64,000 nucleotides of DNA. Origin: Psococerastis gibbosa. Lineage: Eukaryota > Arthropoda > Insecta > Psocodea > Psocidae. Within the stretch, counting starts at the first letter, position 1, and each line of letters begins with the position of its first letter. Location of the stretch: the NCBI GenBank assembly GCA_963971405.1, contig OZ020490.1, positions 20,671,464 through 20,735,463 of the forward strand, in the 5' to 3' direction. The notes below the pieces were generated by a model. That model was given only the letters and a program-made list of their open reading frames with translations. It did no database searches and was not told the DNA's origin. This document shows, piece after piece, positions 1 to 64,000 of the stretch. The position numbers and the translations under genes are program-made.

Positions 1-1260
1 ATACGCTTGAAGGACAAACTAGAAATCGACCTCCGCGAGTTGAGAGTCCGTAGATGAGGAAGTGTCGTACTTCACCGAGATGATTAGAAGAGTGCTCCTG
101 AGCAAGCCAAAGTCATCATGGACTGTAAAGCCAGAAGAAGAACTACAATAAAAAATGGTGAAAATCAACCCAGTTGCTGGTCCGGTTCAGCTGATATATA
201 GTACATGTGCACCCTCGGCAAAGGCAGCACAGTAGACAGCACTTCCCGGGGGAGCAAGTTGTCAGTCCGTAGATGGAGATGGAGATGATTGGGGGAGTTT
301 CTTGAGCAGGCCAAGCCGGCAAGCCATCAAGGGCAGTAGAGCCAGAAGAATAACTTGAATAGAAAATGGTGAAAATGGATGGATCATCAAAAGGGGTATG
401 CTCTCATAAATCAACCCAGTGGCTGGCCCGGTTCAGCTGACATACATGTGCACCCTTGGCAAAGGCAGAACAGTAGACGCAGCACTTCCCGGGGGAGTAA
501 GTTGTGAGTCCGTAGATGGAGGAGCCTCGTACAAAACAGAGATGGTTGGGGGAGAGTTCATGAGCAGGCCAAGCCGGCAAGCCATCAAGGGCTGTAGAGC
601 CAGAAGAAGAACTTGAATAAAAAATGGTGAAAATGGATGGATGATCAAAAGAGGTATGCCCTCATAAATCAGCCCAGTTGCTTGTCCGGTTCAGCAGATA
701 TACATGTGCACCCTCTGCAAAGGCAGCACAGTAGACAGCACTTCCCGGGAGAGTAAGTTGTCAGTCCGTAGATGGAGATGGAGATGATTGGGGGAGTTTC
801 TTGAGCAGGCCAAGCCGGCAAGCCATCAAGGACAGTAGAGCCAGAAGAATAACTTGAATAGAAAATGGTGAAAATGGATGGATGATCAAAAGAGGTATGC
901 TCTCATAAATCAACCCAGTTGCTGGCCCGGTTCAGCTGACATACATGTGCACCCTTGGCAAAGGCAGAACAGTAGACGCAGCACTTCCCGGGGGAGTAAG
1001 TTGTGAGTCCGTAGATGGAGGAGCCTCGTACAAAACAGATATGGTTGGGGGAGAGTTCATGAGCAGGCCAAGCCGGCAAGCCATCAAGGGCTGTAGAGCC
1101 AGAAGAAGAACTTGAATAAAAAATGGTGAAAATGGATGGGTGATCAAAAGAGGTATGCCCTCATAAATCAACCCAGTTGCTTGTCCGGTTCAGCAGATAT
1201 ACATGTGCACCCTCTGTAAAGGCAGCACAGTAGACAGCACTTCCCGGGGGAGTAAAAATT
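1..1260 (+). repeat. Higher-order tandem array derived from a non-LTR retrotransposon 3' end
   Basis: About five units of roughly 245 bp follow one another. Landmarks such as the CTTCCCGGG box recur near 243, 486, 739, 984 and 1238. Two unit types alternate, so near-identical sequence returns every ~499 bp (the block from 433 matches the block from 932). The first 160 bp, read on the + strand, resemble the carboxy end of a LINE reverse transcriptase (LKDKLEIDLREL, then a trailing ARRR tract). The same motif occurs at 25.9 kb and 63.6 kb. The array therefore seems to have grown by tandem duplication of a retroelement tail. It begins at or before the window edge. Confidence 0.85.
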
Positions 1261-2785
1261 GTCACTTAATATAGATTGTGAGAAGGGCTATGGTACGTAC
1301 TGCATGTAATGGCAATGTGATGCTATCGGCTTAATGACATGGTCTGCGTTTGGTACTCGCACTATATTAATTCTTGCTTTCCCCCATATATATGCTTTGC
1401 CCTATACGATTTCCCCAATAATGCCACAGAGGTGGATAATTTTGCACTGATAATAAATTTATAATATACGGGCATAGCATGTACAGGAAGTTTTGTGAAT
1501 TGTTAATTAGGGGAGCGCCTTTCAATAACTGTAGCTCGATAGGCTCAGGCTAACATAAATAGATCATTGCCCTTTCCAATATCAGTGATAGGCCTACCTA
1601 CCGAAAATTACGAAATACAGATACGTACAGGTCATATTTTAAAGAAAAAAGAAATAAAATCGTCTATATTTTCCATGTGGGCGAATTTTGGGCCTTTCGG
1701 CCTACTCTTCCAACCAACCCAAAATGTTAAATTAAATAATACATTTTTACCATACAAAAAAAATGTTAAAAATTAAATTAAAAATTTTACGATTCTAACA
1801 AAACTTTTTGGTCGATTTTAAGTGAAGGCGATTTGTATAGAACTCATGTTGTTAACGGAATGCAGTATATTTCGGTTTCCACTTAATTAGGCAGAGATTC
1901 CCGAATATTTTGTAAATAAAGCAGACCTTGCTATTTAAGACTAAATTCATTAATTTCACGTCTCACAAAAATGAAAACGGTAATCGAAAATTCCAATTTA
2001 CCAACCTGAAATTTAAATATTAAATATTACGGTACTAAAAAAACTTTTAGTTTTAAACAGATTAAACAGATTTTCTAGAATCGTGCGTAGTAAGTCAGCC
2101 GGGTAAATAGTCTGCTTCTTCTAGAAAGCATATATCGCGCATGCACGAGAAAAGTGACACATTTCAAAAAATTGCAAAATGGAGTTATTTATACAAAAAT
2201 GTCAAGGAAAATATAGCGAATTTTATGAACGTAGTGTCACATATCTAGTTTAATTTGTTTCCATAAGATTGCGTTTTGTCACTGATCCATTGTCAAGTTT
2301 GACTACTTCGGGTTTGGCAATACTGACATAATTCGGAATGTACTCCAGGCGTTGACGTGGTAATTACACTTCTCTTTCAAGAAAAACTGTCACATCTCGA
2401 AAGCATTAAGTGCCTCGATAGTATCGTACTACAAGTAAAAACTAAAAAATGGTCAGAACTTAAATTTGAATTATCTCAAAAGTCAATATTTAGGAATGTG
2501 TCACTTTTCTCGTGCATGAGCGATATTATAAGGTTGTAGCCTACTTCTCAAATGACCATTTTCATATCTTTGCAGCTGTGGCACGAAAAATAATTAATTT
2601 CGTCAAAAATACTCAGGCCACCATTGTTTTATTTTTAAAAAAAATTATATTATATAGTAAATATTACAAAAAACACTAAAAAACATGACCGGTTTCGACC
2701 TTGTGTCTCTGACTTATCGGGAAGCTTAACTTGGTGGGAGTCCCCCCCCCCCTTATCCGAGGACAAAGGGTGCAGTTTTGCAGCA
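1261..2785. other. AT-rich spacer without recognisable gene
   Basis: No coding potential or complete element is visible. A single GACCGGTTTCGAC motif near 2689 resembles the end of the fold-back repeat at 22988-23270. A poly-C tract near 2743 lies just before the next element. Confidence 0.5.
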
Positions 2786-2793
2786 AGTCTCAG

Positions 2794-2944
2794 CAGGGAC
2801 GGATCCAGCCCATTATTTGGGGAGGGGGAGTAGTTGTGGGTAAAAATAGGAAAAATACATGTAAGTTAGTACTGATTAAATCAGAGCGTAATAAATTAAC
2901 TTACAATAGATTTACTCAATTTGGGGGGGGGGCAGCTACCCATG
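2794..2944. mobile_element. Short hAT-like element with G tracts, 8-bp TSD
   Basis: A 151-bp segment is flanked by exact 8-bp direct repeats AGTCTCAG (2786-2793 and 2945-2952). It starts CAGGGACGGATCCAG and has G-rich tracts near both ends. The terminal inverted repeat is poor (the right end reads CATGGGTAG on the other strand), so assignment to the G/C-tract family rests on the TSD and composition. No coding capacity. Confidence 0.6.
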
Positions 2945-2952
2945 AGTCTCAG

Positions 2953-4150
2953 CCGAAGCCAGAGCATTATCTCGAAGTATTAAAGTGATAATATCAACAA
3001 ATGCGCTCATTGATGATTGATTAATTGAATAAAGCAGGCTGCTAATTATTCTTTGCCATCCCTTCATTGGAAATTTCACCCTTCTTGATTGGTGGGCTTT
3101 CCACCCCCCAAATCAAACTGGTCCATTATCGTACCAATCGCCAAGTTGTTGTCGGAACCCCTGCTCCAGCATAATGAATCACCCGTTCCCGCTATACAAT
3201 AGACCAGTGAACTGGGCGACATGTCCAATTAGGAGGCTACTGCCATCTTATAGGGGGCTACACAAGGACGGATACAGGGGGCAGGGGCTAGATACTATAG
3301 TATTACATGGCCTATGTTTGTTCTATTTTGACTCACATGTACCCCCCCCCCCCCCCCAAATGGGCTGGATTTGTCCCTGGGGCTACAACCATGCTAGTTA
3401 TTTATTTCTAACATTTAATTTATTTTTTCCGGCTGAAATATTGTAGCCTATATTTGGAAATGCTTAAAAACTTACTACCTACTGCATTTCGTACCTTCAT
3501 TTAGTAATTTTTACTCGCCCGAGTGGGCTTCCTTGCTCTTAGTCTGATGATGGGTTTATCATTAAAACAGCCGTCACTTTTATTGTATTTCAATTTTTTC
3601 TGGAATTGAGTGCTAAGAATATTTTTCCTCTATAATTAAATTTTTCAATGCTTCACTTCCAGGAAGTCACTAAGGAAACCTTGGCCTGGACACTTCCCTA
3701 CTCAACACCGGGGAGCCAAGGCATAATTTTTTAATAGTGGGCCATGGCTGAAAAAGTTTGGAAACTCTTTTTGTCTACATTGAACAGGCAAAGATAAACT
3801 TTGGAAAATTTCTGAGTTGGGCAGTTTGTGCCTACACTTTGTCATAATAATAATTCCAAGTTTTAATTTTAGCCTATAACTTAGGCATTTTTTTTTAAAA
3901 AGTAATTTGTACATAAAAGTGAAATTCTGTTATTTTCTTCCCTTTTACTGTCATGAAAACACTTTTAATAACTTGGTTAGTAAATTAAATAAAAAATATT
4001 AAGTATTGGATTTAGTGGTGCCAATTTCCTATGCTGCAATATTTACATTTTCCATACTAAATTGGTGTGTTTTGAAATAAAATTATTATTATGAAATACC
4101 ACGGAGTCACGAGTAATTTAATTTTTGAAGTGAAACTTCTTTATCGACGT
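2953..4150. other. Intergenic sequence with poly-C tract
   Basis: No gene is recognised. A C homopolymer at about 3342-3357 is followed by TGGGCTGGATTTGTCCCTG, which resembles an inverted end of the G/C-tract elements. Its left partner is not clear. Confidence 0.45.
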
Positions 4151-4159
4151 AGGGAGAAA

Positions 4160-4262
4160 AATCTTGTTACGCGCCATCTTGGTTACGCATCTTTGTTACG
4201 CGCCATCATGGTTACGCGCCATCTTGGTTACGCATCTTGGTTACGCGCCATCCTTAATTTTA
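4160..4262. repeat. Short tandem repeat, about 17-bp units
   Basis: The words GTTACGCGCCATC and TTGGTTACGCATC alternate several times in direct orientation, making a small minisatellite. No coding meaning is inferred. Confidence 0.8.
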
Positions 4263-4284
4263 TACTCATGGATAACGCTCATTT

Positions 4285-5140
4285 TTTGGCAGATGTAGAA
4301 GGCCTATCTCTACTTAAATTATACCCATGTCTTCGTCTATTCTTCCTCTTTCAGGCCTTGCTAAGTTTGTTGTGATAGGGCAAGGGGTTCGACTTTGGGG
4401 GGAGGAAACGTGAGGAGGTGCGCCCAAATGTGCCGATTTCTAGCGAAAATAGGCCTTTTTCGACCGCGTTTTTGTAGGTGTTAATATTGAAAACTTCAAA
4501 CTACTTTAGTTCTTTGCCACCTTTCTTACTCTTTCTAGACATGTATTAAGTTTTACTATCCGTCTCTTCTTTCAGGGTCAGGTGGGTGTATAAGCCATCC
4601 GTGTTTGGGTGGAAAACAGGTGCAAAGGGTAGTCTACTCTTCCAAATTACATGCATAGAGTAAAATAATTCCACAGCCTGCAATTTTCAACCGAAATTAA
4701 TTTTTAATGTCTCATTAGAAGCAGTATAAATTAAGGTTTCAAACGAGTGTAAATACATATTTTCAAATTCACCCTTTCACCCCTTAAACACGAGAGGAGC
4801 ACAAACTTTCTAAAATTTCTAAAAAATGACGGGGAAAAATTCATTTCCAGCAATCCCATTTGAATTGCATAGGCTGGTATAAAGCAATTTATTGGACAGA
4901 TTTAGAAGGCGATCTTAATTTAAATTATACCCATGTCTTCGTCTATTCTTCCTCTTTCAGGCCATGCTATATTAGTGGTCATCAAGCAAGGGGTTTGGCT
5001 TTGGGGTGTGAAACGTCAGGGGGTGCGGTTTCAACAAAAAAATAGGCCTCTTTCGACCGCGTTATTATCTACTAGTACCTACTTAAAAAATTCAAACTAC
5101 TTAAGGGCTATTCCAAATTTCTTTCTCTTTCCAGCCATAT
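4285..5140. repeat. Direct duplication of about 250 bp
   Basis: The segment near 4285-4530 recurs in the same orientation at about 4875-5140. Both copies share TTAAATTATACCCATGTC, CTTCGTCTATTCTTCC and TTTCGACCGCGTT in the same order. Copies have diverged by substitutions and small indels, and about 340 bp of unrelated sequence lies between them. It may be a dispersed repeat or a local duplication. Confidence 0.75.
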
Positions 5141-5649
5141 ATTATGTAAGTGAAATTTAGTAATTTAGGCGTTGTCACTATGTAAAACTATCGTCTGTAA
5201 TAAAAATAAATAAAAATAATTGAATTATTTGTATACATGTTTTATAATAATGAAAGCCTTTTGCCTAAAATTTATCCAATTTAGCTTTACTTAACCAATT
5301 TCAGTAAAGTTGTAAATATATTGTAGTAGATCATTTTTCGAAAAATGATATCATAAGGAAGTTTCACTTCTTACGTGTGTACACCGATGCACGCACGCTA
5401 ATTTTTTTATTGGGAAACCCCCTTTACTTTCCATCCGCAGCGGGAAAAAATGGAGGACATTGCACAATGTAGCAGCGGGATGTTCCCAGGGGCCGAGAAA
5501 AAGAGAGGGCTATCGATTTGAGCGAGGCAGATAGCCAATGGGGACAATGTCCGAGTGAGCTTGCGTCAACCCCATTGCTGAATACATTTATGGACCACTA
5601 TCCAAGCTTTCCAAGCTTTCCGCGTGCTATGGGCTTCTAGCACTCCCAT
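5141..5649. other. Spacer, nothing recognised
   Basis: AT-rich sequence with a moderately G-rich patch around 5430-5560. No ORF of note and no repeat boundary that I can define. Confidence 0.4.
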
Positions 5650-6024
5650 AGCCCGATCATGGCGATTTGGGAATAACATAATACCGGGGTTTATTTTTTA
5701 ATACTGCAGTAGTAACGTGTCACATGTTAAAATATGCACGGGAGATTCAAATAATGAATTATTGGAATGCAAGAGAATGATTGCATTGTTTAATAATTGA
5801 AGGAAATACTAATAAACATTAAAATGCATAGGTAGAACTTTGAAATATAATAAGAATTTTAATTAATGTGTCTACATCGAAGGGTCAAAAAATTGAAAAC
5901 TCACCAAAAATATAGCCAAGGATTTGTTTATAAACTTGAATTTCCCGCGCCTTTTGCACCCATTTGTTTAAAACAATTGAATAAGCCCCGGTATTATAAT
6001 AATCCCAAATCGCCATAATCGGCT
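5650..6024. mobile_element. MITE of the ATGGCGATT terminal-repeat family (copy 1)
   Basis: A 375-bp element has long inverted ends. The left end contains CCGATCATGGCGATTTGG and the right end its near-complement, continuing inward to ATAATACCGGGG. Its interior aligns along its length with the element at 15008-15381 (shared GGAATGCAAGAGAATG and AAAACTCACCAAAAATATAG). The right flank is TGCA, but the left flank (CCAT) does not match it. No coding capacity, so mobilisation in trans is inferred. Confidence 0.8.
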
Positions 6025-6457
6025 TGCAGTAGGCAGAGATGCATAACATCATGTACTTAATGGCTCTTCAATTTAAGAGAGAATCGCAAAGAAAAAAAAT
6101 AAATACCCAATACTCACATAATACTAAAAATCCAATCTACAGAATTCAACTGCAGTGTAGTGCCCATCTTAAATAAGCCAGGACAAAAATTGGCGTTCAA
6201 ATACATTTTGTCAGAGATAGAATCTAAGCCGGGCTTTTTTAACAAAAAATTTGAGAAAATTCATATTCAAAATTTCACCAACAATTAAACCAGCCGAGCT
6301 GTAGAGAGGAGTAGAACCTTAAATAAATTGATATTGCGATAAAACCACCCCCATACAGTTGCGGTGGGCTATCTAAACTACCCCGTTCTCATTAATTCCG
6401 GCAGGTGTAACTGTATGCTTCAGGATCACCCGACCGTGACTACCACTCGACCAGGCC

Positions 6458-6725
6458 CAGGCACGTAGCCAGGGAGGGGGCTTTGCCGCTTTGGGGGCTG
6501 AAGCACCCCCCCCCCCCCCGAAATATAAAAAAATTGCATTGTTCAGTTTGATGTTTCATCTGTAATTTTTTTCCTCTAAAAACACTGAAACTGTGTGTTT
6601 TAGCAAGTAAATTATTAAAAATTTCCAGGGGGGGGACCCGCAATTTTAATGGGGGTATTCAATCCCCCCCTCCCGACCCCTTGGTAGTTAGCCCCCTCCG
6701 AAATAAAATCCTGGCTACGTGCTTG
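6458..6725. mobile_element. hAT-like G/C-tract element, 7/8 TSD
   Basis: A 268-bp element begins CAGGCACGTAGCCAGG and ends with CCTGGCTACGTGCTTG, which is its near-exact reverse complement. Flanks are ACCAGGCC (6450-6457) and ACCAAGCC (6726-6733), 7 of 8 matching. A homopolymeric C tract followed by GAAAT lies inside, and a second G/C-rich block lies near the right end. No coding capacity. Confidence 0.85.
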
Positions 6726-7977
6726 ACCAAGCCGCACATCTCATGCTCCTTTTCTCTAAAGGCAACTGAAGGCTTTGAATATTGCAGTATTATAAGGTAT
6801 ATGGCCGTAGCCAGAGGGGGGGTCCAGGGGTGGGAGAAACTATGACTCTCTTATCTGGCTAAATCCTCGGGGGACTCCAGGCGTCCGTCCTTCAGCGAAT
6901 GAGCTGGGCTAAGAGAGTTAGAAGTGCCTATAACACTTCGTCCTTCATCGCGCTCCCTCGGGCAACGTAGAGGATACGCCGTTCCAATCACTTGCCTAGG
7001 CATGGCTTGTGTGTGGGGGGTTGGGGGCGTGTCTTTCTTTCTTTCTTTCTTTTCCCTGTCCAGTATCCCCTGGACAAGGAGCATATATTTACAAAATACA
7101 ATAACTTACATAATAATACCATAATATTATAATAATAAGTTACATAATAATAACATCCCGCATCCCCAAGCTAGCGCTTATTTGGGACATAAGACTCATA
7201 CAGTGCTGCTAAACAAGGCTTAATAATTTATTTTTGTTACTTATTTATAATGTTTATATATATATATTTTTTTTTTCTACGGCTAATAATAATAATAATA
7301 GGGCTCTAAAAAGCCCTGTCTGGACCGAAAGGTTTGGGCAAACTAGGGTCCTGTAAGGTTACCAGCCTCTCGACCCGAACACTATTGGTCCTATTTCTGT
7401 AACACTCGAACGCATTTTGGTTACTATCTTGACATGGTATACGAGTATAACACTGACATTAAATGAACTTTTGTTAACGAGTTAGCTTTCTCGTTATTAT
7501 TATAATTAGAGGACCTAGATCGTAGACCGTGCGTAGATCGTGGGTTCAAATCCCGCCAAGCCCAGTTTTTTCTAGATCTTATAATTTCAGGCTTTGCTTA
7601 AGCTTATTGCTACAACTAGAGTTCTGCTTAGTGTTCGCCCAGTCTCGGTCTCTGTCCCGAATCGAAACTTGTTTTCGGGAACGAGATCAAAACAAAAGTC
7701 TCGGCTCCGAGGCCGAGATCAGGCAATTTGTTTTAGACCAAACTAAGACCGAGACCGCCAAGTCTTGTCTCGGCCTCAATTTCGCATTAAGGAGAACACT
7801 AGTTCAGCTAGGGGCGGTCCAGAAAATCGTAGCCTAGCATAGTGCTGTGAATACGTATACGTTTGTATGTTTATAGGTAGCCTACTATCTATAGGTTCAT
7901 CTTTAAAGCATTCTATACCTCTAACAGACTCACGGGGACCGAGAGTGCGCGGAAAGTTAACATTTCCCATTTGTAAT
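6726..7977. other. Spacer with microsatellite and tRNA-like T arm
   Basis: A partial G/C-tract element end (GGCCGTAGCCAGAGGGG) lies near 6804. A TTTC microsatellite occupies about 7029-7053. At 7538-7554, GTGGG-TTCAAAT-CCCGC forms a perfect tRNA T-arm stem-loop followed by a T run, but no acceptor or D arm can be paired, so it is a tRNA-like relic at most. Confidence 0.5.
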
Positions 7978-8192
7978 ACATAAATAAATAAATATTGACT
8001 TTTTGTGCTATTTTTGTACTTAGCCAACCCAGCGGAGTTAGGTCTCTTACACTCAACTATAGGAAAGCCCGGGACCGCCTGCTATACAGACCCTCCGAAG
8101 CAGGCCAGAAAATGTAGCAAGTGTGGGACTCGAACCAACAACCTTTCGGATCAAAGTCGGAGTCTGGCACCACTACTCTACATGTCCCGACT
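7978..8192 (-). mobile_element. tRNA-derived SINE, full length
   Basis: Read on the minus strand it starts CAGTCGGGACATGTAGAG, has the Pol III B box GGTTCGAGTCC, a core CCTCCGAAGCAGGCC on the + strand, and a TAAG-type end near 8022-8032. The tail is an A/T tetranucleotide run (TTTA-type) at 7978-7995. The same element occurs at 9733, 31132, 45098 and 59066. Non-coding; transposition by a partner LINE is inferred. Confidence 0.88.
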
Positions 8193-8209
8193 GTAATAAT
8201 AATAATGCT

Positions 8210-8655
8210 GAGACGGTCAGCGGCTGCGCAAATTAATTAGAGTTGCATGACACATTGGCCCACAGAAAATTGGCACCCCAAAATTAAATATTTTTTCATT
8301 TTATTTAATTAACTCAGCAAGTTATTAAAAATTAGGTTCATGTAAGTTGTAGAAGACTACTTCGCACATCATATAATCGGGTATTTTTACTTTTCGTTTT
8401 TGTAGATCTTCCAAAAATCCCAGAATACGCCAAATTTTAGTCCTGTCCTGTCTGTTCTGGTATTTATGGGAGAACTAAGGTACCAAAAATTTAATATTTC
8501 CTATTAAATGATGCATGAAGTTGTCTTCTACAACTTCCATGAGCCAAATCTTTAATGACTTGCTTTGTTAATTAAATAAAAAGATAAAAATTGAATAAAA
8601 ACAACAAATTTTGGGGCGCTCATTTTTTAGTAGCATGTTCTCTTACTGTTTAGGT
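8210..8655. mobile_element. Fold-back element of the GGACATGCTAC family (copy 1)
   Basis: The two halves are imperfect inverted repeats. TTAATTAACTCAGCAAGTTATTAA on the left pairs with the rightward block containing GACTTGCTTTGTTAATTAA, and GTAGAAGACTACTTC pairs with GAAGTTGTCTTCTAC. The right end reads TAGTAGCATGTTCTCTTA; the left end is more diverged. It matches the better preserved element at 20065-20457 throughout. No ORF. Confidence 0.8.
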
Positions 8656-8699
8656 AGGGAATCCGCAGAACACGACCCAAGACCACAAAAAGTCTACAC

Positions 8700-9290
8700 A
8701 TCCAATTTATACGTAGTATAAGGAGAGCTTTGTGACGGTCGAAATTTTCGATTCCGAGATTTCAACGGATTTACACGTTTTCAGGTCCCAGGAACCCAAA
8801 AAAGTGGTTTTTACGAAATGTCTGTCTGTCTGTATGTCGTTCTCTCTGTCTGTGCGTCGATTTCCGGGCAAACTACTCGGTCAATTTTGATGAAATTTTG
8901 CATGTAGGTTCAGAAAAATCATACCTCGGGACCATTTTTTTTATTTGGGGCTAACTCAATTTGGCAGGGTTCTATTCTCAAAAAACTCCAAAAAAACGAC
9001 TAAAAAAGTTATTTCTCAAAAACGGCTCCAACAATTTCTTTTAAATTCACATATATTGTAGTTGTTATTAATGTTGAAAAATGCGGGGGGTCGCTTGCCC
9101 CTTGATAGTTTGCTTCTGGGGGTAAAAAAATAAAAATAACTACATTTTCATGAAAAATGACTAAAAAATAATTTTTCTGCGAAACCTTCCTATCGATGAT
9201 TTCTACTTTCAGGTATGTTCAAATCTCAAATGCATTGCGTGCCCTGCCAGTATTGCGGTGTTAGTCTGACCTATCTAGAATTTACCTCAA
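8700..9290 (+). repeat. Dispersed repeat of the TCTGTCTGTC family (copy 1)
   Basis: The sequence from ATACGTAGTATAAGG through GCTTTGTGACGGTCGAAA, a TCTGTCTGTCTGTATG run and a GGGCAAACTA box to TTCTATCGATGATTTC recurs at 13165-13990 (+) and 41490-42040 (-). Termini and TSDs are unclear. The class of element is unknown and no coding frame is preserved between copies. Confidence 0.8.
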
Positions 9291-9469
9291 CTCCAGTGGC
9301 GTCAGGTGGACAACCCCCCCCCCCTCCCCCCGAGATATCGGAAGTTTAACCATAGGAAAATTATTTACCATGAAATTACTCATTTTCTCTATCTACTAAT
9401 TTTGATAAGTTGGAAAGCATGTTCGAGTAAACTCGGACCGGTTCTTTTAATGTGTTTCCTTAGGTAGAG

Positions 9470-9695
9470 CGGTATATGGAAGATTTGGCCCTTCATTTGT
9501 ATCACTGTATGATAGGAATTATCATATCTATGGCGTGTTGTTCAATTCTTTCCTCGAGGGTTGTCCACGGTCTGCCGATGGGTTTTCTACCTTATGGCTT
9601 TGCTTCCGCCAACGTCCGAGTAGTGATATTCTCGTCCATCCTTTGGACATGGCCAAGCCATTGCAGCTGCTTGTTCTCATGGTAGAAATCAAATG
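9470..9695 (-). pseudogene. Non-LTR retrotransposon reverse-transcriptase C-terminal remnant
   Basis: The minus-strand translation gives LQWLGHVQRMDENITTRTL, then a stop or frame slip, then GRPWTTLEERIEQ. This is the typical 'WLGHV.RM...GRP..RW' tail found downstream of the RT domain in many LINE ORF2 proteins. The polymerase domain itself is absent and the frame is broken, so it is a dead 5'-truncated fragment. The SINE at 9733 follows immediately. Confidence 0.75.
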
Positions 9696-9732
9696 TAATA
9701 ATTGTGGCCAATCAGTGGTTTAGACGCTATAT

Positions 9733-10250
9733 CAGTAAATGTAGAGTAGTGGAACGGACTCCAGCTTTCACCCTAAATATTTGAGTCCCATACTTGCTAT
9801 ATTTTCTGGCCATACTTCGGAGGGCATGTAAAGCAGGCGGTCCCGGGCTTTCCTATAGTTGAGTGTAAGAGAGGGCTTATAGCCGTAACTCCGGTAGGTT
9901 GGCTTAGTAAACCTGGCCATTCACGAGGGCACCAAACGGACTCGCGCCAAGCCAAATGGCGTGTCTTGTTCCATTTGGCGCCATTTAGAGGGGTCATCAC
10001 GACTTCGCTGAACCAGTCGCTCCAAATCTTTCAAATGATACAGTGTGACGATATGGAAGAGGTACTTTTACACTGTACAATTTGAAAGATTTGGAGCGAC
10101 TGGTTCAGCGTAGTCGTGATAACTCCTCTAAATGGCGCTAACGCCAAATGGAACAGGACGCGCCATTTGGCTTGGCGCGAGTCCGTTTGGAGACCTCGTG
10201 AATGGCCAGCTTAATAGAACAAAAAAATCTATATTTATTTATTTATTTAA
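9733..10250 (+). mobile_element. tRNA-derived SINE split by a nested palindromic element
   Basis: SINE head (GTAGAGTAGTGGAACGG), core (GGAGGGCATGTAAAGCAGG) and the GTTGGCTTAGTAA segment run to 9910. The remainder (TAATAGAACAAAAAAATC and a TTTA tail) resumes at 10212. The B box is degraded here (ATTTGAGTCCC) compared with the intact GGTTCGAGTCC in the copy at 31132. The break is filled exactly by the 301-bp element at 9911-10211. Confidence 0.88.
9911..10211. mobile_element. Palindromic MITE inserted in a SINE, TAA TSD
   Basis: A near-perfect palindrome with arms of about 135 bp. Ends are ACCTGGCCATTCACGAGG and CCTCGTGAATGGCCAGCT, and long matching blocks such as GGAGCGACTGGTTCAGC lie inside. 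The host SINE sequence TTAGTAATAGAAC is interrupted so that TAA is present on both sides (9908-9910, 10212-10214). A 3-bp TAA/TWA duplication is characteristic of PIF/Harbinger transposons; that class assignment is inference. No ORF of its own. Confidence 0.88.
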
Positions 10251-10328
10251 ATCAAAATGTATAGAAGAGCATGTCTGCTAATGGATGTGATATTTTGCAG
10301 ACCGATATTTCAACTGATACTTTATTTA

Positions 10329-10440
10329 GGCGTGTATTATGTAGATACTTAACTTATCTATTATAGTCGTCTTCTTAAAACAAAAATCTCAACTTTTTTT
10401 AATCACAAATGACGGAATATTGACATGCGGAATACACGCC
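10329..10440. mobile_element. Small inverted-repeat element
   Basis: It is bounded by GGCGTGTATT and its exact complement AATACACGCC. The interior contains GTAGATACTTAACTTATC, a motif shared with the elements at 28622-28827 and 47315-47491, so it is probably a diverged or shortened member of that family. Confidence 0.55.
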
Positions 10441-10471
10441 TCACTTGTAAACATTCCGCATCATTGTCTCA

Positions 10472-10875
10472 TAAGGGCCAACCGGAGTCGCCCTATTCTA
10501 TTTTCTGTTTAAACTTCAATTTCTCATGAAATATGGAACGCAGAACAATGAAACAATGCTGAATGGCAAAAAGAATTCTTTCTCCTAATTTTGAAGTATG
10601 AATTTTGATAGTATGTGGCCTTAACTAACCCCAATTCGCCACAGTTGATGAACTCCTTCAACTTGAAATCCTGAGTGACCGTTATTTTTTGCATATCAAG
10701 TTCACTAACTATAGCCGATCGGGTATTGATGATTGCAACATACTAAGCATCAAAATTAGGAGAAAAAAAATTCTTCTAGCCATTCAGCATTTTTTCATTG
10801 TTCTGCGCTCCATATTTCATGAGAAATTGAAGTTTGAACAGAAAATGGGATATGGGCGACTCCGGTTGGCCCTTA
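10472..10875. mobile_element. Fold-back element with about 125-bp arms
   Basis: TAAGGGCCAACCGGAGTCG at the left is matched by CGACTCCGGTTGGCCCTTA at the right. The complementarity continues through TTTCTCATGAAATATGGA and CAATGCTGAATGGC into a ~150-bp loop. The loop (AATTCGCCACAGTT, GAGTGACCGTTATTTTT) is also found alone at 27217-27320. The open frame through the right arm is not a gene. Confidence 0.82.
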
Positions 10876-10915
10876 AAGCTTCTCTAGTTCAAGGCGGGAC
10901 TGTTAGAATGTTAGA

Positions 10916-11290
10916 ATTCTTGGTGTGCTTATTTCACCTGAAAGACTTAACAAAAATAAACACATTGACCAAGTACTTTCACAAAAAAAATATTACTCAA
11001 AAAGCTTAAAACCCCAATACTTCAGACCTATTTTTTCAGATTTTTTCTCCGGGGGAGACCCCGCAGTGATAGGTTTATTTGTCGGTAAAATCTCAACTGT
11101 ACTGCTTGCAAAATGCGTAAAACCTCACGAATTTGGGCCTATTTATAAATTTTTTTCCTCCGGGGGAGACCCCCGGGCCCCTCTTTCTCCAGGGTATAAC
11201 ATGCGCAAAAACCTCACTGATTTGGGACCCCGGGCCCCCTGCCTCCTGGGTATAACATGTGTATTGGTCACTTATACCCTACTTGAAAGA
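10916..11290 (+). repeat. Duplicated segment with CCGGGGGAGACCCC units (copy 1)
   Basis: Starts with TTGGTGTGCTTATTTCACCTG and carries two or three internal ~80-bp subunits (TTTCTCCGGGGGAGACCCC, then TTTCTCCAGGGTATAAC, then AACCTCAC). The same layout recurs in the same direction at 12157-12545. The GGGGGAGACCCCC hairpin can fold on itself. Origin unknown; no coding capacity. Confidence 0.75.
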
Positions 11291-11299
11291 TGAATGTAT

Positions 11300-12156
11300 A
11301 GGTTCCAATTTTAGGCAAAATTCTAACGCATCCTCCGAGAAAAATACCAAAATCCGAGTCTGGTACCACCATTCAAAACAGGTTTAGCAATTTGGCCGTC
11401 ATGCATATAATATAGGCTATAGTAGAATGAGACGACTAGGTGGGCTGGGGCTGGGCGTTCCAGAAACAAAAGTTTACTTTTGATTTTTGTTTGTTTTACT
11501 GAACTTGAATAGTTCAATGTATACAACGTATTTCATACTCATTAAAAAACAATAAAATTTAAATAATAAAAGTTATATAATTTGCTAGGCAGACTTCCCC
11601 CCACCCCAGAAATTTTGGAAATTTAGAAAATAGAGGAATATAAGCGAATTGGGCGAGCGAGGGAAAAGAGGGAAATTTTGAGTTGCGCTGAGGGAAATGT
11701 GATATATCGCAAGTGGAAACGCTGGAAATAAGAGAGATTTTGAGGGAAATGTGAGGGAACTGGTGGAAAAGTAGTTGATTAAAAAAAACTAGCTGAAAAG
11801 CTGGAAAAGTTACAAGGAATAATATAAACACATAAAGTTTGATATATGTGAATAAATAACAGTTTCAAATTTTAGAGCGAATGTTATGAAATCTCAATTC
11901 TGATACCACGACTGATGGCTTGATGGGAATTTACAAACAGGAGTACATCATTGTTTTGCTTATGATGTGATGATTTGACTAGTTGTAGCAGCACAACTGC
12001 ACGAGGTAGATGCACAGGCACGTGTTTTGGGTCCGGACCCCCCCCCCCTCCCGAAATATTTGCAGCGTACACTAGATAGAATTTTTGGGGTCCTCCCCAG
12101 GATCAATGGAGGCTAAAGGCGTAGTATCCACAATAACGAAAGGGAAATACATTATT
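11300..12156. other. Spacer with GAGGGAAA-rich low complexity
   Basis: 11640-11780 is dominated by irregular GAGGGAAA/TTTTGAGG words, a decayed minisatellite. A C-tract (TCCGGACCCCCCCCC) near 12031-12049, followed by GAAATATT, marks a broken G/C-tract element. No gene recognised. Confidence 0.5.
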
Positions 12157-12545
12157 GGTGTGCTTATTTCACATGAAAGACATAATAAAAATAAAGATAT
12201 TGACCAAGTAATTTAACAGAAAGGAAATTAATCAAAAAGCTTAAACCCCAATACCTACTTCAGACCTATTTTTTCAAACTTTTAGTTTATTCGTCGGTAA
12301 AATCTTAAAACTGTACTGCTTGCAAAATGCGTAAAAGCTCACTAATTTGGGCCTATATTTATAAATTTTTTTCTCCGGGGGAGACCCCCGGGCCCCCCTT
12401 TCTCCAGGGTACAATATTCGTAAAACCTCACTAATGTGGGCCTATTCATCAATTTTTTTCTCCCGGGCCCCCCTTTCTCCAGGGTATAGCATGCACTAAA
12501 CCTCACTGATTTGGGACCATTTTTCAATTTTTTCTCCGGGGAATA
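12157..12545 (+). repeat. Duplicated segment with CCGGGGGAGACCCC units (copy 2)
   Basis: Parallels 10916-11290: TGGTGTGCTTATTTCACATG, the GCTTGCAAAATGCGTAAAA block, then repeated CTCCGGGGGAGACCCC and TTTCTCCAGGGTA subunits. Subunit number and indels differ between the copies, suggesting independent expansion after duplication. Confidence 0.75.
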
Positions 12546-13164
12546 CCTGTGTTGAATTACGACAGGTTTCCGATCGCATGGTGTGTAGAGACTCGCACAC
12601 GTACGAACAAGCTACCACTATGCCATCGAAGACCTACGGAAGTTACAGTGTTTCCTAAAATCAACATAGTACCGTACATACATACAATACAAAAAATGTA
12701 TATGCATAACATTGTGAACAGGGGATGGTTTCAAGCTCAGGGGGTAGTGAAATGAAATTATTATGAAAAAGTTTTCCGGAAGTCGACCATTGGATGTCGT
12801 CTCATTAGGTAGATGAAAACTCCCCAAAACAAATACTGCGATAGAGATATGCCAATTTTTCAATATTCTACGATTCACATAAAGGTCGAAATTGTCACTG
12901 CTCAAAATTTCTTTTTCATAATTTCCTGGCTATTTAGAAAGAAGAAATGAAAATTGTGGAATTTTCCTGGTTTAAGCGAAAAAAGCTCGAAATTGAAACT
13001 ACATGTAGTCTACTTCAAAAAATATAAATCTCGATCTTGGTGTCTACTAGTAGGTAAATTAATGGAGGTCAAAAACGTGGTTTCCACTTGTTTCCGTCAG
13101 GTCATTTAGTTTCATGAAAACTACGGAAAAGTACACGGTTTTTGCTTTCCTATTTACACGCAGC
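12546..13164. other. Spacer, nothing recognised
   Basis: Mixed-composition sequence with short frames only. No splice-linked coding exons or repeat ends were found. Confidence 0.4.
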
Positions 13165-13990
13165 AGGCTATATTATATACGAAATAAAGAAAGCTTTGTG
13201 ATGGTCGAAATTTCCGTTTTCGGGATTTCAGTGGGTTTACGCGTTTCGAGGTCCCATAGACCAAAAAAGTGTTTTTACGATAATATGTCTGTCGGTCTGT
13301 TCGTCAATTTGTGGGCAAACTATTTTCTTGAAATTCGGTATGTGGGTACACAAAAATCATACCTTGTGATTTTTTTTATTTTTGGCGAACTTAATTTTGG
13401 GGGGTTCCTCCAAAATCTAAAAAAAAAAAAAAAAACTGCTAAAACATTTTATGGACAAAAACGGCTCCAACGCTATTCTTTAAATTCAGATTTATATTGT
13501 AGCTGTTATTTATGTAAACAAAATACAATAGGTTCCTTGCCCCTTGATAGTTTCGTTTTGGGGGCTAAAAAATAAAAAAAATAATTTTCATGAAAAATAA
13601 CAAAAAAATAATTTTTATGTGGAACGTTTCTATCGATGCTCTCCAACTTCTGCAGGCTGATCATGGCGATTATAATACCGGGGTTGATACCCTGGTATTA
13701 CAAATGTAAACAAGATAATTTTATAATAGAAAGTTCTGTTCAAAATTTGTTTGTTTACAGTTTTAATCCCAGGATTAAATAAATACCAATCGCCATGATC
13801 AGCCTGCAGGTATATTTTATTTGTTAAATAGAAAAATAAAACCGAACAGGTAGCCTTCCCAAACAAAGATTTGGTTTTTAATAAAAAATTATTTTTGAAA
13901 AAAATATAGATAATTCATGCCCCAATACCCTGCCATTATTACTGCGTTATAATACAATATATTGGTATGCTCATTCTAGGCTATATAATC
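13165..13990 (+). repeat. Dispersed repeat of the TCTGTCTGTC family (copy 2, interrupted)
   Basis: Matches 8700-9290 from GAAAGCTTTGTGATGG onward, including ATGTCTGTCGGTCTG, GGGCAAACTA and CTTGCCCCTTGATAGTTT. The MITE at 13655-13804 breaks it, and the homologous tail (CCCTGCCATTATTACTGC) resumes beyond. The long open frame through its left half is low-complexity and not shared by the other copies. Confidence 0.75.
13655..13804. mobile_element. MITE of the ATGGCGATT family (copy 3), TGCA TSD
   Basis: 150 bp bounded by a perfect 17-bp inverted repeat, GGCTGATCATGGCGATT and AATCGCCATGATCAGCC, with TGCA on both flanks (13651-13654, 13805-13808). The inner part (ATAATACCGGGGTT) also matches the longer family members at 5650 and 15008. 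It is inserted inside a copy of the TCTGTCTGTC repeat, so it is younger than that copy. Confidence 0.88.
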
Positions 13991-14148
13991 GTCCCATCGA
14001 TCAATTCGGTGCTTTGGGATAGGGAAAGTCTAGGCAACCGAAATTTAACCCTAGAACAATGGTTTACCACCTAAATTACTATCTCTGTAACTATAATAAT
14101 TCATAAATAGGAAAGCATGTACGGGTCACCCGTACAGGATCTTTTAAG

Positions 14149-14256
14149 ATGGCGGAGCGAGCAGTACAGATCCGTGTACGCAAAGTTCAAATTCGGAAAG
14201 AGCACCTCAAAATCTACATGATCACCAAATTCCAAAACTCCCGGATTTTACTCCAG
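14149..14256 (+). other. Possible short first exon with AAGATGGCGG start
   Basis: A 36-codon open frame begins in a strong start context (AAGATGGCGGAG, which is also a YY1-type motif) and runs uninterrupted into a good 5' splice site (CTCCAG|GTATTA). The peptide is basic (MAERAVQIRVRKVQIRKEH). No convincing continuation exon was found; joining to the acceptor at 15991 gives an early stop. It could be an untranslated leader exon of the FoxJ1 gene or chance. Low certainty. Confidence 0.25.
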
Positions 14257-14259
14257 GTA

Positions 14260-15003
14260 TTACTGCTAAGTTTAATTGTGTATAAATATATTTCTTCGGT
14301 GCAGCGGAGTGCCGGCTGACGAAAAAAATATTTAAAAATAATAATAAAAAAATTAAATTAAATACCGGTATGTAATAATTTTATTCGACACGTATTTCTT
14401 CATATCTCTCAAAATCAAACAGCTAGCCAGCGCATGGGAAAATGTATTAAAAGCAAACCCTCCTGAAAGCATTATATCAAAGTGCTGTCAGCAAATAAGC
14501 AGCCACATCAGCGGCTTTGCATATTTTATGCCCCCACTGGAGAGTCAATTAGTTTGCATTTTTTCCAGAGAGAAAAACAGCCTAAGGAGCAGAGTCCTAA
14601 CACACAAATATCCATAATTGAGTTAATGCATAAACTCCCACCGAGTCAAATTTGGGCAAATTGTAAAACCGCTGTCGGGAATGTCGTGTTCGATTTTAGG
14701 CTGTAAAATTTATCAAGAATTCGTTAATAAAACTTCTTGGACCTCCAGTGGTAAAACTTTTTAATACCATTCGACAGGGTTCTCAATATGTCTGTGAGGT
14801 GGGCGCTTGGAAAAAAGATGGAGATATCGCTTATGAGAGAGAGGGCAGTGTGGGAAAGAGATAGGGGCAGGGACTGGACTGGGGATGGAGGAACCGCTGT
14901 GACGTCATCGGAGATCGATGGGGCAACATATCTTATGACCACTGCTGGAAATGAACTAATGCTTACTGGAAGGCTCTCGCACCTTTTATATATACTCAAG
15001 ACC
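14260..15003. other. Region upstream of FoxJ1 with a CRE palindrome
   Basis: Contains a full TGACGTCA (cAMP-response-element type) site at 14900-14907 in a purine-rich, relatively GC-rich patch (14800-14940), about 1.1 kb before the FoxJ1 start codon. Regulatory meaning is not shown by sequence alone. No gene is seen. Confidence 0.35.
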
Positions 15004-15007
15004 TGCA

Positions 15008-15381
15008 ACCCTATTATGGCGATATGGGATTAAGCTAATACTGGGGTTTATTTCTCAATACCGCATTAGTAAGGTGTCACGTGACGGTGTTAAAATATGC
15101 GCGGGAAATTCAAATTAATAAATTATTGGAATGCAAGAGAATGGTTGCATTGTTGTTGTTTTTTATTGAAGGAAATACTAATACATTATTAGTAGAATGT
15201 ACAGGCTGAATTTTGAAATGTAATTAGAATTTTAATTAATATGTCTACACGAAGGGAGAAAAAATTGAAAACTCACCAAAAATATAGCTGATGATTAATT
15301 TATTAATTTGAATCTCCCACGCATTCATTTGTTTAAAACAATTGAATAAATTTTGTTAATTCCAAATCGCCAAAATAGGGC
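15008..15381. mobile_element. MITE of the ATGGCGATT family (copy 2)
   Basis: 374 bp, colinear with 5650-6024. Ends are ACCCTATTATGGCGAT and ATCGCCAAAATAGGGC. Flanks are TGCA on the left (15004-15007) and TGCT on the right, consistent with a slightly decayed 4-bp TGCA duplication. It lies about 0.7 kb upstream of the FoxJ1 coding start. No coding capacity. Confidence 0.82.
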
Positions 15382-15582
15382 TGCTGATCCAATAGGACGA
15401 TTAGGCTACAGCCTAGCGTGGCAGATTCAAAATTCTCCACTATTTTATCTTTATTTACTGTATACGTGCGCTAATCCACCAAATAAACTATGGACTATAG
15501 GTGGAAAGCAAGGCCGTTGCTTAGAATAATATCACTAAGAAAGTAAAATAAAACATTATATGACTATTATGCCTATTCTCTG

Positions 15583-15719
15583 GCCCGTAACCAGGATTTA
15601 GTGGGAGAGGGGCCAACAAACCTGTAGTATGTAGTTAAAGGTTGCATGCCTAGAAAGTTAAATTCTATCTAGTGTAAAGACAAGAAATATCAGGAGCCCC
15701 CCCCCCCCCGGCTACGGGC
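15583..15719. mobile_element. G/C-tract element, no clear TSD
   Basis: Left end GCCCGTAACCAGG pairs with right end CCGGCTACGGGC, and a C homopolymer sits directly inside the right end, as in the hAT-like family. I could not define a target duplication, so it may be decayed. Confidence 0.55.
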
Positions 15720-16002
15720 GAGCTGCTACAACACCGTTTTTAAAGGCGAGAAAAAACCCAAGGAAAAGTCCACCCCTTCAAAACCTGTTACCAAGCAGTG
15801 TCAGTGCGCACAGTTGTACTGTGTCTTAACATGTAGAGGAGCATTTGACTATGTAAAAATAACGACTATAGGACTCGACTTAGAATCACTGGTAGTCTCA
15901 GCGCGTTATCATGTCTCACCATTTTCCCCAGCCTTCTACTGCTGTCAACTACTAAACTAAAATACTATAAAACAGAATCTTTTCGTTACAGAAACCATTC
16001 TA

Positions 16003-16050
16003 ATGGACTTCTGCAATGAAAATCACTCGATGCGGAGTTCCCATCGGTAA
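16003..16050 (+). CDS. Upstream ORF in the FoxJ1 leader, 15 codons plus stop
   Basis: ATG at 16003 opens a frame that ends at TAA 16048-16050, only 14 bases before the main FoxJ1 ATG and in a different frame. The leader probably begins after a splice acceptor at 15991 (TTTCGTTACAG). If it is in the mRNA, ribosomes would meet this ATG first, so it could lower FoxJ1 translation. Real use is not demonstrated. Confidence 0.35.
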   Translation: MDFCNENHSMRSSHR

Positions 16051-16064
16051 CAACCTGGCAAGCC

Positions 16065-17918
<1,854 letters not shown>

Positions 17919-18444
17919 TGGAAAGAGGTAGGGGTCGAAATTATTTAGTGCCAGAAGGTACAAACAATTCCGTATTGACAATAACACCAATCCGTGCTTT
18001 GTCAGTATTGGGAAATTAGATTTTGTAAATTGCATGTACATATTGTATATTATTAGAAGATTGTCAAGAGCTGGCTGACGCAACGAGCAGTAAGATATGT
18101 TGAAGACGTTTGAAGATGGCAACATGTATCAGGCGACAGAAATCATAGCCGTATTAACTCTTCGAAAAGTGTCATAGAAAAGAGAAAAAGACCCAATCGA
18201 ACGTCATGTTCAAAATTTGAAGAAACAACATAAGACTAAGATATTTTTTTTACTTATTTAAACAAAAACACACGTATAGTCAACTTTTTTTTTATGGAGA
18301 CTTCAAAAAGAAGAAATCAAAATACAGAACCAACGTATTTGCCACTAACTGCAGTTCAATCATATAAAACACAACTTAATCAGACTTCCCACGCCAGGGT
18401 TAGTTGAAGCATAAATAATATAAAACAAAAACCAACTGTTCGTA

Positions 18445-18450
18445 AATAAA
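18445..18450 (+). promoter_or_regulatory. Possible FoxJ1 polyadenylation signal
   Basis: A canonical AATAAA lies about 530 bases after the FoxJ1 stop codon, in otherwise AT-rich sequence. The 3' UTR would span 17919 to about 18470. Earlier weaker signals cannot be excluded. Confidence 0.4.
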
Positions 18451-18623
18451 TTGAAACGGCGCAGATGGTTAACGGGTTAGATGTTTGGCAAAACTGTAGA
18501 TAATATGGCAATATTTTTGTTTCACACAGTTGTGTCTTGTGTTCTCAGCGGCACTGCTAAAACGGTTATCAATTTCTAGCTAGACGTTTTGCGTTTAATA
18601 AGCACCCTATCCATAAGGCGCTG

Positions 18624-18757
18624 ATTCCACCAACGTCAATAGTGATATTAAATGTTTTTTGACGTGGTAGCAGACATTTTTAGACAGTTTTAGCCATACT
18701 AAAAAAGTCTGCTACCACGTCAAAAAACATTTAATATCACTATTGACGTTGATGGAT
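18624..18757. mobile_element. Palindromic MITE with 60-bp arms
   Basis: Left arm (CCAACGTCAATAGTGATA through TTTTTTGACGTGGTAGCAGAC) is matched almost perfectly by the right arm, with only ~15 bp of loop. The innermost GACGTGGTAGCAGAC is also the inner end of the arms of the element at 28622-28827, hinting that the families are related. No ORF. Confidence 0.85.
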
Positions 18758-18759
18758 CT

Positions 18760-20064
18760 GTGCCGAAATGAGTCAGAATATTTTATAATGATTATTATGA
18801 CATGAGACACAGTAGTACCCTGTTGTAGTAAGTAATTAACAAAAACCTTTTCATCAACAAAATTTTCTTTTACGTACTAAATGTATATTTCGATGAAACC
18901 GTTAGAAATCTACAATATAGCAGAGGGGCAACCTGAGTACCATGTCATCTTAAAGCAGGGAGCTTTTCACTTACTAAGGCACATTTTTCCGTTGATTTCT
19001 TTTTTGTACCTTTAGAATGGCTCTGGCTACCCCCATAGGGGTATTCACTATCCTATGGTAAAGTAACCAACTCCGTTAAAATACTAATGAGAAGTATAAG
19101 TACTTACCCTTTCGTTTCTACTCAGTTTTTCTCCTAATTTAGCATTTAATCGAGCATGCACGTATAATTGCTCATAATAATTGTATAATTTTAGGGAATA
19201 CCCCCAAATGCCGTTAAGGTATTAAGACTACTATGGGACTTATTCCCAATACTAAATAGTAACACAAATCTTCACATAATTCAATTTATTAACAGTAAGG
19301 GCTCTACGTAACATTACAATGTCCTACTTAAAGGTTTTTTGAGCTACAGGGTACACCCTCTTCTACCATCCAGGTGTATTGATTATAAATTACTACAAGT
19401 AGTAACACATTCAAACAACACTACTATATAAACATTAGATATTGTAAATACACGTTCATTTTATTTATTTATTTATTTAGTGCCATTGACCAGTATTAAA
19501 CACACACAAAGGTTAATAGGATCAGAAAAACCGTTTAGTTTCAGCAAGGAAAAGATCTCCCAAAAATCAAAATGCAATTTTCCCAAATTTTAATAAAACT
19601 GGTATTAATTTCATTTTTAAAACAAACTTTTTTTAGTTTCGTTTTTTTTTCTTTCATAAATTTGGTAACATTTGTCAACAGTTTTTTTTTTATGACTAGT
19701 AGGGCTCTCACTCTCTAGCCTCTATGCAGGTATTGTCATCCACCATTTTTTTCCATCATCAAGGTTAGTGTATAAGTAGGGTGGCTAGATATACTCTTCT
19801 AAAGGGTATTTGTACTCTTTTGTGTTCCAAATTCAACATACTCTTTCTTTTTGTGCTTTGATGCAAACATACTCTTTTTAATATCGCTTTTATTTAAATC
19901 AGATCCTACTCTTTTACAGAATGAATTATACCCCATCAATCATTGATTTAAAGAGGAGAGGGTGACACACCAACTCTCTACTTTTACAGTAGTTACATAC
20001 ATAGGGATATAAGAAACAAAATGGCGGATGAAAATACTCAAGATATATATTGTATAGTGCTTTA
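18760..20064. other. Intergenic sequence, nothing recognised
   Basis: AT-rich, with a TTTA run at 19460-19480 and scattered poly-T. No coding exon, RNA gene or complete repeat could be supported. Confidence 0.4.
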
Positions 20065-20457
20065 AGGGGACATGCTACGTAGGAGATGTGCACCCCAAAA
20101 TTTGTTGTTTTTATTGACTTTTTATTTTTTATTTAATTAACAAAGCAAGTCATTAAAAATTTGGCTCATGGAAGTTGTAGAAGACTGCTTCATGCATCAT
20201 GTAATAGGAAATATTACATTTTAGTTTTTTAGTTCTTTCATAAATACCAGAACGGACTAAAATTATGCGTATTCTGGGATTTTTGGAAGAACTACAAAAT
20301 CGAAATGTAAAAATACCCGATTATATGATGCACGAAGTAGTCTTCTACAACTTCCATGAGCCAAATCTTTAATGACTTGCTTTGTTAATAAAAAATAAAA
20401 AGTCCATAAAAACAACAAATTTTGGGGTGCTCATTTTCTACGTAGCATGTCCTCTTA
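20065..20457. mobile_element. Fold-back element of the GGACATGCTAC family (copy 2)
   Basis: Ends AAGGGGACATGCTACGTAG and CTACGTAGCATGTCCTCTT are inverted. The arms (~190 bp) stay complementary almost to the centre near 20262 (CCCCAAAATTTGTTGTTTTT, AAGCAAGTCATTAAA, GTTGTAGAAGACTGCTTC). TTA flanks both sides, so a TTA/TA duplication is possible. Non-coding; matches 8210-8655. Confidence 0.87.
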
Positions 20458-20459
20458 GT

Positions 20460-22057
20460 GACTAGCAACGGAGGGTACACTAGGCCCATTGAAACGAGTT
20501 TCCATAAAATCAATTATGTATTCATATTTCTGGGTCGCCGGTCTTGACAAGTGCTCAGATAGATAATGCACATCGTTTTAAATCATATACGTGTAGGAGT
20601 TTTTCTAAACAACTGGAAGCATTTAACGTGCCTTTTTAGCTAGCTGTCAAGATACAACCTTTTTGGCCTTTTACCTATTTAATTAATAAGAGCCAAGCCG
20701 TGGTGTCATACATCATTCGGAAATTTACGGAACTCTCAATGCATTCATTGCAAAAACAAATTTGTCGAAATATAGCAGCTCGGCTGTCGGCTCTGAGTAG
20801 TAGCACATAGTACCGTATTTTAAGTATTAAGAGTGTTTTTGTCAATATGTAGAAACTAAAATTGAGCAACTTAATATTTCTCAGGTTTAAAATTTGCATA
20901 CTTAGCTTAAGAACATTACGTAATATTTTCATGACAAACGCAGAAGAGCGGCACTTAACGGTTTTGAGTAGTCTGAGTATCGCTTTGAAACTTTGAATGT
21001 GATGACATTTAAAAATTTGAAAATTGGCGCATTAAGGTCACTAAGCAATAGTAATGGTCATCAATAGTATGAGATCTGACCAACATCCGCAGTTACGTCG
21101 TTAAATTATTGTTGTAAAAAGATTTTCATTTCAAACTTGGTGTTATTTTATAATAGTTTAACTGTAATAAAGTACTCTTACAATGCAGCATAATATACTA
21201 TAAGTTAGAAAATATGAGCCATATTTAGCAATAAATTCACAGGATGCCTTTTATAAAAATTTGCAAAGTGAAATCGCTTAAAAAGGAAGGTAAAAGTTAT
21301 CAGTGCAAGTCCGAAGAAGCTCATAACCGTTTGTAAGGTGACGCTCTTATTTAAAATAATTTTGTAAGCCTTTTGTTGTTTTCTGGAATCGTCTCACTAA
21401 AATACTATAGCATCTCTAGCAATATGATAATTAACTAATTCGTATTTCCGTCCCAGATCTTGTAATTGTATTATATTTTGTATAGTAGGCTATATTTTAG
21501 CTCAAGTTTGTCTAAAGCAATACTATCGTAATTCTAAAATACACACAAATTGACCCTGCATGTTTTCTGCAGAATTTTCTTTAGCAAGTTAATACTTGCG
21601 AACATTTTCTAAAGCCATAGTTGATGTCTTCACACTATTAAACTGTAAGCATTGATTGCTAAGTGGTGGAAGAACTTTCAAACCTTTTTCAGTTCACAGT
21701 TTTGAAGTAAAAATAAATAAATAAAAAATTGGTATTACTCGGTGAACGTCAGATTGTTCCCTAAAATTCTGCGTAGGAAAACTCGAGCCTAAAGGTTCCT
21801 GAAATATAAATCCGGCCCTTTTGCACAGAGTGCCAAAGTGACCAGTGACCTCTTCTCAGTTTTAGATCTATATTTTTTTCAACTGCATTAACGATAATAC
21901 AACTACTAGGCTAGTTTTGAAATGAGGCTTATAACACAAATTTATAGAGGAGTACCACCCGAAGAGTCAGATGGAAAAGGGCGTTATGACCCAGTCTTTC
22001 ACATACTGTATATGAGAAGGGTCCAGTAGAAGAAGACGGTAGAAAAGATATAATGTA
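20460..22057. other. Intergenic sequence, nothing recognised
   Basis: AT-rich DNA without a protein-like frame longer than background and without repeat ends that I can define. Confidence 0.4.
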
Positions 22058-22954
22058 CAGGGTCTGTCCGGAAAGTAATGTCAGTGAATTTCTTTTTTAC
22101 GGAGACTGTACGCGCAAGCGCGTGCTTTTCTGGCTCAGTTTTTGGTGGGGGGGATCTGGCAACAAGTTCCAACAAGTGCCAGCTGGCTACCGATCGTTGT
22201 AGTGGTCGCATCAGTTGTTCCATGTGAGTCGGTACAGTGACCCAGTGCAAGACGAAAAAAAGCGTTCGCTTGAGCAACGGATGGCGATCAAGTTTTGTGT
22301 AAAACTGGAGAAGAGTGCTGCGGAAACCTTTATATAATGTTGAAGAAGGCTTTCGACGACGATTACCTTTCGGGAAAATTGTCCGGTGGCAAAAGGCCTT
22401 ATCAGAAGGTCGGGAAGACGCCAACGAAGAGCCCCGCGCTGGACGGCCATCAACTTCCACTACTGTTGTCTGTTGAAAGTTTTAGTAATGTTTAATTTAT
22501 CGGAAATCAAAGGGCACTTTACACGTCGATCAGTGATCAACAAGTCACGCACATGTTGCACATTGTCGTTGGTAGTGGAGTTTGATGACCGTTCAGGGTG
22601 GCTCTCGTCGTTGGCGTCTTCCCGACCTTCTGCCACCGGAAAATTTGCCTACCCAAAAGGCAATCAAGGCCTTCTTTAACATTTTAATGGTTTCTGCAGC
22701 ACTCTTCTCCAGTTTTACACCAAACTTGATCGCCATCCGTTGCTCAAGCGAACGCTTTTTTTGTTCTTGCACTCTTTGTGCTCTCACATGGCACAACTGA
22801 TGTGACCACTACAACGATCGGTAGCCAGCTGACGCTTGTTGGAACTTGTTGCCAGATCCCTCCACCAAAATCTGAGCCAGTAAAGAGAGCGCTTTTGTGT
22901 ACAGTCTCCGTAAAAAAAAAAAAATCACTGAAATTACTTTCCGGACAGACCCTG
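22058..22954. mobile_element. Mariner-derived inverted-repeat (fold-back) element, TA TSD
   Basis: 897 bp flanked by TA (22056-22057, 22955-22956). Both ends are the same mariner 5' end: CAGGGTCTGTCCGGAAAG and its complement. Each arm carries the beginning of a mariner transposase facing inward: EQRMAIKF.VKLEKSAAET on + (about 22270-22330) and again on - (about 22770-22680). Both are broken by stops and frame slips. The right arm extends further, to a degraded VRDLL.TDRRV helix-turn-helix segment. No catalytic D,D34D region remains, so the element is non-autonomous. Confidence 0.9.
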
Positions 22955-22987
22955 TAAAAGAGTGGGGTATAACACCTTCTCCCATAG

Positions 22988-23270
22988 TAAATAAAATAAA
23001 ATGATTTTATCAAATATTACTAAAAATATTATTAAAAGCGACCGGTTTCGGCACTAGACCATCATCAAGTTACAGACATTCAACACTACATAAATTGACA
23101 AGTAACCACATTTTGTTATATATTATAATTCATTATGGATTGTGTGCACTTGTCAATTTATATAGTATTGTAAGTTTTTAGACTGACGATGACCTAGTGC
23201 CGAACCGGTCGCTCTTAATATTATTTTTTAGTAATACTTGACAAAGTTATTTTATTTTTTGTACTATGAC
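22988..23270. mobile_element. Fold-back repeat with GCGACCGGTTTCGGCACTAG core
   Basis: AAAAGCGACCGGTTTCGG and CACTAGACCATCATCAAG near 23032-23078 are mirrored by GATGACCTAGTGCCGAACC and GGTCGCTCTTAATATTA near 23187-23230, with AT-rich outer arms continuing the complementarity. This wording is a recurrent arthropod repeat motif to my knowledge. No coding capacity. Confidence 0.75.
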
Positions 23271-23372
23271 GAAGTATTACAAAGGGAATGTGGAAGATAT
23301 AACTGAAATACTTTATTAAATTAACGAATTTGGTTTTTAATGCGACTTAACACCTTCTTCGGACCCTCAAAC

Positions 23373-23448
23373 CAGGGCCGTGCCCAGGGGGTGATCCAAG
23401 GGGTCCGGACCCCCCCCCCCCCGAAATCAAAACCTGGGCACGGTCTTG
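23373..23448. mobile_element. Minimal hAT-like G/C-tract element, exact 8-bp TSD
   Basis: Only 76 bp. It starts CAGGGCCGTGCCCAGG and ends CCTGGGCACGGTCTTG, with a GGTCCGGACC palindrome and a C homopolymer between. It is flanked by exact CCTCAAAC duplications (23365-23372, 23449-23456). It is the shortest member found, so the termini alone appear to be enough for mobility. Confidence 0.9.
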
Positions 23449-23456
23449 CCTCAAAC

Positions 23457-25770
23457 TGTGAACTCAGTTTCACGAAATGATGCTCTTGTCACTTGGTTGC
23501 CTTGGCTTCTCTCAATGCCCCCCTTAATCGACTCCACAATATTTATTCCATACTTTCCATTATATAACTTCAGATTGCAGGGCCATGCAAGGTTCAACTT
23601 GTTGCTTAATTGTATTTTGATGAATTACGGCCTTCTCTCGCACACGATTGTGGCGTGGGTTTGAAACAAGAGTGCTGTTTGTATATTTAGCGCACATATC
23701 CCTCCTATAGTCCTATCGTATTTGTTCAAAGAGAATTATATATTTAGTGAATTATTTTTATTTATTACTATAATTATTACTTATATAAATTTAGTAAAAG
23801 TCTTAGGTCTTATGAGGATAACGAATTTTGTCAAATGCTTAAACAATTTTAATGAATATTATGAATTGCGTTGAAACTAGATTTTGTTCGTATTGTTTTA
23901 TATTCAGATTGTTCATTGCTAAGCCGTTCCAACTGTTTATTATTAATTTAAGTGTTAACTCAACTCGACTTAACACACTTAATTAGGGTTAACTCGATAA
24001 TTTCAACGTTGTGAATACTCTGAATCAGATTTTTTCCGTTGGCTAAAACGAACAAATAATAATCTTTTGTAAGACATGTATTTCGATGAATTTCTATTCA
24101 ACTACTATCTAGATTCTAGATACATACAGTATATATGGTTCAATATTCATTATTTTCCTCCCGAAATTAACCATGGATGCTGGTGATACTCAAATTGTAC
24201 TAGTTTGGCTCAAACCGCAATAATGTAAGATAAAATGTACTTGAAAATTGTTATCAAAAGACAAATTCTAACGCTACATCATGTTTAAAGATTAGACTCT
24301 ATCGAACACATTCTATTGATGCTGTGCAGAAAGAAAATATACTATATTTATTGTGGTCAGTTTCTTGTTAAAAAATTCCCAGAGAATTATATTTGCTCAA
24401 AACAAACCAGCTGTTAAAAGTAATTAAATTTTATCTAACCACACCGACGTCGTAGCCACTGTGCTGTCGTTGTGCTTCTTTTTCTGATCCCGCAACAGAG
24501 CGCCCAATTTCACCCTGTGATGGATGTGGTCTTATGTGCACATACTACATGTTCAGTTTTCGTTGAATTTCAAAGCAAGTCCGTTGCCTTAGCCATTATT
24601 CAGGGGAGGGGTTTAAGCACAAATTTAACATTTTTTTAGCAAAATTGTTTATAGCTACATTGAAGCGAAAAGGACTGACCATTTCGGTGTGAATTCTTAG
24701 ATTCTGACAGCTACAGTAGCTATGGAATTTGTCTTGTGACGTAGTATGATTTAATGTGTTCTTGTAAAGCTTTTATCCCTGTAGAATGGTGGCCCTACTC
24801 GAATGGAATAGGGCGATGCTGGCATAATGCGTGGTCCAGTTACAAATACAGTATTTATAATTGCAATAATTGTTTGTTAAGGCCCAAATTCAAGGCAGTC
24901 CAATCCAGATAAAAAGGTACATTTTGGAGAAGTTACAAATGTACTGCTCACAATCTTGTTCAAATAATCTGATATCTTACAAAATTAGTTTCGTTCCACT
25001 AGATTGGACAGCTCGTCATTGTGGGGCCTTAAGGCAGAAATTTCAAAAAAAAATTGTTAACAAATTACGACCGAGACTTTTGGACGAAAAAAATTAATTT
25101 CTCGTTCTGCAGCCGCAAAGATATGAAAATGGGCAGATGAAAAGATAATGAAAATACAAAATTTCTCGAAATGCCGGCTTTTCATCCGACTGAATTACTA
25201 CGATTGCATAAAATAAGAGTAAAGAACTATACGCTATCGTGCTTTTTAAGGTAATAATATTTCAAGACAGTACTGATGTCCAGAATCACGAAATTACAGA
25301 TCTAAAAATCCCCTATAAGACCGGTTGCAACATCAGAAACATCTTACAACCAACGCAACGAGCCAACAAACTGCGAGTATTGGATAGGAAGATAAGATGG
25401 AGAATCTATGGACTCCTGTAGATGGATAGCCAACTTTAAGCCGCGCACGGGCTAGTGTCTTGCGGTATGTAAATTGTCAAAAACTGTAATTGTTTATTGT
25501 TGGAATTAGAGAATAAAGATAAAAGATTAAAGGAAACCAGAGAGTGGTGTATAAGGAACAACACTCAATGGACATTATTATTATTGAGTTGAGCTGACAT
25601 AGGTCTTGGGACCCATCAAACAGCATAATTATTGGGATCACATGGCCAATTAATCAACTATTGAGAAATAGCTTAACTTTGTAAGCAAAGACAGTCTTGT
25701 CCTTTAATAGCAATTCAATTAGATCGATCTGGTCAATGTAGGCCGCCCTAAGACAGTCCATCCGAACCCA
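23457..25770. other. Intergenic sequence with no recognised gene
   Basis: AT-rich. A stretch around 23950-24015 (CTTAACACACTTAATTAGGG, AACGTTGTGAATAC) has a loose counterpart at 56155-56210, probably an old dispersed repeat. 25250-25420 contains an open frame ending in KIRWRIYGLL that could be a LINE scrap, but it is too short to call. Confidence 0.4.
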
Positions 25771-25774
25771 CCGC

Positions 25775-26060
25775 AGTGCTGGACAGTGGCATGGAGAACA
25801 CTTAGTAAATTTTATAAAAGTGCAGTTTCTCAGATGGCTACGACACTTCGTAAGAATATCAGACGACCACATGCCGAACAAGATGTACAAAACATGCAGG
25901 GCGGGAAGAAGACTGCACGAAATCGAAATTTAGAAACGCGAGTTGTTAGTCTGTAGATGGTGGAGCCTCGTAAAAAACTGAGATGACTGGAGGAGTCTTC
26001 TTGAGAAGGCCAAAGCCCATCAAGGGCTGCAGAACCAGAAAAAGAAAGAGAATATTTCAA
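25775..26060 (+). pseudogene. Non-LTR retrotransposon C-terminal remnant
   Basis: + strand fragments read LRWLRHFVRISDDHMPNKM and GRRLHEIEI, then after a frame slip DDWRSLLEKAKAHQGLQNQK. This is the carboxy tail of the LINE lineage that also appears at 1-160 and 63535-63800. The RT domain is absent and frames are broken. The following A/G-rich stretch is likely its 3' end. Confidence 0.75.
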
Positions 26061-26264
26061 GCGAGAAAATGTAAATTTACTGCGAACTCTTGCATTTTTT
26101 TTCATACCTTTGCGGCTGCACAACGATGAAAAGATTATTTCGTTAAAAAGTCTATCAGTTTTAATCAAATATTTTGCATCCTCTGCCTTAACAACATAAT
26201 GTCTCTAGTCGTGGTGCTTACTGATTAATCCGAGCTCAAAGCAATTTACATTTTAGTCACTACA

Positions 26265-26665
26265 TTAATTTATTTACAATAATGTATTTAATGTCTGATG
26301 CAATAAAGTCAATAAATGATGCCGTTCAACTTTATTTAAATGCCTTGTATACAGACAGACGACGAAAAAATCAATTATAATTAATTTATCACGATGAACG
26401 ATTGTGCTATTCTCACGGAAAACATAATGCTATTGAATTGGCATATAACACGTAGCCTATGTCAACAGCAATAACTATGCAATAAGTCAATAAATGATAC
26501 TATTAAACTTAATTTAAATGCCTAGCGCGGAAAAATGTATATTCTACATAGACAGACAATGACAGAATAAACTATCATTCATTTTATCACGGAAAATAAA
26601 CGATTGTGATGTTCTTACGGAAAACACTATCATTGAATTAGCATATAACACGTAGCCTATAGAGA
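26265..26665 (+). repeat. Two-copy tandem duplication, about 200-bp unit
   Basis: AATAAAGTCAATAAATGATG ... CATATAACACGTAGCCTATG is followed by a second diverged copy ending CATATAACACGTAGCCTATAG. Shared words include GACAGAC, TTTATCACG and GAACGATTGTG / AAACGATTGTG. It lies just beyond the 3' end of the GMC gene. Function unknown. Confidence 0.75.
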
Positions 26666-27007
26666 GGCAAACAGCAGGGTGAGGGGGGTAATAAGGAAAT
26701 GAAACGGGGACACTTCATAATTCATATGGGTAAATTAGGCCGAAAGGCCCAAAATTCGCCCATATTGAAAATAAAAACAATTTTCCTTCTTTCTTTCTTT
26801 CATAGGGGACAACGAACCTTCTTTAGCACACGCAAACATTCTTATTATATTAATGAATTAGTTACCATATTTATTATTTAAAAACACACCACAACAACCT
26901 ATAAACAATTCTTTGGTTTAAATAACAAAATAGTTAACGCAACAAAATATAAATTAAAAAATAAAATCATTTACCAGTCAATGGGGAGAAGTCTTTGGTT
27001 TCACAGC

Positions 27008-30000
27008 TCAATCATTATTTTTTATGAGATCTGCAGCTTTTTCCACTATCATCAGAAGAGCAGCTTGTGGATTGCCACTCATCAAGTTCGGTATTACCGA
27101 AGCGTCCACAACACGCAGCTTATGGAAACCATACACCCTGAAATAGAAAGAAAAAAAAATAGTACCTGGTACTTACTTAGCGTGACGTGGACACGCTTAT
27201 TGACTAAGTGACTAACACAAATTCGCCACAGTTTTAGAACTCCTTCGAACTAACATCCTCAGTGACCGTTATTTTTATACAAATCAAGTTCAATAACAGT
27301 GACCGATGGGTTTAATGGCAGCTAATGACACATAGTGTACATCAAAGGGACGAGGAATATTTTCTCTAGTTTATGAAACCTCATTTATTTAGATTGAGAG
27401 TTAAACACTCAGAAACCATCCCGTGGATGTAGACCGTTATTAATATGGCTGCTAGTATAGCCTGCACAAGATATGTACGCAATTTCACTAGGAAAATAGC
27501 CTGCACAAGCTAAGACTTTAGTATAGGGTTCTGACCAGGGCTAGGTATCCGTTCTGCTATGTTGCAATGTGTAAGACTTCGATATTTTTTACAATGGTAC
27601 TTATCTCTGATAATTGGCTTATGGTTAACGGGTGCCCCGCAAGGGATATTATGGCTCCCGCCGTTCCAGTTAATATATTTCTATGGCAGAAACATACTGC
27701 GGCTGTTGAACTGTTCATTTGTTTTTTATTCGTCTCTAGTCAATTGTTTTCATGTTGGAATCCTACAATGAGGAAACACTTCCTTTGCTGTTTAACCCAT
27801 CGCGGGGTTGCCGGATTTCCCCCTACGTTTCACCCCTATCGGCAATACTTAGCTTATGGTTTGGCGCCATTTATTCTACTTTATTATCGTTGGACTGTAC
27901 AAGCACAACATACTTGAGAAGGTGATCCACCACAGATAAATCTTGCCTGTGTCCCATTCTGCAGGTACCGACAGGATGGTAGCTAGTTAAGGTGAGCTGC
28001 CGCACGTAACAAGCCCAATATTTTCGATCTCCAAACGCCAACCCCTCACAACCAGGAAAGGTTTCTTCATTTAGAGAGAACCCCATCTTCCGCATTTCTT
28101 TAGACGAGACCAGCTTTTGGACAAACTGGAGGCCATCAACAAGAGTTTCTACATCATCATTATGAGCGAGGTAGTTGGGGTTCACTAACGGCGGTCCAGC
28201 AGGATTTTTTGGGTTTAACCGGACCTCTCCACTGCTTTTTGGGTGAAGCAACACTGGCATGATTGAAGCTGTTGGTATATCGAATAACGGTTCGAAGTAG
28301 TCTTGCCATACCTGGAAAACAAATAAATGTGTCAAGGGATAAGGTACCAGTGAATGGAAAAGGCGTTTCAAATTTACAACCAATGCAGGAAAAACCAAGC
28401 CCACATTATTAGGTCTACAAAATACAAACTAACTTGTAGAGCGGTAGAGAGGCACGTGGGTAAAAAAACCATCGAAGGACAAAAATGTGTTCTAATATTT
28501 ATCCCCACATTTCATTCGGGTTGTTATTATGTAGGGTTTTTATGAACGTAGGGAAATTGCAGCAATTGATTTTTTAATTCGATTGATTGATTGATTGATG
28601 CACACGAAACTTGTCGCTTAAGGCGGCTATGCCACCGACCTCGTTTTTCATAATGCAAGTGCATGACGTGGTAGCAGACTCAAGTCTCTACCATATTATA
28701 ACTTAATCTATGATAGATAAGTTAAGTATCTGCATTATAGTCTCCTTAAAATATGGCAGAGACTTATTAATGATGTCTGCTACCACGCACTTGCATTATG
28801 AAAAACGAGGTCGGTGGAATAGCCGCCAAACGCCAATTGCAAAACACAGTCATTGCCAATATCCTAGGACTCATAGTCTGGCCTGCTACAGTTATATTTC
28901 CTCGAAATAGTGACACAGATGGGGAGTTTCAATGTGTCAGTAACATGCTAAAGTGGTGCAGTTCTATTATAGTTCAAGATTACAATTTATTATTAATAAT
29001 ATAATTTCAGAATATTAATTACGGAAATTTCGAATCAGGTTCCATCCCTGCTGGCGTGCCGATGGGGAAACCGTGCACCTGGGACCAGCCAGCCAGAAAA
29101 ATCTGCTGAAGTAGACTCGGGTTTTGCGCCAGCCCGATTGCTGCCATGGCAAATTTCTCAACAAATCACTTGCGTTCGAATCGTCCGCGTGTAACGGTAA
29201 ATAAAAAGTTGTGAAAGGGAACTTACATCATCTCTAATTCCTAAATGATTTTTAGACAGCAGACCTCCATCCGAAGACGCTCCGGCCATCATTACCAAGA
29301 AGGCCAGTTCGGGCAGATGGGTATCATTCGTCTGGAGTATTCCCACCGCCTCGCATAGTGTTGATGTGAACGGACCCTTCCCGTGTAGGAAGTAATTGTA
29401 GAGGGCAGTGGGTGACGTCAGATCCCGCATTCCAAATAGATGCCGTCGGGAGATTATCAAGTCGAGACCGGTTGTGACGTGGTCTTGCAGGTTTTTACCC
29501 ACTGGTAAGTCATACAGTACTTCAATCTGGTTAATAATAATTATAAAAATCACCCAGTAAGCATGTGAAATGTGGTTATCATTAACTTGACACCATTAAG
29601 AACTCACGAACATGTCAAGTTAAGAGGCAACCTGGAGCACGAAGACGAATTCATTATTGTATTAAATGGATTGTAGTAATAATGTCCTGAAGGATTTATA
29701 TGGACCTATGATTGCTTATAGTGGCCCATGGCCGTGACCAGGGGGTGGTCCATGGGCGCCCCCCCCCCCCCCGAAATAAACTTTTGTATGCAAAGAATTT
29801 ATCCATTAATTCGTTAATAAATTACATTTAAAAAAATCAAAACCTGGGCACGGCCTTGTAGTGACCCATAGGTCCCTTGTCCAATGCCAACAATTCGGAC
29901 ATTATTTGTATTGTTTCCGTTTGAATTTTTGGCCATTGGCAAGCTGGTATACGTCCTCGATGTCAACATGCACCGGTAACAAGCGATAATGGAAAACCTG

Positions 30001-33000
30001 AGACACGCTTACCATTGACGCAATGAAACAGGCGAAAGCATGACTTAACCAAGTTCAGATACGAGTCTAGCAAATGGGTAGTTCGAAAACCACAGATTCC
30101 TATGATTTTTTTACGTTGCCATGTGTTCTGGGCGTGTCGAGGGGAAAAACGTGCACTGGCGTGCGTCAGAAATCTTCCCAATTTGACTCTGTGGTTATCA
30201 ATTTGCTATAATGACAAAAAATAGTCATTTGTGTGACTCACGGGTGCTGAATCGTCCGTGTACAACGGGCCTAAGAAACACCCTTCAATATCGCTCTTTT
30301 GCACGACGTTCTGACGGGATTTAACCCCACTTCTTTGGTTCTAGCCTTTTGGTAATTATAAGGCTGGCTCAATTTAAAAATCTATATTAACTTTGAAATT
30401 TTAGCGCTCCTTTTTGTAACTGTTGGGTATGTACCTCTCCTTGGAATTTAGTCACCATGATCATTATGCAATCAACAACTTTTTGTTTCTGTCATGATGG
30501 ACCCCTGGGGGAAGATGCATTGCAACATATAAATATTATAGCATCTGTGGTAACTTGGTAATATTTTGGAAAATTTCACCCCTTCAATAACAATATCACA
30601 TACATATTGAACACATATTATATAAATCTTAATAAAAGCTTAGATGGTCTATACGTACGTTAGCGGCTTGCAAAACATTCCGCGGCCCAATTCCAGATCT
30701 CATTAGTAAATGAGGTGATCCGATCGTCCCGGCCGACAGGATTACTTCTTTATTAGCTGAAATCATTTGCAGTTTCCCATTGATGACAACTTCTACGCCG
30801 TATGCAGTCTTTTCTTTGATGAGTATTTTGGTTACTGAAGCACCTAAAACAATCCTAACATTTGTATGCGTAGAAAAATACTTTGAATTCCATCATTGGC
30901 TGCAGAGCTGGGTCAGCAATAATGTGTACACAAAGAACAATTTTACTTCAGCAATTTTTAAGACTTAGAAGTCGAATCGTCCCTGTTCTGAACAGCTTAA
31001 TTATGAGTTATTTGAACAACGTCAAATTTCACATGAAGTAACCATTGTAGAGCTCTAACAAAAATGTCGCATGCTTCAGAAGAAATACTCCACTATATTT
31101 TGATATATGAAAGTGGCCGTCATGAACGTCATGTCGGGACATGTAGAGTAGTGGTACGGACTCTGACTTTCACCCGAAAGGTTGTTGGTTCGAGTCCTAC
31201 ACTTCCTACATTTTCGGGCCATGCTTCGGAGGGCATGTAAAGCAGGCGGTCCCGGGCTTTCTTAGTTGAGTGTAAGAGAGGGTTTTATAGCCCTAACTCC
31301 GCTAGGTTGGCTTAGTAATAGAACAAAAAAGTCCTTATTTATTTATTTATTTAAAGTCCTTATTTATGAACACCAATTGGCCACAACTATTGAACTTAGT
31401 TTGTAAAAACCAATGAACAGTGAACGAATTAGGAGGTGGGACTTCAATAAGAGTGGCCTATATGCCAATTTCGAAGTTGTCGACGTCATGATTATGGTAG
31501 GGTACAGCATTATCAATTTTTTTACACGTACCTGTACGAATAACTAAGTTAGTTCTATTATTCTTCGCCTGCATAAGATAATCTGCCGGGGTCCATCGAT
31601 TACTAAAGGGGTTGAGGTAGACTTGACTTTTGCCGAAACTTGAAGAAGAATCTAGGCCCAACGAGCCTATTTTGAAGCCCATAGTTTTAGCGGCCGCGAG
31701 CACGGCTGTTGCAAGTGGCGTTGAGTATGGGATTTCCTTCACTGGCGTAACTAAAACAAGGACAATTTTCACATTTACAACATCAGGACTTTGCCGATGG
31801 CAGTGGTACGCCTATGGATGGCTTGACCTACTTTGGGTCTGGTGCGTTGGACATGCTGACGGCCGCGGACAATGAGAGCCTAGTTAGTAGAATTGCACAG
31901 CGGGAGTCCAGACAAATAGACGAAACCCGGCTCGGAGGAATCATGGCAATCCGGAGGGCGAAGATCTTAGCCTGCACCTGCCATTTAAAAATAGTCTTTA
32001 GTCCTGTCTTCTTCTTTCGGGTAAACCCCACATTCCTTTTATACAGCATATTTAGGTGCTTCATGGTACCTCAGATTCACCCTGACCTCTGAATCTGAGC
32101 AATCATACGACTTTTCCCCGCAATTGCTATTTATTGATGCATAGTAGATGCATGCATGCATACTTTTTTGCCCTTGGAATGTTTTACTTCATTTATAAAC
32201 GTACGGATTAGTTTCAACATTTTTTTATTCTTTATTAGTTATTGCCATGCTTGCAGGAGGTTTTTCTTCGTTGAAAAAAAATTAATTCTATCTTCAGCTT
32301 CAACCTTTTATTTTTGAAGCAAATATATATTGTTATGACTAGTGTTCTAAATCGTTAAGGCAACACAACCCCATTCATAAGGTTTGCTTTACCTTCAATA
32401 ACCTGCAGTACGATATCAATGCCTGTAAAAATGCCTCAGCAGGCAACATTAACAGAAATCTTACCTGTTTTAGCCTTATCAAAATACTGACGAATTTCCT
32501 CCAAGGACCAATGTATATGTTCCAAATTGGTTTTTCGTAAGAGTTTCCATTCATCATAATCTTTAATATATCCTGGGACATAGAGCAGGTTGTTTAGTTG
32601 CGAAGTACCTCCCAAAGCCCGCCCAGCAGGCCACCGACTTCTCTGAAAAATAATGAGATGTAAAGCCGCGGTTTAGTTCTTCGTAGTCCCAACATGACCT
32701 ATACCTATTAAACACCAGGGTTTGACTGTTTGATCAAGGCAAGCACATTGAACTTAATTAAAGTAATGGAAATACATGGTTTCCAACTCTAATACCATCC
32801 CAATTTAGGAAGAGCGTGATTAGGCTTCTTGGTGTGAACCGCCCTTACTCCGTGCCTGAATTTTTTGACCACAACTACAACAGTTCAGTTTATATCTTAT
32901 GTGTTGCCAACGGCCTTACCATGTTGAATCCATGAGAGCAGAGCATGTTTCAAACTGCGGCAAACTTGGTAGTGTGCACAACGTTGGCAGGGGAACATGG

Positions 33001-36000
33001 TGGGGCATAATAACGCGCTGAGACGAGACTATACCAGTCAGTCTACGTGCGTGTCAAGTCCTGGTCACCTCCGAATTAATCGGGTGACTTTACCATGTTC
33101 CCCAAGTGGTTCGGAATCCAATATAATCAGGAGGTCCACCCTGTCAGTCAACTCCCCTTCCCCCGAGGTGAAAAAGTCTGCCCTTAGGGTGCCTCAAGTT
33201 AACAAACAGACTCAATCCCCCCGCCAGGCTAACAGGGTTGCTTAAAGCAGAAATGATGAAAGCAGGCATTGGAAACAACAACAACAACAACATATCTTAT
33301 GTATTATATGTTTCTGTGTTTTTGTTTAACTAATCGAGTTTTATCTGTAACGACGCCGAGAATACCACTGTATTTTAAAAATGGCCAATACACATGACTT
33401 ATGTATTGTAAGATTTCGACAGTAAGAACGGCCCAAATACTGAATCGACGTCTAATGCAGAACGCTTGGATCTGTGGCACAAACACCATCGCCTAGTGAC
33501 TTTCGAAAAAGTCAGATATCGAAATGTAGAGGAGCATTTCTAGTCATTGAACGGATATTTTTGACGGCTCTACTATCGATATATTTTTAGTAAAAAAATA
33601 CGTAGTGGGGGCACTCCGATTCGCTCTGCAGTACTTTTAAAATGTTTGTAATAACTTTCCGTCATATCTGAAATCAAGCGCATGAAGTCCGCGATTCCTG
33701 CGCTTGCGACCTATGTGGACACCCCCGGATGGACGCTGAACACCTCGCGTCGTGCCCGGCGATCGACCACACGCTGACAAATGAAGACGAGTTCGAAAAG
33801 AACGCACGTCGCTACTGGTTAGCGCGTCACCAAATGGCCGACATGCCAAGGGTGGGCGTTGGCTAGTAAGCAGGGTTGCCAAACGTCCTGTAATTCAAGG
33901 GACAGTCCCGTATTTGAAGGGTTTGTCCCGTGTCCCTTGCGCTTCTCGTAAGGGACGGAAAATGTCCCGTATTTAAAGACTTAGGTTAAAATTACTGCTC
34001 ATTAGTGACGATGGCACAGTTGAAGCCTGTGAATATAATGACATTGCAGCAGTATTTAATTTCATAAGCAACGTGTCTAATATATTAAATTTATGAAGTC
34101 TCAAGCCAAACGTTGCAAAACAATAACACCATTATGAAGTCTCAAGCCAAACGTTGCAAAACAATAACACCATTTCACCAGAATTATATGAAATAATGGT
34201 TCAGGTTATAAAAAATTAGAGAGCCGATAGCCGATTGGAAGTCAGTTACTTTATTGGACCCTGAAGAAAAGTGTATATGCAACGGGGCGTCCCGTAAATA
34301 CGAAAAATTTATTTTGCAACCCTGCTAGTAAGTAAGTAGTAAGTATATCTAAAATCAAGCCTATTAACATTAGGCTACTAACTCTTTTCTTTAATCCAAA
34401 ACATGCATGTTCCTGCGGTTCCGTCAGATATTCCCAATCGTAAGCTGATCTTTGTAGAAACGTGCCGAGAACTGGAATGTCTAAAAAGTATGGCAACGGC
34501 GTGCCAGCTTCAAGGAGAAGTACAGATACACTTTCTTGTTCGGAAAGCCTTGCAGCTAAAAGGGCACCCGCTGTACCACCACCAACTGCAAATATGAAAC
34601 AAATAAATAAATGAATTTAGTCATTTATAGAGATAGCTGACCATCTAATTTCAAATTTTATATAGGCTAGGATTTATTCCAACCGTCCCATGCTTGTGTG
34701 TGTGAGTGAGTGAGTGTTTTAGTCTTGGGGAATTTTTTTATCGACTTTAAATTGTATTGCAAATTTTTAGTTTTTGTTGCTGACCCCTAGTTGAGTGTAA
34801 GAGGGCCTTATGGCCCTAACTCTGCTAGGGTGGTCTCAGCTATAATAAAGTCATATTTATTTATTTATTTTCAAGCTCCTATCGGTTTCCACAACCAACC
34901 CTAGATGGGTGGAATTCGGCATTTTTGTGTAGCTGTACATACGAGTTAAGGGATGGCCCTTCAGCATTTGACTTAACCCAGTGCTTGGCGCAAAAGTTTT
35001 GAACTTTTTAAATTTTTAACATTTGCTTACAGAATATGATATAGTATATCCTTTTAATTGTGTATGACGTTCGGATACGACAGAGAAAAAAAAACCTTGG
35101 TCGTATCATCAGTTAACACTTAACAAGGCATCGTATATACATATGTTCTTGCTGAGTTTTTTCAATCCTATCAATAGGTACGCTGGTAAGTCCACCCTTT
35201 GAAAGTTTAAAGTTTTCTAGAAGAATACATATTACACGTTTTCCATGTCATTACCATTGAACTCAATCATGGTGTTCAGAGTTACATTGCATTTGGTAAC
35301 TTTAAGCTATATGAAATACATTGAAATACAGTTTACGAGAGCTGCATTCTTTGACCAAAAGTTGAGGCTAGGTTACAAATGTATCAAATAAAGAGATTAA
35401 GAAATGAATATGTCATCCTGATTCAGGTTCAAGGCCAAAAAAAAATCCTGATAAATCATATTAATGAAGGGGTTATCGGAACTAGTTAATCTCTGAATCA
35501 GACTATTAACGTTCAAGGCCATGCATTGGTCCTAACTGCGAATATTTTACGCTGTATTGTAAGATTTAGATTTCCTACTCAGAACTACTGACATCAAGTG
35601 AAACATCGACCTATCTAAGAATATTGATTATCGTAAATATCGTGGCATATTTGCCGTTACCGGCACAATTTGGGTTGTTATTACGGCAATATGTAGTATT
35701 ACTACTATTGGAGTACTATAGTAGTTTAGCAAGTTAGCGTAGTTACCAGAGATATTTGATTTCGGTAATAGATCAATTTAGGAAATCATTAAATCTAGGC
35801 TTTTTTCTAAATGTCGTTGTTTTAGTTTCGTTTTTAGTTATAACGAAGGCAGGAGGCACTAAGCACCTCAGATTAACCCATACTTACTTATTATATAGTC
35901 AAATGTCTGACTTTGCAACTCCCCGGCAAATCCTAGTATGAATTGAAAGAATACCGAAGAAACTTCCAAATAAGCGTAAAATAATAGGACTGCATAAAAA

Positions 36001-36068
36001 GCTACATATAAGAAAAACGACTTTCGGTATATAACCAGCCACGACTGTACTCCTAGTAAATTATCCAT
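27008..36068 (-). CDS. GMC-family FAD oxidoreductase (glucose dehydrogenase-like)
   Basis: Eight coding exons on the minus strand: 36068-35888, 34585-34383, 32642-32465, 31750-31532, 30834-30659, 29526-29227, 28311-27914 and 27137-27008. All have GT-AG borders and matching phases, giving 594 aa plus stop, normal for the family. A hydrophobic segment (residues ~17-47) precedes the Rossmann motif FDYIIIGGGTAG (56-67). GMC signature 1 is [11 protein letters not shown] in exon 3 and signature 2 is [15 protein letters not shown] (296-310). The C-terminal domain has [11 protein letters not shown] with catalytic His531, and [10 protein letters not shown]...SGN with Asn574 at the second active-site position. 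Such enzymes oxidise alcohols or sugars with FAD; the substrate cannot be read from sequence. The N-terminal segment suggests secretion or membrane anchoring. Introns carry SINE, hAT-like and other repeats. No broken exon was seen, so it looks functional. Confidence 0.93.
27217..27320. repeat. Repeat fragment matching the loop of the 10472-10875 fold-back
   Basis: AATTCGCCACAGTTTTAG, CCTCAGTGACCGTTATTTTT and AATCAAGTTCAATAAC match 10630-10720 in order. It lies in the last intron of the GMC gene without the flanking inverted arms, so it may be a remnant or the parental sequence. Confidence 0.65.
28622..28827. mobile_element. MITE with GGCGGCTAT ends, in GMC intron 6
   Basis: Left arm 28622-28679 (GGCGGCTATGCCACCGACC ... 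GTGGTAGCAGAC) pairs with right arm 28775-28827 ending GGTCGGTGGAATAGCCGCC. The interior, read on the minus strand (AAGGAGACTATAATGCAG, TTAAGTTATAATATGG), matches the interior of 47315-47491. No ORF; TSD uncertain. Confidence 0.85.
29680..30260 (+). repeat. Dispersed repeat, copy interrupted by a G/C-tract element
   Basis: CTGAAGGATTTATATGGACC, AGGTCCCTTGTCCAATGCC, GACATTATTTGTATTG, GACGCAATGAAACAGGCG and GACTTAACCAAG recur in the same order at 50480-50755. The copy here is split by the hAT-like element at 29727-29858 and extends further right (CGTGCACTGGCGTGCG). It lies in GMC intron 5. Class unknown. Confidence 0.75.
29727..29858. mobile_element. hAT-like G/C-tract element nested in a repeat, 7/8 TSD
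   Basis: Starts CATGGCCGTGACCAGG, ends CCTGGGCACGGCCTTG, with a C homopolymer followed by GAAATAAAC inside. Flanks are TAGTGGCC (29719-29726) and TAGTGACC (29859-29866). It interrupts the dispersed repeat of 29680-30260, so it inserted later. It shares its AT-rich interior (ATGCAAAGAATTTATCC) with the G-rich block at 49330-49505. Confidence 0.87.
31132..31352 (+). mobile_element. tRNA-derived SINE, best preserved copy
   Basis: Starts TGTCGGGACATGTAGAGTAG (tRNA-like A-box region). A perfect B box GGTTCGAGTCC lies near 31187-31197, then the core CTTCGGAGGGCATGTAAAGC and AGGCGGTCCCGGGCTTTC, then GTTGGCTTAGTAATAGAAC and a TTTA-repeat tail. It lies in GMC intron 4. The intact Pol III boxes make it the reference copy for the family. 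Confidence 0.9.
31779..31990 (+). other. Unidentified protein-like segment in GMC intron 3
   Basis: A GC-richer island is open on the + strand, antisense to the GMC gene. It reads [19 protein letters not shown], then [31 protein letters not shown] and [15 protein letters not shown]. Composition and residue usage look like real protein, unlike the surrounding intron. I do not recognise the family. It could be a captured fragment of a gene or of a large transposon, or an unrecognised exon on the opposite strand. Confidence 0.4.
32890..33295 (+). mobile_element. Retroelement-like dispersed repeat with AAC tail (copy 1)
   Basis: Shares with 60275-60560 (opposite strand) GGCCTTACC, TTGAATCCA, AACTTGGTAGTGTGCACA, CAAGTGGTTCGGAATCCA and ATAATCAGGAGGTCC in order. 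A short frame conserved in both copies contains PSGSESxIIRRS. It ends in an AAC run at 33279-33293, suggesting a polyadenylated retrotransposed copy (a 5' ORF plus tail, or a SINE). It lies in GMC intron 2. Confidence 0.65.
33660..33866 (+). pseudogene. Non-LTR retrotransposon C-terminal zinc-knuckle fragment
   Basis: The + strand frame reads [20 protein letters not shown] then HLASCPA, a Cys-Cys-His-Cys knuckle of the kind found at the end of several LINE ORF2 proteins. It is followed by [19 protein letters not shown] and a stop at 33864-33866. The region is markedly GC-richer than its surroundings. The upstream RT domain is missing. It ends 4 bp before the hAT-like element at 33871. Confidence 0.7.
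33871..34324. mobile_element. hAT-like non-autonomous element, exact 8-bp TSD
   Basis: 454 bp starting CAGGGTTGCCAAACGTCC and ending GCAACCCTG, flanked by exact CTAGTAAG duplications (33863-33870, 34325-34332). Near both ends are GTCCCGTA words in inverted orientation (GTCCCGTATTTGAAGGG left; CGTCCCGTAAATACG right). No transposase frame. It lies in GMC intron 2. Confidence 0.9.
34093..34174 (+). repeat. 41-bp exact tandem duplication inside the hAT-like element
   Basis: ATGAAGTCTCAAGCCAAACG through AACACCATT occurs twice back to back (34093-34133, 34134-34174) with no difference that I can see, implying a recent duplication. Confidence 0.9.
34783..34872 (+). mobile_element. SINE 3' fragment
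   Basis: CTAGTTGAGTGTAAGAGGGC, CCCTAACTCTGCTAGGG and a TTTA tail match the 3' part of the SINE at 31132-31352. The tRNA-like head and core are missing, so it is a 5'-truncated copy. Confidence 0.8.
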
Positions 36069-36559
36069 AATTTTTAAGCCAGTAGGAAGTCACTGGAGTG
36101 TTTAAAATCAATAAGTTATATTTATATGCGATACAAATGAGGCTGAAGACCGGAACCTTTTTGTTATTGTTTGAAGAAAGGTGGACCGGCCGCCATTTTT
36201 AGTTTTTAATTTTCCACTGACACCGCTGACACTGGACACTGGGTGACAGAGTGAGTGACTTGAAGTGAAATTCTTGAACCTGGAGACAAATTTTTTATTA
36301 TAAATATATAAATAACAAATTATTCTAACTTCTTTTAATTTTAATGTTTAATTTTAATGTTGAATGAATTGTCGCATTTTTACAATAGTCTCAATAGTCT
36401 GTATCCGCTTGTCGCAACACTGACTGGCAAACGACCATTATTGTTGACAAAATAGCGAATCATAAACTTTTTAATTTGTGATTAAAATATAGTTTTTTAT
36501 TAAAGAAAGAAACACCTGCGATAACAGCCACTGTGATAAGTATTCTCCAGGTTCAAGTC
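36069..36559. promoter_or_regulatory. Divergent (shared) promoter region of the GMC and POLN genes
   Basis: Only 491 bp separate the two start codons, which face away from each other. The region must hold both 5' leaders and start sites, so regulation is probably coupled at least in part. It contains a GCCGCCATTTTTAG patch (36188-36201) and otherwise AT-rich sequence. No TATA box is clearly placed. A CTCCAG at 36545-36550 could be a splice acceptor, which would put the POLN cap site further upstream. Confidence 0.6.
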
Positions 36560-39500
36560 ATGAATTACAAACCAAATATGACGGAGAGCCGTTCCCAGGA
36601 ACATTCTAATTCCGAATTTATTGTTGATGAGAGCCAGCTGCTAAAAGCCGCGGCGTCGGCAAATGTATTTGAAACAATTACAACGAATGCTATTAGTGAA
36701 GAAAGTAAAAAACGAAGCATTGATCATGCTCACGGAAAAGAATGTTTCAAACCTGTAACTAATGTGCCAAAGGAAAATGTTAAAAACATTGCTAATTGGC
36801 CGCTGTTAACAGATCCCTTTACTTCTAGTACTTCAGCAAAGGGGCTTGAAATAAAAAGGTTCAAGATTGATACTGTTAAACAGCTTTCGCCTCAACTTGA
36901 GATGATTGCACCGGCAAGTGTCAAATCAATGGAACAACTATGTTTGAAGAAACATGTGAGCCACATAAGAAAGAACGCGAACAAAAGCCAATTTGACTGC
37001 ATTTTAAAAGATCTGAACCCCCAGGCAAGGGTGGCAGTTTTAAAGGACAGAAATTCACCTCAGGAAGGTTTAAATAAAAACACTTTTCATTCAACCTGCT
37101 CTCTGGGCAGCCATAAACCGAATATAGAAGAAAATCCGAATTCAATGTTAGGCATGCAATCCAAGAAAAGTCTCGGACGAAATACAGAAGTTATTGAGAC
37201 AAAATCTTTATCAGTTTTTAAAGAAACGTCGGAAAAAGCAAAGAAGCGGCTAGTCCAATTAAAACTTTTCAAAACCAGTGAACAATCTCCTTTTACTGAG
37301 CTAAGCAATCAAGTTGTTCAAGAATTGGAACGTCAGTTACACTACTCAAGGCCGATGGAAATTGATATTATTTTACAAAGCGCTGGAGATCAGTTATTCT
37401 CAGTGCCAGCATGTCGTTCCAAAACTAGCTATGTAGCGCTTTACTTCCGTATTCAGTGGTCATCTGAAGATTCTGAATACTATCGTACCGAATTTAAGAC
37501 AGAGCTTTGGAGCAAAGGAAGGCAAAATTTGAAAGCATTGTTGCAGTCAATGTTCACTCTAAAACATGCTGTAGTTTGCATTGAAGCAGCAGAACTGATC
37601 GTTTTCTTAATTAGAAAACTACAATTCAATAAAAGTGAATCTCATAAATGGAATATCATGGACCCTTTAGTAGCGTATTGGATGATACATTCAGATGAAC
37701 CGTGTGCATCATTTGAACATTTGGTAGAAAAACTGCAGTTAGATAGATCGGATATGAAGAATAATTTCTATGGTTCCAAAACATGCAAATTTCTAGATCT
37801 GCTATCCAAAGGGTTTGGCATTTTAAAGCAAATGTTAAAAAAAGAACATGTTTGGACTTTGTTTTTGGAAATGGAAGTAAAATTGACGCCTCTTCTTGGT
37901 AGTAAGTTGTGTTTCTAAAAGTATATTAGCCTATTCAATCATATTCCAATTAATGAAATATCTTGGGGTGAAATCTCTCGCCCCACAACCGCGGCAAAAA
38001 CAAGTATAATAGTTAGTCTATTGAATATTCCCCGAGTTTAAATAGAAATAGTGAACAATGCTTTTTTAATGTTGCCTACATTTTTTTTTAGGGATGACAC
38101 ATCGAGGTATCCATATTCAAGACTCTGAACTCCGCTCCATTGGAGAATTAATTGCAGAAAAACTGATAAGTTTGGAGAGAGAAGGGCATAAAGCAGCCGG
38201 CCGTCCATTTAGCATTAATTCACCGCAGCAGCTTCGCAAGATTCTATATGATGATTTGAAATTACAGGAGCAATTTAATATAAAGGTACGAGCATAGCAC
38301 TTCGAATTTGTGAATTCGTTTAAACCAATAATGTGAAAACACTATCCGTATGTACACAGTAGGTATGCAGGCATCCCTTCTGTAATATTTTTACTATTGA
38401 TAAATGTTTACAATTTTCGTCTTGTTTACCTTATGGTGAGGTGTTTCTATTTATTACTCTGAGAATTTCACAATTGTAGGCCTACTACAGTATTTACAGT
38501 CTACATAGTACTGTACTGCGTAATCTCATGTTTAAAAAATATACTTTAGTGAAAGTGCAACTCTACACAAGACCGTAGCCAAGGGGTGGTTCATGGGGGT
38601 TCAACCCCCCCCCCCCCCGAAATTAAATGGCTTGATACTAGATTGAATCGGATTTTGGGAGGAAAAATAAAAATTACTATGTAATATCCAATAAAATTTC
38701 TGAAATATAAAAATAATGCCAATGTAACTAAATTTTTATAGCCTTCTCTTTTTAAAGCATTATTTTAAGAGGATATAATACGTAGGAAAAATTTCGGACA
38801 GACCACAGATGAAAATATGAAGAAAAAAAAACGAAATATTTTTCTTCACTATTTAAGTTTCTAGTTTAAATTAAATGTATATTATTTAAAAATAATAGAG
38901 GCAATATAAAAATATTTAACAAAAACATTAATAATGTTCTGCTAATAAATAGTTAATTCTAGTGACACTATCTGGCAAAACAAAGATGACCCTGAGCCAA
39001 CGGCTCACGGCTGTAAAGTGTAAACTGTAAAGGTAGGGGAGGCATCACCCCCTGCTGCTTCGCTGAATGGTCTTTATACCTGCGACCCGCAGGCTGCTAG
39101 ACCCAGCCCAAGGAAGTAGGAACTCGGAAGATTTTATTCGAATCTCAGGATTGATTTTTGCTCCAGCAGTGGCGGGTGCACTGTTTCATACTACCAGTGG
39201 CGACTAAGTCATAATAACCAACTTTCTAAAATTTGTTGTTGCCTATTTTCGATAGACGTACTCAGCTAGATTGCTATACATTGGCGTAGTTAGGGGGGCA
39301 TAGCGACCCCCAGGTACTTGTCAAGCCCCCCCCCCAGGATGTTTGAGTAAATATAACAATTTAAAAACTTAATAAATAAATAAACGAATAATTGAAAATC
39401 CGAAAAAAAAATTATCAGAGCATATCAATAATGTTTAAAAAATCACTGTAGCGCAAATATTCGACCATTTTAATGCATTGTGTTGGCTATTTTCCATTCG

Positions 39501-42500
39501 AAAACGAAGTCAAGTATGTAGAGTATCGAGTGTACTTTGACATGCCTTCTAACAGTGGTTTTTCGTTGCCTTCTGCATTTTTATGCCGTTGACTCTTCAT
39601 TGAGTTCATTCACCTTCGGGGCCAACCCCATGACAAATGAGTACCTTAGTAGTGGTTGCTTATTTAGTGGCGGCAACTATTCGCCCCGTAACAAAGTCTA
39701 CGTCGGGTTCTAGTGGCTTTCCCTAGACAAGCCTGCACCACCAGACTTGTTACCACACCCTCTGATTATGCCGCTGCTTGGTCGGGGACTGCTTATGCGT
39801 TATATTCGCTATCTGCCACCTGTGACCCCACTAGTAGCCTGCAGCTCAGCCCTAGCACTAATAGACTATACACAAATGAACTAAATAGAATAAATACAAT
39901 TTACGAGGCAGTACGATAGGTTACAGAGAAATTAATTCAAAACAACATGACAGTAGGTACTATGCGTGGAACATTAGGCCACAACAAAGTAACTTACAAT
40001 AAAAAGACGGCAGATGGGCGAAAGGGCGATGTGCAAGACTGTGGCAACCACCGACCTATAAAACTGCACTGCCATGCAATGAGGTGGATGGAAAGGGTGG
40101 TTGAGAGAAGACTCAGAGTTCTAATAAATGAGACCATCTCCAAAAACCAACTAGGATTCATGCCAGGTCGAGGAACTACAGATGGAATATACGACACATT
40201 GCAAGGACTCTGCTAGAAAAACATCGAGAAAAGAAAAAACCTGTTCATTGTGTTCGTGGACGTGGAAAAAGCCTATGATAGAATACCGAGAAGTTTAATC
40301 TGGGATGTGTTGGAAGAGAGACGAGTTCCGCAAAGCTATATAAGGCTAATAAAGAATATGTACGAGTGCGTAGTGCGGCAGGGGTCGGTTACACCTTCCC
40401 AGTAACTTATGGGTTGCATCAGGGGTCAACCTTGAACCGCTGTTGTTCGTTCTCATAATGGACGTAGTGACCAGGCAGATGCAAGGGCAAGCGCCAGAAA
40501 GCCTTCTCATCGTTGATGATATCCTCCTGGTAGGAGACTCGCGAGAAGATGTCGAGAGTACTCTCAGACTGTGGGTGGAAACGGTGGAGCGCCAGGGGCT
40601 TAAAGTGAATCGCAAGAAAACAGAGTACATGGAATGCATAAGCCAGGAACCTGGATCGATAAAAGTAGATAACCAAAACCTAGAGAAGGCCAAGACATTC
40701 AAATATCTACGAGCAACGTTACGCGAGAATGGCGGCTGTGAAGACGATGTAAAAGTACGGGTAACCTCAGGTTGGGCCAAGTGGCGAGATATGGCGGAGA
40801 TCTTGAAGGATAGGAGAATGCCGAAAAATTCAAATCAAATTCCGCATATACGTACAAGCAAGTGGTGAGACCGTGTATGACCTACCGAGCGGAGTGCTGG
40901 CCATTGCGGAGGAGAAAGAGCAATTGCTGCATGTGGCTGGGATACGCATGTTGCGTTAATATCTGGGTTACAAATTAACAGGCAGGAGGAGAAACGAGGG
41001 CATCCGGGCGGAGATGCAAGTAGCACCGATCACCGATAAAGTCAGGGAACGAAGACTGGCGTGGTGGGGCCATACGTTAAGAAGAGAAGATGGACACCTG
41101 CAACAACGTGTAAGGGACTGCAAGGTAGAGGGCCCAAGACCTATAGGACGACCGAGGATGTCCCTTGTAACGAAAGTGAGAGAGGACCTCAGAACCTTCG
41201 GTCTCTCGCCGGATATGATTGATTCCAAAAACCGAAACACCTGGAAGAATAAGATCCGTGCCACTGACCCCGTGGGAGGGATGAGGCGCCGTAAAAAAAA
41301 AGGCCTGCATGGGTGTAAGCGACAAAAATAAATTTTTGATATAATGCAAACATGCTTTCCAATTTGTAAATTAGTAGATAGACAATGTGTAATTTCATAG
41401 TAAATAATTTCCTCATGGATAAATTTCGGATGCCTAGGGGGGGGGGGGGGGGGGGGGGGGGGGACATCTGTATATTGACAACCCCTTAAAACTCAATTGC
41501 ATATTCTGGAACGAACAGACCATTACATTGTAACAGTAGTAACAATGACACGGCACGCAATGTATTGGAGCGTGATTTTTCCATAATTTCTTCAAAAAAT
41601 AATTTTTTGCACAGAAGCAAATATTTTTAGGAAAGCAACCTGTTTGGCTTTGTTACTCTATTGAACACCTAAAACATACCTGAGGGTAGAATTCATCGAC
41701 AGAAAGATTCCGCTGAAATTTTTTTTTTTTTTACCCCCAGAAGCAAACTACCAAGGGGCAAGTGACCCACTGCATTTTGTTAACATTAATAACGTTTTTG
41801 AGAATACCCCCCCCCCCCAAATAAAGTTAGCCCAAAATAGAAATGAAAATCATCTCGAGGTATGATTTTTGTAAGCCTACGTGCCAAATTTCACCAAAAT
41901 CGACGGAATAGTTTGCCCGGAAATCGACAGATAGCCAGACATTTCGTAAAACCCACTTTTTGGGTTCCTGGGACATCAAAACGCTTAAATCCGCTGAAAT
42001 GTTGACCGTCACAAAGCTTTCCTTATACTACGTATAAATTGGAAAGCAAAAATTAAAATGCACGGTCATAGCCTAATATTTAACATACAGAATCATATTT
42101 TTTGGCTTGCCTCACTGTGCCCAACAAAAGGCCGCGTGTTAATACCCACGACTGCGGTGAAGTTCAAGGAAGTAAAATCAGACCATTACTGTTTGTTCTC
42201 TTTATCAATGAACTGTTCTTGCTGGAATGTGTTAAGCATTTCTTTGCTGATATGCTGATCTACTTGGCGGGAAAAAACCTAGTAGAATTAACTTCGAAGA
42301 TGAATGCGGAACTGAATTTCATTACTAGATGGTGTTTAATATTAAAAATCGAAGGCGATGGTTATTAGTTCGAGAGCTATGGAGTGTTTGGAAAAGTTGG
42401 TTCTTGGTGGTGATAGAATGGGTCAAATCCTTCAAGTATCTTGGAATACTCATTGATTCTCGCCTTACCTTAAATTTGAACTATGAGACGGTCACAAGTA

Positions 42501-45500
42501 AAACAAAATGCAAAATGTCGCTCCTTCGTAAGGTGTAATTCCTTCTACCATGTACCACTAAAGTCACTTTGTTCAACTCCTTAATTCGGCCGCACTACAG
42601 CTACTGTATAACAGTGTTTTATCCGGCGAACCGCTCCGTGCTTGACGCTCTACAGAAGCTATGCCTATGCGTATTATCCTAAATAAACCTAGAGATGCCA
42701 GAAGGAACCGGGATGCAGAGGTGGCAGTCATGAGTCGAGGAATCTATTTTCTTCGAAGGCATGACATTTGTTTAAAATAGCCAAGGGTTTGCTTCCATCA
42801 TATTTAAATTCCCTTGTCCACTCGGACGTCCATCAACACGCTACAAGATATTTTACAGGATTTGCACAAGTTTCGGCCACTGGCTCATACCCAAAGTAAT
42901 TTTTTTGCAAATGGTGTATTATACAATCGACTGAATCAAGCTATACGTGAGTGTGGAACAGTGTAGTCTTTTAAAAAGAAGGTAGGCGAAGAGCCGAAGA
43001 AGGTCGAGTGTATAACTTCAGCTGCAGTACAGCGGGAGCAGACATTTATTCGAGACATTAGGACCGAATTCAAATCAGCCTTTTGCTACCAAGCAACAAC
43101 ACAACAACCTGGCACGATTAGTAATTTCATGGCTTGAAATGCCACAGAACACTTTTTTAAATTCATTTTACTCTTCTTGTTGTACTCCGTTTTAGTCTTT
43201 CGTTTTGCCATGATGCTCACAACAGTAATTTAATCAAAATCGAACTTACAATTCACAGAACAAGATAATATTTGATTCAATTCACGCACAAAAAGTATTT
43301 GTTTATTATTTACATTCGTGGCAGTATACTCGCTCACATTCGTGGCAGCAACAAGAGCGCTGCAAATGCGGCGGAATATCTCGGAACTACTGCGTTACAT
43401 TTTGGGGTGCAAAATATTATTTGGTTTCAGGTCCAATTGTAAACAAAAATAACAAATTTTTAAATATCATGGTTTTTATGGCAAAATCGTGGAAAATAGC
43501 ACACTAATAATGTAGATATAGACCATTAGCTAATATTAACATGCAAAACATCTCTCTTCCACTGAAGGTAAGATTGCATTTTCCAGAACCCTTTCTGAAT
43601 ATTGCGCTATTTTGTAATTTTTTAATAAAATTCTGAGCCTTAAAATTAAAATTCCATCGCATGGCAAATCTATATTGATGTTTCATGCTTCCAAGGAAGA
43701 GTGGCCGTTACAATTAACATAATTCTGGTGGGTCAAAACTCCAGAACCAAAGAGGTCTGAACAGCGATTTCGATAGCATATCCTCTTAATGTAAAGATAT
43801 TGTCAAAATTAAAATTATCCTGGCTGGTTGGGAGAAATCCAACAGACATCTGATTAGACTGCTTTACCCGGTTTCCCTAATTCTACAATCGGCATCAGGC
43901 ATGCTTTCGATAAGAATGAAGTCGCTACTACAGAAGGGTTCTTTTTATTAGAATAAAATCGACTGAATGTCGAGAGTGAGGGTCATTATATATACATAAA
44001 TTCGAGTCATTCGTTATACGTTCTGGGCGTAACTAAAATGAAAGTGACTTAAATAAAAATCTGACTACTAAACGGTTCTTTGCGAATAATAATGACAATT
44101 AGAATGCAACAACAACAGTTCATCTTATTGAACCCTTTATTGCAGGTAAAAGATACGGCTACTGGGGCAAAATCAACATCGGAAACAGTACTGAAGCTGT
44201 TGGTTCCTCACCATTCGCTGCCTGGGATCGTACTCGAGTACAGACGTTTGCAAAAACTTAAATCAACATACATCGATGGGATTATTAACTTTGTTAGGAA
44301 AGGTAAGTACCTAAATATAATATGTCTATTTTAGTCTTATAGCCTTGGCCTCCCCCCCCCCCCCCCAGTACCCTGAAATTTTTTCAATACAACTATGAAT
44401 CCATTCGAATAAAGTTTGCCGAGGCACGGTTAATGTATAAGTTTATACAGTTACGTCTGATATCTAGCCAGTATTAGCCTATCTATACTATTATAACATC
44501 ACATGGTTTCTTTTTTAAACCTACTGTACGTAACCTTAAATCTCCAGATCTTTATTGTTACATAATATATATTTCATTATGTGTGCATTTTTTATAGGGA
44601 CTGTGAATTGTATTTGGGAGCAGCGATCGGCAGCCACTGGTCGGTTAGTATCAACTAACCCAAACTTACAAGCGATTCCAACTAAATTAACGTCCTTCAA
44701 AACAGACCAAGGTACGGACGGCAGTGGACACTTTACAATGAGATATTGTTACCTAGGCTACAATATCTCAATACTATTAGGTATAATTAGTATTCAGTTA
44801 AGCTAGAAAATTGACATGCCTAGATTTTATGTTTTTGTGTAAGGTTTTCATCTAATTTTAGAATCACACAGATCTTGTCTCATTTCTCTTATTACGTCTC
44901 ACTTTGTCGTTTCAGGGAAAGAAGTAGAGTTAAACATACGGTCTCTGTTTCGCCCCCGTAAAGGATATGTATTTTTGATGGCAGATTTTCAGCACATAGA
45001 GTTTCGGATTTTCGCAAGCCTCACAGATGATTCCGCATTAATTGATGTTTTCAAGCAATCAGGTAAGCAATAGTAATTATACCGCATTTAAAATATAAAA
45101 TAAAATAAATAGGGACTTTTTTCTTGTTCAATTACTAAGCCAACCTAGTGGATTTTTTTTTTTTTTGTAATATAATATAACAACAGTTGTTCAGTGCCAA
45201 GTAACAACGTTTTCTTAGGGCTATAAAGCTCTCTCTTACACTCAACTAGGAAGGCCCGGGACCGCCTGCTTTATATACCCTCCGAAACATGGCCAGAAAA
45301 TGTAGGAAGTGTAGGACTCGAACCAACAACCTTCCGGGTGAAAGTCAGAGTCCGTAACACTACTCAACATGTCCTGACCATTTAGGATTACAACATGACA
45401 CATCATATTTTATATGACTGCAATGCTATATTGTATATGTTTGTACATTGCTCCATTAAATTGACGATTTTATTTTATACTTTCTTGAACATGTACTGTA

Positions 45501-48500
45501 TAATTTAGCAGAAATATATAGGCCCTATTTATCATTTTTTTTTATATTTATTATTATTATTGTATTTATTTTAATTTATCATTTATTTAAAAAATACTTG
45601 CAATTTTAAAAAAAAAATCGAGTGGTTTAACAACCACGTAGGATAGGGCGTTGGATAAAGTATTTTAAAATATCAACAAAATGATGTCCCACTTAAAGTT
45701 TTTTTAGTTTTATATATTGTACGGTATGGACATTGTAATTAGTCTACATATTTAGAACCCTCATCGCTATCTGAATACCACTTTGGGGGGTTGCATGCTG
45801 AAATGCTTTATACTTTTATACCGTACTCTAACTTACCATGCACCATTATTAATTTTTCATCTGCAATATGGTAAAGAACACTTGACCTATAAAGCCTGCT
45901 GTTAAATATGTTTTGGCCCTTATGGTTCTTTCCTATTTTATTTTATTTGTACAATACCGTTTTACACCAATTACATTGTACAAAAAATTCCAATTGAACA
46001 GTTAAGTATAGTCTAATATAAATCGTGAAAAAGTAAAAAGAATAATAATATATATTTGCCTGATTCAGTTAAAACTGGACTCTAATTATTATTAAAATGT
46101 AGGCTATACAATAATGAATAAAGTCAACGCTCGATGTTGGCTGATTATTCTATAATCAATGACTACCTATATTATATTATTCTATAATCAATGACTATGA
46201 CTATAGCCCACCCACACTACATATTATTTTATTGATGTTGACCTTTTGAAATGCTTTTTGCCAGATGACGTATTTATGAGCCTTGCGGAACATTGGTTAG
46301 GAAAAGACGGTCATACCATCTGTGCAAGTGACAGAGAAAAAACTAAAAGAATTGTCTACTCGCTCATGTATGGTGCAGGCGCAGGAAAAATTGCTGATCA
46401 GCTCAATGTCTCCATATTTGAAGCTTCCGTCATTTTAAACAGCTTTTACGGTAAGTTTAAAGGCTGAATTAGTTCATTCTTCTCACAATATCTCAAAACT
46501 CAAAACAGCAATAACTTAATGGGAAAAATTTTGTTTCCAGATATTCAGTTTGCGTGCGTTTTTAAATTAAAGAAAGCAGAACATGGAGCTATGAACTCTG
46601 TAGGCTAAACACTGCTGTGTCACGAACAGACTTCTCTTACTCGAAATATATTGAGTGATTGCATAACTCGCAATTTGCAGGATTCGTTTGTACACCATAC
46701 TCAGAGAATGAGTACTTTTCAGGTTTTGTGCTCTTACAGTAAAATGTTGCTTTGGTGCTCAAGCACCCCCACATTCAAGAGAAGGAGGTTAATCACTCCT
46801 TTAAATATTTTACTGGCCAATCTACTAATCACTAGAGCTATAGGTTCCAAAATCAGTCAGCCCTGTCATAAAATAGCCTATAGATGCAGTGAGAGTATGA
46901 ATATTGGATGTGACTTCTAACGTTTATTGTTTCAGCTAAATTTCCCAAGCTGCAACACCTAAACAAGAAAGTGTCAGAACAATGTTCCAAACAGGGCTAC
47001 GTGAGGACTGTACAGGGGAGAATACGTAAACTTCCACACATCTGTGATATGGAACAATCTGTCAGAGCCCAAGCTGAAAGACAGGCCGTTAATTTTGTAA
47101 TTCAAGGTTGTTACTAAAATAGGCCTAAGTAACTAAATGGACATTTAGCTTGCCCATTATAGTATTATTGATAACAGGCACGTATGCAGAGGGGGTTTTG
47201 GTGATTCAACTCCCCCCCCCCTCCCTGAAATATTTTTGACTTACACTAGATACAATCTGTAGTTGAGACGACGGCGTCAGGCCTCGCCTTTTGGTAGCCC
47301 TCACCTTCTATTTCGCGGCTATTCCATCTGTCAATAATCCGTCATTTGTGCATCAAAAATTGATGAGATGTTTGTTTTAAGGAGACTATTGTGTAGATAC
47401 TTAACTTCTCTATTATAAATTAAGTTATAATATGGTAGAGACTTATTATTGATGCACAAATTACGGGTTATTGACAGATGGAATAGCCGCCTTAACAATG
47501 CGCTGGGGGAAACCCCCTTGCCCCCGACTTGCAGTTTTATGAAGATATATCCATAAGTTAATCATGGGCGCCATAATTGGGGATGGACAACCCAATCACA
47601 ATAGGAAAGTTGTATATTATAAGCTGGAAAATGTTTTCATTTATAGGAGCTGCCGCCGACCTATGCAAACAAGCTATGCTGCTGACGGAGAACCAGTTCG
47701 TCAATGCCTACCCACCAATCGAGGCACATCTGCTTCTTCAAATCCACGATGAGCTAGTGTGGGAAGTGGCTGAGAGCGATGTAAAAAGGGCACAAGGTAA
47801 GAGTAGCCACCTCTACAGCCGGGAGAGGACAGAGCCTATTAGCAGGTTGCAGGACCAGGGGAAGTTGCCGCCATTCACGTATATGGATGTGCTCCAGGAC
47901 TTGGACAAAGAGGTGCTGACGGAGGTGGTCCGCTTCCTGGAGAGTATCGGACAAAACTGGTAGGACGTTGGGCAAGCTGTTTTAGACGGTCCCTGGGCAA
48001 CCTCGTTGCCCAGTGAGCTCCCGATAGCAGTCTTTTGCCAGATGGATTTGGTAATGGCTGTATACCCTTAAGCCAAAAAAAAGTGTAGTTAAAAGATAAC
48101 AGGAATGACACTCTCACCAAGGACTTATTTATGGGAGGATCCCCAATTAGAAATTACTTGGTGCTTGATCCTACTAAACAAACTAGAAATATGAACAACA
48201 TGAAATGTAAGCAACAAAAAACGAAAGATGACTAAAACTGTAAAATAACTTTTAAAGCCTCGGGCCTTAGGCTAGCTTATCCCATACCTGCCACACTCTA
48301 TTAGAGTCTAGCCTTCGACCCCCCCCCCCCCCTTTTCTGCACGCCAAATTTTAAAGGAAAGGAAAAACAGCTACCATTGAGAAATTAGTTTAAAAAAGAA
48401 GGACCTAGGCTCAATGGGGGATCCACGGGGGGGGGGGGGGGGGGGGGGTCAGGGTGGCCAACCACTAAATGAGTAAATTCATAAGATACCTAGTAAATTA

Positions 48501-48828
48501 ACCATTTTAAAAATAAAAATTAAAAAATTGAATAAAACTCAACTCAACTCAACAAGCTTGTGACCCCCCACCCTAAATTTTCCGCTGGATCCGCCCTTGC
48601 CTATGCTTTGGAATTCCTTGCCAGAAGATACTAAGACTGAGGGTGATATTTTGATGGATATAAAATTTATATTTCCTTTTTATTGTTGCAGAAATTGCAA
48701 AGAGAGTGATGGAAGACGCCGAAGCTTTGAATGGATACATAGATACGTTCAAGGTACCTATTCGAGTCAAATTTCATATTCTGAATAGCCTTTATACGGG
48801 AACTTCCAACTCACAAAATGAGGATTAG
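36560..48828 (+). CDS. POLN: Family-A DNA polymerase, pol nu (POLN) type
   Basis: Nine coding exons: 36560-37901, 38092-38285, 44146-44302, 44598-44711, 44916-45062, 46265-46450, 46936-47106, 47647-47796 and 48692-48828. All phases match, giving 865 aa; human POLN is about 900. After a ~240-residue Ser/Lys-rich leader comes an inactive exonuclease-like domain (about 265-445), then the polymerase. Motif A is [11 protein letters not shown] (Asp626), motif [16 protein letters not shown] (Arg675, Lys679, Tyr687) and motif [13 protein letters not shown] (Asp805). The residue after the motif B Lys is basic (Arg680), as in human pol nu (TKK) and unlike pol theta (AKQ). No helicase precedes it, which also argues against POLQ. 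It is a nuclear translesion or repair polymerase by homology. Motif A has Gln-His where Ser-Gln is usual. The start ATG at 36560 is the first in frame; GTAAGT at 37902 was chosen over a donor 3 nt upstream. Confidence 0.93.
38568..38705. mobile_element. Truncated hAT-like G/C-tract element in POLN intron 2
   Basis: Begins CAAGACCGTAGCCAAGG with a C homopolymer and the GAAATTAAATGGCTTGATAC block shared with 54575-54753 and 59559-59701. The right terminal repeat is missing, so the copy is dead. Confidence 0.7.
39947..41331 (+). pseudogene. Degenerate non-LTR reverse transcriptase (RTE-like)
   Basis: Fragments in order: [31 protein letters not shown], an in-frame stop at 40214, [15 protein letters not shown] (RT motif with catalytic Asp), a stop near 40407, then after a frameshift [17 protein letters not shown], where the usual FADD is IVDD. 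The tail follows: [16 protein letters not shown], then [15 protein letters not shown]. Wording resembles RTE-type LINEs; the clade call is tentative. The reading frame is broken at least three times, so no active enzyme. It sits in POLN intron 2 in the gene's own direction. Confidence 0.85.
41439..41463. repeat. Poly-G tract
   Basis: An uninterrupted run of about 25 G, the longest in the window. Exact length is likely uncertain in any assembly. It adjoins no recognisable inverted terminus. Confidence 0.85.
41490..42040 (-). repeat. Dispersed repeat of the TCTGTCTGTC family (copy 3)
   Basis: The reverse complement matches 8700-9290: ATACGTAGTATAAGG, GCTTTGTGACGGTCAAC, TTCCGGGCAAACTATTCC and CTTGCCCCTTGGTAGTTTGC. 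The opposite end (CAATACATTGCGTGCC on the minus strand) extends the family's right end. It lies between the two reverse-transcriptase remnants of POLN intron 2. Confidence 0.78.
42090..43010 (+). pseudogene. Degenerate Jockey/CR1-like LINE reverse transcriptase, 3' half
   Basis: Fragments in order: [32 protein letters not shown] (catalytic ADD degraded to ADM), after a frameshift [19 protein letters not shown], then [16 protein letters not shown] and [14 protein letters not shown]. This is the C-terminal half of a non-LTR RT with several frameshifts and stops. Different lineage from 39947-41331. Dead copy in POLN intron 2. Confidence 0.82.
43011..44145. other. 3' part of POLN intron 2, nothing recognised
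   Basis: AT-rich intron sequence without further recognisable elements before the exon 3 acceptor at 44145. With the LINEs upstream, the intron reaches about 5.9 kb, far longer than the other POLN introns. Confidence 0.5.
45098..45384 (-). mobile_element. tRNA-derived SINE with internal insertion, in POLN intron 5
   Basis: Minus-strand head (GACATGTTGAGTAGTG), B box GGTTCGAGTCC, core, and tail TTTA-type near 45098. The GTTGGCTTAG and GCCCTAA segments are separated by ~60 extra bases starting with a poly-T run (45157-45169) and containing CAACAGTTGTTCAGTGCC, a small secondary insertion or local expansion. Confidence 0.85.
45386..46264. other. Remainder of POLN intron 5
   Basis: AT-rich, including a TTATTATTATTG-type stretch near 45545 and a tandem-like repeat of TATTCTATAATCAATGACTA (46146-46200). 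No gene. Confidence 0.45.
47315..47491. mobile_element. MITE with GCGGCTATTCCA ends, in POLN intron 7
   Basis: GCGGCTATTCCATCTGTCAA at the left pairs with TTGACAGATGGAATAGCCGC at the right. TTTGTGCATCA and TGATGCACAAA continue the arms. The loop (AAGGAGACTATTGTGTAG, TTAAGTTATAATATGG) matches 28622-28827 on the opposite strand. Non-coding. Confidence 0.87.
48412..48599. mobile_element. hAT-like G/C-tract element in the last POLN intron, 7/8 TSD
   Basis: Starts CAATGGGGGATCCACGGG with a long G run and ends GCTGGATCCGCCCTTG. Flanks are CCTAGGCT (48404-48411) and CCTATGCT (48600-48607). Interior words AAATGAGTAAATTCATAAGA recur at 57510-57540, so this is a separate subfamily. It ends 92 bp before the final coding exon. 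Confidence 0.82.
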
Positions 48829-50479
48829 GGAAAATTTTCGTTAGGTTCTTTATTGTGCCATAATATCTACAACAGGCTTCCATTATAATCTCTCCAGTTA
48901 TAATTATACGTTCTACAGCCTGATGTTTTGGTCATTTCACATTTTCAAATTTCACTTTAGAATTCACCTCAAATTATACAGGTATTTTTAGCCTCCTTCT
49001 ATTCTTTTTGGCTCATAATATAAACCTAGTTTGATTTCAATTCAATTTATGTCAGACGGCACCATATATCGACCTATCGTACAATGAAGGCATGCTCATA
49101 CAAGTTAGGTACGGAATTCACACCTGCCTATAAAGGTAGTACCTATCTTCATTATAATTACGATTTACTGCTCAACCCTCCGGCTTCTGGTCTACATGAG
49201 ATCAACTTTTTTACCAAGCTGAGGTGTTTTAATACAGGTCCGTCATTTTTCTTGTGCTTCTGTCAATATAGCCGTACCCAATACTTATTATTATACAGGG
49301 GTTCACTGAGTGAAGTGGGTAATATTGTGTCAGGCGCAGGTTTTGATTTCGGGGGGGGGGGGGGGGCGGTCCAAAAAAAATTTTACGTAATTTATTAATG
49401 AATTAATGGATAAATTCTTTAAACCATACAGGTTTACATACAAAAATTTATTTCGGGGGGGGGGGGGGGTCCGGACCCCATGGACCACCCCCTGGGCGCG
49501 GCCATGGTGTGAGGTGTCAGGATTTTAGAATGGAAGGTTCAGGTTCATTAACCTACTTCTGAGAATGTAAATGGTTGTCCCTTGTCCTAAAGTTTTGCAA
49601 TTTATTTAATAGCTAAGCCTAAATGTCATTAGAAGTGAGAGGTTGTTTATTACAACATTTTATACCTGCGGACTGCGGTGTTCATTTGATGGTAAAAACT
49701 TGAATTCTATGGCTTAGTAGCTAAATAGGGAAGACCGAATTTCAGAGTAATTTGGTTGCATAATCCAAGTATTTCCAGAAAATTAGGAATACATGGAAGG
49801 CTCATACACACAATTTCAAAATGCCTGGGCTGGTTAAATCAAAATTACTGAGAGAACGTAGAAAAATAACTATGGTACTATTTTCTTCCTAAAATTTAAA
49901 TTTTCTTTGCTGCTGAAATAGACCTATTTATAGGGTGTTCAGACCTACCGGACACACCAAGACACCATTTGTCTGGATTGGATGAGGCATTTCGAAATGC
50001 GGTCAAAAATTTGGTTAAAAAAATTGGTCAAATTTAATAAATAATAAAAGAGGGGTTTTAGGGGGTGTATAGGTGGTAAAAATGTATAATGTAATTTTCA
50101 AATGTAAAGATACTGTATGTCATTGTTACACATCTAACGCATCAAATGAAAGATCAATAATTTAAGACCTTTGGTCTTGTGTACTAGGTATAAATATGAA
50201 CTAAATATTCCTTAGGGTTCAGGCAGAAGGATTTTACTGCCGATCTGCTACATACATACAGTATATAAGCTTAAATTAATAAATAATAAAATAATGACTT
50301 TTGTCTGTTATGTACTTAGCCTGGAGTTAGGGTAACCTGAATGAAAAGAAGGCAAGCAAGACTAGAGGAAACTAGCGGACAATTACAACACTAAGTTGCC
50401 TCCCGACATACTTAAGTTATAGTGGCACTGCTTTCCGTCGCAAAAAAGGTTGTGGATAAGAATTTCAAGGACCTCCCAT
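48829..50479. other. POLN 3' flank and intergenic sequence
   Basis: 49330-49505 holds two long G tracts separated by an AT-rich stretch and ends CCCCCTGGGCGCGGCCATG, a probable inverted copy of the 29727-type element without a clear left terminus. A stretch near 50275-50335 resembles a SINE 3' end on the minus strand. Otherwise nothing is recognised. Confidence 0.45.
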
Positions 50480-50755
50480 AACAGTATCAGGTCAGGTCCT
50501 GAAGGACTTTCATGGACCTAGGTCCCTTGTCCAATGCCAATGACCCCATGGATTTCGGACATTATTTGTATTGTTTCCGTATGAATTTTTGGCCATTGGC
50601 AAACTGCTATACGTCCTCAATGTCTATCTACACCGGCTACAAGCAATAATGGACAAGCTCTGACAAGCTTACCACTGACGCAATGAAACAGGCGATAGCA
50701 TGACTTAACCAAGTACAGATACGAGTCCATAATCTCCCACAAGTTTCACTACAAA
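50480..50755 (+). repeat. Dispersed repeat, second copy
   Basis: Uninterrupted counterpart of 29680-30260: GTCCTGAAGGACTTTCATGG, TAGGTCCCTTGTCCAATGCC, TTGGCCATTGGCAAACTG, GACGCAATGAAACAGGCG. It gives the empty-site view of the insertion at 29727-29858. Confidence 0.75.
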
Positions 50756-50842
50756 AAAGCCTATAAGAAGTGTGGAACTCGAAGCAACAATCCTTTGGGG
50801 GTAAAGTCAGAGTTCTTACCACTATACTCCACATGTCACCCC
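50755..50842 (-). mobile_element. SINE 5' fragment
   Basis: The reverse complement carries the tRNA-like head (GACATGTGGAGTATAGTGG) and a B-box-like TTCGAGTTCC. The core and tail are missing. Confidence 0.65.
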
Positions 50843-52932
50843 GAAGTTAGTACCGGACAAGCCTGTACATAATAATCGGATCCCCGTTTGGCGTGACTAT
50901 ACCGTGATAAAAAACGACCAGCCGGCTGCATTGTTTAATCAAACATGACCTTAAGGCAAATCACGTTATAACCGGGCTCATACATTTTAGGAAGCCGCGT
51001 GTTGATTTTAGAGCCGGTCTGTGTATTTAATGCGTGGAAATTGCTGTCTACAAGCTATAGGCGTTGGCAGGGGTAATTATATTAAGCAAAAATAACAAAT
51101 TTATATGTAAATTGACGGCGATGTGTGTTTTTGGATATTTATATTTGTTGGCAGGTGGAAGTGTTGATTATGTTAGCCGGTGGGCACTGCGTTCGATAAG
51201 GTCTGACAAAGCAATTAATCCAGGCACGAAAGGCCTAAGTTATCGTTACTAGGCTACAACTTGATAAAACCTGATAGGCGTAAAGGGTTACTGTAAGCCA
51301 GACGCAGTTTAGAAGTCCGAAGCTGCTGCAGCAAAACGCCGTGGCCGTGTGGCAACCAATTGAAGACTTGCAGCAGAGGATCCTATTGGCCACTGTTTTT
51401 TTTTTTTTTTTAGATGTGGTCAGAAACATGCCCGGCTGGGGTGTTTTTCCCCTGACAGTGAAGGTAGGGATGTCCCACGACTGGCGGAAAATATTTCTTT
51501 TATGTCGACTCTTTACCAACTGAACTGGCGTGTGAACCGGCGTCATCGTACCTTTTTGAATCATATACTATATCATACATAATTATATACTACATATATA
51601 TCATACATATTATATTATATATACTATATAGTGATTGAGAGAGAGCCAGTGTATAAAAAACTTTGAGTGAAAGTCCATCTGAATGCCATTAATGGCAACA
51701 TTGTGTTGTGTAGTTGTTATAGAGATAAAGTAAAATATTATAGAGTGCACGTCGAGCGTGATTGCCGCAGTACCTACTTGTTTAAACCGAAATTTAAATA
51801 ATTTGGATAAGGGGGGAGGCAGACTTAGCTTCCTATACTATAAAAATACGTCCCTGCCTCACACCCTTATACAATTAGCCCTCAAACGAAATAAAAACGC
51901 ACCAACACTGCACTGTAGGTATCTCTTAAAAGTCTTCAAGGCATGTTTTTTATATTTGATGCACAGTTCAGCCTATTCTGCGACGACCTCAAGACCGTAG
52001 ACGGATAGGCCTAATGAGAATACTATGCTAATCAGGTGGTATTAAATGGTACTGGTTTGGAACACAAGAGGCGCAAAAACTATGGGCCTAACGTGAAAGA
52101 TGATACGGAACATTAGGAGGGGAATGCGTGGTCTGGTGCAAAAAAGAAACAGTAAGAATTATGACGATAGTGATCATCAAAAGTTATATTTCAGAAGACG
52201 AAGAAAATATTTTACGAATGGAGACGTATAACGAATCAAATGGGACAAAGCAAGATCATTCTTATAGTGAGACAGGTTTCAAGCAGAGGAAGCTAAAAAA
52301 AAGCAACAGCAACAATTGAACACTGATCCCATAAGTCAGCCCAGCATGACATTAGACACTATATGGTTGTCATTGGTTAGGGAAAAAGTGAAGTTCAAGT
52401 AGAAGTTTCAAACTAATAAACCCTGGCGAGGGCCGTGGTCGAGTAGTTAGAGAGCTTGCATTTCAATCGGGATCGGATTTACTTAATTATTCAAAGTAGA
52501 ATACAAGAGCGATGATATAATCGACCAAAAACCATCAGTCCTTATCAGGACTAAGCCTGATAATGGGAGTAGCACCCACTCCCGAAACGTCGCCCCCTTC
52601 CCCTGACAATGGGCTCCGTCCTAATCGTTCGATGACTATGAGGCCCATGCCTCTAATGACTATTAACAGAACCGGCAATGTAAGTCCAACTAACCCTTTG
52701 TTAAATAGTATTACACCATTGCCATTAACCTTTAGATATACGTTAGGTATAACGAAGTAGCGTTTCATCATGATTAAATAAGAGAAAATATAAAAAAAAT
52801 GCATGCATTCGAGTGAAAAAACCTTACAGTTGTAAAATACAAAATTTCACAGGAAATACAAATCTCGAAGAGACATACCGTAACTGAGAAGTCACAGTAA
52901 AGTAAGGGTTGATGGGTTGACCCTATAACTCC
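50843..52932. other. Intergenic sequence, no recognised gene
   Basis: Features seen are a TATA/CATA-rich stretch at 51560-51635 and a tRNA-5'-like stretch near 52435-52470 (GCCGTGGTCGAGTAGTTAGA) without a partner T arm. The open frames here are short and show no family motif. Confidence 0.4.
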
Positions 52933-53072
52933 CAGGGGCGGGCACAAGGGGGGGTCATGACCCCCCCCCCCCCAAAAAATTTTTATTGGTAATTTTATTA
53001 TGTTCTGGTTCTGGCAGCCCTGGTGATGACCCCCCCCCCCCCCAAAAAAAAATATCGCTGTGCCCGCCCCTG
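52933..53072. mobile_element. hAT-like G/C-tract element, 7/8 TSD
   Basis: 140 bp with a perfect 14-bp inverted repeat, CAGGGGCGGGCACA and TGTGCCCGCCCCTG, and two C homopolymers. Flanks are ATAACTCC (52925-52932) and ATAACACC (53073-53080). Its terminal repeat differs from the CAAGGCCGTAGCC subfamily, but length, TSD and C tracts agree. Confidence 0.85.
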
Positions 53073-53080
53073 ATAACACC

Positions 53081-54566
53081 CTTCTGGCTACAACCTTGCA
53101 TACAGTAATGTCAACAAATATAGGCTATATTGTATATTATTAATTGTTTTGTAGAAATGGAAAATAAATTATTCATTTATTGCACCGAAATAGGCACGTA
53201 CTTATAATGTGTCCTTCTAAAATCTATACCCGACACCAAGTTTAATTAAATTAAAACCTCCTAGGTACGGTACCTACTGTAGAGTCATCAAGAAGGCCAC
53301 ACGCAGAGCCTTTCTTCGCAAATTGCTTATCAACAGACCCTTTTCTAATTTATAGCAAAAACCCATTCTCATAAAACACTTTATACTAATCTCAAAAGAG
53401 CAATAAATTAAATTAAACGTCATTACAACGCAATTTTTAACATTTAGCATTATAAGAATGTAGAAGCAATGCCCAGACTGTATAAACCTACATACCACTC
53501 GTACTTCATTATCACAACGAATTCCCTATTTTGATTTTTTCTTATATTTCAGAGCTATGGCCGAATTAAAAAATTGTAAATTAGTGGATGCAGACTTTTT
53601 TTTCAGAAACTATCACATGCATAATAAATTCCTTTCAATTATTTTCTTGATCTCCAGACGATGCCAACACAAAAGTCGAAACAGTCTGAAGATTGTCGTG
53701 CTAAAATACCATGACCATAACCAACCATCATCAACAGATGCCCTCAGGGGTTTTCTCGCATGTCCGCCCCTCTATTTCTCTTTAAGAGATAGTCTTGGAA
53801 TATAAAAGCATGTGCTAAAACAAGCCTTAGGCTACTGTTAAGGTCCATGGACTGGAACAGATAGGTTTAGGTGTGAGCTAAGTCACGAGCTGAATTTATG
53901 CCTATAGGCACCCAGGCAATAAAATAGGCGCAACTTTCAAGTGCAGACTGTACGTATTGTTCGACTAGACTGTTCTGTTCAGAGCATTTGCTCAGACTCC
54001 TGTTGATTTGCGGGAAGACCCCTATATCCGCAGGGGCGGACCCAGCCCATTGGGGGGGGGGGCAGTCACTGCATCTGTCCCTGCATTGGGGTTTTCATAT
54101 TTTCGGGAACGGGATCCAATCTCGTCCCAGGCCCTAGTAGTGGCAGCTCCAGAAGAGGCTATATATGTATACAGCAAATCCTTGTGAACTGCTTATTATT
54201 CGTATTTATTATATATAAATTATTTGCATTTATTATATATAAATTTGTCCACCGTATTTAAGACTCCGGATCCACTTCCCCGGTACCATAGTTTGCAGTT
54301 TACAGTGAACTCCCTCAATTGGGGGGGGGGGGGGGGGACTTTTTCCCTTTGGTATAGGGTCATATAATATATGCGCCTCCATTGACGTAAATCCTGGATC
54401 CGCTCCCGGGCCCTCTGGACCCTATTATTTTGTGCTCCTTGCATAAAACCCTGGTGGCTGTATGGAGCGTTTTTTTTTTTAATTCTGGGTATGTTTCATT
54501 GACTATTCTACTATTATCACAGATCCTTTAAAACAGTTAAGTTATTTGTTGGCGCAATCATCACTA
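53081..54566. other. Intergenic sequence
   Basis: A G tract with CAGGGGCGGACCCAG at its left (54032-54062), and another G run near 54320, are likely broken members of the G/C-tract families. No coding exon. Confidence 0.4.
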
Positions 54567-54574
54567 TAAGACGA

Positions 54575-54753
54575 CAAGGCCGTAGTCAAGGGGGGGGGGG
54601 GTTCATGGGGTCCCCACCCCCCGAAATGAAATGGCTTGATACTAGATAGAATCGGATTTATTTGAGAGGAAAAATAAAAACCACTATGCAATATCCCATG
54701 AAACTTCTAACCCCCCCCCCCCCCCCGAAAAAAAAATCCTGGCTACGGCCTTG
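54575..54753. mobile_element. hAT-like G/C-tract element, exact 8-bp TSD
   Basis: 179 bp starting CAAGGCCGTAGTCAAGG, ending CCTGGCTACGGCCTTG, with a G run near the left end and a C run near the right. Exact TAAGACGA duplications flank it (54567-54574, 54754-54761). The interior block GAAATGAAATGGCTTGATAC is shared with 38568 and 59559. Confidence 0.93.
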
Positions 54754-54761
54754 TAAGACGA

Positions 54762-57370
54762 CAAACATTAGATATTGTAGTCGTTCGTGCCTGAAACATG
54801 TTGGATCCCATTAATAGCTGCAACAGGTACTGCCGCACCTTGAACCGTTTCTCACCCCGCTAAAAGGGAATACGTGTCTATAAGGTGAGTCACACCTTTG
54901 TTACAAAATATTGGCCCACAGCAGTTGGACCGCCTCTAATCTCTGCAAGGTGTCAAAAGGCAAGGGTTGCACTAAAACCTAACAAATAGGGGGAAAAAAA
55001 AGGCCAATATTCAGGAATCAGGAAGGGGCGTTTGGGTTGGTTGGGTTTATGCACATAGTGCGAGTTCGATTCGGCATCTCATTAGAGTACAGGGGCACAC
55101 GTTTAGCTAGAGTTTAAGGGGGGGGGGGGGGGGAGTCAGGAAAAATATAATTCAAAATAAAGAGTAAATACGGTACCTAGGCCGAAATCAACATAAACCA
55201 CAATGGATGTTTTTTTATTCTTGTTTTTAATTAAAAAAATCTGGGATTGCTCGTAAATTATGTCTGACGATGTTGAATTAGCTAGAATAGACATAGTCAA
55301 CAAGGTCATGGCGGGAACTTGAATCAGTTGCAAGACTTCAATGGATACCAGTTTATGGGTAAATGCATACGCAATTTCATTGTCCGCCCTAAATTTACTA
55401 AAACCTGAAACAGTTTCAGCCGTCAACTCTGCACATTTGCAAGTCTCAGGCAATTACAACAAAGAGATCCTTCCACATACGATTAAAACACTCGTGCTGT
55501 CACGCAATTCCAGCTGATTCACCAAATTTAAACGTCTTTCTGGTCACTCCTGTCTCTTCAGCCTTCCCTGTCACTCTCGTCCGCTTCTTGCGGCTGTCAA
55601 GTCCCATGAATACCAACGGCAATTACCTGCAATTGTCCAGTATCTCTCTCTCCAACTTCAAACTCATCCATCGTTTTGTCTCTGTCCAACCTGCTCACTC
55701 TTATACATAGTCTCTTTTTACCTCTTACTTCTGTAAGAGCTTAGTGTCAACGCTGAGGACTTGGCGGAATTACCTCGCTTTTAGAACATGTGAGTGCTGT
55801 TCGAGTGTTCTTTTCTTGACAGTACAGTCTCTCTTTGGAGCCCCGAGGGTACTGATTTATTAATCGGTGTAGGCGACCAGCAATATTACGGTCATGTGGT
55901 CTAACAACCGTATCTTCTTCTCATTCCCTTTTGTACTGATTTCAGCGTGAGGGGATGTCTTCTTAAACTGCTCACGGTAAGCACTCAGCAGCCTGCGCGC
56001 GAACAGATATGCCTCTCTTCTCGGCTATCTCCACCATTTTTTCCTTCAGAGTTCTTCTCTTCTCTTAATTAACTCACAATAACCAACCCCCCCTCCCCCT
56101 CCGAAGTGGGTTTTCAGCTTAGGTTTCCGTTTCCACGAGTGCAGACCTAAACTTAACTCTACTTAACACACTTGACTAAGGATAACCATTTAACACCAAC
56201 GATGTGAAAACCCTTATAACACCTGGCAATGTCCTTAGAACTGTCATTATCCTCAAAATTTTGAATTCTTTATTATCAATCTTTGTACAAGTAAATACTG
56301 TACGCAATATACCCACGGGTACAGTCACCCCTGTTGTCTCTCAACGCCCTACCATCGTTAATCTTTACCCTCCGTTTGTTTTTATAGTCTTCAATAAATG
56401 CACCACTGTTAACATCTGGTGCACATACACCTGTTTTGTATTTAACTCTCCCAACACATGTCAACTTGTGGCACATCCCTCTAACTGGCATATTTTACTT
56501 CCCCTCCTCTTAATGTATGTAATGACTTTTTTCCCAATAGAATTACTGGACTGACTCAATGAAAGGTTGATTTTGATGTGTTTCTCTCTCGAAAAAAACT
56601 CCCAACGCAGGACTCTCAACCGGTTCGCCTCAGATTCCTAAGGGTAGGCTACCCTTCCTGAACGGGCAAATTATTTACCTTCAATACCATATTCTTGAAA
56701 ATTAGTTTGTTTCCGGTTTTAAAACAAGATCAAATTTCTAAGGAAATGTTAGTGAAAAACGGAACCTTATGAGCATATCAATCACGAACCATAAAGCGAA
56801 GGCTCAAATGTCTAGCCTTAATTCAGATATTTGTGCTGATTGCACCTATACCTTTAGGGTTACTTTCATAAGTGTCATACCTCATTAAAGACCTCAAGAA
56901 GAGCTTTCATTTGATATGTAACTTGACACAGGTTTGCCGATGATAAATCTGAGATACCATCTATGACCCCCCAATAACCCCTATTACCGGTCCTCCAAAT
57001 AAAAAATAAATCATTCGACCAAAATATAGTTCGACCCCAACTTAATTATCAAATTTGTACCCCATCTCAAAATTCCTCGTAAGAACAGAAATATGGGGTA
57101 TGCACGGGTCGACGGATGGTGGGAATCACACAAATTATGTATGGTTACAATTTTGGAACTCCATTCCCCGGACACCCCCATTTTTTTGGGAAAACCAAGT
57201 GCCATAACTGCGACCAATTGGTGTCATTGACGCATTTGACAGCCACACAATCCATATCTCTCTTGCTGTTTTATTTTTTTTAGGAAAAAAGTTTAATTAC
57301 ATTATAAATCTTATATGTTACTAGTATATTTAATATTAATGAGCAAAATAATTTGTAATAAAAATGTGGA
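54762..57370. other. Intergenic sequence with no recognised gene
   Basis: A poly-G run lies at 55119-55132. 55480-56060 is less AT-rich and pyrimidine-rich on this strand; in minus-strand frames it has scattered protein-like pieces (VTRKTFKFGESAG) but many stops, so at most a very old transposase relic. Not called. Confidence 0.35.
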
Positions 57371-57379
57371 GTAGGCTAC

Positions 57380-57655
57380 CCGTACCCAGGATGTTTTTTT
57401 TTGGGGGGGGGGGGCAAGAACAAAAAAAAATATAAATGATACATCCGTAGTAATTCACCTGTGAGGCTGTAAATGGCCCCCCTTGGGTACGGGCCTGTGC
57501 CCCCCCCCCCTAAATGAGTGAATTCATAAGATAGGCCTAGTAAAGATATTTTTTACAAAAACTATTTCTTGGGAGGCTGGGGGTGTAGGCTGCACACCTA
57601 TACTTACAACTTGTGACCTCCTCCCCCCTAAATTTATCACTGGTTCCGCCCTTGT
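57380..57655. mobile_element. Two abutting or nested G/C-tract element remnants
   Basis: CCCGTACCCAGG with a G run pairs with CCTTGGGTACGGG at about 57484-57496. Immediately after, a C run and AAATGAGTGAATTCATAAGA lead to GGTTCCGCCCTTG near 57651, which matches the subfamily at 48412-48599. No target duplications could be defined. Confidence 0.5.
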
Positions 57656-57659
57656 GATA

Positions 57660-59060
57660 TGATCGATATTTCCAGGAAATTTGATTTTGCGCAAACTGGA
57701 AGGTTGTTCCGTACGGTCATCTCTCACGTAGAGGCACTGTGCCTTCTAGGGCTTTGTCTATAAACAATATAATATACATTCTGCAAAAAGTAGGAGCAAT
57801 AACTGGAAAAATGTCAACATGAATAGCTATCGGCCTATCTCACGCCATATAAAACCGTAGCTTCTCTACTCGTATGCTCCGATATGGAAACTCAGATAAC
57901 GCCTTTTAAAGCATTTTAATATACAATAAATAAAATATTCCATAACAAAAGCCGACACCATGATACCATAAGCTAAACACCAGTGTCTACAATCATATTA
58001 TTAATGGCGAGAGAGAGCATTGTACGGTCAGAGAAACCATTGTCCACTTATAATGAAGCCATTGTGTATCGTATTCCTTTGGTACCAACCTATAAAATAT
58101 GAAATAATGCGAGTTATCATTACGCCGCCGATGGTTTATTTATTGTGAAGATCTCAAAGAAAACAATGGTTTAGCCTGTCTTGTAATTTTTTGTTGCGAT
58201 GAAGGAAGCTTCGTTATAGGTGATGTGGAGACAAATAGAACGCTCAAAAGACGCCATTTTTCTTTAGTTATGTTTATTTATTCCGGTTTGTTGTCTGTGG
58301 ATTCTTTCTATGTACAGCCTAGTGCTGTATAAGATACAATTGACAAGGATTGACTCAGAGCCCCTAAGGGTAATTTTGGAATAAATTTATGTGTCCGATA
58401 TAAAAGGATTATTAGGTTTCCAAATTTCCAAGTTATGGCAGCAAATCGAAATCAGGAACTGCTGCATTATAGAAACTCCCATTCCTCTCATTCTAAAAGT
58501 AATCTGCAGCCGAAACCACCATGGATTATCCAAATAGTTCTGCATCCGCACGAAGCGGCGGAGAGCGGTAACATATCAAAGGCCAAAAGACAAGCCAACA
58601 CTTTTATGTTTACAGTTTAAGGCATCATAGTGGATAAAAGTAGTGTGACACCTAAAGGCTCAAGCAAGAATTAAAATGACTTGAAAACAATCTCTATAGA
58701 TTGGGCCTTCCGCCATAATCCCTAAACCCTTCCGATAAAGAGCCGATTGGGCTAAAATACAATGTATTTCACCTCTCTGGAGTGATACGCTGATGCGTGC
58801 CGACACCTTGTTTCTTAAGGTGCTGGCCTATTAGGTCTGAGCCCCTAAGCGCCATCGGCTCCAGAAGAATGCAAAGCTTTGTCCCGTCCTTTGGAAGCAC
58901 CAAATTTTCTAGGCCAATGAAAATCGTCGGGACAATGTAATTAGAAGCCGGTGGGAGATATAGCTTTATCGTGCAAAAAGCTGTTTTCTTAGCTCTCAGG
59001 GCCGTCGGCAGTCACCACCGCCCACTGTATATTATTCCAGGACCCTACCAAAGGATTGCC
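57660..59060. other. Intergenic sequence, nothing recognised
   Basis: No repeat ends, RNA gene or exon could be supported. The short open frame starting at 58435 lacks any family motif. Confidence 0.4.
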
Positions 59061-59065
59061 AGCAT

Positions 59066-59245
59066 GCTTCACCCGAAAGGTTGTTAGTTCGAGTCCTACA
59101 CTTCCTACATTTTCTGGGCATGCTTCGGAGGGCATGTAAAGCAGGCGGTCCCGAGCTTTCCTAGTTGAGTGTAAGAGAGGGCTTTATAGCCCTAACTCCA
59201 CTAGGTTGGCTTAGTAATAGAACAAAAAAAGTCCTTATTTATGCT
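59066..59245 (+). mobile_element. tRNA-derived SINE, 5'-truncated
   Basis: Begins within the tRNA-like head (TTCACCCGAAAGGTTGTTAG), has B-box TTCGAGTCC, core GCTTCGGAGGGCATG, and ends AGTAATAGAACAAAAAAAG with a short TTTA tail. Nearly identical to 31132-31352 over the shared part. Confidence 0.87.
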
Positions 59246-59558
59246 TTAGATAGGGCAAGGGTTCTCAAGAATAATTTTCGGTGGCTCCCTAAAAAACACT
59301 TCAACGTTGCATTGGCTCCCATAGACTCGTATGTGGGAGCAAGGGGGGGGGGGGTGTTTAATGCATATATTTATATAAGAAGGTGATTTATGGAATGAAG
59401 AAAACAGCAAATTTATAACTTGAAGTTTGAGCCATGGCTCACCATTGAGAACCTCTGACATAGGGTCGATCTCCATTGCCTCGCATATTGTAACGCTAAT
59501 GCAGCTCACTGCTTTGCGGTTTGCTATTTTGGACAATAAAAAATTGAGCACCACCGGG

Positions 59559-59701
59559 CAAGGCCGTAGCCAAGGGGGGGTTCAACCCCCCCCCCCCCCC
59601 CGAAATGAAATGGCTTGATGCTAGATAGAATCGGATTTTTAAGAGGAAAAATAAATTTCTAAACCCCCCCTCCCCGAAAAAAAATCCTGGCTACGGCCTT
59701 G
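59559..59701. mobile_element. hAT-like G/C-tract element, exact 8-bp TSD
   Basis: 143 bp starting CAAGGCCGTAGCCAAGG and ending CCTGGCTACGGCCTTG. Exact CCACCGGG duplications flank it (59551-59558, 59702-59709). Internal C runs are followed by GAAATGAAATGGCTTGATGC. It is closely related to 54575-54753. Confidence 0.93.
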
Positions 59702-59709
59702 CCACCGGG

Positions 59710-60270
59710 ATTTGTACCCAGGTCACCCGATTGGTAGACTTGTATGCAGCATTTTAACTAAAATCGTTCAGCAGTAGCTGCAAGACATAAGCCAAACTGT
59801 CTATGTGACCCTGCGTACGGTTCTGTGGTGTTATACAGTATATATTCAATGATACGCTGTACTATACATATTATACTGTACGTATGTGGAAAATGGGTTG
59901 CGCTGTTTAGCTTATGCACTATGTATGCACAGTATTGGAGAAAATGTGGGCCTGAATAAATGAATTTAATCGTATAGTCAGTTAGCAGCCACCCGAAGGA
60001 ATGTCAAATGAAATTGTGGCAATCAATTAAGAGAGTTTTCACACATTAAATGTAGGAAAAACATTAAAACTACCTTAATGGTGATAACAAACGTGAGCGG
60101 TTCTCTAATGTATAATATGCATTTTCGTCAACGTTAGACTGTTGTATAACTAATTTCTCTAAAACTGGCACTTAAAAAAAACTCCTACCTAACCTACTGT
60201 ATTAGCTTCACCGTTCTCCAAACCGTGTCACGTATTATTTGATTGCGCTAAATAATATATCAATAGACTA
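59710..60270. other. Spacer, nothing recognised
   Basis: AT-rich sequence leading to a TTATTATTATT run that forms the tail of the next repeat. Confidence 0.4.
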
Positions 60271-60274
60271 ACTA

Positions 60275-60560
60275 TTATTATTATTATGATGATTATTATT
60301 TTTTCCATCGTACAATACCTGTAGTAGTAGTATGGTTGGACACAGTCCCAGGCCACGGTGTGAGTCCATAGGACAGGGGACCTCCTGATTATAGTGGATT
60401 CCGAACCACTTGGGAAACATAGTGAAGTCACACGATTAGTTCAAAGGTGACCAGGACAAGTCCTACCATGTTTCCCTACCGGCACTGTGCACACTACCAA
60501 GTTATCTGCATCTTTGAACCTGCTCTGGTCCGCTGGATTCAACTTGGTAAGGCGGCCGGC
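60275..60560 (-). mobile_element. Retroelement-like dispersed repeat (copy 2)
   Basis: On the minus strand it runs from GGCCGCCTTACC through GGTAGTGTGCACAG and TCCCAAGTGGTTCGGAATCC to an AAT-repeat tail. The frame conserved with 32890-33295 gives FPSGSESTIIRRSPV. Different tail units (AAC there, AAT here) at the same 3' position suggest target-primed retrotransposition. Confidence 0.65.
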
Positions 60561-60705
60561 TACAATACCTGTAAGTTAAATAAAAAAAATATTATTATCC
60601 AATTGATAATTTAGCGAGGGGAAAAAGAAAAAAATGAACCAAACAAACCCGAAAGGGTTTTTGGAGTTCAAAAATTGAACTGTACCGCAAATGCTGTTAA
60701 ATATA

Positions 60706-61582
60706 CTAGGCGTGCCAATTAAATACCCGGACTGGACCTATAACTGTCAGGGCTTTTATCGGAGAGAAATAATACTTATAGGTCAATAACCTGCTCACTT
60801 TGAACTTCAATACCTTGCACAATTTCATTCCTTTCAGCCAGTTAGTTTGCGATTGACGCCCTTCGGAAGTGTACCATATTGCTACACTTTGCCGGGGTAA
60901 TGGTTGATGCAAGTATTTAAAGTATGGCATTTTTTATAAAAATGCACCTACACAAAGTTTCCAATTTTTGAAAGAGGCTTATGGCGAAAATGAAATGTCG
61001 CACACAACTGTGTTTGAAGTTATGGACAATGCGCGTGCTGTACGACCAATCTCAATGCGAACAGACGAAATGGTGTCCAAAATTAACGAAATTGTGCGGA
61101 AAGATCGACGCCTTTCAACAAGAATGATAGCTGAAATGGTAAACAGTAATAAAGAAACGGTACGTCAAATTTTGCACAACAGACTGAGCATGACAAAAGT
61201 GAGTGCGAAATTGGTAAGAGAAAACCTTTCGCAGGAACAGATAGAATTAGCGGACAGACAGGTCACTGTGTTTGAACATGCACCTTATTCCCCAGATCTA
61301 GCCCCCTGTGACATCTTCCTCTTCCCTAAAATCAAATCTGCCTTGAAAAGATCACGCTTGGGGTTGATGGATGAGGTGAAGGCGGAAACGGCGGAGCTGC
61401 TCTACACCCTCACACCCAATGACCTGCAGGATAAAGGATTGTTTTAAACAGTGGTAAGTCAGCATGCAGCAAAGTGTAGATAGGGAAGGGATGTATGTTG
61501 AAGATGACAATTAGTAAAAGTAAATAATTTTAAATAAATAGCTTTTATGGCCCCAGTCCGGGTGTTTAATTGGCACACCTCG
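60706..61582 (+). mobile_element. Internally deleted mariner transposon, TA TSD
   Basis: 877 bp with 30-bp imperfect terminal inverted repeats (60706-60735, 61553-61582) beginning CTAGGCGTGCCAATTAAA and CGAGGTGTGCCAATTAAA, between TA dinucleotides. The transposase relic, in one frame to TAA 61445-61447, has the N-terminal helix-turn-helix part (KEAYGENEMSHTTVFE, STRMIAEMVNSNKETVRQIL). It jumps from LVRENLSQEQIE directly to FEHAPYSPDLAPCDIFLFPK. About 130 residues with the first two catalytic Asp (TGDETW and HHDNAP regions) are lost; only the third Asp region remains. It cannot be active by itself. Confidence 0.93.
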
Positions 61583-61584
61583 TA

Positions 61585-63530
61585 TGGCCCTATTTCTTGG
61601 GGTGCATAGCGACGTAGAAAAAAAGAAAATTATTATTAAAGAATAGGGAAAATACAAAATAAATACAAAATACTTAATTTCAAACACAGACTAATAATTA
61701 CCCACTATATTTATTTTACACATGGACCTCATTCATTTGCCCGCCCGCTAGAGTGTGTACTCTGTAATGGTTTATTAAATTTAATTACTAATCGAAATTA
61801 TATTTTGCTGTGCCACTACTCAAAGATCACTCGAGAAGCGGAAGACTTGAGCGTGATAATTTCATTCCGTATTAAATGTTTTTCAATGTATTGCACCTTG
61901 TCCGGGGTTAATGGACAAGGAAAAAAGAGAAAAATGAAGTGATGTGAAGGGAATATACAAAATTTATCAAATCCTGTATCTTCTGCATAATATCGAACAC
62001 ACAGGACCAACACGGCATTACCACAGAATGTACCATTCTTATACAATAATACTTGTAATACCATACGTACTATCAACACTACATTAGGCTACGTTTATGC
62101 AAACATTATGGTCGATGAAGCAGATTTGAAACAAAATGCTACCTACTTGACAGTTGTAACAATAAAATATAAAACATGCTGGAAAAGGTGGCTTATAGGT
62201 TAACAATAATAATAATACAATATGTTTTAGCATGAAATTTTTTTAAACTAATATACGTAAATATATAAATAAATGTTGGTGTTTCAACTGTCAAAACGCC
62301 GCGCCGGCTCACATGGGGTGACCTTAAATGACGTCACATTTTGCAGTCACGTGACCCAATTTTTAATCATCAAACTTAAATGTATACTGTATAGGGAAAA
62401 AAAGTCCCCTCTAAATAACGTTTTCTTGATAAAACAAACTTAAGGGGTATAAAATAAATATACTAATCCATTAAAATAGGACTTTAAAAATTGTCAAGTA
62501 GACCATTTCAACTCTATGCTGTTGCCATTTCATTTCGGGGGGGGGGTTGAAGCCCATGAACCCCCCCCCCCCCTTGGCTACGGTCTTGGAGCTGTCTGCA
62601 AGTTCTATTCAAGCATCGGCATCCTAGTATATACAAATATACAATATTTACATATATAGACCTTAGAGGCTTTAATTTGATACAGGATGTACACGTTTTG
62701 GATACCATCCCAGCACCATCAGGTGTCAGTTCTCAGATAAGCAGGTATGGAAAACCTCCTAAATTATCACTAGGTGTAGATGTTACAGGCACATAAAGGT
62801 GTGGGCAAACCTTTTAACATTGAACGATACTTTAAGATCTCTCTCCCACACAAACACGATATCTCAATAAATGATTTGCCTCAGTGCCTAATCGGTCGGA
62901 CATAATATTTCATTTCAACACAGCTATTTAGCAACTAGTAATAATTGTTTTATAGTACTAGTCGAGGTAATGAAGGCGTGTACGTAACCTCGACAATTCA
63001 AGCCCAAATTGGAACGAAAACAACTTGTACGTCGCAATAAAAAAAATGTAGCCTACAATAACAGGGGCGGGGCTTAAAATATGCCTCTAATACTTGGCGC
63101 TTGTGTCTAACAAGACTTAGTAAAATTTTATGAAAACCGAGTAACCGACTTGGTTTGCAAGTGACAATGGTATTTAGTCTACTTACAGGGTTTCTACAAA
63201 TAGATAACCTCATACGCAAAAGGAGCTTCAAAATTAGAGAAACGGACAAAGGGTCAAAAGAAATAAAAAATAAAATATAACTATAGGTTTATCGTACCTA
63301 GGTAGATCTATCAGTAAGTGACCAAGAGAGGCTTCAAAAAACAATTTAAACAGAGATTATCTACATACGTAATCATAATCTACTACATATAGACTACCAA
63401 TAAATCATAGCAGAAGACATTTCCATGAGAAACAAAGAATGAGTTTTGGTGTTGGGTGAGCTTTGAGTGGTCTGGAACCCCAGAAATGGACCAACCCATA
63501 CACCAGAAAATATTGTTACGGATACTTAAC
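61585..63530. other. Intergenic sequence with one truncated G/C-tract element
   Basis: 62526-62590 has G and C runs and ends CTTGGCTACGGTCTTG, a right terminus of the CAAGGCCGTAGCC subfamily without its left end. A CRE-like TGACGTCA at 62339-62346 followed by TCACGTGACC (62348-62357) may hint at a promoter of a gene outside the window. No exon is seen. Confidence 0.4.
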
Positions 63531-63534
63531 TCAA

Positions 63535-63800
63535 GCTTTAAGTGGTTCCTTCTCCTCATCTTCTTCTTCTTCTTTTTCTTCTTCTGGCTCTACAGCCCTT
63601 GATAGGTTTTGGCTTGCTCGACAACACTCCTCCAGTCAACTCGGTTTTGTACAACGCTCCACCGTCTAAGGGCCCCCAACTCGCGAAGGTCGGTTTCCAT
63701 CTAGTCTTTCCAGCGTTTTCGAGGAAATCCGGCCAGTCGTCCCTGTTATGCTTATTTTGTACCTTATTTATGGCAAAGATGTCCATATGGTCAAGATAAA
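63535..63800 (-). pseudogene. Non-LTR retrotransposon C-terminal remnant
   Basis: Minus strand: DIFAINKVQNKHNRDDWP, then in another frame KRWKDQMETDLRELG and VDWRSVVEQAKTYQGL, followed by a stop and an A/G-rich tail. It belongs to the lineage seen at 25775 and in the array at 1-1260. Frames are broken and the RT domain absent. Confidence 0.75.
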
Positions 63801-64000
63801 ATTGAGGGCAGTCAACAGTTCGGGTTGGTGTTGAGTAGAATGCTTTCTGAAGTTGTTGTATCTTCCACTATTTAGCGTTCCGTCAGTCATTTCTGCACAA
63901 GTTTGGATTTGACCATTACAGGGCTTAGCTTAGTCATAAAATTGTTGAACTAAGAAGCCTCTAAACCTCACAAAAGTTGAAAAAAAAAAACCCCACACAC

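Follow-up and report, generated by a model that had tools for sequence, protein, structure and literature searches.

The window, a stretch of 64,000 nucleotides of Psococerastis gibbosa DNA, contains short elements which carry long G or C homopolymers close to their ends and are flanked by 8-bp direct repeats. The question is what kind of element they are, and whether the homopolymers belong to them. The focal element is 179 bp long (54575-54753) and occupies 54567..54761 (+) together with its target site duplication (TSD) TAAGACGA on both sides. Its terminal inverted repeats (TIRs) are CAAGGCCGTAGTCAAGG and CCTGGCTACGGCCTTG, and it carries G12 at +16, C6 at +43 and C16, the last base of which is the 28th from the right end. 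The same family includes the element at 59559-59701 (143 bp; 59551..59709 (+); TSD CCACCGGG), with G7 at +16, C16 at +28 and C7, which stops at base 32 counted from the right. A further copy of this type is represented by its left end and body at 38568..38701 (+), where a right end was not found, and an inverted terminal piece with G10 and C13 lies at 62524..62588 (-).

A CAAGGCCGTGCCCAGG subfamily is represented by 29727-29858 (29719..29866 (+); TSD TAGTGGCC/TAGTGACC), for which empty-site paralogues exist, and by 23373-23448 (76 bp; 23365..23456 (+); TSD CCTCAAAC). Both have G5 at +15; the former has C14 at +33 and a right end without nearby tract, the latter a C13 which stops at base 27 counted from the right. 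An inverted decayed copy of this subfamily, with G15 near its end, is found at 49387..49514 (-). The element 6458-6725 (268 bp; 6450..6733 (+); TIR CARGCACGTAGCCAGG; TSD ACCAGGCC/ACCAAGCC) contains C14 at +49. The element 48412-48599 (48404..48607 (+); TSD CCTAGGCT/CCTATGCT) has a TIR of CAAGGGCGGATCCAG type, G22 at +16 and C6 with its last base at position 31 from the right end, and 52933-53072 (52925..53080 (+); TIR CAGGGGCGGGCACA; TSD ATAACTCC/ATAACACC) has G7 at +16, C13 at +29 and C14 with its last base at position 30 from the right end. Two elements were found by searching around long G/C runs: 2794-2944 (2786..2952 (+)), with left end CAGGGACGGATCCAG, exact TSD AGTCTCAG and G10 which stops at base 13 counted from the right, and 3263-3379 (117 bp; 3255..3387 (+)), with TIR CARGGACRRATMCAG, exact TSD GGGCTACA, G5 at +15 and C16 with its last base at position 23 from the right end. 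The latter is absent from the list of the initial annotation. A hAT-like element at 33871-34324 (33863..34332 (.)) has CAGGGTTGCC end(s) and an exact TSD CTAGTAAG; it contains no G/C tract and does not belong to the tract design.

CA..TG terminal inverted repeats are present across the elements and their copies, and a G run of at least 5 bases begins at +15 or +16 in seven of nine window elements. The flanks of ten window elements are identical at 76 of 80 positions at length 8, a value which is partly circular because the elements were selected by that criterion. All eight elements of 76-268 bp given by the initial annotation were located, and their 8-bp flanks are as it described, identical at 8/8 positions for 2794, 23373, 54575 and 59559 and at 7/8 for 6458, 29727, 48412 and 52933. 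It had also described G/C runs of 10-20 bases in every member; each has at least one run of at least 10, but the G22 of 48412 exceeds this range. Terminal inverted repeats, claimed for most members, occur in most of those listed, though they are weak in 2794, at its right terminus.

A scan of the window which used no homopolymer criterion (CA..TG ends, terminal repeats matching at 12 or more of 16 positions, 60-1500 bp spacing) gave 345 end pairs, nine of them with flanks identical at 7 or more of 8 positions. The same scan of three Markov-shuffled windows gave 0/200, 0/190 and 0/209 pairs with matching flanks. The nine pairs correspond to seven of the listed elements, to 33871-34324 and to 20141-20384; the element 2794 was missed because its ends match at only 8/16 positions. 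The window contains 32 G/C runs of at least 9 bases, compared with about 0.24 expected under a first-order Markov model, and 11 of the 32 fall in the nine tract-bearing elements, which make up 1394 bp or 2.2% of the window.

Several candidates were rejected as members of the tract design. The pair at 20141-20384 is AT-flanked with TTAATTAA flanks, and its relatives in L051 and L055 were dropped for the same TTAATTAA flanks. Window 20141-20384, L051:8777-9181 and L055:8908-9153 form a short inverted-repeat family with CAAAGCAAGTCATTAAA-like ends, and since these always lie beside TTAATTAA-like sequence, its duplication or target seems unlike that of hAT. L059:5868-6502 was dropped with TATATATA flanks, and so was 22289-22728, a long inverted repeat with flanks matching at 6/8; the foldback inverted repeat of window 22279-22738 shows inverted similarity running past the scanned ends. 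The window also contains tandem segments at 110-1258 and 25941-26069, with spacings of 241 and 258 bp and a further diverged copy 25 kb away, and a possible mariner/Tc-like transposase relic at 60908-61444 (HTH_Tnp_Tc3_2 match under the curated cut-off). Coding pieces of forkhead, family-A DNA polymerase and reverse-transcriptase type are present, and some frames were read by eye as GMC oxidoreductases.

The genome (409 Mb, 68 contigs) was searched with the 195-base 54575 element including its duplications. There were 1737 first-look candidates, of which the best 40 were scored, and the scored matches mostly span query base 8-9 to 187-189, which is the element minus its duplications. Excluding the window itself, 39 of the 1737 candidates were analysed as copies; because these are the best-scoring ones, they are biased to similar copies. 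They are 169-191 bp long, and mean divergence from the consensus outside the tracts is 3.5% (39 copies and two window copies). Copy ends were placed by the terminal repeat alone and flank identity was then taken at lengths 4-12. Length 8 gives 88% (274/312 positions), against 0.22-0.28 for the other lengths (4-7 and 9-12). The 8-bp duplication is exact in 23 of the 39 copies and matches at 7 or more of 8 positions in 29, and target-site preference, assessed on 29 duplications, is weak.

For the empty-site test, flanks of 58 insertions were joined and matched against the window and the fetched DNA; L077 was left out of the counts as its left flank is shorter than 200 bp. The joined flanks of some insertions match uninterrupted sites elsewhere. 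Four of five matches for 29727 are ungapped over a single 8-bp target, and ungapped matches were also obtained for L021 (17/17, two of which, in L004 and L011, are one place), L029 (12/12), L041 (1/1) and L068 (7/7). The single match for L069 (1/1) has a gap just beside the target. The comparison is not clean for L013 (0/1) and L075 (0/3). L075 is embedded in a repeated stretch, where its joined flanks have matches of 92-98% at three places nearby.

Transposase genes were sought with the hAT dimerisation domain, for which the best 150 of 913 candidate places were scored, and ten places were fetched, eight from this search and two found by searching with the protein of L075. The L075 element measures 2054 bp, has duplications matching at 7/8 and bears the terminus CAAGGCCGTAGCCAAGG, the same terminus as that of the 54575 element. 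Its tracts are G12 at +16, C12 at +43 and C16, the last base of which is the 26th from the right end, and it encloses an N-terminally incomplete frame of 426 aa with PF05699 at 44.8 bits. Among 98 scored matches to L075, the sole relative above 90% identity is a 150-aa piece at 93%, around which no full element was found in L076; several more distant frames are among the scored matches, for example 765 and 780 aa at 33%. An intact transposase bearing the CAAGGCCGTAGCC terminus was not found at any of the ten fetched places. L075 and the MITE at L051:6884-7350 have their ends in common, along with a 3' stretch of about 170 bp.

Two other hAT types have tracts at nearly equal spacing. L077 (3167 bp, exact duplication GTACATAC, 8/8) has 49% protein identity to L075 and encodes DUF4371 and PF05699 in two frames parted by one stop. 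L071 (3093 bp, exact duplication CGCTTGAC, 8/8) has an 850-aa frame with 30% protein identity to L075 and a sequence match to Hermes (E 1.7e-07), and L073, related to L071 but shorter, has an exact duplication of its own. L071, L073, L075 and L077 agree in layout: the G run is at +15/16, the first C run at +35 to +43, and the last base of the second C run is base 26-28 counted from the right. This three-tract layout is absent in L068 (836 aa), with only a G6 near the left end, and L069 (826 aa) and L074 have just a single G12, some 52 bp from the right end. L074 has flanks matching at 6/8, and PF05699 was the only domain found in it. The BED-type L070 is without G/C tracts. L072 was rejected as an element, being a hAT-type relic whose terminus was not found. 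A protein-motif scan of the sequences gathered gave no match.

DUF4371 and hATC were found in L071, L068, L069 and L077, while L075 shows only PF05699 because the DUF4371 part of its gene is missing. The MITEs probably belong to the DUF4371-bearing, Tip100-like hAT transposons. Recent amplification is suggested for two families of DUF4371-type hATs, exemplified by L068 (C14:3621200-3625900) and L069 (C1:3688000-3692700). In the hAT-domain search 61 scored places share 44.9 bits, and at 59 of these the frame has 836 aa; among the matches of the L075 protein search, frames of 826 aa score alike by the dozen.

Duplications of 8 bp are not unique to hAT and are left by P elements also, so another superfamily of this kind might have made the elements. 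A frame encoding the hAT dimerisation domain is enclosed by the same terminus and tracts, and similar ends flank genes with DUF4371 and hAT domains; by this evidence such an origin is largely refuted, and we give it almost no weight. The elements are hAT MITEs, as their duplications, empty sites, copy number and transposase relative establish. The hAT assignment in the initial annotation is thus supported by the consistent 8-bp duplication in genome copies, by the transposase with the same terminus and by the empty sites. It had suggested looking for a hAT transposase gene with this terminus and for empty sites; the gene exists (L075), though decayed, and empty sites were found for several insertions.

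Within the copies the tracts keep their places. The left G run begins at +16 in 35 of the 39 copies. In 38 the last base of the right C run is base 25-30 from the end, and C(n)(G)AAA stands at both C-run places in 33. Over all elements, up to three tracts lie just inside the termini: a G tract at +15/16, a C tract at about +28 to +49, with (G)AAA usually behind it, and a further C tract with its last base at about base 23-33, counted from the right. Length varies: the left tract has 5-15 bases, the middle 2-16 and the right 5-24 (tract lengths as assembled, in which homopolymer length errors are possible). All three tracts reach at least 9 bases in 21 of the 39 copies, and no copy (0/39) is without all three. 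Among the 23 copies with exact duplication, the tract is below 9 bases at the left in seven, at the middle in seven and at the right in two. Tract length shows no correlation with divergence (p 0.37 to 0.74). The position across copies and in some diverged relatives shows that G-rich stretches at fixed places belong to the element design. The initial annotation took the tracts as part of the element, and their fixed positions in the 39 copies and in some transposase-bearing relatives support this; exact tract length is not a fixed property, because single tracts are short in many copies with exact duplication.

In this genome long G/C runs are also common where no element can be recognised. 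In a random sample of 200 kb (L048-L067), G/C runs number 60 at length 6, 10 at length 7, 0 at length 8 and 2 at length 9, and there are 67 of at least 10 bases, compared with about 1 extrapolated from the decay of lengths 4 to 6. A/T runs of 8-9 bases fit their own decay (78 vs 74), and those of at least 10 bases are in threefold excess (42 vs 13 extrapolated). G/C run lengths are thus two-state, with almost none of 8-9 and many of 10-16 bases, inside and outside recognisable elements, unlike A/T runs. Of 1291 end pairs in the random sample, 10 have flanks matching at 7 or more of 8 positions; seven were judged hAT-like, five of them with a G/C run of at least 9 bases and two, in L060 and L065, without.

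A hAT-end motif was sought within 60 bp of the 101 long G/C runs in the window and random sample (264 kb combined). It is oriented inward at 34 and outward at 3, and at 500 random positions it is inward at 17 and outward at 8. Since the motif was written after seeing the window, the count was split: 11 of the 32 window runs have it inward and 2 outward, and 23 of the 69 random-sample runs inward and 1 outward. Controls from the random sample gave 2/71 inward and 1/71 outward for A/T runs of at least 9 bases, 9/70 and 2/70 for G/C runs of 6-7 bases, and 28 inward and 27 outward for 1000 random positions. A repeated flank accompanies 62 of the 101 long runs in the 264 kb, but it is also present at 197 of 500 random positions and therefore this test separates little. 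Neither hAT motif nor repeated flank is present at 33 of the 101, which is an upper bound in the sense that the list takes in runs inside known elements (window 3342 and 6506).

Homopolymer lengths are prone to sequencing error, and the gap at 8-9 bases could in principle be technical, so the homopolymers might be sequencing or assembly artefacts. Against this, the runs lie at the same element position in 39 separately located copies, short states at the same position are also resolved (e.g., G7 in L020, L026, L036 and L039), and orientation to the element end is kept, with 23 inward to 1 outward among the 69 runs of the random sample. We regard an artefact as highly improbable.

A less easily dismissed explanation accepts the elements as hAT MITEs and gives the tracts no role: they would be inherited short G-rich stretches which were lengthened by slippage, as seems to happen to G/C runs genome-wide. 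The two-state G/C runs across random sequence, beside A/T runs of 8-9 bases that stay on their decay, are consistent with it, and so are the loss of any one long tract in copies with exact duplication and the missing correlation of tract length with divergence. Tract spacing is nearly equal, however, in transposase-bearing elements whose proteins are 30-49% identical, and the interiors of these elements are almost free of runs. In seven transposase-bearing elements, G/C runs of at least 6 bases number 15 within 100 bp of the ends (1400 bp) and 2 in 18,329 interior bp, a count which excludes the BED-type L070, includes L073 without domain scan, and takes in L074 and L075, which show PF05699 only. 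Tracts without role are a possibility to be taken seriously, but a somewhat doubtful one.

The joint reading we prefer is that these are hAT MITEs with transposase supplied in trans, with kept G-rich subterminal sites and with tract length driven by slippage, and we put its probability at about 0.85. A hAT transposase acting in trans would excise the elements at their inverted termini of about 16 bp, and insertion at an 8-bp staggered target would leave 8-bp duplications. The G-rich subterminal motif would be a putative recognition or end-pairing site of the transposase group. Reading it so, G-richness and position would be kept while length drifts; the run-length spectrum suggests replication slippage as the cause of this drift. 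G/C runs beyond about 8 bases would grow to a broad state of 10-16 bases in this genome, and the homopolymers are conspicuous in the copies because runs above about 8 bases appear to expand to this state. So the tracts may be read by the transposase, and two-state slippage may set their length.

A bolder version is that a Tip100-like hAT group uses long subterminal G/C tracts as an essential end signal, perhaps a G-quadruplex, a hairpin or a G-tract binding site, and by spreading its ends seeded the genome with a great many hypermutable two-state poly-G/C tracts (below 8, above 10). We put this forward tentatively and consider it rather unlikely. Homopolymers are usually thought neutral; G/C tracts at fixed places in diverged transposons would indicate an unusual DNA signal read by transposase, and these elements could explain part of the poly-G/C excess of the genome. 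Short and long natural variants exist at one position, which makes both ideas testable.

Subterminal motifs are needed in other hAT elements. This is so for Ac, and reportedly for Tol2 and Kat1. G-rich, non-autonomous hAT-N families of invertebrates have G-rich stretches after CAGGGGCGG-type ends and may be in repeat libraries. No account of hAT elements with conserved G/C tracts was found among the matches listed in searches of the open-access literature. Viral contigs scanned with the terminus and with the C-run/CGAAAT motif gave 0 matches each.

A letter search of the open-access literature with the termini gave, among the matches listed, the Tip100 paper as the sole relevant one. Tip100 of morning glory (hAT Tip group) has, according to the available part of that paper, an 11-bp TIR CAGGGGCGGAG, 8-bp duplications and an 808-aa transposase, which is about the length of the 826-850 aa frames here (PMC12511174). 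Its TIR is close to the CAGGGGCGGGC, CAGGGGCGTAT and CAAGGGCGGAT ends and to the CAGGGGCGG-type ends found here, and less close to CAAGGCCGTAG; homopolymer tracts are unmentioned in that part of the paper (PMC12511174), and the comparison of sequence covers the TIR. The BuT2 element and its MITEs in Drosophila, also of the hAT Tip group, combine DUF4371 and hATC with 8-bp duplications and short derivatives with shared ends, and the part of the study available gives 24 MITE copies in D. willistoni and leaves tracts unmentioned (PMC3942097). In contrast, one family here has 1737 first-look candidates and conserved G/C tracts. The Ac-mMITE of pineapple is, in the available part of its description, a Mutator-like MITE family associated with simple repeats which inserts into (TA)n (PMC8449440), whereas the simple repeats here sit inside the element. 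Long poly-G/poly-C runs are over-represented in Caenorhabditis, with 396 tracts of at least 18 bases in 100 Mb, and those of C. elegans need active maintenance, by the available part of the report (PMC2211496). The letters 'transpos' are absent from the text on these tracts (PMC2211496), whereas a hAT-end motif lies directly outside about a third of the long runs here (34/101; 23/69 in the random sample).
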